Shown: positions 1-64,000 of the stretch, piece after piece
How positions within the stretch are numbered: position 1 is the first letter of the stretch
Layout: each line of letters opens with the position of its first letter
Source: Warburgia ugandensis
Lineage: Eukaryota; Streptophyta; Magnoliopsida; Canellales; Canellaceae
DNA length: 64,000 nucleotides
Direction of reading: 5' to 3'
NCBI GenBank assembly: GCA_035236585.1
Contig: CP141138.1
Coordinates: 25,617,437-25,681,436, forward strand
The notes under the pieces: model-generated
Database searches by the model: none
The model's input: the letters and a program-made list of their open reading frames with translations, nothing else
Told to the model about the DNA's origin: nothing
Position numbers and translations under genes: made by a program

Positions 1-1300
1 GTATGCATCTTAAAACATCAGTGCTATGCATCTTAAAACATCAGTGTAGCTGTACTTTTTAAGTCGTTTGAAAAGACTTTAAAGGCATAGACTTTTAAAC
101 TTATTTCTAGATAATGACTTTAAAAGTCTATACTTTTCAAGTCATTTCCAAAAAACGACTTTAAATATATAAAATTGTTTCCTAATAACGACTTTAAAAG
201 TCATTTCTTGCAAAAAAGAAATATCTTCTTATCAGACTAAATCACCATTTTCAAAGTTGTTTTCTTCAGACGACTTTAAAAGTCACTACTTTAACATTCA
301 ACTTTTTTCAAACAACTTTAAAAATATATATTTTTCACTTCAAATATATCTATTTTAGTACTTTACAATGTCTTACATAAATGCACAATGAAACAGATTT
401 TTTATGGTAGTCAATGTGATTCATGCATTCTTTGCATACACACACATATGAAATCAAAGTATTTTTTTGGAATAACTCCTCATTTATCATCCCTTTGTTA
501 CATATATCAATTGTTACATATAATTAGATCTAATTAATATAAGATCATGATCAAAGAACTAATCTGAAACAATTTAATCAAAATTTGGTCTTCTAATGTT
601 CAACTCACACCACTCTAAGGGGAGAGAAGGTAAAGCTTTAAGCTCCAACTTCCTCAACCAACTTAATGGTACCATTTCTCTTCATCAAATCCTAATTTTG
701 GATGAGAAGGGAAATAGGATAGATAGAGACACAGGGACCAGAGGAAAATAAGATGGAAAACAAGATAGAGAGAGACATGATAACCAGAGGAGGAGGTTCT
801 CATGCCACTCGTAAGATGAAGAATATGAATAGGGGATACAGGAAAATGAGATGACTTTGGCCTTTTATAGACAAAAAAGAACTTTTGACATCATTTCCAG
901 AAAATGACTTTAAAAGTTCAATTTTTGAAGTCGTTTGTTAGAAAATGACTTTAAAGGCCCTTTAGTATAAATGACTTTAAAACTCCACTCTTTTGAAGTC
1001 GTTTGCAAAAAATGACTTTAAAACTTAAGTCTTTTAAAGTCATTTTTTGATAAATGACTTCAAAACTCCATTCTTTTGAAGTGTTTTAAGTCAAATGACT
1101 TTAAATTAAAGTCCTTTCCCATGAAAAAATTATTCTTTATGCTAGACTAAAGCAGTCATTTTTCTATTACATGACTTCTTGAGTATGACTTTTAAAGTTG
1201 TTTTTTTTCTAAATGACTTACAAAATATTTACGAAGTTAGAAGTCAAAATAATGACTTCTTTATGCCAACTTTAAAATCCTAATATATAGTATGTCTTCT
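1..1300. repeat. Two arrays of GACTTTAAAAGTC-type short palindromes
   Basis: Two clusters (about 50-330 and 890-1260) carry many copies of short palindromic words related to AATGACTTTAAAAGTC, ACTTTTAAAGTCATTT and GAAGTCGTTTG, spaced some 20-45 bases apart in both orientations. Between them (about 330-890) is AT-rich DNA with a purine-rich patch near 720-800 and no repeats of this type. The same words return at 63868-64000. The design, a conserved inverted word with variable spacers, resembles the subterminal repeat zones of large plant DNA transposons. No terminus or target duplication can be seen, so the parent element is not identified. Confidence 0.6.
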
Positions 1301-1310
1301 TTCTAGGCAA

Positions 1311-4300
1311 TGTGGGACTAAACTCTTAAGATACCTGAAGCTTGCCAACCTGTAGCTCGACATCTCCCTTTCGGGACCACTGTTATAATTTTGGATAGAT
1401 GGTTGAATGCTTATCATTATTCTTTAGATGGTGGAGATGGGAGGATGAAGATCATGATATGGATAATGAAGTTTCCTCCAAATCCTATACCAAAATCAAG
1501 TGGTATCCCTTCTTAAAAAAGGATGTTGAATGCTAAATGTGTTGAATTCCCTTATATGGAATGTGATATAATGGCCACGGTTGAGCTTGGGCTACTCATT
1601 TGTTTCTCCATCCTTGGATCATATTTCACTTAGGATTAAATAGATATGATTCATTTGATGTTTCATTATCCAAAAGATCATGTTTTATAGCTCCTTTATT
1701 CTCAACCATTGGATTAACATGCCTTAGAGTGAATGACTTATATTTCATTGAGATTTTCTTATCCACTCTAGGTCTCCATTGTTTTTCTCCCAACTGGCCA
1801 TTTTTTCTCCCTCTAATGGGATTAAAGGAGAAGAGGACATCTACCCCTAGAGTGGGACATTTTTTCCTAAAAATAAGGTGGTCAGCCCACAAATAAAAAA
1901 CTCCCCCAGTCGGATTCTGATCTAGTTATCCTTGCAGTCTTCTTTATCATTGGTCTATCCTTGTTGGAATAACTTCCCATTGGATGCTTATGATATACAT
2001 AAATATGGATAAATCTTGGCATTTGAACACTTCAAGAGTAAGGATGATTGTTGACCATAGATTTCTTATAAATTTTCTCATTTGAAAATGTGGAATCAAG
2101 GGCACTACACTTGCTTGCATAGGAAAGTTGTGCAACTCCTTTGGTGGTCCCCTCTTTTGGTTAAGTAAGAGAGAAAGTGGGTGGATTGTGTCTTCATGTA
2201 GGCCCCAATCTTCTGACTTATTTTGTTTTAAAAAAAGCTCTCAATGTATGTGCATTCATTGTATGTTATTTGAGTTTCCCTTGGAAGTTTCTCAAGGTGG
2301 TGGATTATTTGCATGCATGCATGCATAGGAAGTTCTATCATCTTTAGTTTTGATAAGAATACCCTCTTTAGTACGGATGTGTTTAATAATACTTTGGGGT
2401 TTCTAACTACTCTGACTTTGATAATAACAACCCCTTATCATTCTAAACTCTCAAACTTCATATGTGGCATGTTGGCCCACGATGTTGCTTGGACAATGGA
2501 CTTTCTCGATTTTAGAATTTTTATTGATAAGAATATGCATTTTTCATAGTTGTACCCTAATCCTACAAAATACAAAATAAACCCTAATGAGTAATATTTA
2601 TGGTAAGTTTAGGGTTGGAAACTACTAAATATAGGGATATTGCATGTCATATTTCTAAGTTTATCATTTGAAGCCAATATTAGAGAGGAAAAATCATTTG
2701 GTGTCATCTTGGCAGCGCCACATGTTTGGTGACACCTTAATTCAAATTATTGTCATATGCCATTGGTATCAAACTTCAATCTTATAGTAAAAGATTGTCA
2801 GACACCATTGGTACTAGACTCTTTTATTAAGATAGATATAGACCATTATGCCATCTTGATTGGAAGTTTGTATAATGACACTTGGACCCCATTCCTAGAC
2901 CCCATTTAGAATTTTTTGATGATTTTCCAGTTCCATTGAGTTTGGACCCCATTTTGAAGCAATTTTTGGGAGTGATGGATGCCACTCTAATGTTTCAAAG
3001 GGGTGACCAATGCCACCTTCCGTCCAACACCACATGATTGGTGCCAATTAGGTATGAAATGTTGTGAGCCTGCAGTACCTATGCCTCCAAAGAGTATGTA
3101 TTTACATTATAATCTCATTCAAGTAAGTGTTCTTATGATAATTTATTTCATTTATTTAAGACATTAAAATGTAAACAAGAAAATAACCTCTATAAAAATA
3201 GTCTTAAGACTTAATTGTAAAGGGGGAAAAGTCAACTCCTTGATATAAGTGTAAAATTAGAATTTTGAAGGTTCTTTAAATTTTTAAATTTTAAATGATG
3301 AGGTATTTATTTATTTATTTTTAAATGCTAAAAAATTCTAAAAATCCATATTAATGATAAAAAAAAAAAAAAAAATTTAGTAAGAATACTCTTAGTTTGG
3401 TTTCTAAAAAAATGATTTTGTCAACTAGTGGTGCTCTCATGATTTTCCTAGCTTAATCTATATGTATTCAAAGCATAGCTTATAGTTGTTATAATGACAA
3501 ATTATCTAAAATCCATATATATCAAGGTAATTAATATATGAAACCAATCCAAAGTGAACTAGTTATGTATATTAAGCTGGATGGTTAATCATAAGAATTA
3601 ATATTTTGAACTCCTAAATCTAACGGTTACTTATTTATGAATGAAGTTGCTAATTTTTCATGGTTTCATCCTTACCCTAGATATAAAATTAACTACTCAT
3701 GATTAACTTGAAATATACACTCAAATCTAGCCTAAAAATATATCTTAAAATAACAACATGAAAACATTTAAAGATATTCTAAATCTAACATAATAAGATC
3801 TCTAATCTAAAGAAGAAATAAGTAGGAAAAAGTAAAGAAAAACACACCCTACAATATGATAAAAAAAGATCCTAAAACCATGAAAAACATGTTCTTTAAC
3901 TTCATAAAATCTTGCCTAGACTATGGAAAAGAAAACACATATAAACATAAGCAAAAACTATCCTAATATGGCCTAAAACTACCATTAAATATATGGAAAA
4001 AAAAAAGAGGTAATTTTTAGCTTAGATTAGCAAGTTTTATAGCATGCCTAGGATAGCTAAAAAACCATACTTGGATTGCTAGGAAAAAAAAAAAAAATTA
4101 TTCCTAGGCCAAAGCAACCACCAATTAATTTCTATACTTTACTAGAATACAATGAATTAAACATGCTAGAATATGGATAAAAATTAATATCAATACACTA
4201 GAATAAAGCATGCATATAAGTGCTAAAAACATAGATACAAAAACACATCTAAAAATTTAGAATAGTAAGCAAGAAACATAATATTAAATATGAAAATTAA

Positions 4301-4364
4301 TAAATAAACATTCAATATAAACTAAAGAAAAATAATTTCATTGAATTTGGTCTTTAAATTATGT
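1311..4364. other. AT-rich non-genic DNA with a possible decayed coding patch
   Basis: No intact gene is seen. Between about 1330 and 2170 the plus strand has broken stretches of protein-like sequence in more than one frame (for example at 1600-1896), interrupted by stops and not assignable to a family. The stretch 2560-4364 is AT-rich with homopolymer runs (A-run near 3360) and no supportable feature. It may be the interior of the Gypsy-like element whose LTR-like sequence follows, but no gag or pol motif was found. Confidence 0.35.
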
Positions 4365-7078
4365 ATGTTTTATAATTACTTGCAAGCGCACAAACCAAAG
4401 TAGTATTTGCAAGCGAGAGAGGTCAATCCTAAGAGGAATCTTTCAAATTTGTCTATTAGATGGATCTTATTTGAAGTGCTTAACTTCAGCCAAACAGAGG
4501 GATTGATTTGGATTTGAATCTAAACTAAGAAAGTAAATGCATGAAATTAGAAACTACAATTAAAAGAAACTTGCTAAAATAAAAACTAAGAAATGGAATT
4601 AAAAACTTATCTAACTATCATGTAGTTAACACTAATGCAAAAGTATAATGAATTAAACTAAGTAACTTAAGGAAACTAATAAAAAGAAAACTTTCCTAAT
4701 CTAACACTTTCCTAAGCAAGAAACTTTCTAAAATTCAAAAAGGAAACTTTTTAAACCTAAACTAAGACACAAATATCTAAATAAAAATAGACAAAATAAT
4801 ATTGAACAACCAAATTAACCAAAAATCAAAGAAGAAATTAACCTAATACCATAAGCATGATCCATGGATTGTGTGCATGGTTCATAGGTTGAAATATTAT
4901 CAGATTTGATACTTTAAATACAAACCAACATGCAGCCTAAGCTATGAAATTAATAAATAACCTATAAGCTAAATGGGTTCCTAAAGATTCAAGCAATTAA
5001 GATGCTTTGATGGCTAGAAAAAAAGTATAAAAATTGAAAAGAAAAATTTTCAGATTTTAAGCACTAAGAACTTCAAATCAAATCAAGTATATAAAGAAAT
5101 TGAAACATTAATTTCTATGTAGGATCTAAAGTACTTTGATAATGAAAACATTTTATAATAAGAATCCTCAAGGAATTTTATTAAATCAATGCCAAAATAT
5201 GCCCAATATAGTACACATATTACATGTAATTGAATCTAAAAATTGTGTACATTTCTAAGGCTTAAAACTTGATCTAAACTATAACAAAAACTCAATCTCA
5301 AGCTTTCAATCTAAGGTATGATGACATACAAAGAAACCTAGAAAGGAATTTAACAGAAAAAAGAAGGTCAATAGGATGAACTATAGCAAGGAAAAGTGCA
5401 CCTAAATTAAGATGAATCTAATGTAGAAAATGTGCAAACCTAAGTGAAGAAACCAAAGCTTAAGCTATGTCTTCTCTTGACTATCACTATTAGAGAAGAA
5501 TTAACTTAGATCTTGATTGAATAAGAAAATGAAACTAGATAATTGAAGCAATAAACAAAGGACTTGAGGGCTAGAACTATGCATATAAAATTAAAGAACA
5601 AAACAATAGCAATTTAGGACAATGAAACTAATGCAAAGAAAGCAAACTACTAATATGAATTGGAGAGAAATTAACAAGAGAAATAATTATAAATATAAAG
5701 GAAGAAGGTTACTATGTTTCAAGGTTGTCTCACTTAACCTCTACATAGTAGAAAACATGGGAACCATTGGGGATTTATTGATAGCTGGGTTTCTAACTTA
5801 GGAAAGGCTACATCAAGAAGAAAGCAAGATTTAAATATAGGGTTTTGAGTGAGTAATGTTGGGTGAAAGATGATGTAAGAAAGAGAGGTGAGAGAGTACA
5901 TAGCTGGCTAGTTGCTAATTTAGGGGAGGCATCTTTTTCTAAGAAGGTGGGTGGAATTCCACACCCCCCGCCCCCCCCCCCCCCCTCTTAATTGGATGGT
6001 GATTTGAATGTAGAAAGGAGAGATCTATGGTGATGGGTAAAGGTAGGAAAAATGGAAAGAGATCTAGGGTTTTGAAATGTGCTGAATGAAGATATCTAAG
6101 GGTTTCCTAATTAAGAGCTTCCAAATAAGGGGGAAGGCATCACCTTCTAGGAAGGTAGCTCCGTCTCTGAGATAAAATTATGGAACCCTAGAATGGAAGG
6201 GGGAAAGAATGGGAAATGGAATTGGAAAGTGAGATTTTCTCTCTTAATGGGTCCACTAATGCATGATCATCTTACTTTTTACAAATATCTCTAAAAATTT
6301 CTTGAAAATGACACTTTTAACATAGGATAGTTGCTTGAACTGATGCTTCAATCATGTGGCTCCATGTGGCATTCATCCATGACTTAATGGCTAACTTTGA
6401 TGGCTCATTCCTTAGTGGCCTAAGTGTATTCAATACTTGGCTTCCAGGCTTGAGTGGCTCATATGGCTCATCACCCTTTTTCATGGCTTTAATGGATAAG
6501 GTGGCTTATATTGCTCCCATGCAAAGGTAGTGGATATGCATAGCTTAGGCTTGGGTCCATTTCTAATCGCCTTTGGTTTCTCCCATTGATTCTTTACTTG
6601 CCCTAAGATCGTCGTGAACCTTGATCACACCTTAGATTGATGACATTTAGGCCTTATCTTGCTTAGGTTTCTGAGTTAGACTAGAAAACCTCATTTTTAA
6701 CTTCAATTCTTATTGTGATTAATCTTGGCCTTTGGATCACCTTCTTGGCTCCTACAAAAGGTCAAAGACTCTAATTATATCTTTAAAAATATGATTATTT
6801 TCATACTTACTTCGGATTAGCTTTTGAACCTACAAAATATCAAACTTTTGAATTATTAGGTCAGAAATTCATGTGTTACCAATTTCTGATAAAACTCAAA
6901 AATTATGCCTCTCTTTTACAACACATGGGCTACTAATTGGGTACTTTCTATACAAAATTGAATACTTGTCATTGAATATTATAATAACATGAAAAATAAA
7001 GTAAAATAGAACAAAACTGAAATACACTTTCTTAGATTAAATCAGTACTTAGGATTACCCCTGATGTGCCACTCATCA
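4365..7078 (-). repeat. Putative long LTR of an Athila/Tat-like Gypsy element
   Basis: Read on the minus strand, the sequence begins TGATGAGTGGCACATCAGGGG-like at 7078 and ends near 4365-4430. The inner end has the pattern typical of LTR ends in Athila/Tat-type Gypsy elements: a GACCTCTCTCGCTTGCAA block, then TACTACTTTGG, then GTGCGCTTGCAAG before a TTTTA-rich end. The body is AT-rich and non-coding, as long LTRs of this group are. No matching partner LTR, clear primer site or target duplication was found, so element and edges are tentative. A C/G homopolymer lies at 5963-5986. Confidence 0.4.
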
Positions 7079-11283
<4,205 letters not shown>

Positions 11284-11519
11284 GGTTTACGATGTTTTAC
11301 AAGTGGTTTGAATATGACTCCAGTAATTGATCAACTCAATCCAGGCCGCTCATGTGATCTTACGGTTAGCAGGTTGTGCTGAACTTCACCAGAAGTTTGG
11401 CGTGCCGGACCATAGACGGCCCCTTTTTAAATTACAAGGAAAATATTACAACTTCTATTTTCAAGACATAGTTCTAAGCACGGTTTACTTGCTAGTCAAT
11501 AATAAAGGAAGGTTGCTCA

Positions 11520-11527
11520 CATGGAAA
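11520..11527 (+). repeat. Left 8-bp target-site duplication CATGGAAA
   Basis: Immediately precedes the TAGGGGTGGCAA terminus and is identical to the eight bases after the right terminus at 24895-24902. Eight bases is the hAT signature length. Confidence 0.9.
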
Positions 11528-11760
11528 TAGGGGTGGCAATTCGGGTTGGCGTGTCGTGTTTGTGGCGACATGAACACGACACGAATAGTGTTACGGGTCG
11601 ACACGAACACGACACGCTTAATAGTCGTGTCAAAAACCTATGACTCGTACACGACCCGGTTCTTAAAAAAATGACACGACACGACCTGTGTAACACGATT
11701 AATTGATTGAGTCGTGTTGGATACACGACACGAAATGACACGACACAACACGACATATTA
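11528..11760. repeat. Left hAT TIR and subterminal ACACGACACG motif zone
   Basis: Starts TAGGGGTGGCAATTCGGG and continues with a dozen or so overlapping copies of ACACGACACGA and its complement. In other hATs (Ac, for example) such repeated subterminal words are transposase-binding sites; that role is inferred here. The mirrored zone lies at 24715-24894. Confidence 0.8.
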
Positions 11761-11874
11761 AAAAAACTGCCCTCTCAAGTCAAGTCCCAACTCCCAAGTG
11801 AATAGAAGTTATAGAACGGCTGCCAAGGCCCAAACGGGCCAAATTCCAAAACAACCACAATAAAATAAACTAAC

Positions 11875-12117
11875 ATATAGGACGGTTATTTCACAACCGT
11901 TCTATAAAACCCTAACATATAGGACGGTTGTAACATAACCGTCCTATATATCATTGGTTTTATAGGACGACTATGAAATAACTGTCCTATATATTACGGA
12001 TTTTATAGAACGGTTGTGAAATAACCGTCCTATATGTTATTTTATAGTACGGTTATTTCATAACCGTCCTATATGTTAGGTTTTATAGAACGGTTGTGAA
12101 ATAACCATCCTATAGTT
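11875..12117. repeat. Array A: six TATAGGACGGTT palindromes
   Basis: Six units of about 31 bp in about 40-bp spacing, each with arms TATAGGACGGTT and AACCGTCCTATA around a 9-base loop. Loops are TATTTCACA-like in some units and the reverse complement TGTGAAATA-like in others, so whole units have been inverted relative to one another. The array sits between the hAT subterminal zone and the 3' end of the minus-strand transposase gene. Confidence 0.9.
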
Positions 12118-12704
12118 TACTTTTTATAATTTTATTCCACTCCACCGTTATGACTGATCTTCTGATTTTGACTGAACTGTATCTTGAATCTTTGATCACC
12201 TGAAGCAATGACAATGAGGTTCTGGAGCAGAAAATCAGAATTGAATAGCATGGGTCTTTCAGTTATGAAGAACTAGACTTTCAACCCAAGTTACCAACCC
12301 CCACATAAATTGTTAGGAGGGAATTCATTTCTCCAACTCCTTTCATGCTCATTGTCACTGGTCATTGCTATATCCATTGAATTACTGGTGACTGATCCAC
12401 CACACCACACGACAAGTACATAGACAACCAAATTACCAATAATGTTCCTGTAATATTTTGTTATTTTATTTAGAAGCAACATAGTTCTTTATAGTTTAGT
12501 ATTACACCACTCAGTCACTCACTGACTCACTTCACAAGTTCACAATTCACATGATATGTGAAAAAAAAGAGACTGAAATGAATCAAATAACCACAATAGT
12601 AGTAAATAAATATGGATTAAGTAGCACATGATGGAAATATACTTCCATCAATGTATTATGTATCAAACACAACAAATTAAAATAAGTCATGAAAATTATA
12701 CAAA
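12118..12704. other. 3' flank of the hAT transposase cassette
   Basis: Non-coding AT-rich DNA between array A and the transposase stop codon. It probably holds the 3' UTR and polyadenylation region of the minus-strand gene. No motif is strong enough to mark. Confidence 0.4.
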
Positions 12705-15347
12705 TTAATCAAAATGAATTGATCCAGAGTCTTCAGTTGGTTGAAGTGATCCTGCAGTGCTACTTATGCTTACAATGTCCTCAGTAAGCTCATCCATGGC
12801 AACTGTAATGGTAGAGTCTACAATCATATAGAATAAACAAGCATTAGTTATTACTAAGCTCATATAAAATATAATGTAAATATAGAATTATAAACTATTA
12901 CCTTTCAATCCATATAGCCAATCTCTCACACAAATCAATGCTTGCACGGTTTCTGGCTTTAAAGTAGATCTATATTGGTCAAGAACCCGACCACCAACAC
13001 TAAAAGCAGACTTTGATGCAACTGTAGATATAGGAATGCTCAAGACATCACGAGCCATGGCAGCAAGTTCAGGATACCTAAAATCAACATTTGAATCAAA
13101 TATAAATGTAAATAAGATTACAGAAAATAGTGTTTACATGAGATTATTAGTCAAACAACCTGTATTGATTGCCTTTCCAGAATGCAAGAATGTCTAGCTT
13201 TGACTCTTGCAATCTTGGTTCATCTAAATAAAGCTCCAATTGTGATTTTTTCATAGCCAAAGTACCTCCTTTACCTTCAAATGAATCAAATTCCTAATGC
13301 AAATGCAATTATATTATTCAACGTACTATAAGACAATTCATACTTCATAGCAAATTTTAATATGCTAAGTAGTAAGCGACATATAATGAAAGATACAATT
13401 ATAAATAAAATCACCTTCATGACATCTAAAACCTCTTGACTATATGACATGTTAAATACATCATCGGCACACTGCACCTCTAGCCACTGGTGTAGATGAG
13501 GAGGAAGGAATAGGATAAATCTTAACCTTATATTCATTGAAGAGAGAGAATAACTTTTCCCTAACTTGAGCAAACTCCAAGCAGCCACTGCCAAACAATT
13601 TCTTGTACAAGAATTCCACAAAGGAGAGCTTATACCGAGGATCCAACACACATGCAATTGCCAAAATGGTGCTGAATTCAGACCAGTACTTTGAAAACTT
13701 GGCAAACATTTGGGTGGACATACGCTTCATATAGTCATCATCATTTCTCATGTATTGTGTTAAACTCAAATAAATTACAAATGTTGAACGAAAGTAGAGA
13801 TTTGCAGTGGGATATTTGGATCCAGAGAACATGCAGGTGGCATCATAAAAAACTGTCAAAAACTTCGAAATTTGTGTAGCCTTTTCCCATTCAATGAAAG
13901 AAGGACAATGCTTATAATTTGAGTCACTTAGTTCTAAGTGACAAAATGCACGTTGGTAACAAAGAGCACTTTCAAGCATCAAATACGTTGAATTCCATCT
14001 TATAGGAAAATCTTGTCTTAAGCCCTTTTTTGTCTCAATTGACATGTGATTCACACACTCTAAAAAATTTTGTTTTCTACTTTGTGATGCTTTGACATAC
14101 TTGATACTCTCTCTAATTTTTTGAATAGCATCATCAATTTCTTTCAAACCATCTTGCACAATCAAATTCAAAACATGACAACAACAACGTAGATGAAGGA
14201 ACTTTCCACCACAAACAAGAGTGTTCCTGATGTTTAATTGATGCCTTAACAGCTCAACAGAAGAATCATTAGAAGAAGCATTGTCTAAAGTGATTGAAAA
14301 AATCTTTTTCTCAATTGCCATTCTACCAATAATGAGTATACCTTTTCTGCTAATGATATTCCATTATGTGGAGGTGGTAGGAAACAAAAATTTAACATCC
14401 TCTTTTGTAAGACCCACTAACTATCTAGAAAATGTATTGTGAGACTTATATAACCATCAATAATACAAGAAGTCCACAAATCCGATGTCAAACTTATCCT
14501 GCTAGGTGCCAATTCTAACATCTCTTTTATCTTTCCTTTTTCTCTTTTATACATTCTCAGAACATACCTTTTATTGTATTTCTACTAATCAAGTGCAAAT
14601 CTGCACGCAAATATTTCAGTAGAGTTCTAATTCCATCATACTCAACAAATTGGAAAAGCAAATCATGCATAACAATTGTAGCTGCTACTAACTCACGATA
14701 AACTTCAGGATCAAACTTATTATCTGAAGCTGCACTTAGTGACACTGACATACTCCCCTGACTTTGAGATAAAAGCAACTGGCCTATATCACGAGAAGAG
14801 CTCCGTTGACAAGTCTTTATATGACGTTTTAAGTTACCAGTACCAAATTTGCTATCGCAAATGTATATTGCGAGCACTTCTTGCATTTACACCTTTGCCT
14901 TCCATCTTCGATAGAGGAAGGTGTTCAAAAATTCCATGCTGAAGACATTAGTTTCCTATGCTTTTTACCTCTATTGGATTTTGAAACTAACTCCACGTTC
15001 TCCAAATCAGCAAACTCATCATCATCGTTGTTGTGGTGTAACATATTCAAGTTATCAGAAACATCAGTGCTCCCAACTTCAACTTGTGCCTATATTGCAA
15101 AATGCAAATGACAAAAAAAATTAGTTCACACCGACAAGAACTAAACACTTCAGACTTCACCAACAATTACTAATAAGTAATAAGGGAAGGGAGTGAGTGA
15201 GTGAGACACTGAGACTTGAGAGTTGAGACTCGAGAGTGAGGAAATTGAGAGGAATGAAAAGAGTCAAACTCATAATTTCATAGAGAAATAACAAAAAACA
15301 AACACATGACATACCTGTGGTGCTGTAGTAGGGGTGCTGCTGCTCAT
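12705..15347 (-). pseudogene. hAT transposase (RICESLEEPER/DAYSLEEPER-like), degraded
   Basis: This would encode the cut-and-paste transposase of the surrounding element. The likely start is the ATG at 15347 (MSSSTPTTAPQ), followed by a GT-AG intron and an acidic exon from about 15090. A BED zinc finger follows (CKCKKC at about 14870-14900, then GTGNLKRHIKTC). RNase H-fold pieces include TSDLWTS (about 14480, first catalytic Asp), TLDNASSNDS (14260-14290, second Asp) and the CCCHVLNLIV motif. The C-terminal dimerisation domain runs from LAFWKGNQYRYPELA across an intron (about 13080-13160) to ALICVRDWLYG (about 12915). The last exon ends at 12705. It is broken by a TGA after SSAWNF (about 14928), a frameshift inside the BED finger (about 14865), stops and frameshifts at 14320-14560, and a frameshift near 13465. 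The intron boundaries remain canonical. The family call is firm; it is non-functional. Confidence 0.85.
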
Positions 15348-15533
15348 CGTGTTAGAACTTAGAAGGGTTGATGTTTGAACTTGAAGAAGAAATCTGGATT
15401 CTGGTCCTCTGGAGTCTGGAAAGGGAAATCTGAAACAGATGTAAAATTGTAAATTATAAAAGCAGCTGCAAACCTGCAAGCCTTCAACTTCAACCTTGGG
15501 TTGGTAACGTTGGTTATGTTACTTATGTATTAA
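15348..15533 (-). promoter_or_regulatory. Probable promoter/5' leader of the hAT transposase
   Basis: A short non-coding stretch between the transposase ATG and array B. By position it should carry the minus-strand promoter and leader. No confident TATA box is marked, so this is inferred from position only. Confidence 0.3.
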
Positions 15534-15838
15534 CGATCCTATATTTATAAAATATAGTATGGTTATGTATTAACCGTCCTATATTTTAAAAATATAGAAC
15601 GGTTATGTGCTAACCGTCCTATATTTAGATAATATAGAACGGTTACTTACTAACCGTCTTATTTTTTGTAAGCTTTAACATATAGGATGGTTATACATTA
15701 ACCATTCTATATTTTCCAAATATAGAACGGTTATACACTAACCGTCCTATTTTTACATAATAATATAGGACGGTTACGGACTAACCGTCCTATTTTACAT
15801 AATAATATAGGACGGTTATGGACTAACCGTCCTATTTT
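15534..15838. repeat. Array B: seven GGACGGTT palindromes
   Basis: Seven units with the same TATAGGACGGTT/AACCGTCCTATA arms as array A, but with loops of the TATGTATTA, TATACACTA and TACGGACTA kind, found in no other array. It lies just upstream of the minus-strand hAT transposase, so arrays A and B bracket that gene. Confidence 0.9.
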
Positions 15839-17686
15839 ACACATGGTTTATTCCTTCATTACCAATCTGTGAGTGTGATGTGAGTCTGTAACTGTGAAGT
15901 CTGTGATGTGCCATCTTTTCGCTTTTCAAGTGACGAGTCTGCCTGACAAAGACTGATAGCCTTCTTTCCTCCAATTCCAAACTAGCAAGTGGCAAGTGGA
16001 GTTAATGAAAGTTGAAACTTACACTTCAATCATTTGTCAAATATTTTGATGTCCCTAGTTATTGTCCTTAATGTTACTTAACTTACTTGTTAGATAACTT
16101 AGATAGTTAGATGTCATGAATCATGATAGATGATCCGAGGTGGGGGCGGGGGGCCCCCCTTGTAGACTTGTAGTGGCGGGAAAACAAAATGAAAGTTGAA
16201 AACTGAAAAGAACATAAAGGTTTAACTTTAACTAATTAATAATTATCTAGGTATACTAACTACTAAGTCAATCTAGAGTCTAATCTAACTGTCTAAGGCA
16301 ATTGTTTTGTCTTTTTGTATAATTGTATTGTATCATGTAAGTTAAGTAAGCCCAAATCCAATTATCCAATTGAATTTGAAGTCTTATCCCTAAACCTAAA
16401 GAGCCCTACCTAGCCTGGCTGGCTGGTTCAGATTGTTTGCTATAACTATAAGCCTATAACTATAAGTTATAAATAACTGTATAACCAATTTCTTATCAAC
16501 CATTTTCAGTTTAGCTACACATTGTCACATGTCAATTGTTACAACTTACAAGTTACACTTAGTAGATAAGTTAACCAAGTTTTGTAAGTTGTACAAGTAA
16601 AAGTGAAGTGAGAGAGAGACTAACTAACTGTCATATATTGTTGTATAAAATTATAAATGCTAATGAATAATGATTTTCTTATGTTAATTTCACATGTCTC
16701 ACCAACCAATTGATCTAATATATCTCTTTTCAATCAAATTCATGAATATCATGTATCCAACTCATATAACTCAATATTTGTTTCTCATTTCTAACTCCCA
16801 ATTGATGATAATAGATTAGGAATAACTCATTCACGATTCATCCATGATCCTTTGATCCATCATTCATGTAGACATTGTAGAGTAAAATTTAGTAACTCCT
16901 TTAGTAATATCATTCAACATTTGTGTTAATTCAACACACAACTCCTATTCTCTGTTCACATTCTCACCTCACCTAATGAGTTAATTACAATGTTACATAA
17001 CTAAATAACTAATAACTATTCCCTTGGGACCCTTCCTAGTTCCTATACTATACTCATTATCCTCTAATGAGATAATTACACAACTCTTTCTATACTCATT
17101 CTCAAGCTACTGAGTTAATTACATAACTGTTTCTATTCTAGTTCAGTTCAGTCATTCTTACCTAATGAGTTAATTACATGACTCTTTCTCTTTCTTTACT
17201 TATTATCATTTATCAATGTTATCATCAACATTCAACAACTTTTGAATTGAGTATGAGTTACTTACATAACTTTGCTTTTTTAAGATGATCCTCAAGTGAG
17301 ATCATCAGACATCAGATGAGTTAAATACATTATATACATAATTAACACCAACTTTACTCATCCTCCCCTGACCTCAACCTCAACAACTATGTTGAATTGA
17401 ATATGATAGTATGAGTTACTTACATAACTTTGCTTTTAAGCTGATAGATACTCAAGTAACTCAACTCAACTGAGAAGTCTGAGCCTGAGATAGTGAGATG
17501 AACATAATACATATATGCCTATATGCTCTGTCTTTTTAAGCTCATCCAGTCATCCTTAACTTAAGGAAATTAAGATGAGTTAATTACATAACTCTTTCTC
17601 CACGCTATACTTAATAACTAGTTTTATTTAAGCACATCATCAACTAAGATTAATTAAATACATAACTCTTATAGCTTATACAACTC
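15839..17686. other. Spacer between cassettes with recurring GAGTTAATTACATAACTC
   Basis: No coding potential. From about 16960 to 17680 the word GAGTTAATTACATAACTCTT recurs in imperfect form roughly every 60-120 bases (for example near 16978, 17112, 17166, 17256, 17420 and 17580), usually followed by a CTTTCT-like tail and short tracts rich in CTCAACT. A G-run followed by a C-run sits at about 16141-16159. The purpose of the spacer is unknown. Confidence 0.5.
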
Positions 17687-17689
17687 CTA

Positions 17690-18108
17690 TATTTCAATAT
17701 ATAGATGGTTATAAACAAACCATCCTATATTTAAATATATTATAGGACGGTTATTTTAAAACCGTCCTATATTTAAATATATTATAGAACGGTTATTTTG
17801 AAACCGTCCTATATTTAATATATTATAGAACGGTTATTTGAAAACCGTCCTATATTTGATTATGTTATAGAACGGTTATTTGAAAACCGTCCTATATTTA
17901 AGTATATTATAGAACAGTTATTTGAAAACCGTCCTATATTTAAGTATATTATAGAACAGTTATTTGAAAACCGTCCTATATTTAAGTATAATTATAGAAC
18001 GGTTATTGAAAAACCGTCTTATATTTAAGTATATTATAGAACGGTTATTGAATAACCGTCCTATATTAGTATATTATATAGAACGGTTATTTTAAAACCA
18101 TCCTATAT
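17690..18108. repeat. Array C: ten GGACGGTT palindromes
   Basis: Ten units at about 42-bp spacing, arms as in arrays A and B, loops TATTTTAAA or TATTTGAAA. Many units carry GAACGGTT in the left arm where GGACGGTT is the norm, a G-to-A change shared between neighbours, which points to local unit-by-unit expansion. The array lies immediately upstream of the second cassette's presumed promoter. Confidence 0.9.
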
Positions 18109-19455
18109 GGTTCTATACATATAATATATCGTTTTCACTTTTCACCTTGGTCATTCTCAGCCCTAATTTCAATCTTCCAAGTTCCAACCCAACGATCCAA
18201 TCCAACCTATACTGAGAAGGTGAAAACGACCATTCCTCTTCGATCTTTCACAGATCTAAGCAAAGAAAGGTATGTATTTATGATTTTTTGCATCTTTAAT
18301 GTAATTTCGTATACAGTTCTGTTACTTCTGTAACCATAAAAAGTAATAAAAGAACACAATCTAATAAATAAATAAAAAACCTCTGTCTGGTTTCTCTGAT
18401 CCTTGCCTTAAACTTGTTATGTCATTTCGTTGTCAAACACCTATTTCTCAGATTTTGATTTATGTTGTCTTTCATTTGAGTCTGGAAACGGGGTTTGTTG
18501 GGAAAAAGATGGATGAGCAAAAAAAAACGGAGCTGGAAGCCTGGAAGTGGAATGGGATTATGGGAGATATCAAATATGTATGTTCCTCTGACGGAAAAAC
18601 CAAACATATAAATTATAAAGGTTCTGAGTCTTCTGGCTTTGCCCATAGTGCATTAGTGCTGAATCAGTGAATCCTGATAGATAGGTTCTCAGAGAACTGC
18701 ATCTACTGAAATAGTCTTCAGCTGAAATGTAGAAGCGGTGAGCGATAGAAGAAGCAGGACAGATGTTAGAAGATTGAGGGAGAGAGACATTAAATTAGTT
18801 CTTTCTTTTACAAAATGGAAAAAAACATTACCTTTATCTAATTTATCACAAACTAGCTACAGCTTATATCCCAATTTCTTCTTTTCCTTAAGGGAGCCGT
18901 AGAAAAAAGAACCAAATCAAGAAAAATCTCTCAAAAACTAAAATTAACATATCTCATATCTACATCAAACAATGTCAGATTTTCAACATTTTTGATGTGT
19001 TGGAACTGTTGAAACAAGAGGAATGATTAAGTGATAGTTGACCAAAATAAAAAATAAAGGATGAAGGAACATAATAGATTTTTTAAATTATTATTAGACT
19101 GGAATGAATGTTTTGAGATAGGAAACTTAATGAAATGGCCAAATCAAGCTACAAATAATGAATGTTATACAAAAACAAAATATCACTTCTTTTTTTTCCA
19201 CTCTGCATACTGGAATGGCATACTTTTGGGGCTATGGCACTATGCCAACATCACAAAAAATGGGAACATGCATAATTGCTTGTTTGAAGAGATAGAGGGA
19301 GCAACAATCTGACCTTGTAGGAGGCTTCCAGTATAGTCTCCACTGTCCAATGAAAAATTTGTGATGGTTTTCAAGGGTGCTACTGCTTATTATCCCTGTA
19401 TAATTGTATTCCTCTTTTCTTGTCCAACTGTAGTCATTTTTATTTTGAAGCAAAC
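18109..19455 (+). promoter_or_regulatory. Presumed promoter, leader exon and first intron region of the second cassette
   Basis: An exon-like stretch ends in a canonical donor (AAAGAAAG/GTATGT) at about 18269, consistent with a 5' UTR exon. An open frame at 18419-18670 (83 residues) has no recognisable domain, and I do not support it as a gene. The rest of the stretch to the ATG at 19456 is AT-rich and shows no further motif. Assignment to the En/Spm-type gene is by position only. Confidence 0.35.
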
Positions 19456-22400
19456 ATGGAGCAAGTATAAGAGGTAGGAGAGGTACAAGTAGAACAATTA
19501 CAACACACAGAAGCAGAACAATCAAGGTTATCAAGCACATGTCCATCAATAACACCACCGGTGGTCAGTGTCAAGAGAAAGGTCAGGGGGAGGGGCCCAA
19601 CGCAAATGGAACATATAAATAAGAGAACCTCAGTTGGAATAAAAGAAACGGTACAATTCAACACTAAAGGCCAACCGATTGGTGGTGCTGCACATGCCTA
19701 TGCTAGCTTCATATGTTGCACTGTTAGAAGACTTGTGCCGATGTCGATGGTGATTGGAGACATGTATCGCCACAAGTCAAAGATTCAGTATGGGAAATGG
19801 TCAAGGTATGTAAATTCTTCCTACATATAACATAATATGTCCTTTATATTTATATGTTTTGTTTTTGTTTGCATATGAATCATGATAAGATACACAAAGT
19901 TGTGCTAGTTAGTCACTTTAACATGCTTCTTCTTTTGTTTTGTAGTCTGCCTTTGACGTATCTGATGAGTGCAAGAAGCAAGCCTTGCTAGGAGCTGGTG
20001 AAGCTTGGAGGAAATGGAAGAGTGAGCTTGCAAGGAAGTACATACTTCCAAATTCTCATGATCCTTCTACGCTTCACATGGTCCCTCAGTTGTATTCCTG
20101 CTTCATTAACTAGGAAGCATGGAATCAATTTGTACAGTATAGGCTATCTCCTGATTTTGAGGTAATCACAACTTGAACTAGCCAAGCTAAATTTTGAGTC
20201 TTGTAATTATTATAATTGATTGTATTTTGAATCTTTGATCACATTACTTTGATGTCCAGGCAAAGCGTATAAAAGGACAAAAGGCTCGTGCACAGAACCA
20301 TACGCCGCACCACCTTTCAAAGGTTGGCTATGCACGATTAGAGGCAGATGTAGTAAGTATATCATGTCACATTCCATTTGTCTAATCATATTAGATTTTT
20401 TTTTTATTAACTCTGACTTAGTGTCTCTTATAATCTTATTACAGCAAAAGAAGGCTGGGACAACGGATCCCATCGACCGTGCTATTCTATGGAAAATGGC
20501 ACATTTGAAAGGGCATAACTCCCAGACCTTTGCCAACGAGACAACTGCAACAATTGCTTCAAGAATTGTAAGTGGTTTAAGACTTTAAGTTTTATACTTT
20601 TACTTTATTTGCATACTGCCTAGTTAAATACTTTTATACTTTTATACCCTTGCATAGTATATTATTTAAATATTACATATATAATAGTGATTTTATCATG
20701 TTATGATCTTTATGTGTGCAGGAAGAGTTGACCCAAGAACAAGAAGAAAGTGCAACTACAGGGACTCTTAGCAGCACTGCTGCAAAGGGGGACATCCTGT
20801 ATAGGGCAATGGGCAACAAGAATGAGCACCCTAGCTGGGTAAGGGGCCAAGGTCGGGGTGTTGTTCCTTCCAAATTCTTCCACAAACAAAAGGCTCCTAC
20901 ACTACAAGAATTGGAAGAATGGAAGAAGCAAACAGTTGTGGAGATATATAACATGGTCAAAGATCAACTATTGAAGGAACTCTAAGGTGGCCAAAGAACC
21001 TCATGTGAGGATGTTGGCGGCCCTCAAGCTGAAGCTCAACCTCAAGTTCAACTAGCAAGAAATAATAATAGCTGCACTCTTACTCCTAGTCCTCTATCAG
21101 ATGAAGAGGTGGCAGAACAAGTACTCCCAATCAGTGAGGTATGTATATTCACTTGTTTAGTTTTACAATGTTACTTATTTACTTTTTTTTTTAGTTTACA
21201 CTTTACATTACATCACTAATTATTATATATATGTCATTTCTCAAATGCAGGTGGGTCAGTGCATGTTGCAGCTACATACATTTGAGAACCATGTGGCTGT
21301 GGCAACACTGTACGAGGTTCGGCCCATGACTTCCCCACCTTGCATGGTAAGTTGATGCCTCCACACACTAAGTGTGTGTGCATCACTACTGCCATTCAAC
21401 CAGATGCTCCCCTTCCATTTCCAGTCGAAGGGGATGATGTTGAAACTGTTGGGGATGCAATTGGATATCATGTGTGTTGGCTAGAGAAACACATAAAACC
21501 AATGATATCCAATTCCAAGGTACATATATACTAACTGTAGTCATGACTTCATTTTCTCCTACCCTTTTTTAAGTCCTCCTAAACTATTCATTGATTAATA
21601 TTGTCTGCAACATGTCGGACAGTTGGATCACCAAAAGCAGCACAAGGGGCAATTGAAGCAAACCTTGCCGCTGGCAAATTCTGACATAGTGGCAAGTGTA
21701 GCCACATCCCAGCCTTCTCAGGTAGTACTAGTTCTATGTTTTTCCATAGTCACTACTCACAAGTCATAAGTCAGTAGTACTAGTTCTTTAGTTCAAAACA
21801 CTTGTTAGGTGCTCACTAGTCACTACTCACAAGTCACCAAGTCAGTAGTCACAATGTTATTATTGTTATATTATAAAATATTCTAATTTTACCTCACTGG
21901 GTTTCTTCTTTTATATCTGCTAGTATATCAGTATATGTTGTATATATTCATTACTAATTTCTAAAATGTTACATGATTACATTTACAGTGTAGGGATCAG
22001 GTGGAGGTTCCACCTAACACACCTCCATTCCTAAGGGTACTGTACAGACTGGCCAATGAAGGCAACACAAATACAATGAACCCTGTAAGGATAGAGGCAG
22101 GTGTGCTTTCAAACGATGTGGTTGAGGTTCCACTCTTCAAGGAAGACCTCATAGCCATATGTAATATGGATCAATTGGAGTACATGCACATCATAGTCTA
22201 TATAGGGTACGTCGTGTAACTGCTCTATTAGAGTTAAGACTTACCAATCAATGTAACATTACTTAATACTTGCTTTTTTAATAAAACTTAATAATTATTT
22301 GACATTAACCCAAATTTCAAATGCAGGTATTTGCATGATAGCTTGCATAGACTAGAGGTCAAGGACATTTACAAGTTCCTTGACCCTTCTCTTGTCTTTC

Positions 22401-23303
22401 AATTGGACCATTTGCCTAAGGACAAACAAAGTGAAGATATCATTCCTGGTCTCATGACTTGTGCGAAGGGGCAAGCATTGCGATTCCCTACAATGGCGGA
22501 TACGTTGTAACATAGGTTGCTTAATTATGCCATTTTAATTTCACAATTCATAGTTTCATACACATGAATACTACATCAGTTAAGATTAGAGAAAATTCAA
22601 TTGAACTATTATTTTTATAGGTCCCATTGGATGTTGCTAGCTTTGGATGTGCATGGTGGCCATGCAATTTTTTTTATTCATGTGGAGCACACATTCGGGA
22701 ACACCTTATGGAAATTATAAACAAGTAAGTCTTTATTATTCTTTTTATTATAATATAACTACTCACCTGGAAACTATAATAATATTCATAATCTAATGCT
22801 TTTCAATTATATGTGTGTAGAGCATGGTATAAATGGGCTGAGAGGGAAGGCATTCACCACCCACCAAAACTCAACTAGAAGAAGGCCAAGGTACAGTTTA
22901 CTAATTACTGCTCTTTAGACTCTTTCATATAATTTTAAACCTGAACTTGTTGGAAATTATATTTTGAAACTTTTATGTTGTCTTTGGTGGCATTGTTTTG
23001 CAGTTCCCTAAACAAAAATCAGATTGGGAGTATGGATATTATGTTCTTAGATACATGAGAACCCTCATTCGCAATGGAGTTTCAATCTCACAATTGAGAA
23101 AGGTAACACTTAGACTTACTGACCAAAGTTGCACTTTTGATTTGTATATTTCCTGACTTAATTCAAGATTACATGTCTAATCTTTGAACTAAGTTATTAT
23201 ATGTTTCTTGTAGGTGGATTTTGGAACCAAGAGTTACTCCCAGTTGGATCTAGATGATATTAGAATGGAATGGACAGATCATATTATGAATTTTAATTTG
23301 TAG
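19456..23303 (+). pseudogene. En/Spm-type (Ptta) transposon gene with C-terminal Ulp1 protease, broken
   Basis: Thirteen exons can be traced: 19456-19805, 19946-20161, 20260-20352, 20445-20567, 20722-21138, 21251-21519, 21623-21721, 21989-22206, 22327-about 22506, 22621-about 22722, 22821-22890, 23004-23102 and 23214-23303. All introns are close to GT-AG and most junctions keep frame. The N-terminal half is the plant transposase (Transposase_24, Ptta/En/Spm) domain: QFNTKGQPIGGAAHAYASF, then WRKWKSELARKY, then ID-RAILWKMAH. The middle matches the DUF8039-like segment (HGKLMPP...TVGDAIGYHVCW). The C-terminus is a C48/Ulp1 peptidase (IPYNGGY, SHWMLLALD, EYGYYVLRYMR). Breaks include stops at 19468 (TAA), 20111 (TAG), 20983 (TAA) and 22876 (TAG in place of a probable Trp), and frameshifts near 21345, 22460 and 22670. 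The catalytic Cys is replaced by Tyr (23031-23033) and the Asp is lost at a frameshift. Proteins of this kind accompany CACTA-type elements; here it travels inside a hAT. Confidence 0.8.
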
Positions 23304-24399
23304 TTCAGTGATGTAAAATTGTAAATGAATGTATATTATCATTCATGTATATACATTTTACTCAAATATAATACAAAGATCAGTTCATTTCAATGAATGT
23401 GTTCTATTTTTCTTTTGATTGAAGTACACTGTATCAATGTATGTGCTTTCTTTGTTTCAAACTTTCAAATTTCAATGATGTGATTGTGAAGTTGGTGTTT
23501 TGATCAATAGATGGGTTAATCATCAATTTTCAATGATGGCTTAGATCACAGATGGGTTGTCTTGTATCATGTATGTACATACAATCTACAAATACGGTAT
23601 GGGTGGTTGATATCATATCATGTATTGTATCATGTATTGGAGAGGAGTCATATATGGAATGGAGGTTGATGATTGAAATTACCGATATATACCGAAGTTG
23701 TAGATATGATTCATATGAATATGATACCAAAAACTTTCAAATTTCAATGATGTGATTGTGAAGTTGGTGTTTTGAATGGAGACTGATGGACATCCTCGCC
23801 TATACAGCAATTTCATTCATTTGCCGAGGAATGAGGATAAAATTAAAAATGCCAAAGTTCGTAATGATTGTCTCATTGGTGCACCGCTGGGCCTATTGAC
23901 AATTGGAATGATATAGTCATGGAGATGGTGCTAAGTGATTGATATGTTGGGCAATTGTGATGATTGGAGCCCATGATTCTAAGCTACCAAGTTTCTGACA
24001 ATCGGAACACAATTGTTCGTGTGAACAGAAAGAGGGATGAGGAAGTTCCACTAGTTGTAATTATATCATGTTTGCAAGCTTTCACTTATCTGTTGCCAAT
24101 CAAATGTGTTTTATTAGCTTGCAAACTGGAAGGTGAAGTTGCTTCAGCTTACATTTCAGGAAATCCTGCTTCATTCAGATCTTGAATCACAGATTTCTGG
24201 ATTATATTTTGTGAATTCCTGTTTATAGTTTGTCACTCTCATGTCTTTACTTTCTTTTCATATTCTCTAAGATGCACCCGAACGAGAACCTAGAAGAAGC
24301 TGTTCCTCTGAGAATATCTTTATAGTATATGTGTGAGAATAACTCATTAACTCTTAACAGTGGCTCCAGAAGAACCCTCCATTCTCCAATATAACTTAG
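23304..24399. other. 3' flank of the second cassette
   Basis: AT-rich, probably 3' UTR and spacer. It contains a perfect 45-bp direct repeat (23459-23503 and 23731-23775). The open frame 23964-24185 (73 residues) shows no known motif and is not supported as a gene. Confidence 0.45.
23459..23775 (+). repeat. Perfect 45-bp direct repeat separated by 227 bp
   Basis: The same 45 bases, starting AAACTTTCAAATTTCAATGA and ending GTTGGTGTTTTGA, occur at 23459-23503 and 23731-23775 without a mismatch. The enclosed 227 bp is AT-rich with repeated TATCATGTATTG words and no open gene. Confidence 0.95.
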
Positions 24400-24663
24400 T
24401 AATATAGGACGGTTAGTGAATAGCCGTCCTATATAAATAGTAATATAGGACGGTTTGTGAATAGCCGTCCTATATATAACTAGTAATATAGGACGGTTTG
24501 TTAATAGCCGTCCTATATATATATATAACTAGTAATATAGGACGGTTTGTGAATAGCCGTCCTATATATAAGTTATAACTACTAATATAGGACGGTTTGT
24601 AAGTAACCGTCCTATATAATATAAATACTAATATAGGACGGTTACTCATGAACCGTCCTATAT
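24400..24663. repeat. Array D: six GGACGGTT palindromes
   Basis: Six units with loops TAGTGAATA, TTGTGAATA, TTGTTAATA, TTGTAAGTA and TACTCATGA. The right arm in the first four reads AGCCGTCC rather than AACCGTCC. It closes the second cassette and lies just inside the right hAT subterminal zone, mirroring array A. Confidence 0.9.
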
Positions 24664-24699
24664 TTTCAAATCGTGTCACGTGTCACTGTTAAAGTGTTA

Positions 24700-24894
24700 A
24701 GGTAATAAGGTCATGAGTGGGTCGCGTGTCAAACAGGTAGACACGACGGGTCAAATTCATTGACTCGAACACGACACGATTTTTGGCGTATCACCCGAAA
24801 ATGACACGAACACGATAAGACTCGACCCGAACCCGCTAAATTCGTGTCGGGTTCGAGTCGTGTTATCGTGTCGTGTCATATTTTGTCGCCCCTA
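24700..24894. repeat. Right hAT subterminal motif zone and TIR
   Basis: Dense ACACGACACGA and GTGTCGGGTTCG words in both orientations end in TTGTCGCCCCTA, the inverted counterpart of the left terminus, with two mismatches in the outer 12 bases. Confidence 0.8.
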
Positions 24895-24902
24895 CATGGA
24901 AA
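24895..24902 (+). repeat. Right 8-bp target-site duplication CATGGAAA
   Basis: Identical to 11520-11527. The flanking DNA continues with an AT microsatellite. Confidence 0.9.
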
Positions 24903-24926
24903 CAAGGGACTGTTTAATAATTTGTT

Positions 24927-24931
<5 letters not shown>

Positions 24932-24997
<66 letters not shown>

Positions 24998-25001
24998 TAT
25001 A
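24932..25001. repeat. (AT)n microsatellite
   Basis: About 70 bases of alternating AT with one G interruption, 30 bp outside the hAT right end. Confidence 0.95.
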
Positions 25002-26795
25002 AAAACAAAGAGGATGTAGGTTACCATATCAAGCAAAGAAGTTTTCACCAAAAAATATCAAGAAAGAAGTAAAAGAGGATCCGGAAAGAAGGCATATCAA
25101 CCAAAACAAGTTAAGGATAAGTCCCTTATCTTTACTCCAAAGTTTCACATGTGCACTACGCTTCAACTACCGCCTACTTGCTGATGGCAGAATCGTCCAC
25201 AACATATATAGACAAAAACCCTTAACAGTCAACGTAACTCGGGGACCAATAAGCCCCCGACACCTAGAATATGGTCTGGATAGATTAGCACGTCACCAAG
25301 TAATTCATTTTCCAGGGCTCGTGACACTCCAAATAGAAGTTCCATTCCAAATAGGGAGGGACTACCATGGTCTCTCCGCGATTGGGATTTTGAAGCTGGA
25401 TGCCATGACTCCGTTATATGCACTGTGAAGCGCCAGTTTTGCCTAAGCTCTGGTGATTCCACCGGTATCCACCTGCTTGCACTTTCATGGTACCTTCTTC
25501 TACCTTCGGAAAAAAGGGGTACCTTCTCCCCGTCAACATTCCCAAGAAAACCCAGATCCATAGCGATTTGGTAACTGAGGCCAACAGTGCTTTGTATCTG
25601 GCCAAGTAAGTTTTAAGTTCTGACTTTCGGTTGTTGAATAATTAGTACCAATATTCAATTCCGGGGATCTTTAGGTTTTTTATATATAGCCTTTTGTTTA
25701 TTTATATTGATTTGGTACAAGGTCGTAGAACCAAGGAAAACTCTGGAAATTAGTGCACGGTTTTGTCCTGGAAAAGGTAAGAGACATATCAATGATTTTG
25801 GATTAATTTAGAGACAATGGAGAAGGTGTTTGAGAATCCCGTGGGAGGGATCCCGTGTTGGAGAACTTAAAGTAAGATATTTTGCTAATTTTTAGACCGT
25901 AAGTGGTCCAATTTTGAAGAGACAAACTCACCATGATGTTTGGGAGATACCACGCGTGCTTAATCCATACGTGGTCTAGGCAACTTATGTTTAGCCACTA
26001 ATTAAGTAGACTGTTCTAAATCTACGAGTAGGGCATCCGGGAAGAGGAAAATTCTGAGTTAGAGCCCAGTGTATATAGGTTGATTCTTTCAAGCATATTC
26101 TGGTGCCCATATCTCGGTTTGTGCTTCAAAGATTGGCATAGATGATTGTGTGGGACCCATGGGTTTGCTCAGTGTGTTCGAGGATTGTTTTTTTAATGAT
26201 GTCGTTTAATTAGTAGAAAATAAAATTCAGATAGAGAAAGTCGGGTTACATAAGATTAAATAACAGTCAGCGACAAGAAAGTCACCTCTAGCAACCGCTT
26301 CTACCTAAAGAATCAGCCATGGAATTAGATTCTACACTCATCGAGCTGTATGCGTTCGGCTGAAACTATTAAAATTAGCCAAATTGGTTTTAGGTTTTCT
26401 ATATATATTTGCACAATCAATAGGAGATTTATAGGAAAGAAGAAAACAGTAGGTATTTTGAATTCTTTCTGAAATTGATGTGTTTATACATATTGGTCCG
26501 AGGAGCTATACCTATGGATTACACTAGGAGCCGTCCATCTAGTTTTAACTATTGGCTTTTGTCCAAAGAACACGGTGCTTAGTGGGGGTCCGCTACTTCT
26601 GGGGTAAGCTTTATTTTGTTGTTATATAATATGGTTTTGCTAATCAATATGGCATGATTCTTTTGCCCCATTAAATCCCTTAAACAATGATAACTTTCTT
26701 GGTAAAGTAGACTAGATTAGTCAAAATCAACAATTCACTGTGGCAAAATATTTCTTCACTAGGCCCGTTGGCAAGTTTAATAGGAGTAATATAAA
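25002..26795. other. Intergenic or gene-flank DNA, nothing identified
   Basis: Less AT-rich than its surroundings. An open frame on the minus strand (25229-25561, 110 residues) and an overlapping one show no recognisable domain. A GT-AG-like donor at about 25607 could end a plus-strand exon, but no frame supports it. I cannot assign a function. Confidence 0.3.
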
Positions 26796-26909
26796 GCGGC
26801 AATCCCGGTGCACGAAGCTCCTGTCTATGCGGGGTCTAAAAAAAAAGCAGGCCACAATAATATAAAGTAGACAGCCTTACACTGCATTTTTGCAAGAGGC
26901 TGATTCCAA
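26796..26909 (-). mobile_element. Au-type SINE, 3' portion
   Basis: Read on the plus strand, the sequence starts CCCGGTGCACGAAGCTCC and continues through TGCGGGGTCT, CAGCCTTACACTGCATTT and GCAAGAGGCTG. These are the successive conserved blocks of the Au SINE family in reverse, so the element lies on the minus strand. The tRNA-like head (A and B boxes) is missing: similarity stops after GAGGCTGATTCC. A short A-run replaces part of the middle. Family recognised from memory of the consensus. Confidence 0.75.
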
Positions 26910-27999
26910 TCTAGTAATCTAAGATTCTATATTAGTTTCAAGATTTGACAGAGTAATTGACACCGCAAACTTAGTAATCCAAAACCATACTACCCCACAT
27001 GTCTATCTCAAATATTTTCAATCCTTTACATTAAGCTTATACTTCTCGATTCTCAACAGCCCACTTGTCCAATTCACCAATTTGTCAACCTCACTCAAGT
27101 GTCTGGAAGAAAGTGATATCAACCATCATCCCCTCTCATCCTACTCTATGTTGACACGTTTAACTATAGTTAACCAATCTAAGACTTCTTCGGACCATGT
27201 TGGTCAATCTTTGTCGCGGTAGCGTGGATGGAGGAACAAAATTTTGAAGTAGAGATCCTTGTAAGCCTCGGAATCACGTGTCAAGATGCTACAAGACCAT
27301 GCACCACGAAGACAGTGCCTATAGGTTGATGTTACTATAGTAAATTCATCCCTAAATAAAACAAACAAATGTATAAGTAAACACAAATGACAACAGCTAT
27401 ACGATATACGACACGTATGTGTATCATATGGTACATAGACCCACTATTCTAGTACACATACTACCAATTTAATATAAGACTAGCAGTCGGTCCCCGCCAT
27501 TACATTGGACCTGCCACTAGTGACTTGGAGACAGAAAAACTCAAGAGAAAAGAAAAGAATAAAATAAACATTAAATGGAGAAGTGAGTCTTTATCTTGTC
27601 TCCTGCTTTGACGCAATTACTATGTGTTGTAGTTCTCCTAAAACCCTAGTCACCGACAACGGTGCTACTGATTGAATCGAACGGCTGGGAAACCTTCACC
27701 ATGTCAAATCGGAGGGCTATGCTAACAAATTGGTGCAGATCCTTTAGAAGTCAATTTAACATAACGAAGAGCCCAGAGAGACGACACGCAGAGGGCGTTA
27801 AATCCCGCCTATCTATCTCTTGACGACACAATTTTTCCGTTTCCCGAAGAGTTCCGTGTAATTTGTCTCTGTACCTTTTGTACATCAGGAGCCAGTTAGT
27901 GATGGGAAAGAAAAACAGAGGAGAGAGAGAAACCCAGCCCTCTCTCTCTGTTCTCTCCTCTCGTATCACGCGTAGATGTAGCACTCAGGTACAGGCAGG
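26910..27999. other. Intergenic, nothing identified
   Basis: Mixed-composition DNA without supportable genes. The minus-strand frames of 60-77 residues here have no known motifs. Confidence 0.35.
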
Positions 28000-28200
28000 C
28001 AAAGGATACGTGTGGGCGACACGTGTGATGATTGCATGGAGAGGGGAGACAGACAGAGAAAGAAAGAGAAAAAAGAGGGTTCTGTTTTTCTCCTCTACAA
28101 AAGGCCCAAATTCTCAGTCCTTGCTATTCATCGCTTCTCTACGACCTTTCCGAAAATGGGTGTTTCTGGAGTTGCAGATCTGACTCTCTGCTGTATCTTC
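28000..28200 (+). promoter_or_regulatory. Possible host-gene promoter/leader
   Basis: An ACACGTGTG G-box-like site at about 28019 is followed by GA-rich and CT-rich stretches of the kind found in plant core promoters and 5' leaders, then an ATG at about 28156 opening a frame of only 17 codons. Downstream, at 29145-29272, an exon-like block runs from a CAG acceptor to a GTAAGG donor. No convincing coding exon links them, so this is weakly supported. Confidence 0.2.
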
Positions 28201-29988
28201 TTTGGCTAGTTATTTGCATTTAGGGCAGTTCTTTTTCTTTTCCCATTTTGGGGTGTAAGTAGTAAAGGAGGGTGTGGGGGGAGGGACTGACAGAAGAGAG
28301 TGAGCACACACCGGCAATTGTATAAGGGTATGCCGTTGCGGGTGCGTGCTCACTTCTCTTTCTGTCAGTTTCGCCGGAATCTTTTTCCTCCGACAAGGGT
28401 TTGGGCTTCCCGATGTTGTTGTTATATAAAGATGAGAAGATATTACTGAGGAATGAATGAATACAAAAAGATTAAACCACGCATCAGAAGACCACAAAAC
28501 TAGAGCAACAGGACCAGAACAACCTTAATCTCTTCTCTCTTTCCCATCGAAATAACGTATTTCTCTCCAAGTTATCTGTATTTGGTGTCAGCGATTGGAA
28601 GAAGAACAAAGGAAGTACTTATTTCACTGAGATAATACTGGAAAAGAGATGGTGCATGATCTTATTATCTTTCTGTTTACGGTATTTCTTGAGAAAAAGT
28701 TATTTTTCTGTGGTATTTTTTAGGAACAGTAACCGACGCTTGTATTATAGTGGGTCTTGTTTATTTTAATAGAGGTGGAGCACGGAAGCGTGACTTTTGA
28801 TGCTTCTGTTGGAGAAGGGAATGGGACGAGAAGAGAGAGAGAATACGCTGCTCTCATCACTGTTTGGGGATCTAACAGAAAACTGTATTGACATAAGAGC
28901 CTGCTTGTGCTTACTCGGTTTTTTTCTTTTATTCAAAAAATATATATAATTTCTTAGCGGAAATTGGGGCCACAGGGGAATCCCGCCCGAATCTGTGCTA
29001 TTGTCGTCCACTTGCAAAAGGGTTTTGAGGTGATGTAACGATTTTGATTTCAAATGGAAGGAATCCTTGATTTGTTATTATTTTCTGTCTTCTTCTTTCC
29101 CAACCTAAATTTGTGGTGATATTGCTTTTAACACAGGAAGTAGATCAGCCCATTCGAAGGAAGTGGGTTGTGTAGAAGAGGGAAGGATCCATACTTCTCT
29201 TTGATATTATAACGCCTTTACTTTTCTTTATGACATCACGAAGAAAGCTGCAGAGAAGGAAAAAATCGCCTGGTAAGGTTCCATTTCCGTGGGAATAATT
29301 ATTAGATTTCATAGATGAGGATCAACCTGCAATTTTGTTCGTGACTATTGGATAAACTAGTTTTCATTTGTCTTAGCAACTAGCTTTCTTTGTTAGATCA
29401 TTGTTTATGATTATTGCAATTCATGTCCTCCTTTCATTGGTCATGGATGTCATCTCCTTATGTCTTTAAATTGACTTAGTTTATCAAAGTCGAGATCTGA
29501 AGTCCGAAACTGAACAGTCGTTGTTTTTTGGTTGACATTTTTCTTTTTAGGTCGCATGCAATGAAATAAACTTGGCCCAAAAGACTCTTCAGGATCATGC
29601 AATCCTGAAGAACAGTACCCGTCTCCTTGCCTATGCCTTATTTCTTGCTATACGCATCTACATATGATTTCTTTGTGTCATGACTGCCTCCTTGCATCGG
29701 GAGGATCTTTACCTGTAATTGTTCAAGTAAGAACAGTTAGTTTATTTATTGATTGAATTGGTTTTATAGCTCCAGTTTTTTTCTAGATTATTGGTATTTC
29801 CATTTGGTGAATATAATTCGTAATAAAATCTTCTATTGGGTACGTTTTTCCTGGAACTATGACATGGACTCTATTATCTAGGTATTGTTTTAACAAGTTA
29901 CATATACTAAAGTGACACACTACTTTGAGTCTTGCATTGTATTTAAAATTTGTAGGAGATTCATACTTTGGGCTATTGGCAATGATGA
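28201..29988. other. Possible leader/intron region, no gene assigned
   Basis: Two exon-like blocks, about 29145-29272 (CAG acceptor, G/GTAAGG donor) and from about 29552 (TTTTTAG acceptor), cannot be joined in one open frame: the only phase that stays open at the junction has a stop a few codons upstream. They could be untranslated leader exons. Confidence 0.25.
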
Positions 29989-31140
<1,152 letters not shown>

Positions 31141-31400
31141 GTACCCAAGTAAACTAAAATGGACTTCCTACTTTTGGGGTTCATCAAGTCAAATTTTGAT
31201 TGGAAATCTTTGTGTATTAATAGAGCTAGTAGAAGATATGATGGTAACATTATGAAGGTTTTCTCATATCCTATTGGAATTAAGAATACAATTGAAGTGA
31301 AAACATTACAACTGCTCATGGTTCTTAAGATATGTGAAACGGTGATGGATTCTATTCTTCTAGGGACATGAGAATTAGCATATGGCATTCTATGGGTAAG
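31141..31400 (+). pseudogene. RNase H-like (RVT_3) domain fragment, copy 1
   Basis: The frame at 31159-31371 reads GFIKSNFDWKSL...RRYDGNIMKVFSYPIGIKNTIEV..LLMVLKIC. This fits the N-terminal half of the plant RNase H-like domain found in LINE-derived and stand-alone proteins (pattern W-I-K-x-N-x-D-G-S, then G-G-x-x-R-x-x-x-G, then PLGI-x-x-x-x-E). The first catalytic Asp is present (FDWKS), the following Gly is replaced by Trp, and the expected A/E context after IKNTIE is degenerate. No reverse transcriptase is adjacent. It is a decayed fragment; the family call rests on pattern only. Confidence 0.5.
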
Positions 31401-33184
31401 AGTATCTAGAACTAGCCCTTGTGATGAGTAATTTTAGGATGAGTTTAGGGACATTGTTCTTTTTCTTCCTCATCTTTCTCCAATGTAATCACTTTGCTTT
31501 TATAGTGCTTATTAATATATTCTGACCATTTAAAAAAATTTGACAATGAACATCTAAGTTATGTTGATTTGGCCCACTAGCATCTGGCTAGTTGAGCTCA
31601 CTTGATTGTATGATTTGATTGTTTAAATCATATTACTTGCTTTGCAAGAGATAGAAAGAATTTATTTTTAATGTATCTTATGGGAGAGATGTCTATAAAG
31701 CATGATTCTAGGATCATATGCTTCATCATGTGATTATTTTCCCCATCAATGGTCTTGATAATACAAACATTTTTTCATGTTGGATGTAAGGTGGTCAGAT
31801 TAGAGAAGTAAGTTGCATATTTTACACATTCCATGTTTTTATAGGATTTGCTTTTAACTACAATATATCCTTTTTAGCATAAGATGGATGTTAGTGGCCT
31901 TGTGTTAAGTTTCATCATTTCATTGGTGATGTGAAGGGGCAAGTTTCTACTAAATAGCTTCTTCAACAGTAGAATTATTTATACAGAATGTTAGCATGAA
32001 ATCATGCTAAAGCATGCTTCATTGTCATTATTCCTCCAGTTGATTTTGATTTTCCGCTCATGTGCTTCACATTCTACTCATAGTAGTTGCCACCCCATGG
32101 AGTATGCTACTCTCATTTCATATTTCCTTCAATAACTCTTACAATGAATAAATGACAAGAGCATCACAGGTATAATGTGAAAGTTTATGAAAATTTTAGT
32201 TATCACTTGAAAACCATTTAAAGTGAAACTAAAGCTCAGTGGACCATTTCCCTATTTGAAAACTCCTTAGAGGTGGGTAAACCAAAGAACATGTTGGTGC
32301 TTGGATCCCTTCGTTTTTCCTTTTCAGATTCTTCTTTTAATTATGTGCAATGGCTTAGTGGCACAAAGAGTCTTTCCCATGGTATGTCATGGGTTGAGGC
32401 TGCTAAAGAGTCATTTGCAAAAAAAATAAAAAATAAAAATAAAATCTCTTTCTCTGGTTAGTTCACTTATAGAACAAGATGTGAAAATGGGCACTCAACA
32501 TGTCAGATTGGTTAACTTCTAGAATTGCTGCCATATCTCCATCAAATTTACTCCATGATATGATGCTTTTTTCAAACAAAGATGAAGATGAAAAGTTATG
32601 CCAGATGCAATTCATTTTCCAACTTTTCACTTGTAGTTCTTTTAAGTAAATACTGAAGGAGATGCATTTTCTTGTTGCATAGGATTTAAAATTTAATTAA
32701 AGCATAACAAACACAATTTTGAACAAACATGTGACTAGGAAGTGTAAAATTCTTTGAACAATCATTCAAAGAAATAACAGTATTGGGTCCAAGGACTACT
32801 TATGAAGCCTTCACTTTTCCAATGTCAAATGTAAGCAATCACATATCTGAAGTGCAGCAGTGTGAATAACTTACATTCCAGCATAGATGGTGTGTTTTCC
32901 TTGCTGATATTTCCCTTGTTATGTCAATAATGGGTCATAAAATATCATTACTCTTGTAAATTGGGTAAGGTTATCTAACATGGAGTTCAGGACCTATGCT
33001 TCTCAAATAAAATAGGAGTTGAGCTCAAACTTATGCAATTTGGGTAAGGTTAAGATAACAAGGGGCAAACCTACTCGAACTTAGCCATGGTGGTGGTGCC
33101 CAACTGCTGTAGTATCATGATAGAGATTAACACTTACTGCTGATTTTCTGCTTGCAGCACAGGCTTATCCTTTCCCCTATACTT
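31401..33184. other. AT-rich spacer between the RNase H-like fragments
   Basis: No gene or repeat recognised. It separates two related fragments by about 1.8 kb. Confidence 0.35.
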
Positions 33185-33490
33185 CTAAAAGATAAAATCC
33201 CTTTCATGGATCACTTTGGTAACCCAGGTTTGGTAGTCCTTAGGAGGAATGATGGAAATCAGAGTTTTCTCGGTTCCACTTGGGATTAAAAAGTCAATTG
33301 AAGCAGATAGATTAGCTCTTTTTATGGGTCTAAAGATCATATGATGTGGAGATTGGTTCTGTAACATTTGTGCAAGGTGATTTAGCCTGTGTTATTGCTT
33401 GGGTAAATGGAACTATACTCAACCGTTGGGGCTTGGGGCATGCTTTGGCTGATATTAGAGACATATATGTAGATTGGCTTCTGATATAGC
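33185..33490 (+). pseudogene. RNase H-like (RVT_3) domain fragment, copy 2
   Basis: Across shifting frames the plus strand shows FGNPG, LRRNDGN, VPLGIKKSIEADRLALFMGLK and a tail ending in LLI. This fits the same RNase H-like domain as copy 1 and extends further towards its C-terminus. At least two frameshifts and a stop break it. The GIKKSIEADRLAL stretch keeps the conserved Glu. It probably comes from a LINE 3' end or a related gene fragment. Confidence 0.5.
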
Positions 33491-33783
33491 ACCCATATAA
33501 CCACTTTGTACCTTCAGTTATTTTAATATTACTTTGACCATTTCAGGAAAACAAAAACCATTCTATTTTAGTTGTTAATGAGAACTATTTCATTTTTTGT
33601 TATTAGATACCCTCCTTCAACCTAGGAGGGAAAAAGAGCCCGTAGTTAGTGGATAAGCTAGCTGCTGGCTTGTGTAAATGGATAATAGTTCTGGATGACT
33701 TTGCTGATAGCTTGTTTTCATTAGTAGCACCATCTTAACTGCTCCTATGTTTCTTAAGACATCTCTCTAAGACTAGTTTTCTT

Positions 33784-34490
33784 AAATCTTGAGAAAACAT
33801 AACTGCGATTACCTTAACCATCCATAGACAAGCACAATCAAGTTGCTCATCAGGTAGATTTGATTCAATCTATATTGAAATCAAATCATGGTATGGTTAT
33901 CTTTATAAACATTGGATACAGTTATCTTTCAAAACATTGGGTACAGCTCAGTATTTAAATTTTGATCGAAAAAGGACGTGCAACTTTTAGCATAAAAATA
34001 ACTATGTATGCCATTGGCCAGTTCACAATTCAAGATATAGACTGGAAGTTTTGAAATCTTCTTAAAAGGATTAAATTTCTAAAATCTCTATTGTGATCAA
34101 TCAAGGCTATATGAGAACAACCAATTTTTAGTACCCTGGTTTCTTTGAATCTTGAACAACCATAAGTGTGATTGTCATTTCTTGCAAAAAATCAGTAAAT
34201 TGGACCTTAACCATTTGTAGACATCGAAAATCAAATTGCTCTTCATTTCAGATTGATTTGATTCCATCTATGTTAACATCAAATCTAGGTATCTTTCAAA
34301 ACATTTGGGTACAGTTCAGCATTTAAGTGTGATAGAAAGGGACATGCATCTTTTGGCAGAAAGTGCATGTATCTGCCCTTGGCCTGTTTAGAATTCAGGA
34401 AATAGAATGAACTTCTAAATCTGCTTTGAAGGATCAAATTTCTAAGATCTCCTATCATGTCTATCTGAGAACAACAAATTTTTTATTTTG
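33784..34490 (+). repeat. Diverged tandem duplication, about 360 bp unit
   Basis: Copy 1 (about 33784-34135) and copy 2 (about 34146-34490) share an ordered series of blocks: CTTAACCAT, TAGACA, AATCAA-TTGCTC, GATTTGATTC, ATCTTTCAAAACATT, GGGTACAG, ACATGCA-CTTTT, then GGATCAAATTTCTAA and GAGAACAAC. No coding potential is seen. Confidence 0.7.
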
Positions 34491-34723
34491 GTTGATTTTC
34501 TGAAAATCCGAAAGTGTTAGTGTTAAGCAAGTTTTGGGTCATAAATATCATGAGGTACTTTGAAGATGGGGTTCAATTCCTCATCACAGTTTTGGTTGCT
34601 TCTTTTGCATCTCTTTATCAATTTGTCTCAAATTAAGCATATGTATCAACAATGTCTTGATACCTCTGTCTTCTTTGAGCAGAATGCTCATCACTTTTGA
34701 TCTTATGATGTCATACGCCTCAG

Positions 34724-35329
34724 GTGGTTTGTGTCTTACAGTCTTACCTGACCTGTTCTACCATGTGTGAGGGCCAAAATTCTCACTTCTCTATCAAGGT
34801 ATGCTTTACAAAACCTCCTGCTTGTCATTGCTTTCTCTTATAAAGTTTCGGTTACTTGTGTTGCTTGTATGAACAAAGTCTAATAATTAAGTCACAAACA
34901 TCATTTTCCAGCCATTGACTGGTTATTTAATCTCTCAATTACTTTTTTTTTTCCATACGTATCCATAGATTGCAATTTGGCAATGTGGACGACTATTTTA
35001 CCTCTGTGAAGTTTGCCAAACCAAGTATAAACCACATTCTGACATCACTCACATGCAAGCAAGACTAGTCTGGAAGAAAGACTCTTTGATTGACAAAGAT
35101 TCTGAATGGTACATCCTGTCCAAGTAAGAATTCCACCGACATCATATACCAATTAAGTTTGTTTCCCATATTGCAATTTCACCAGTAAAGTGTATTTGTG
35201 TTTGCCACTAGGTTCGTAGAAGAGGCACGGACTGCCCTCATAGGGCATTTTATGGACTATGATATCATTGGAGCAACTTATTTTCAAAAAGAAAATATCA
35301 TTGAATTAACTCAAACAATATGTTTGTGA
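34724..35329 (+). CDS. Unrecognised three-exon coding fragment
   Basis: Three plus-strand segments join in one frame through canonical sites: exon 34724-34798 (donor AAG/GTATGC), exon 34969-35123 (acceptor ATAG, donor AA/GTAAGA) and exon 35212-35329 (acceptor CACTAG, ending in TGA). The joined reading is about 116 residues. It contains two Cys pairs (TCSTMC and LCEVCQTKY) that could bind zinc, the segment HMQARLVWKKDSL, and EWYILSKFVEEA across the last intron, and then ends. The preserved phase at both introns is the main support. No start codon or upstream exons were found, so it is either the 3' end of a gene or a fragment. I do not recognise the family. Confidence 0.4.
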
Positions 35330-36848
35330 AAACGTCACTTTCTTCTGAAGGGCATGCATATAACCATATTTGGTGTCTTATAGCTTTACTTCATTGAATC
35401 TGGTCAAAGTTCTCTACATCCCCCTAAATATAGTGCTGGCTGTTTGGTTGGATTCCATCGGCACCTAAAAATTATTTGTTTTCGGAATCATTTATCTCAT
35501 ATCTTCTGCGAGCAGGTTCAGCCTTTTCGTTGCAAATGCATGTGCTAGGGTGGTCCAAATCCCTTTTTCTTGTAGGATTTAAGCCTCTCTGCACCTGCCA
35601 CTTGCGTTGCTAACCTTTGGACATAAAGCTCCTTATATTTTACTAGTTATCTTCACTTAGCAGCTCCTGGACATGTCAAGTTGCCTACTCTTTTTTGCCT
35701 TTTTCGCGTTTAATCAAACGAGATAAAGTTGCCCCCCTTTTCCATAGCAGGAGCGGCGGTTTCTGTTCTCTTCTAACTTTGGAAAGTTTACAGCATGTGA
35801 ATACTTCTTTCTGATTAATTTCCTGTCTTAAACTATTTGCTATTTGATGAGGCCGTGTCAGAACCCACCGGTAAAATTTCCAATTTTGAACTGTCCAACC
35901 CACAGCAAAATATGGTTGAAACTAGAAATTCTTTGGAACGACGACTGTTGAGCGACATAAAATGGGTCTTAGGATGCAGATTGTATTGCTAAAATCCATA
36001 AAACAGTTCCTAGGATGCATTTGGGAATGCTGAAGTTCCAAGTGAGTTTCTTCGTTCAAAGAGAAATTGGGCATCCAGAATTTATTTGCCATTTATCTAC
36101 TAGAGAAACTACACCATGAACTGATTGATTATCATCAGAGCACATGGAGAGTAACTGATTTCAATTCCTAGTACCAAGTTCTCGATAACAGAAGTCTCGA
36201 AAAAAGTAAAGGGCGAGAAGACTGCAAAGTAAAACTAAATGTGTTCAAACTTGTCTGGTGGGGTTCCCATTTTCCATTTTTCTTTTGCGTCTGTTTATTG
36301 ATTCCACTACCTGAAACTACTGAAAAATATCTACTCCTACAAAATCTTATCCATTGTTACGGCGTCACGTCACTGTCCTCGGTCCATGCGTGCTCTTTAA
36401 TGGTATCAGCTGTTAGCCGTTAGGTGTTGCAAATATATTGGCCGTGGGGAGAGACACCTGGATGGGCCGCTGTAATGGCATAATCTGTATAATACCTCTA
36501 TTCCATGGAGGTGTAATACCTCTATTCCATGCAGGTGGGTATTGGACATGGTACTTGAATGGAAAATCAGTCTTTTCGTTATCCAATACCTCTCATCTGA
36601 TTCTGAGCAAAGATATTGAAGATTCTGCAGAAGTATTTCTTGCGGACCTTAAAAAATAGTTAAGAGAAGCGTCACCCATTTCTCGAAAAAAAATAATTAA
36701 AAAATTTGAGAAAGATCTCTCCGAAGAACAACATCCTCAGAAAGAAACCGTGTTTCTAGTCTTAAGCTTTGGTTGAACTTTAGATTTTCTGCCAACAGGA
36801 ATATTTCAGATTTGTTCTTACTTTTTGCTAGCCTTTGTGATTTTGCTT
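35330..36848. other. Intergenic, nothing identified
   Basis: Possible 3' flank of the preceding fragment. The open frames of 60-73 residues here have no domain. A 20-bp word (TAATACCTCTATTCCATG) is directly repeated at about 36491 and 36515. Confidence 0.35.
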
Positions 36849-37090
36849 TTGATTTCTTGAGGTATGTTTTTTGGGTTCAGGTTCTTGTGGTTTTGCGTTT
36901 GATTTCTTAAAGCATGTTGTGTGGGTTGAGGTTCTTGTGGTTTTGCCTTTGATTTCTAGAGGTATGTTGCGTGGTTGAGATTCTTGTGGTTTGCCTTTGA
37001 TTTCCTGAGGTATGTTGTGCGGGTTTAGGTTCTTGTGGTTTTGCCATTGATTTCTTAAGGTATGTTGCTTGGGTTGAGGTTTCTTTGTGG
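36849..37090. repeat. 50-bp minisatellite, five units
   Basis: Five tandem units of 47-50 bp. Each starts TTGATTTCTTGAGGTATGTT and ends GGTTCTTGTGGTTTTGC, with 5-10 differences between units. The minus-strand open frames rich in EIKGKPQE-type repeats simply translate this array. Confidence 0.9.
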
Positions 37091-40000
37091 ATATGAACCC
37101 ATCTTTTCTTGTCGCCTCCAATTGTCCCTCGTTTTCCCATCAATTGCAGTTTAATATTTCTCTTTTTTCTTTTTGAGAGGCAACTGTTTTTGTGTGTTAC
37201 CTTGATGGGGTTTTATAAACTTCTTCCGGATGTCTCTGAATACCCTGATCTTTGATCCTTGATGTTTACTTTTGCAGGATTCTGGAAGAAACAGTGCAGG
37301 TTGGAGCGTACGGGGGATTTCATCGCCTGTGAGTAGAGCTATAACTTCTATCTTTGGTGAGTGCGCTTAGAGATAGTTTGCTATTGCATCATCTTTAGGA
37401 TATTCTAGTCATCCACTGAAATCAAAGAGCATCGAAGCATGGGCGCCCAGCGCAAACATACTGATATGAGCTGGAAAGCCAGATATTTGGAACCAATTTT
37501 TTTTACCAAGGATACGGAGTTTTACTAAGAAACATTATTGGGGGTTTGGATTCTCTAGTCTTGTATTGAGTAAGATTCCTATTTTCTCATTTGATGGGGA
37601 AGGGAAGTTAGTCTGCCTTCAACACTCGTTTCCATTGATGAGAGAAATTAGATTGAATGAAACCTTAAAGGCATACGGAGCTGAGGTAGTGAAGCTTCCT
37701 TAACTTCAAATAACTGCAGGAACTACAAATTTTGCGAACTTTGTGGTTTATATGTTTGGAACTCGAGCAGAGAGAGATCCTATATACATAGCCCAGCTAA
37801 GAACACCTTTCCTAAGTAGTTAATCCGGCGGATCTATGCATATACAAAGAATAAAATGAGTTGGTACATTGTTAAGTCCCTAAACCCTCCTAACTCGGGC
37901 CGCAATCTTCATGTTTCCCTTCTGGGAGCAACTTTAGGCGTTTGAATGTGCGTGTCACATCCATTTCAGTTAAGCATGGTTCCCCTTTACCTCAGTTTTG
38001 GACCCCAACCAGAAGGGCTGAAGTTTTGTACGCAATGGGAAGTGAGTTGTTTTGCTGCAACTGAGCTTCTGTAGCTTGTGACTAACGCGAATAGCTACTT
38101 AAATGATGGATGTCAGTGGGGGCGGAAGTTAAATCTGTTGTGGATGTCGGTGCCCGGCCGAAGTTAAATTTGTTGTACTCATTGGGGGAGAAGTCCACTG
38201 GGTTTTATTTATTCTTCTCAACTTTGTCGCCCATTCTACTCATACCAAGAATAACTGGCCATGCTTCGCACGGAATAGGTTTGATCTAGCATGATTTTAG
38301 GTATGTGGAAGTCCGGAAAGTATTCACCATCAGATCTCCAACAATGTTTTCTGAGACATTATAGGATATAGTTAATAGGATGGTAGAGGTTTGTTTCTGT
38401 TGTGCTAATGTCTGCTCCTACAATTTAGAAAGAAAAGGTCAATAGAACACATGAGGGAAAAAAGTAACACTTCAGTCGGAATGAGAAAAAATTTCCATGG
38501 AAAGAATATAGTTAAGCTTCTAGCTAAACTGGATCTTTGGGTTCTTTCAATCTCACCGTGCTTTTTAATGTTGACTTGAGCACCGGAAGAGAAAAAACAG
38601 AAAAGAAAAAGATTACACGGAAGTTAGATTAAGATAAATCTTCCATTGCAAAGAGTCTATATTTAAGCTCGTAGCTAAGCTGGACCTTAGGGATGTTTCA
38701 TTCTCCAACCGTGCTCTACTCTCACCTATGAGCTTATTAGTGAGAAAGCATATTGGAGCGCATGGATCCGGGAATCGTCTATCTAATGCAATAGAAGAGA
38801 TGTAGATCCTCTCAAGACAAGATGATAAAGTACTGTCTCACTTAGACCCGGATTTATTTCTCAACTTTGACCTCCGTGTCATCCTGCTTATATTGTAACA
38901 CCTCATACGGTCCTCAACAGCAAACCTAGAGTTCCTGAGAGAAAGAGGAAAAACATCATCCAATACCTACCCGTTTATAAATCTTTACACTTGCACCAAA
39001 TCTCAAAATGGACACTAAACTGAATCTTAGAAAAAAGGGACTTGTATCATAGTTGTATCCTATCGTTTCAGCAAAAATGGCTGGAATTTTGGTTTTGGCC
39101 AGAAAAAACAAAATGCGTATTTTGGCCAAAACAGACAATTGCTGATATTTTTACTAAATTTAGGTTGAAATCTCAATTTTTAGTCCGAACTGAACAAAAT
39201 TTTCAACTATGCTTGGTTTAAGATATCAAAGTCTTTATCAGTAATTGTAATTCTACACGAATTGCCTTTCTAATTATGCTCCATGCTTACCTTTAATCAT
39301 GACTTTCGTAAAGCACTTTATTTCCAAACTTTGATTTGGCTTTATGTACATCCTTGGATTGAGATGTTTATAGGGTTTTATAGGGTATTCAGGTTTTCAC
39401 ATATCTCCTAACTGTGTCTCCATTATCAAAATGAGAACTTGCAAAACTGATAAGACTCGTAACATTGACTTAGCCTCCTTCGCTGCCCATTAGATTGAAC
39501 TGTGATGGTGCATTCTCTGAAGTATTGGTTGACCTATTCAAGAACTGATGTATTATTTCTATGTTTACCATTGTGTCATGGAATCTGGACTTATTGAGTT
39601 TAAGGCGGAGCAAATTGTGTTGCTTTAATTTTCCTAGTGGGTGGACCGTTGCAACTTATTTGTTTACTTCAATTTTGCCTCCAACATGCCATATTCATCC
39701 TTTGGAAGGTTGTGTGTAGCAAGAAGAAGTGGGTCCTGCATGGTTAATATCCTAACCACGTATCTGCTAAGGCTTGGTCTAGTGATTGCAGCCCTCAAAG
39801 TTCTGCTTTTCAGATGGATGGTTAGATAAAGAGGGAACTATATAAGTGCCACAAAGTCTTTGAAACTGAGTGCTGGATGAGTGGAATGAGGGACGGTTGT
39901 GGTCCGCATGAGAGCATCCTATTTATGACAAGGTGAAACAGGATCGAACAGTGTTCTTTACAAATAAATCAGTGACTGGATATTGAGGGGAGGAGGGGGG

Positions 40001-40500
40001 GGGGGGCAAGGCAATCTTTTAGCAATCTAAAATGTGATCCACTCTTTATCATTTAGTGGTAATTCAGGTTATTTAAACTTTTGAGATGCATTAGAACAAC
40101 GGATGCTGCTTGGGATTTCCTGTTCTTTTGACATATTAGATAGGATGATTGACGTTTGTCATGCTGTTTGCTGATCCATGAATAATTTTTTTTTTTTTTT
40201 TAAAAGATAGATTGTGCCCTGTGCTTCAATGTTGCTGCCGTGCGAGAAAGCTATGAATTGGGTCTGGTTGATCTAGGGGAGGGGTACTAGGTGTGCATGG
40301 AAGATACGTTGGGCGATATTTGTGTGATTTAATGAGGGGCTTATGACATCTACAGACATAAAGCTTCCAAGGCAGGAATTATCTCCTTGTGCAGTTAGTT
40401 CTTGAGAAGCAGTGTGCGTAAATTTACAAGGTTCCTCGGAAGCTTCATGAGGTAAGGATAGAGAAGGCTGCGGCAGCATGAATAGACGAGAATAAGAGTC
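37091..40500. other. Gene-space-like DNA without an assignable gene
   Basis: A possible exon at 37278-37356 (acceptor TTTGCAG, donor TTTG/GTGAGT) reads DSGRNSAGWSVRGISSPVSR in one frame, but it has no partner exon. A diverged duplication links about 38466-38562 with 38618-38715 (shared TTAAGCT, GTAGCTAA, CTGGA and ACCGTGCT blocks). A G-run lies near 39990-40007. Nothing else can be supported. Confidence 0.3.
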
Positions 40501-40504
40501 CCAG

Positions 40505-40900
40505 CATATATGTATGTCTGCGAGCTTCTTTCCCTTGAAGTATACATGGTATTGTATTTTTTCTTGATACTGTCCATATTTCAACAGAAAGGGCTCCACT
40601 AATTGTATGAGATTTTTTTACCTCCCATCTCGAGGGGCTGCAAATCCAATCAACATGTTGGATCACTCAAAAAATCAAGGTTGGGGTGCAACAGGTGACA
40701 TGGATTCCTACACTTTGAGCGTGGACTCTGTTAGCTTCTTTCCCTTGAAGATGGTAATGCATGTTTTGTTAATGTTGTTCACATTTCAACAGAAAGGGCT
40801 CCACTAGAGGTTTTCATTGTATGAGATATTTTTTATACCTCCCATCTTAACGGGCTGCTAATCCAAGAAAAACTTGATCACTCAAAAAACCCAGTGGACT
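40505..40900 (+). repeat. Direct duplication, about 210 bp apart
   Basis: The block starting CTTCTTTCCCTTGAAG and running through TTTCAACAGAAAGGGCTCC, TGTATGAGAT, CCTCCCATCT, GGGCTGC and GATCACTCAAAAAA occurs twice, at about 40525-40690 and 40735-40900, with indels. No gene is associated. Confidence 0.8.
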
Positions 40901-41377
40901 AGAAGACTTTTTGAGCATGGACTCTTACTGTGACTCTTTCTTATAAAAAAAATCCAGCCAAAGAATAATTTTTTGCTGGTGGGCTTTTGATAGTTCTGGC
41001 TGATGTTTGGACAATTTTTGGTTGAAATCCACTCCAGCTGGACGCCATGGCATTATGTATACCCTAGTACCGTATGGTTGGTGTAGGTCCTTAGAAGATA
41101 GTCATGCGTACACATCTTATGCTTATGGTGTTGCCTTTAGAGTTGGTATGTCTCGTCAGACATGGGCTGTGATTTTGCACCTTTGGGTGAAGAATATGGG
41201 GCTTCCGAAGAGGTTGTTATTCACGTTGTGCCATATTGAATTTGCTAGGTATTATGTTCTGAATGGAAGCTAAGTCGACAATATATTGCTGAGAAGGAGA
41301 GTTGATTGCCAAAGTTATGTCGTATCCAAGCAGTGAACTATTTTGAATCAATACACACGGTAAATTTTTTTATAAGA

Positions 41378-41475
41378 GCCCAATATAATACTGTTACTTT
41401 TACATTAGGCGAAAGGGCAAGGAGAGGTCAATATGATACTGTTACTTTTATGTTAGGAGAAAAGGCCAAGGGGAC
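41378..41475 (+). repeat. 49-bp tandem duplication
   Basis: Two adjacent copies share CAATAT-ATACTGTTACTTTTA, TTAGG-GAAA and GG-CAAGG. The open frame 41306-41638 crosses it with repeated YDTVTFMLGE-like words and is not otherwise gene-like. Confidence 0.8.
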
Positions 41476-42477
41476 ACATAAAAACATTTTGACTGACGTG
41501 GCAATTACAATATTTCGGGGGTTTAGAAACAAAATGAATCGCACAAGATGGGGCCCATGTAGCGCTGTGGGTCCTTTCTTTTTCAATCTTCTCATTTTTA
41601 CTAGTACCATTATCACTACCACCACCACCAGGACTTAGACACCCTTATTAATTATTAAAGATAAAATAAATCCAAGAAATCAAACAAAGAAAGGTGTGGC
41701 ATAACAATATTAACCAAACCTTGAATAATAAACATTGGAAAAGAGTATTATATGTTTTGGTTTAAATCAAAAAGTGAAACAAAAAGGGGTTAACAATGAT
41801 GAAAAACCAACTTCACAAAGGATATTCAAACATGAGATTTAGATGGATTCTTGAATCTCAGAATAGAGTCGAGCTGGCAGATAGAGTGTCGCCAGGGAGT
41901 CCTGGGCATTTGAAGCGGGCTGCTTCTCTTTCTGCTCTTCTTCTTTCCCCTCCTTCGTTGCCTCCTGTTTTTGCTTGTCGTTCTTTTTCACCCTCATTGA
42001 TTGATGAGACTACAGAACTTACGTTCCAAGGCTTCATCCTCTGCATGGCGTCTTTCCAGTAATAGTTGGTGCCTTGTTTACTCTGGCTATGCCATCTTAT
42101 CTATCCATTCCTCCGTTCCAATTGTGTATGCAACTCTGAATTCCCTATCTCCTCTACTTACCTCAGCAACTAAACCTCCCTGAAATTGTTTTTGTTGTAG
42201 AGACATAAACAACAATAATGTTCAAGTTTGTAAATATGATTTAATGGTCACAACTAAAAAGGCACAGCCCAGCTGATTTAGCAGTGTAGTTTCCATTGGG
42301 ACTATGGGTCTAGATGATAGAGTCAACCAAATTGGACATGATTTAAATGGTAATGCCACTAATGAGATCTTTAATCTCACTGGGTATATACATATAGACT
42401 CTGTTCCAGTCCCATGAATTGTTATCCTCAATGATGTCACTTACTTTCAGGGAGAGGTCGCTATGGTCAATTCTAGT
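41476..42477. other. Intergenic, nothing identified
   Basis: Open frames of 60-88 residues without domains; no repeats noted. Confidence 0.3.
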
Positions 42478-42645
42478 TTCAGTGTACAAAGCTCTAGGGT
42501 ATGTAGAGTCCAGGAAAGTGGTGGACTCTAAAGGTCAATGGTACATAGCCTTACCTTATATTTTGTAAGAGGCTGTTTCCACGGCTTGAACCTATGACCT
42601 TAAGTTCATACGATGATAATTTTATTGTTGTGCTAAGGCTCTCCA
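42478..42645 (-). mobile_element. Au-type SINE, nearly full length
   Basis: On the minus strand it starts GGAGAGCCTTAGCACAACAA (Pol III A box region, consensus GCCTTGGCGCAACGG). It continues with GGTTCAAGCCGTGGAAACAG (B box), GCCTCTTACAAAATATAAGG, GGCTATGTACCATTGACC, CCTGGACTCTACATACCC and GAGCTTTGTACACTG, the blocks of the Au SINE consensus in order. Most differences from the consensus are C-to-T or G-to-A. The T-rich tail is not clear. The family is transcribed by RNA polymerase III and mobilised by LINE enzymes; this copy is old. Confidence 0.85.
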
Positions 42646-45154
42646 TTTTAATGGTCACAACTCACACATTTAAAAATCATTAATTGGTCTTTTCAGTCAC
42701 AGCAGCACCTCAGATAAGTAATAGATGGTTTTATGATCCCTGGGAGAGAGGGAATAAAATGATTACAAAGTTTGGACATAAAATTGTTAGATTACAACCT
42801 TGACACATAAGCTATTCCTAAAGTACTTTTGCCTTTAAGATATCATGATTATAAATGTCAAGGATGTCCTTTATTGATCTAGTTTGTCAATGATTACTTG
42901 TGGGGGTGTGTACTCTATTTTTCTATGATTTTTCTTGTTGTTATAGATCGTATTTAGTTGTTCGAGGTTGTTCTCTCTCCATGCATCTGGTTTTTCTAAT
43001 GTGTTAAGTAAAGCTTGTCTTAAATTGACCAAATCGACCTTCTCTGGTTTGTTCAGGGTGTAAATAGTTCATAGAGGATTTTGGTACTGGGGCCTTTTTT
43101 TTTTTTTAGTATATGAAACCAACCGGTTAATAGGGAACATGGTTTTGTAGTGGTACGCTGGAGCAGATAATTCAGAGTGATTGTTCATTGTCAATTTGCT
43201 AAATGTTTCATTCTAATTGTACTCATATTGTCCCTTTATTGACAGGCAAGTAGGGTTTTGGTGGATAATCCTAAAACAATAAGCGACTTCAACTGATGAC
43301 CTAGCACAGGGCCCGTTATTATGCATTGTAGTAGATGGCCAAAACTCATGTACCTAAATCGTTGATGGGGTTCTTTAAATTTTTCGGGAAACTCCTGCGC
43401 CTAAATTTTTGAGTAGTGTTTTCTAAATTCTCAGGAAAATCTAGGAAGTTTGAAAGGAATAAAGCAACACGGTGTCGATACACTTGCAAGAAAAAAAGAA
43501 AAGAAAAGGAAAGTTGTAAAAATTCATATTCAAGGGCTGAGAATTAGATAGGTCGTATCATAGCCCTTGGCACCTGCGTGATGGAAATTTTAAGGCGTAA
43601 AATTGGTCCATGAAGTCGCAAAATGGGCAATGGTATAAGTCCATAATAAATTTTCTTAGGTTAACACAGTGTTTTGTAGGGGGCAAGTTCAATGTAGGCC
43701 CACCTAGTATTCATGATTGTTTTTCTATTCCCTAGAACATTTTGGCTCGCACATTAAATTGGTAGACTAAATTAATGTGAATGTCCTTTAAGGGGTACGT
43801 TTCCCCTGGGACACGAGGGCATTTAGCCCTTACCTTTTTAATGTCTAAATCTATTTGTATTTCTATTTTTCATCAACCATGTCGTACCGTTAAGGTGTCA
43901 ATGAATTAGAAAGGGTTCTGCTACATAAAGGACCCCCTAAACTGTATAAGTGTTTTACTTTGTCTCAAACTTCTAATTATATCAGTGTCCCTTAAACAAA
44001 CGAAATAGTTCAATGTGTCCGTTTTAATTACGGTGTTGGCATACACATTAGATTTTGCCTAGCATTTTTCTTATGTGCCCAGCCAAATTTGCTGATACGA
44101 TTGGTTCTATTGCCAAACTAGCAAGTGACCTGCATAGTTAACAGTTCACTATCCCAGTGGATCTTTTCACCCTATGGTGGGTGCTATTATTAATTAGAAA
44201 ATGAGAAAAAGATTCATTCTTGTGAATAATGCTATCTAAGATTACTATATATAGATAATCTTATTTACAAATCGAACCAATTCAAAATATCCATTCAACC
44301 TTAGCTTTTTCAAAAGAATCTGACAATCTTGAGAATTCAACATGGTTTTGTGCGTGCGTGTGTGCATGCATGAAGAGGAGAAAAGCAAAAAGAAGGGCTA
44401 GATAAAAAGAAGTAAATAGAAAATTTTAAACCAAAAAAGGAACATAAAGCCATAGAAACAAATCAAAGACCTATGTTTAAATTCCCTAGAAATAATAGTT
44501 TTAGTGATTGCACTACTTAATTTATCATTAATTAGGGTTCAATTTTATATTTTTGCAAGATTGGAGTTCAACGGAGTATTTTGCATTTTTGGCAATTTGA
44601 GACTCTAAAAGAGAGCTAAACTGTTATTTAAGCAATTTCACATATTCACATGTTAAGAACGAGGAAGTGATGAAGTTCAGAATATAATGTGGGGGAAATT
44701 CAGAAGTTAGACATCTCATGAATATGATCAACCTTATCCAAGTAGAAGAAGGTGCATTATCAAAATATAAGGTGACCAACTTCTAGTGCATGCATGCAAT
44801 CTACTACCCAATCTAAGTGAAGTTATAATAATTTATAATGGGTCTACATGCATGATACTCTTCTAATGTGAAATAATTGAGAAAGAAGGGCTTACATAAC
44901 AATTATTTTCTTTCTTTCACTCACACACAATGGATTTCGTTACAAGGGTTAGGAGGCGTGTTACATTATATAGAAAATATATTTTTTATGAGAAAAATTA
45001 GGAGAAAATAAAAGGGAGGAAACATGTGATTTGGAATTAGAATAAACAAAAAATCTACGATAATTATTCATCTAACCTTTGAACGATCAATAATCAAAAT
45101 TCATGCTATCGTAAGACTCCTGAACTGGTCGTGTCGTTTAAGAGAGAGCCAAGG
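42646..45154. other. Intergenic AT-rich DNA, nothing identified
   Basis: No gene, RNA or repeat family could be supported in this 2.5-kb stretch. Short GTGTGCATGCATG-type words near 44350 are low complexity. Confidence 0.35.
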
Positions 45155-45246
45155 GAAGATTACTTGAGGTGGACCAATGGGGGAATTAGTTAGAGTGAGA
45201 GAAGATTACTTGAGGTGGACCAATGGGGGTGATAGCTAGAGAAAGA
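45155..45246 (+). repeat. 46-bp tandem duplication
   Basis: GAAGATTACTTGAGGTGGAC begins at 45155 and again at 45201. The two 46-bp units differ at a few positions in their second halves. Confidence 0.9.
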
Positions 45247-45346
45247 GACATAAAGGAGGAGACTTGGGGTGTGATTTCAATTATATATCTCAACGTGTTT
45301 TAGAGAAAAAAAGTGGGCAATGTGTAATCTCTAAGGAGGAACGATT

Positions 45347-45691
45347 TGTTGGTCTAGCCCCATTTTCAGGCGGCCACCGACTTCAACCATGGCGGGCGCC
45401 GCAGTCAGCTGCCGTCGACTTCAACAGTGGCGGGCATCCACTGACTTTTGTGTAAAATGTGTTGAAAATTAGGGCCCAAAATTTCCTATAAATAGGGATA
45501 CCAAGAGGGCAAAAAACCAGAACACAGATCTGTAAAATTCCCATGTCTTCTTTTTTGTAAAAACCCTTGTATTTCATTTTACATAGTGAAATCATTCCCT
45601 CTCCCGTGGACGTAGGCTTATTAGTTGAACCACGTTAATATTGGTGTGTTTTTGTGTGAGTGATCTTGGGCGGGGACTAAAATCCCCAACA
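45347..45691 (+). repeat. Copia 5' LTR
   Basis: Begins TGTTGGTCTAGCCCC and ends AAATCCCCAACA. A TATAAATA box at 45487-45494 fits the LTR promoter position, with transcript start presumably some 30 bp later. It contains GC-rich GGCGGGC/GGCGGCCACC blocks near its 5' end. Confidence 0.95.
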
Positions 45692-45693
45692 AG

Positions 45694-45705
45694 TGGTATC
45701 AGAGC
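45694..45705 (+). promoter_or_regulatory. Primer binding site, initiator Met-tRNA
   Basis: TGGTATCAGAGC, two bases after the LTR end, is the standard complement of the 3' end of plant initiator methionyl-tRNA and primes minus-strand synthesis. Confidence 0.95.
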
Positions 45706-45899
45706 GAGGTTCTACCGTGAAACAGAGGCAAAAAACGGATTTGCAGTTCCGTCGGTCGAGAGGAAGAAGAAAACTGTTCCTGCTACAGTTGCTACAGTAT
45801 CATCATTCTTGCTACAATGGAAAGCACGTTATCATGTTGCTACAGTAAAAGCATCATCATTACTGTCGGCTAAAATATCGTTACAATACTACTACAGTA

Positions 45900-46050
45900 C
45901 TGAGTTGGCATAGTGCCCTCAGAGGCGAGTTCCAACAGTTTGAGTTTCAACAGATATGAAGTTACAACAGTACAGAGTTGTACTAGTACGAGTTGCACCA
46001 GTACAGAGTTGAAACAGTAGCGCGTTGCAACAGTACGGGGTTGCAACAGT
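45900..46050 (+). repeat. Short tandem repeats in the Copia leader
   Basis: Eight or more imperfect copies of a 15-16-bp word, GAGTTGCAACAGTAC or close variants, lie in the untranslated leader between primer site and gag. Related CTACAGTA words precede it from about 45780. Confidence 0.8.
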
Positions 46051-46181
46051 GATTCGATTGGAGCAGACCTATTTTTTGATAGGTTTTCAAGGGGGGTAGA
46101 CCGGTTCTTGGTGAACGCAGTGGTGTTCTCAAATTTGCAAGATTTTCTCCTGAAATTGTTGTAAGTACTCTATCTTTACTT

Positions 46182-49100
46182 ATGAAGGCAAACATGAGCA
46201 AAATGATTTGCTTAAATGGTACTAACTATCACAAGTGGAAGGAAAAGATGAAAGATCTTCTTTTTGTGAAGAAATTACATATACCTGTCTTTGCTACTCA
46301 AAAACCAGAGGATAAGTCCGAAGATGAGTGGGCTTTTGAACACGAACAGGTATGTGGTTTTATTCGACAGTGGGTAGAAGATAACGTTTTAAATCATATT
46401 CAAAATGAAACACATGCTAGAACTCTATGGATCAAACTAGAAACCTTGTACGCTTCGAGAACTGGGAATAATAAGTTATTCTCACTTAATCAAGCGATGC
46501 ACTTGAGATACAAGGAAGAGAGTTCTATTTTCGACCACTTAAACGAGTTGACTAGATGCTTTCAGCAACTATCCGATGTTGGCGTCAGGTTTGACGATGA
46601 TATCATGGGTTTATAGCTTTTAAATACTTTGCTTTACTCATGAAAAATTTTTCGTGTTTCTTTAGCCAATTCTCCTCCAGGTGGTGCTGTGACATGGGAA
46701 TCTGCAAGAAGCGTAGTTCTAAATGAAGAAATGAGGTGACGAGCTCAAGTTGTCACCACATCACAGTCTGAGATTTTGATCTCAGAAAAATCGAGGGAGA
46801 AGTAAGATCAAAGGACATGAGAAGAATAACAGAAGTAGGAGTAAATCTAAGTCCATATACAAGAATATGGAATGCAATTATTGTGGCAAGAAGGGTCATA
46901 TTAAAAGGCAGTGTTACAAGTGGAAAGCTGAGAACAAAACAGAGAATACCAAGCAGGAGAGAAGAAATGATAACGGGAATGATCGTGTAGCTGCCACTAC
47001 TTCAGGCCTTGTTGTGGTCTGTGATGAAAATGAAATCAACCTAGCTTCCAATGAGATTGGATGGGTTGTTGACGGTGATGCTTCTTTTCACGTTGCCTCG
47101 AGGAGGGAGTTTTTCATCTCATACACCCCTGGTGACTTTGGAGTGTTGAAGATGGGTAACGATGGGCTGTCAAAGGTTGTTGGTATCAGATCCGTCTATT
47201 TGGACACCAACAACGAAACGAGGTTGATTCTCAAGGACGTTCAACATGTACCAGATATCCAGTTGAACTTAATATCAGCTGAAAAGCTTGATGATGATGG
47301 GTACTGTAGTACCTTTTGCGATGGACAGTGGAAGCTCACTAAGGGAGTGCTTGTGGTTGCCAGAGGGAAGAAATCATCTAGCTTGTATGTGATGCAAGCT
47401 TCGATTCTTATGAGCATTGTGAACGCAGTTGATGTTGCTGATTCTTCAGTGTTGTGGCATAGGCGGGTCAGTCACATGAGTGAGAAAGGACTAGGTTGCC
47501 TAGTCAAGAAGAATTTGATTTCATGGCTTAAAGCTACAAAGTTGCACAAATGTGCTCATTATCTTGTCGGGAAGTAGCAACGAGTTTCCTTCAAAAGCCA
47601 TCCTTCTTTCAGAAAGCTAGGAGTGCTTGAATTGGTACATTCACATGTATGCGGTCCTATGAAGGTACGCACATTTGGTGGTGCATTATATTTTGTCACA
47701 TTTATTGATGATTATTCCAGAAAACTCTGGGCCTATGTTTTGAAATCTAAGGATCAGGTGCTTGACAAGTTTAAAGAATTTTAAGCTTCCGTTGAGCTGC
47801 AAACAGGGAAGAAGCTGAAATGTATTCGCACAAACAATGGTGGCAATTACTGTGGACCTTTTGATGCTTATTGTAAGAAGCAAGGGATTAGACATCAAAG
47901 AACTCCTTCAAAGACTCCTCAACTAAATAGTTTAGTAGAGAGGATGAACAGGACATTGATAGAGAGGGTTAGATGCTTGCTTTCTGAAGCAAAGATGTCT
48001 GGTTCCTTGTGGGGTGAGGCGCTATACACAGCAACCTATGTGATTAACCTATCTCCAATTGTTGCCTTGAATGTAGATGTTCCTGACAAGCTATGGTATG
48101 GAAAAGATGTCTCTTGCGATCATTTACAAGTATTTGGGTGTAAGGCATTTATACATATACCCAAGTATGAGAGGTCCAAATTAGACGTAAAGACCAAACA
48201 ATGCATTTTTATCGGCTATGGGCAGGATGAGTTTGGTTATAGGCTATATGATCCTATTGCAAAGAAGCTGGTTAGAAGCCGTGATGTAGTCTTTATGGAA
48301 GACCAAACCATTGAACACATTGATAAAGCCAAAGTATCAGAAACTCGGAGTTCTGATACTCTAACCGATTTAGATCCAGTTCATGTTTCACATGCGTCAA
48401 GTGTAGATGGTACCAATGACAATGGTGGTGCTCTAGTTGATGTTCAAGATAATCAGGTTGAGAGAGAACATGAAGCTGTTGAAGACATGGATGTTTCATC
48501 AGAAGCTGATGATATTCAGTAGGAGGTTCCTATTGAGGAATCAACAGTTTCATTGAGACGGAGTTCGAGAGATCGTCAACCCTCCACTCGATATTCATCA
48601 GATGAGTACGTGCTCCTCACTGACGAGGAAGAGCCTGAGAGCTACACAGAGGTAGCTGAAAGTGAAGAGAATGCAGAGTGGATTGTAGCTATGAAGGATG
48701 AGATGAAATCCTTACAAGACAACCACACTTTTAATCTGGTAAGATTACCTAAAGGCTGACAAGCTTTGAAGAATCTATGGATTTACAGGGTGAAGTACGA
48801 GGGTGACACTTCACGACCACGATACAAAGCTAGACTTGTGGTGAAAGGCTTTGATCAAAGAAAAGGTGTCGATTTTAAGGAGATATTTTCTCCTATTGTT
48901 AAAATGTCTTCAATTCGAGTTGTATTGGGTTTAATAGCAAACCTTGATCTGGAGGTTGAGCAGATGGATGTTAAGACATCGTTCCTCCATGGTAACTTAG
49001 AGGAAGATATATATATATATATATATATGGAGCAGCCAAAAGGCTTTGTTGCTAAAGGCAAAGAGAAATATGTCTGCAAGCTGAAGAAGAGTCTGTATGG

Positions 49101-50204
49101 CTTGAAACAGACTCCCAGACAGTGGTACAAGAAGTTTGAGTAGTTCATGACCCAACAGGGTTACAGAAAGATTACTTCAGATCACTGTGTGTTTGAGCAG
49201 AGATTCTCAGAAGATGATTTTTGTCATCTTGCTACTCTATGTCGACAATATGCTTATTGTTGGAAGCAACTCTTCAAGGATAAGTCAGTTAAAGAAGGAG
49301 CTGAACAAAGTCCTTGCAATGAAAGACTTGGGACTCGCGAGACACATTCTTGGGATTTCTATAATTCGTGACAAGAGGAATAAGCGGTTATGGCTGTCTC
49401 AAGAGAAGTACATAGAAAAAGTACTTCAACAATTTCACATGGATAAAGCTAAAGTGGTTAGTACACCTTTTGCTACTAACTTTAAGCTTTAGTAAGAATT
49501 AAGTTCTAGTGAGTGATGTTGAGAAGGAATATATGCAAGATGTTCCTTATGCTTCAGCTGTTGGCAGTTTTATATATGCCATGATATGTACCAGACTAGA
49601 CATTGCATATGCAGTTGATACAGTGAGCCGTTTTCTATCAAATCTAGGAAAAGAACATTGGAATGCAGTGAAGTGGATATTGAGATATCTACGTGGTACT
49701 TCCAAGTTGTGTTTGGGATTTGGCACTGGCAAGCCCGTGCTTGAGGGCTACACTGATTTAGATATGGCTGGTGATATTGACACGAGGAAGTCTACTTTAG
49801 GCTACTTGATTACTTTTGCAGGGGGACCTGTGTCATGGCAATCAAAGTTACAGAAATGTGTTGCCTTATCTACGACAGAGGCTGAGTTTATTGCTGTAAT
49901 AGAAGCATGCAAAGAGTTATTGTGGATGAAGAAGTTCGTGAATGAACTTGGCTTTATGCAAGAGAGGTATGCGTTATTTTGCAATAGTCAAAGTGCTATA
50001 CACCTTAGCAAGAATTCTACTTTTCATGGAAGGTTAAAGCACATTGATGTTCGATATCATTGGATACGTGATATTTTGGACTCAAAGTCGTTAAAGCTTG
50101 AGAAGATTTATACTAACGATAATAGTTCAGATATGATGACAAAGGCATTACCTCGGAGCAAGTTCGAGATTTGCAGAGAATTGATCGGAATGGGCTTCTG
50201 CTAA
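46182..50204 (+). pseudogene. Copia gag-pol polyprotein, multiply broken
   Basis: This would encode the capsid protein and the enzymes for reverse transcription and integration. Domains in order: a UBN2-type gag (46182-46616; [20 protein letters not shown]); a CCHC zinc knuckle (46873-46914; CNYCGKKGHIKRQC); a protease with DGDAS in place of the usual DSGAS or DTGAS (47071); a pre-integrase segment (LWHRRVSHMS); integrase (FIDDYSRKLWAYV, IRTNNGGNY, VERMNRTL); RT (YKARLVVKGF to GLKQTPRQWYKKFE, YVDNML); and RNase H (GYTDLDMAG, STTEAEF, CNSQSAIHL). Stops fall at 46614, about 46736, 46799, 47575, 47783, 48520, 48757, 49141 and 49490. There are at least three frame changes: between 46616 and 46867, a +1 T near 49217-49221, and near 49495. 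Catalytic Asp is replaced by Asn in integrase, RT and RNase H. An (AT)n expansion adds residues in RT at 49007-49028. It cannot be functional. Confidence 0.95.
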
Positions 50205-50243
50205 AGGTCCATACGTGAAGAAACCACCTTCAGTTAATAGGCA

Positions 50244-50257
50244 TGGAGGGGGAGATT
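50244..50257 (+). promoter_or_regulatory. Copia polypurine tract
   Basis: GGAGGGGGAGAT directly precedes the 3' LTR; it primes plus-strand synthesis in LTR elements. Confidence 0.85.
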
Positions 50258-50618
50258 TGTTGGTCTAGCCCCATTTTCAGGCGGCCACCAACTTCAACCA
50301 TGGCGGGCATCGCAGTCAGCTACCGCCGACTTCAACAGTGGCGGGCGCTGTCGTCGGCCACCGTTCACTGACTTTTGTGTAACATGTGTTGAAAATTAGG
50401 GCCTAAAATTTCCAATAAATAGAGATACCAAGAGGGCAAAGAACCAGAACACAGATCTGTAAAATCCCCGTGTCTTCTTCTCTGTAAAAACCCTTGTATT
50501 TCGTTTTACATAGTGAAATCATTCCCTCTCTCGTGAACGTAGGCTTATTAGCCGAACCACATTAATATCAGTGTGTTTTTGTGTGTGTGACCTTGGGCGG
50601 AGACTAAAATCCCCAACA
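50258..50618 (+). repeat. Copia 3' LTR
   Basis: Matches the 5' LTR end to end apart from substitutions and a 17-bp stretch (within GCTGTCGTCGGCCACCGT) absent from the 5' copy. The TATA box of the 5' LTR reads AATAAATA here, so the two LTR promoters have diverged. Confidence 0.95.
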
Positions 50619-51700
50619 GTATTTGAGGTGAGCATCATCTAAAAGAGGAAATTCAACGCAGTAAGGGCTCCCCTCTAAAAAACGTATTGGGAAAAGGATC
50701 TATTACGGGAGTTTAGAAAGATGATGGTGCATGATCTTATTAGAGCAGAGAGAGTGGAGGAAAGTTTAGAAGGAGCTTGGAAAAGAGGAGGATTGTTTGG
50801 AGGATTGTTTGTATCCTAAGGTGGCTGAGAGTGATTCATAAAGGGAGAAAAACATAGGAGCGCATCCTGGATCCCTTGGAGAGTTTTACACGATCATATC
50901 TTAAGGAGTCTCGTAGGAGGACGTTTGGTGCAAAAGAAGAAAAGGGAGAGACACGATCCGTTCTCTGAGTGGAAAGGAGAGTCTGTGCGTGACAAAATCT
51001 TTGAGAAAGCAAAGGAGGTGCTTCACGTGAGATTGTTTGGAGGGATTGAAACAAGCAGTTGCTTGTTGGTCTTCTTCAAGCAGCTGCCCAAGAGAAGATT
51101 CTAAAGGCTGAGACTCAACGTGGTTGAGAAGAGGAACAAAAGAGAGCAGCTTATTTTGTCTTCTTCAAGCAGGTCTTTCTTAAAGAGAGTCAAGAGCTAC
51201 ATGTTCATACTCTTGGAGGAGACAAAAGCTGCGTCATCTACTCTTCGAGTGTTTTACATGATTCATTCTTTGAAAGAAGAACGTTGTGCATCATATTTTG
51301 TAGCCAGGGATGTCTATTCTATAGAAGCCAAACTTTACGCGCATCATTCTTTACAAAGCAACCAAGACGTCTTGCGCAACATCCTAGCAAGGCTAGGATC
51401 GTCTTGGTTACTATATCATCGTGTGCACAATGCGTTATATGTATATGGTTGCTTGGACTGGGATCGATTATCTTGGTCTTTTGGCTGTGAAGTGGTTAGT
51501 AGCTTGTGGGTTGACGTCTAATCTTTTTGCTGAGTGACACAAGAAGTAAGAAAATATTGCTTGGTTGTTGATTGAAAGCGGGTTTGTATAAAAGTTAGTT
51601 TGGTTTGAAGTAGAATCATAAAAGGCTTTTTGTCGAGTGCAGTTCGAGAAAATTTTGGGACGTCGACTTCAATCCACAAGGAAGTTTTAGTTTTATTTCC
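50619..51700. other. Older repeat DNA flanking the Copia insertion
   Basis: Purine-rich sequence, including the frame 51120-51521 (133 residues), which has no recognisable domain and may be part of the Gypsy-like element whose LTR end follows. Not supported as a gene. Confidence 0.3.
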
Positions 51701-52631
51701 TATTTATTGCTCATTACATTAAGGATTAAAGCTTGATTTATTCAAAGTTATTTAGTGTTGTTTCAATTGCTAGTTATTATTCGTTTTATTTCGCATGTTA
51801 CATATATGCTAGGATTTTAAGCACTTTACTTTGGTTTACTAATTGTTGTTTTAGTTATTAATGTTAGTCTTGTTATCCTTAAATTAATTTTTTTTTTAGA
51901 AAATTGTTTAGTAATTATTTTTATTAAAATTTAAGTATTGTTTAAAATATGTTTTTAGGCATAATTTTTAGAATAATGTTGAGTAGTTAGATCTTCACCT
52001 AGGGTTACGATGAAACCACACGAAAATTAGATATATTCATGTTTAAGTATATATTAGATTTAGAATTTTGAAATATCAATCTTAGGATAAGCAAATTAAT
52101 ATACATAGATTAGTGCTCTTTTCATATGAATTATGAAGTATTTCCTATAATTTGGAAACTAATTATAGCATATTAATTAACTTGGAATGTAACAAATATT
52201 TAGATAATTTGTGATTATAAAAAATACAAGCTATTCTCTAAAAATATATATTAAGTTATGTGAATTACCAGGGTTGAGAAAATATAAACTAGGATTTTTA
52301 ATGAGCACATATTTCATATTTTAATCCATTGATGTTTTATTAACATAAGTAAAAATTAAATCTAAGTAACTTAATTTTGAATATACATGATTTTAGTGTG
52401 GTAGATTGTGAAATCCTAGACTTTAGAATTTAACAAATTTATTTATTTTAGTTTAATTAATAATATTAGACTAATTTGATTGTTTATCTTTAAAGTGGTT
52501 GACAAGGTTAAAATAGATTTCAATTAAATTTTTATAAATTTAAAGATTGAGTACTCGTTGGATGAACCCATATTTGCACTTTCTATACTCCATTAGATAT
52601 GTACACTTGCGATATTTTAAAATACACATCA
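51700..52631 (+). repeat. Gypsy (Athila/Tat-like) LTR, 3' part
   Basis: AT-rich non-coding sequence ends at about 52562-52631 with the order GGATGAACCC, CTATACTCCATTAGA, GTACACTTGCGA, TTTTAAAATACACATCA. This corresponds to the end pattern of Athila/Tat-type LTRs (a GGAT-CGA-CC block, TACTAC, GTGCACTTGCG, TTT-AAA-CACATCA). The left edge was not found. The bases after 52631 do not resemble a primer site, so this would be a 3' or solo LTR. Confidence 0.45.
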
Positions 52632-53052
52632 AGTAGCACGCATGAAAAAGAAGTAATAGAAGACCTAGTTTCTTCTTCTTTCTTCTTGTTATTATTCTTA
52701 TTCTTTTTCTTATTATTGTAGATCTTAATCAAGAAGGATGGGGAGATTTCGTTTTGAACAAAGTGTGTATGTTGTAGATCTAGAGACGTGCAAAAAGATG
52801 AGATTTGGGAGGTATTTACAAATGAAAAGATGTCTTTATGTCTTTATTTTTCTTTTCTTTTTCTTGTTGTTGAATTTTGTGGCATGAGAAATGAAATACG
52901 AGAATGATCAAGGTAGGTGTAATCACGCTTCAAACGTGTTCAACAAAATGTCTGAACAACGTCATTTTGTTATATTAGAACAGTGAAGTTGTGGTGGTAG
53001 CGAGTTTTTGCAAACTATGATTGATGGGCTAAGTACAGAGTCCGGGATAGGA
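52632..53052. other. Spacer, nothing identified
   Basis: T-rich sequence (TTCTTCTT and TTATT runs near 52670-52715) without genes, ending at the start of the Tekay-like LTR. Confidence 0.4.
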
Positions 53053-54760
53053 TGTAATAACCTAATTTTTAAAGATTATTTCATGTAAATTTTAATTGTA
53101 AAGAAATGATGACATATAATTTTTAGAGATGGAATTCTAAGAAGTAAGATTTTTAGAGAAGCCAAATCAAGTATTGAGACATTAATATTTGGATTTTACT
53201 CTAAAAATAGAATCCAATGACACTAAAAACGTTGAAAATAGTATTCACACAAAGAAGTTATAAGAGCGTGAATTAGAAGAAAATTTTGATAATTTTATAA
53301 GTGGGCTCCATTTATATATTTTTAAAATAAGAAGTGCTTAAAAAAAAAGGAGTCATTTTTTATAACGTCACCCTGCTAACAGTTCTGTCACATGTCTCTT
53401 CCCTTCGTATTTTCCTCCCGTCTTCTACTTTGGCGTCACAGACATTTAGTCCATGCAGTCTAGCCGTCAGAAATGCTGAAGTAGTCAGCAATAAGAAACC
53501 CCCTTCTTCCAATTTTCTCTAGCCACCTGCACAAAAGACCCCCCCTCCGACGACTTCTCTTCTTTCCTAACCGGTGCACCGAGTCCTTGTCCTCCCCTGC
53601 ATTCTTCCTCTCGATTGACGGCGACAGTGGCTCACCAGTGCCGCCCGACCCAATCGCCTGAGTGGCCAGCGCGCTAGAGCCACCCGTCACTCCCTCTCCT
53701 ACCTTCCACCGGCGACGCCCTCCCCAGTTTTCTTCTCTTCTCTCTCACCCTTTTCCCTTTACTCCGGTGCCACCACGAGCAGGCCAACTTGCATGCTTGT
53801 AATCCCTCCAAAATCCCATCGCGCGGTCCCCTTGTGCGCACAACCATCTCCTTTTTGTTGCCTCTCCATAGTGTCAGTTTCCATCTCCCCTTTGATCATC
53901 GGCGACCAAAATCTGGCGATTGTAATCGTCTGCTAGTTATAGTGACTCATGGTGGAGAGGAACAAAACCACTCTGGTTATTTGATGAACCCACCATTGAT
54001 GGAGGAGATTTCACACTAACAGAAATGGACAACTAAGATCGTGATGGATCGTGTCAATCCGTCTTCATTCCGACACTCTTAGTTATGATGCATGTAAGGA
54101 ATTAAGCATTGGAGGTATGACCTATAACCAATTCTTGGTGAATTTCGAGTTTTGTAGAATAGATCTTAATTTTCTATAAATGTACATTGAGATTCAATTA
54201 TTAATCATGAAAAATAGTAAATCAGACATTGATATAGGACAATGACAATCAACTGTTGGATGAGTTGATCCAGGACTGTGGACAGCAATCCATGCAGATA
54301 CGTCCATACATCTAACCACGTGATGTACCATATATCAGATGTTGGATCTACGTTAGAAATCCTAATCCACGTGATGTACCATATATCAGAAACCTCTAAT
54401 TTATATTAGTATATAATCGGAAACAATCCAACGATTGGATCAATAGAGAGCTGAACATCCCAATGTGAACAACCAATTAGAATAATGTGCGCATCGATCT
54501 GACCATCCAAAACTTGGATCAGGTCATCAATAAAATGAGCAAAATGACTACATTAAAAAACAAGAAATACATTACGTCACGTATTAATGGTTAGAAGGTC
54601 AATAAAAAAATCTGACAATTGAATCATAGTCAAATACTTAGAAAGAGACCCTATAATGCTTTTTACATGATAAATGAAAAATCTAACCACCAGATAGTTG
54701 AATAAATTGGGATCTAACTTATGATAATAAAAGGCAACCCTTTAATCACCAATCGAACAG
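53053..54760 (+). repeat. Tekay-like LTR, left copy
   Basis: Shares ordered blocks with the right copy throughout: TTTTAAAGATTATTT, AAGAAATGATGAC, GATAATTTTATAAGTGGG, the CT-rich segment, AACAAAACCACTCTGGTTAT, GTAAGGAATTAAGCATT, and CAATCCAACGATTGGATC or its CAATCCAATCCCTGGATC counterpart. A 51-bp period duplication of CCACGTGATGTACCATATAT (54316 and 54367) is specific to this copy. The open frame at 53334-54019 region is non-coding LTR sequence. Confidence 0.7.
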
Positions 54761-56898
54761 TGCAAATGGTTGATCAATGGTTAAAGATTACTAGTAGTAG
54801 CTTGTAACTATATGGATCAGTAAGGCTAGATGATTAATAGATAAATTAGACCATTGATTGGAAATCAACAGCTTAGATTTGAGTTTCTAATGCTTGATAA
54901 ATTCTTTATTAGGGATCTATTGTTTGAAAAGTAGATTATGACCTAAGCGGTTAAGATCGTGAGACCTAAAAATATATTTATGATAGAATTATGGAAATTT
55001 AATTGCTCGTTGATATGGGTTGATCTAGACCTTTAGATTATATTTAAATATAAATATTTGAGTTTATATAATTATACTAAATTTTTATGCGCTATATAGA
55101 TTAAGGTACAAATGGATTGACTCATTGTTAGATCACAACTGGAGATAATAGAAAAGCTTGAGGAATCTATAAAATCACCATAAGAGGTAGTTAGTTTTAA
55201 CATCTATTTGTCATTTGAATTTTAAACATGTCATCAGTTTTACTAAAAATATGTGAATTTTAAATAGTTGAATCATATATATTATTTGATTATTGTGTAT
55301 CCTATTTGAAAATAACATGACTCTCATGAAATTGGTATTTTGTCACGTTATGCTATTTATGCTTTTAAAGGATGTGAATAATTACAAATGAGGCATGCAA
55401 GTTTATGTATTCTTCTCTCTCCATGATGCATACTTTTATTTGAAAATAAAAATGATATTTCTTACTCTATTACATGCATTATTTTGTTTGAAAGAAAATA
55501 TTATTCTTAAAATGCAATAATCCTAAGTTCTAACATGAGTTAAAAAAATTGCATCATTTTATTATGTGATAAATGTCTTATGATTTAATGATATTTGAAT
55601 TTGGATATATACATATTTGTTCGTTCAGGTTAATGAGCTTGGAGGGCACTATGCTAAGAGGTTGTATGAGCTTGGCCTCTCAACCTCTAGCCACCAAAGG
55701 TGGTAGGTACTTATGCTCGAAAAAGCATATATTTTTCTTGAATATTGTGGTAAGAACAACTATTGGAGGAGGTCACAAAACCCTTTCAAGATATATCTGT
55801 AGTTGTCGTGGAGGCTATAGTGGTTGGCCTCTAGATATGCAAGACACACAATTTAGTGAGCTAGTCATGAGTGTAGTGTTCTATGAGATTTTTGTTTTGT
55901 GATTTGATGTATATGGGATGGTTGATGGTCTTTAGATGAGTATTCATGACTAATGGATTGATGTGTTTGCTAAGGTGTGTGTGTGCACATAATGATATTG
56001 TTGGTTGGGATAGCAGATGTCGTGGTTTAACTAATTACTACTTTAATATTTTTAGAATATTATGATCCTTGATTTATACAGTGAGATGATGGATCTTTTG
56101 ATCATTTAAAAGTTATGCACAAATGTGATTTTATGAGATATTATATGTTATTGTTTACATGAAATTGTCATTTGGATTTGATCATTTGAAAAAGATATAT
56201 TCAAAGTTGTGCAGGTTTTATGTTAATATTTTCTCAATGTTTTAGCATTAAATTGCAATACTAAGTTGATAAGTGATTTTAAATTCTAGTCTTTGTCTCT
56301 GACTTGCTCTTCAAAATTGCATTGAAAATTATTTGGAATTGGATTTTTTTTTTTTTAAATTGGTAAGGTAGATGTGAAACTACCTACACAAGCACAAGCT
56401 TTTGGAGATATTATAAATTGTTTATAATATTTCAAGACACTAAATAATTTAACTTGAGACATAGCACTTCTGAGGTGGTTGTGTTCCTAAATGAAGACAA
56501 TGGTGTATCATACTAAAATAAGAAAATCCTTAGAGAGACTACATTGATCATCAAGATGCAATAGAAGTATTCTCAATCTTGGAGGTAAGAAAGGTACAAA
56601 GAGTGACATTTGATATGACAACAGACGAATTTAAAACATCAGGGAGAATGGTAGAAGTGGCATTAGAATGAAAAGCTTAAAAGTTTGAAATCATGAACTC
56701 TTAAGGATGATATTGATTAAAGAAGTTACAAGGCTTGAAATACAGCTAAAGAACAAATAAATTTCTTAGGCTAGAATTTTCCTCGTGAGACCATTCAATT
56801 GAAGAGTTAACTTAAAATCGAAATTGATGATTAAATGAGAAAGACATACAAATTATTGGAGAATGACATAAAAATAATTTTGAGGATGATTTTTCTCT
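54761..56898 (+). other. Decayed interior of the Tekay-like element
   Basis: Non-coding by inspection. The 109-residue frame at 55573-55902 has no domain. No gag, protease, RT or integrase motif was found, so this is either a non-autonomous (LARD-like) interior or extreme decay; part of it may belong to the left LTR, whose end is not resolved. Confidence 0.4.
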
Positions 56899-56911
56899 AA
56901 AGGGGAAAGAA
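56899..56911 (+). promoter_or_regulatory. Polypurine tract before the right Tekay-like LTR
   Basis: AAAGGGGAAAGAA abuts the TGTAATAACC start of the right LTR, as required for plus-strand priming. Confidence 0.7.
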
Positions 56912-58870
56912 TGTAATAACCTTAATTTTTAAAGATTATTTTGTGTAAATTTTTATTATGAAGAAATAATGACATTGATGTTTTAGAGATGGGGTCCTAA
57001 GAAGTGAGTTTTTTGTAGAAGCCAAATTAAGTGTTGAGATCTCAATATTTGGATTGTATTGAATAAATGGAATCTAGCAATACTAAGAACGCTAAAAATA
57101 AAGTTTGGACGAGGAAGTTAGAAGGCCATGAACTAGAAGGATATTTTGATAATTTTATAAGTGGGATCCATTAATAGATTTTTAAAATGAAAATTACCTA
57201 AAATAGAGAGGCCATTTTTTATAATAGCAACCTTCTTTGATAAACATATCACGCATATTTTTCCCCCTCTGCATTTTCCTCCCTTCTCCCAGCTGACAAC
57301 GTAGGCATTTAATCAACAAAGTCTGGCCAACGAAAATGCCAGAGCAACCAGCAATAAGAAAAACCCCTTCCTCAACCGGCGCACCAAACCCAAGTCCTCC
57401 ACATCTCCCCTGCCTTCTTTCTTTTTGTTGTCGGCAGCAGCAGCTCCCTAGCGTCACTTGACCCGATGCTTGAGAAGGCCAGTTTACTAGATTCCCTTTC
57501 CGATTGCTCTGACCTTCCATCATAGATGCCCTCCCTAGTTTTCTTCTCCTCTCTCTTTCTCTCTCTCTTGTCTCAGTATTCCCCACCGGTCTCTCTTTCC
57601 CTCTTCCCTTTTCTTCTACATCTTGCTTGAGCCCCCTTCATCTCTCCTCTTCGGCTCGCTGTCGGGAACCAGCTATGGTCTGCTCCCGTTCAGTGCCACT
57701 GAGACCCACTGCCGAATAATATAAAAAAGGGGCCTTTTTCTCTTCTCCAGCGCCACTGATCCGATGCAACTGCCCAAGCAAGCCTGCATGCCAGAGCTCC
57801 CTCAGCTCTGCATCTCTCTCTCACTCTCTTATCGGCATGAGCAATCCAAACCCACACTATCGCTCCCTTCGGCGCTGGTGTGAGCGGGCCAACCTCACAG
57901 TCGCGTGTTCTCCTTGCATGCCAATCGTCCCTCTAAAAGCCCATTGCACCGTCCCCCTGTGACCACAACCCTTTCCCTTCCCCTTCCCCTTCCCCTTCCC
58001 TAGTGTTAGTTTCCATCTCCCCTTCTGTCACTGGGACCAAAACTTGGATCGAAAATTTGAGATGTTCATTGCAATCCTCACAATGCCAGGAACAAAACCA
58101 CTCTGGTTATTTGATGGTTTGACCATTAACGAAGGAGATTTCACATGAACATAATCGAATGACTAAGATTGAGAGAGATTGTGTCAACGACGCTCCTAGT
58201 AATGATCCATGTAAGGAATTAAGCATTAGAGGTATGATATATAACTAAGTCTGGGTGAATTTCTAGTTTTGTAGAATAGATCTTAGTTTCTATAAATGTA
58301 CGGTTACGATTCAATTATAAATCATGAAAAATAGTAAATCAGACCTTGAATGAGGACACTCAATGACAATCAATTGTCAGATGAGTTGATTCAGGACGTT
58401 GATAGCAATTCATGTAGATCCTTCTATCCATGCTTGGATCAGATGTTGGATCTATGTTGGAAAAACTGATCCACATGACATATCATAGATCAGAAACTTA
58501 TAATTTCTATTTTTATAAAGTAAAAAAACAATCCAATCCCTGGATCAATAGAGAACTGAACATCCAACCACAAACAACAAATTAGGCTACTGTGCACATT
58601 GATCTGACCGTCCAAAACTTGGATCAAATCGTTGATCATGAGCAAAGGGACTGTAATGAAAAATAAAAAATCTGTTAGGTCACATATTAATGATTGGAAG
58701 GTAAATAAAAAATTTAACAGTCAGATCATGGTCAGATACTGAGAAAGAGACCCTATAATACTTTTTGCATTATAAATGAAAAATCCAACCAAGGGATACT
58801 TGAATGAACTAAGATCTAACTTAGGATAGTAAAAAGCAACCCTTATATCACCAATCGAGCCATCCAAATG
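56912..58870 (+). repeat. Tekay-like LTR, right copy
   Basis: Same start and block order as the left copy, but about 250 bp longer, owing to an extra CT-rich segment (about 57590-57960) that includes a CTTCCC array (CCCTTCCCCTTCCCCTTCCC) at about 57972-58000. The minus-strand frame 57194-57586 is an artefact of this CT-rich region. Similarity fades after CAACCCTTATATCACCAATC at about 58850. Confidence 0.7.
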
Positions 58871-60499
58871 CAACACTACCTTAAACCTGTAGGTTACTAC
58901 TAGTGGACGAGTTAAGCCTTGTGAGATTTTATAGTAAATTTACCTACAAAATTTTAAAAATTACTTTTAAATCAACTCTACTCTTGTTCGTGGGAATCAT
59001 CTTCAATAAATCTATCAATTTTAGCATACTAATAAAATTAAATAAAAATTTGAAAACCTTACTCATATGCTAAATGCATTCCAATTGAGCTTAGATTTGA
59101 AAGTGTGTGTGTGCAATCTACACATACATCAATCTTTATCTCTAAGTAAACTAAATAAAAAATCATCTCTCTTTTAAATATGTAAGTAGAGTCAATAAAA
59201 CCAAATTTATCTCACATATACTCATGAAGGAATTAGAGTTACTAAGGAATTTAGTTTTTGATCCTTTAGAAAAGATAAGATATTATTACCTTTGAATACC
59301 TAGATATATTACTCTTAAAATCCTATCTATTTATGTCCTCATCAAGTTTATATTCACTCTAGAATTAATTGGTCTTCAACTAGGATGAAATATAAGCTTA
59401 AGACATAGTTATGAAAAGAAAGGATATAGGGTACTCAAAATCTTCAAAAACTATGTATAGGTCTTCTAAATAGTTAACAAATTTTCTTTTCTTCCAAAAG
59501 TGAATATGCCTTCATTTTTCTCGCTCTTCATATTTTTTTCCTTCTTTTTCCTTCTTTTAATCACTTCTTCTCTTCATATTCACTTTTTTTTTTTTCCTGA
59601 TATTATAATTTAAAAAGTATTTCTTCAATCATCTTTAACTTATTTTAGAAGAATGGATAATAGATATATTATCTGGGGTAATATGGGTAAAGGTAATTTG
59701 ATTTACAAAATAAAAGGACATGTATAAGAGGCTAAAAAACGCTAACTAGTGATAAAAGTTTTATGTCTCTATGTTAAAAGAAAAATGGCCTAAATCATTT
59801 TCTAGGTTTTATAAAATCTATTTGATTTAATGAACTTCTAGAATTTTAAAGGTAATACTCTAATAATATAGGCAATTGGTCAAATTTAAGAGTTAGTGCA
59901 ATCAAAATTAAATTAAGCATACTAAAGAGAAATTTGGAAACATTTATAACCTCTCAAAATAATGAATGCCTCTAAAACTCACTTTAGTTATAAGACTCAA
60001 CTAAATTTCTTCAAGATCTCTAAGGAATAACTACTTATCAATTTAGACTATGTATTTGCAATTGTGTGCACAGATGTGATCTGAGACACAATTTTCATGG
60101 AATACTTTAAAAAATGAGTAAAGTTATAAATAAATAATTTCCAATTTAATTAATAAGCTAAAGTTAGCTAGATTGTAATTTAGAAAATCCAATTCTCATC
60201 ATAGTATATGGATTGATCTAGAAACAAAATTTTTGATTTTTTTCAAAAATAGAGGAAAATAACTACAAAAGACCAGAATTCACTAGAATTCTATACCCTC
60301 AACCTAAGTGAAACATTGTCTTCAATGCTAGAAAAATTGGATGATGATAGTGCACTGAAAAATAAAGAAATGGGAGATGTAGAAAAGAAAATTTCTAAAA
60401 AACAATAGTACAAGATTATTACATGAAAAAATTTTAGATTAAAAAATCACAAATTTTGAAACTTCCTTGAGTCCCATATGAAATGGGCTTCACAGGACT
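58871..60499. other. AT-rich DNA left of the Athila-like gag
   Basis: No coding motif. It may be the distal interior of the minus-strand Gypsy element that starts near 62980, but no protease, RT or integrase remnant was found. Confidence 0.35.
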
Positions 60500-62340
60500 C
60501 TAAAAAGAAAGGGTGAATAAATTTATCTTGTAATTTAAAATTTTTACTGCATCACTAAGCAAGGTATCAAGTATATCTCCATGCTACTTCTTATAATTAG
60601 AGATAATGGTGGAAGCTTGATGCAACATTTGTGAAAATAGAGCAAGGATATCATATGGCTTAGTAGGCAAGATGTTTTCCTTATCAACGTATTTATCCTT
60701 TTTCTTAGAAGTTTCAGTACCATTTCAGCATTTTCAAGACCAGATTTCTCAATTATTTCACCACTATGAAGAATATCAATTGCCTTTGTTTGTTCCATAT
60801 TTGTAGTTGAAGAACTAATCCCACCTACCACATGTAACATCATTAGGGTTTACATTTGGTCGGGTAGGAAATTGCCCATTTTCAAGGGTTTGCAACATTT
60901 GAGACCTCAAGTCCTTCAAATCATTCATGAATTGTGTGTTCTCTTTTAATTAGACTTCACATTGACATTTTTCCTTTCTTGCCTCTTAAGTGGAGGAAGG
61001 TAAGGTATAGGACCAAGTGGTCCTTGTGGTGGTATGTAAGGGGCCTTATGTGAGGAATTAGTGTTATATCCATTTCTCCAACTGAAAGTGGGATTATTAC
61101 TCCAGTTGGGATTGTACATCTTTGAAGATGGGGAAAAAGGTTGCTCATAAGAATGTTCTAGTTCATGAAGCACATCCTAGAATGTAGGAATGGTGGGGAC
61201 ATTCCTAAGTGAAGTGTGCATTACTTTCACAAATATGACACACCTGTGCAATCGTTTTAGTAAATTTTTTTTTTTTTTTCCATATCCATAGCCTCATCTA
61301 TTCTAGCTAGGCATGCTATTTTAGCATTCATATAATCTTTAGACATAGAATACATTCCCCTTAGCAAATGTGGTTATGGACTTGGATTTGTGTGGGTAAC
61401 TTACTTTTTTGGATACAATCCAAGTTAGTACACTCTCTGCTTGCCATTCTAAATACTCTTACGCTTCTCTTCAGTTTGTTTATTCAAAAAGTTACATTGC
61501 ACATTATTTCAATAAATTGGTACATATCATAATTGTGTCCTTTATAAAAGAAGTTAATGATATAAAAAAGTTTGTATCCATAATGTGGACAAGTTAACAA
61601 TAATTCTTTGAATCTTTTCCAACATTGCTAGAAAGTTTCTTTATCCTTTTGAGTAAAACTCTATTGTATTATAGTGTAGAGTATTTTGTCTTATCTATAG
61701 GAAAGAACTTTTTCAAGAATTTCCTAGTCTTTCTATGTTCATATGGAACTTGTGGTAGTTAATGAAACCACATCTTTGCTTTTTCCTCTAAAGAAAAAAG
61801 AAAAAGCTTGAATCTTACCATATGAATATAAAAAGTGTAGGTAAAGAAAAAGTTTGATGTTTTGTGTATATTTGGTCATGCACACTTCATCAAATTCTTT
61901 TAAGTGTAGGCAAGAACTTTCATTACCCAAACCATAAAATTTAGAAAGTAATTATATTACTCCTATCTTTAATTCAATTATACCAATATTTTGAGGTAAA
62001 ATTATACATGAATGTGTACTAATATAAGTAGGATGTAATTAGTCTCTTAATGTTTTCTCACAAGAGTTTTGATTTTTTCCAATTATCCTCATGTGCTCTA
62101 TGTTGTCCCAATCCCTGTTATAATTCCTTCTCCAATTTCTAGGTGATGGATAATGATTTGTCCATGGATGCATGTTATCATTAAAGAGAGGTGAAGGATC
62201 TTCAGCTTCAAAGAGAGAATTGTTAGCCCATGAGGAAACATTATCTAGGATGAGAGGTGGTTCATCATCATTGAAGATGGGATTATTCCTCCATGGCGAA
62301 ATATCATCTCTATTAATGATTATTCATTTAATATAATTGA
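60500..62340 (-). pseudogene. Athila/Tat-type Gypsy gag, broken
   Basis: Read right to left on the minus strand. First come WANN and WTNHYPSP-like words (62140-62300). Then comes the retrotransposon gag domain: CLHLKEFDEVC at about 61880-61915 (usual pattern MHLKEFEEVC), and FQQCWKRFKELL and CPHYG at about 61560-61640. A CCHC knuckle follows (CHICESNAHFT-ECPH, about 61194-61243, with a stop inside) and then the YNPNWSNNPTFSWRNG motif (about 61074-61122), characteristic of Athila-group gag after the knuckle. Many stops and frameshifts interrupt it. Gag would form the virus-like particle. No pol follows within the window, so the element is truncated or decayed. Confidence 0.75.
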
Positions 62341-62940
62341 TCGTATTGTTGTTTTTTTTATAAAAGTTTGTGAGAAGAAAACTAAACTAATTGATGCAAC
62401 CTACTTGTTATAATGATGCACAAATGATAGAGCACACAATTTAAACAACCTTAAGGCTAGTAGGCAGACAGTTTGATTGTCTTGAATTTGTGTGGGGGAG
62501 AAGTTTTTGGATTACCCTAGTCTAATGCTCATACTCTCTTTTAGACTTGCCCCACCACTTATCAATTAGATTATAGTATAACTAATTGCTTCACACTCTC
62601 CTTAGCTAGCCGTGGGTAGTCTGTGTCGTTAAATGTGTTGGCAGAGCTAGTCATTTAAATACCAACATAGTTAATTAGTTAGTTAAGGGCCAGTAGAGTG
62701 ACAATGAGTCACCTCCTTCTAAGAGGGTCCTACAAGCATGTGAAGGCCTCTATAGGTATCCTTTAATTAATTTGGAAGGTCAGGTTACGTGCTTGTGGCT
62801 ATTATCTTAGGTGGGCTAGAAGTTGGTGATTAAATTCACCCTGGTCTTGTTAGGTCGGGTGCCCTAAAAATGTCTAGAATGCTAAATGAATGCAATTCTT
62901 AAAATTTTGAAATTTTATATTTTATGAATACTCCAAAGTA
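62341..62940 (-). other. Untranslated leader of the Athila-like element
   Basis: Non-coding sequence between the mutated primer site and gag. A TTGTTAGGTCGGGTGCCC block near 62847 is the only distinctive word seen. Confidence 0.45.
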
Positions 62941-62960
62941 GGACCTTGATAATGGTGCTA
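62941..62960 (-). promoter_or_regulatory. Mutated tRNA-Asp primer binding site
   Basis: On the minus strand it reads TAGCACCATTATCAAGG where the standard Athila/Tat site, complementary to the 3' end of tRNA-Asp, is TGGCGCCGTTGCCGGGG. The differences are six G-to-A and one C-to-T change, which suits a methylated, deaminated relic. Its position and order (LTR, primer site, leader, gag) fit. Confidence 0.55.
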
Positions 62961-62979
62961 AAACCTCGTTATTTTTTAT

Positions 62980-63867
62980 TGCAGGAGCTATTGCAATATA
63001 GTTTGTACAAGTATGAGTCAATCCCATGGGGACTTGACTTGAAAAGTAGGAGGTTAAATAAAATCTAAATTATCAAAATTAATAAAAATTAAAGAAAGTA
63101 AGTAAAAATATTCTAAAAAGCTTATATTTATTAATTAACTAAAAAATACACAATTATGAATTTAACTAAAAAGTAATTAACAAAATAACAAACTAGTTCA
63201 ACTTTCCTAGCTCGATCACTATGTTGAGTAGCAAATTTGTCCATATTTGCTAACATTCAAGTTGATGAATCCTCACCAATTGGTCATTGACATTATTGAT
63301 TGCTAATTCAATGCCTGAATGATGCAAAGTTTTCAAAAAATTAATGATCTTGAACACTAGATTAACTTGAGATTTAAATAGCTTAGATTGACTATATGAT
63401 CTTCAGAGGTTAGATCATAACCAATGGATTAACTAGGAATTGAATTTTGATGAAGATATGAAAGTTGATTTAAAATCATAAAAGAGATTAAGCAAGAGTT
63501 GAGAGGAACCTTCTGGTTAAAACTAAACCATTGATTTGATTTGACTAGAATTGAATAATTCAGAGATTTGTTGGGAAAAACACAAAATAGGAAAAAGACA
63601 GATGAGGAAAAAAGATAAAATAGGACACAAAAGGAATTAAATAAAAAGGATTAAGGGTAGTTCTAAAATTTTCACATAAGTTCCTTCTTTTACCCATAAG
63701 AAGGAGAAAAACTAAAAAATGCAGGAAAAACTAAGGTTGATAGGGAAAACGATGAAAAGGGACTTGGAAGAAAAAAAAACAATGAGGCTGAGAGATGGAT
63801 GTGAGGGTGATGTAAGGGAAAAGGCTAAGATCAGTCATTCGTAGGAAGCATTGTTAAAGTAGTTTAA
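62980..63867 (-). repeat. Athila/Tat-like 5' LTR, inner part
   Basis: Begins at TGCAGGAGC near 62980 (the CA end in element orientation), followed by GCAATATAGTTTGTACAAG and AGTCAATCCCATGGGGAC. That is the same block order as at 4380-4430 and, inverted, at 52562-52631. The body is AT-rich and non-coding. The outer end was not found. Confidence 0.5.
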
Positions 63868-64000
63868 CATTAAATGACTTTAAAAGTTTTATACTTTTTA
63901 AGTCATTTAGTAAAAAACGACTTCAAAAATCAATAACTTTTAAAGTCATTTTACATAAGTGACTTTAAAAGTACCACGAAAAATTTGGCGAGAATATTAT
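63868..64000. repeat. GACTTTAAAAGTC palindrome array, continues past the window
   Basis: Words AAATGACTTTAAAAGTTTTA, AAGTCATTTAGTAAAAAACG, AACTTTTAAAGTCATTTTAC and GTGACTTTAAAAGTACC repeat the array type of 1-1300. It ends at the window edge. Confidence 0.65.

Follow-up and report, generated by a model that had tools for sequence, protein, structure and literature searches.

En/Spm and MuDR are textbook examples of two-gene organisation; to our knowledge hAT elements are not, and Ac encodes one protein. The length of Ac is given as 4.6 kb (PMC3260210). For CACTA elements, the cited account describes additions to ORF2 in the order Transposase_24, then Peptidase_C48, assigns an ORF2 with both domains to the Chenopodium type 4 elements, mentions the two together also in grapevine and citrus, and describes the second protein of CACTA elements as of unknown function (PMC8978399). 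TNPA of En/Spm is reported to recognise subterminal repeats and to be needed, together with TNPD, for transposition (PMC2613891). According to a review, VANC and the Ulp1-bearing form KIU recognise motifs in non-coding VANDAL sequence and bring about hypomethylation (PMC13317346). In grapevine, Ulp1 domains are reported in MULEs and CACTAs, and a hAT with variable captured pieces is described, no Ulp1 domain being named for that hAT in the sections cited (PMC2528002). In fungi, a TET/JBP gene is reported from DNA transposons that belong to several superfamilies, among them hAT and EnSpm (PMC12730594), so that the sharing of accessory genes is not without parallel.

The window, a stretch of 64 kb of Warburgia ugandensis DNA (C13:25617437-25681436; genome of 1,122,538,268 bases in 14 contigs), contains one hAT insertion at 11528-24894, flanked by the 8-bp target site duplication CATGGAAA. 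Both duplications (11520..11527 and 24895..24902) were placed by sequence reading and comparison of copies; the pair lies directly outside TAGGGGTGGCAA... on the left and ...GTCGCCCCTA on the right, where the element ends in ...GCCCCTA just within the right CATGGAAA. The same eight letters are present a third time in the window, at 38496. The terminal inverted repeats (TIRs) are short (TAGGGGTGGCAA / TAGGGGCGGCAA) and of hAT type by the hAT consensus. The left TIR (11528..11539, plus strand) is identical in 11 of 11 copies; the right TIR (24883..24894, minus strand) is TAGGGGCGGCAA in the family majority and TAGGGGCGACAA in the window copy. Matches to CGTGTCG/CGACACG were counted over the 64-kb window, and of the 13 found, 6 lie in the left subterminal region (11528..11770), 3 in the right subterminal region (24700..24882) and 4 outside the element. 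The left region is a probable transposase-binding region, a function that we would also infer for the right one. The duplications and the subterminal regions were recorded without strand.

Majority genes and proteins were built from the majority columns of the 11 copies. Gene 1, the hAT transposase gene, is on the minus strand, and its majority model has 5 exons and is open over 711 aa: exon 1 at 15315..15347, exon 2 at 13415..15089 (carrying the BED zinc finger and the RNase-H-like domain by domain search, and frameshifted in the window copy), exon 3 at 13160..13293, exon 4 at 12902..13077 (the hAT dimerisation region, likewise located by domain search) and exon 5 at 12705..12817. Domain searches of the window copy's minus strand gave Dimer_Tnp_hAT at 7.8e-23 and hAT-like RNase-H at 9.6e-28, and the majority gene 1 protein gave the BED finger at 3.3e-4, the RNase-H-like domain at 9.5e-28 and hAT dimerisation at 2.8e-31. 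The transposase in the element is that of a hAT, not of a MULE.

Gene 2 (19456..23303, plus strand) is divergently placed to gene 1. Its majority model is open over 774 aa and comprises 13 coding exons (19456-19805, 19946-20161, 20260-20352, 20445-20567, 20722-21138, 21251-21519, 21623-21721, 21989-22206, 22327-22499, 22621-22724, 22821-22890, 23004-23102 and 23214-23303), all majority splice sites being GT/AG. Domain search placed a Transposase_24 (Ptta/En/Spm) region at 19946..21138 and an Ulp1-type peptidase C48 region at 21989..23303, both on the plus strand, which is the order given for CACTA ORF2. Transposase_24 was matched at 6.5e-13 in the exons of the window copy (breaks replaced by X) and at 4.7e-15 in the family majority; Peptidase_C48 was matched at 2.4e-9 in majority gene 2, and Pfam gave no match in the window copy's own damaged C-terminal half of the gene. 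When queried in its Asp form, the C48 region aligned with SENP5 at 4.5e-7, with the His, Asp and Cys of the triad in register. Of the 11 copies, 10 retain the triad Cys and the window copy has Tyr instead; the triad Asp is present in 2 of the first 11 copies, in 5 of 6 copies of a second set and in 7 of 17 overall. The peptidase triad is probably ancestral, the Asp being changed in most of the first set, and protease activity may be dispensable, since Tyr replaces the catalytic Asp in 9 of the first 11 copies.

Both genes are flanked on both sides by blocks of ~40-49-bp units with the motif GGACGGTT..AACCGTCC, located by motif count and recorded without strand: array 1 (11876..12128) on the 3' side of gene 1, array 2 (15523..15840) on its 5' side, array 3 (17685..18108) on the 5' side of gene 2 and array 4 (24385..24665) on its 3' side. 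All 16 full palindromes of the 64-kb window lie inside the element, and of the half-sites 42 are inside it and 3 outside. When the pattern was widened slightly, 15-22 palindromes were counted per copy in 11 of 11 copies, all within the four blocks and 0 elsewhere in the element. The arms are common to the blocks; loops and spacers vary between them. The element ends carry CGTGTCG, a repeat distinct from the array motif, and this split would be expected if the ends were recognised by the hAT transposase and the arrays by a different protein. A first-pass annotation made from the letters of the window had described a perfect 8-bp duplication and matching hAT TIRs bounding one insertion, a hAT transposase inside it, a 13-exon gene of the Ptta/En/Spm plus Ulp1 type and palindrome arrays placed around each gene; the duplications at 11520 and 24895 outside the TIRs, the minus-strand domain matches, the majority model with its two domains and the four blocks seen in every copy bear out this description.

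For comparison of copies, the left 581 bases and the right 505 bases of the element were used as genome queries; the best 40 of 2690 candidates for the left end showed 97-100% identity, and the best 40 of 3641 candidates for the right end 89-100%. Eleven copies were read end to end, namely the window copy and 10 more, which were chosen for having both ends ~13 kb apart among the best 40 left and best 40 right matches and are therefore biased towards full length. The 11 copies are 12,958-13,455 bp long and are 97.2-98.5% identical pairwise from end to end, with a mean divergence of 2.04% (55 pairs); indels among them reach ~300 bp outside gene 2, and the largest within the gene 2 span is 64 bp. 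Judging by this divergence, the hAT family is a young, star-like burst with recent amplification. The first-pass annotation had proposed to look for several loci at which both genes, in unchanged order, are bounded by 8-bp duplications of independent origin. In each of the 11 fully read copies the order of the hAT gene and gene 2 is that of the window copy, and the 8-bp duplication is perfect in 10 of them, every one different, and matches at 7 of 8 positions in the eleventh (c3_75), in which one C is missing at the right end. Such independent insertions suggest that the family has been mobile. An assembly artefact was rejected: the copies lie on many contigs and their duplications differ. The two-gene hAT is a real family rather than one odd locus. 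Genome-wide, with at most 3 mismatches, the right-end 44-mer was found at 1005 places, a gene-1 marker at 481 and a gene-2 marker at 204, with 0 for the control in each case.

The association of gene 2 with the hAT ends was followed among the best 40 left ends (of 2690), with no choice for 13-kb spacing. Gene 2 lies downstream on the same strand of 39 of these 40, in the expected position in 34 (11 read end to end, 9 by coordinates and 14 of 20 via 1.1-kb stretches) and displaced in 5; the fortieth, at C3:93009695, was counted neither way. In the five displaced cases the gene-2 marker is found farther downstream on the same strand with other DNA interposed, which in some is probably nested retroelements, and the cases on C1, C5 and C7 also appear in the pairing of exact markers. 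This pairing used 60 of the 100 exact right ends listed (C1 to C7) and 60 of the 100 exact gene-2 markers listed, since the 100 gene-1 markers listed reach no further than C7, and all its counts hold among the exact matches listed. Upstream of 52 of the 60 right ends an exact gene-1 marker was found: in 46 it lies at 10.87-11.48 kb, the full-length spacing; in four at 21.8-23.9 kb, the distance from gene 2 to the right end remaining 4.1-4.2 kb; and in one each at 14.4 kb and 1.5 kb. An exact gene-2 marker lies at 4.04-4.24 kb from 31 of the 60 right ends, and 5 of the 60 have neither marker within 40 kb among the matches listed. Read from the other side, 50 of the 60 exact gene-2 markers have an exact gene-1 marker upstream, 43 of those within 7.25 kb, and the remaining 10 have none within 40 kb upstream, again among the matches listed.

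The lower count of gene-2 markers (204) against gene-1 markers (481) and right ends (1005) could be read as a majority of copies that lack gene 2. This reading was rejected: among the 46 right ends at full-length spacing, 22 lack an exact gene-2 marker, six of these were fetched, and all six contain gene 2 (94.6-98.4%). The marker undercounts because the exon-5 stretch from which it was taken varies, which explains only part of the excess of right ends and gene-1 markers. The sole copy read without gene 2 is L079, the 1.5-kb case, in which a Ds-like internal deletion joins ~13842 (inside gene 1) to 23807. Among copies of 24-26 kb, L045 holds a gag-like frame (by eye) and L045, L052, L059 and L061 have sequence in common with one another, so that nested retroelements are likely in these long copies; the extra DNA of L050 and L055 matches neither these four nor each other.

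Read as they stand, gene 1 is open in 0 of 11 copies and gene 2 in 0 of 11, and each is therefore a decayed copy; in the window copy both genes are broken by stops and frameshifts. Singletons among the 11 copies were nonsynonymous and synonymous at 129:44 in gene 1 (expected ratio 2.95) and at 140:50 in gene 2 (expected ratio 2.53), and by these ratios the changes after insertion look neutral in both genes. When 17 copies were compared, gene 2 variants common to at least 4 of them comprised 24 nonsynonymous, 23 synonymous and 0 stop changes, and singletons comprised 246 nonsynonymous, 104 synonymous and 22 stop changes. The synonymous excess among the common variants comes from CpG-type changes; once these were set aside, the ratios were 21:9 for common variants vs 217:82 for singletons, with no clear difference. 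No clear signal of selection on gene 2 was seen in these 17 copies of the family, and selection is not claimed, because the singleton ratios are near neutral and because of the CpG-free ratios.

The first-pass annotation had seen no CACTA terminus around gene 2 and had preferred an organised two-gene element to a CACTA insertion, against which preference it would have set copies without the second gene and with an empty site bearing a 3-bp duplication at about 17.6-24.7 kb. Motif search of the window and of the family majority agreed on the terminus: no CACTA ends were found in the element, and the sole match to CACTACAAGAA in the window, at up to one mismatch, falls within gene 2 exon 5 and is absent from the majority. 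No internal empty site with a 3-bp duplication was seen in the 11 fully read copies or in L079, and the duplications at the element ends are of 8 bp, not CACTA's 3 bp. Its preference gains support from the arrangement in 11 of 11 copies and from gene 2 at 39 of the 40 best left ends. If a CACTA element had inserted into the hAT and lost its ends, the two genes would form a chance nest; the CACTA ORF2-type domains of majority gene 2 (as described in PMC8978399) would fit, and CACTA transposases are abundant in this genome (at least 150 matches of 5074 candidates), so that donors existed and Transposase_21 is detectable there. However, this explanation is very improbable, given that many independent hAT insertions show this arrangement, that CACTA ends are missing, that no Transposase_21 was matched in the element pieces scanned (20 window ORFs, two part-spliced gene 2 pieces and two majority proteins) and that the same palindrome flanks the hAT gene too. 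A nested CACTA at the window locus is largely refuted by the missing ends, the missing internal empty site and the recurrence at many loci, which leaves room for one nest at the origin of the family.

The element probably belongs to an organised two-gene hAT family that amplified recently and in which gene 2 would serve as an accessory gene. The strongest rival remains that gene 2 was captured once by the hAT and hitchhikes without a role, like the transduplicated gene pieces of grapevine Hatvine-6. Such a passenger would agree with the lack of a selection signal on gene 2, with the change of the catalytic Asp to Tyr in most of the first set, with the decay of every one of the 11 copies and with the capture of sequences reported for plant hATs (PMC2528002), but the founder had a complete 13-exon gene of 774 aa with splice sites, not a fragment, the full triad survives in part of the copies, gene 2 is kept at nearly all of the best left ends, and one motif is common to the arrays around both genes; we consider it somewhat unlikely. 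It is less likely still that the Transposase_24-C48 gene is an ancient accessory gene of several plant transposon superfamilies, which the hAT inherited and did not capture from CACTA. Ulp1 domains in both MULEs and CACTAs (PMC2528002) and fungal TET/JBP genes in hAT, EnSpm and other lineages (PMC12730594) point that way, as does the failure of rather weak searches to find a close donor or other close relative of gene 2 outside the family in this genome: a PF03004 profile search gave no match (which is not proof of absence and may reflect the short exons of gene 2), a PF02902 search gave 9 places, and similarity to gene 2 was weak in all 8 that were fetched (best E 0.001), and an exact CACTACAAGAA end with the palindrome close behind, a narrow pattern, occurs 0 times. 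The abundance of young copies could mask diverged relatives. Against such an inherited module, searches of the genome that score the best places only, and could miss diverged families, turned up no other hAT family with the gene. Searches of viral contigs for relatives of gene 2, PHROGs and a bacterial promoter scan yielded nothing informative.

Under the preferred reading of an organised two-gene family, gene 2 would have entered the hAT from a CACTA-type element, or would have common ancestry with CACTA ORF2, and would then have been kept as an accessory gene. The hAT transposase would act on the TIRs and the CGTGTCG-rich ends and so move the unit; the gene 2 protein may read the GGACGGTT..AACCGTCC arrays and aid expression or transposition, by analogy with TNPA or VANC/KIU; and deletion derivatives would ride on full copies, like Ds on Ac. 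We put forward more tentatively the possibility that the hAT acquired a complete CACTA-type accessory gene together with its binding-site system, and that the gene 2 protein might be a sequence-specific factor that reads the palindrome arrays around both genes and lifts silencing or assembles a transposition complex. With such a factor, the Transposase_24-Ulp1 gene would be a module that works across transposon superfamilies. A hAT family of hundreds of copies that retains a complete second gene of CACTA type would show accessory genes, and perhaps anti-silencing systems, to be functional units able to pass from one superfamily to another. It also offers a direct test of the role of the second CACTA protein, the arrays being internal and apart from the CGTGTCG-rich ends.

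No description of a hAT with a second gene of CACTA ORF2 type was recognised in searches of open-licence literature (subscription papers and Repbase lying outside this scope). The element is of a known kind in a new combination, and it suggests that accessory genes can be common to transposon types that are otherwise distinct. Among the systems closest to it are CACTA/En-Spm elements, in which ORF2 has the same two domains in the same order and the second gene stands beside a transposase gene and repeated motifs (as described in PMC8978399); in contrast, the Warburgia ugandensis element has hAT ends, 8-bp duplications and a hAT transposase, with no CACTA ends, 3-bp duplication or Transposase_21 in the pieces scanned. 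With Ac/Ds-type plant hATs it has in common the 8-bp duplication, a short TIR, a transposase of the BED-RNase H-dimerisation type, subterminal short repeats and a Ds-like deletion derivative, but it is ~13.4 kb long and has a second multi-exon gene and four internal palindrome arrays. KIU/VANC of the Arabidopsis VANDAL MULEs resembles it in a second gene with an Ulp1 domain and in short motifs in the non-coding parts of the element; VANDALs, however, are non-TIR MULEs, anti-silencing is reported there and proposed for gene 2, and Transposase_24 is not mentioned in the parts of the review cited (PMC13317346). Fungal TET/JBP DNA transposons, including hAT7, are similar in that a methylation-related gene is found in several superfamilies, hAT and EnSpm among them, and differ in the gene, in the kingdom and in the 7-bp duplications given for the fungal hATs (PMC12730594). 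Hatvine-6 of grapevine is likewise a plant hAT with captured sequence, but its captures are described as often unique to one copy (PMC2528002), whereas gene 2 is whole and common to the family.

At codon 673 of the 13-exon Transposase_24 and Peptidase_C48 gene (gene 2, numbered on the majority consensus of the 11 fully read copies), the position of the catalytic Asp, Tyr is encoded in 9 of these 11 copies and Asp is retained in five of the six copies of the second set; the codon adjoins a run of T. As read from these sequences, a protease-dead form of gene 2 may have been amplified in the last burst. Copies also vary strongly within a short stretch of gene 2 exon 5 (window ~20757–20782), with small indels and clustered changes, and exact markers placed in this stretch therefore undercount.

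The right end of the transposon lies ~3.4 kb from a MIR156 microRNA precursor (28287–28368, plus strand, 74.4 bits). Farther along the window, a Ty1/copia-type LTR retrotransposon (45343–50618) is bounded by LTRs that are ~88.5% alike (45343–45691 and 50254–50618) and carries domains for gag, the integrase side and reverse transcriptase spread over several frames. A local duplication pairs 53044–54756 with 56903–58858, the similarity being 78–79.5% over two blocks.

Genome-wide, 1005 right ends were counted versus 481 markers of the hAT transposase gene (gene 1), a ratio of about two to one, and many of the right ends may belong to short non-autonomous derivatives. One family locus (L079, C2:95355462–95357461), in which gene 1 exon 2 is fused, across a deletion junction with an overlap of 3 bases, to the right part of the element, is a Ds-like deletion derivative.
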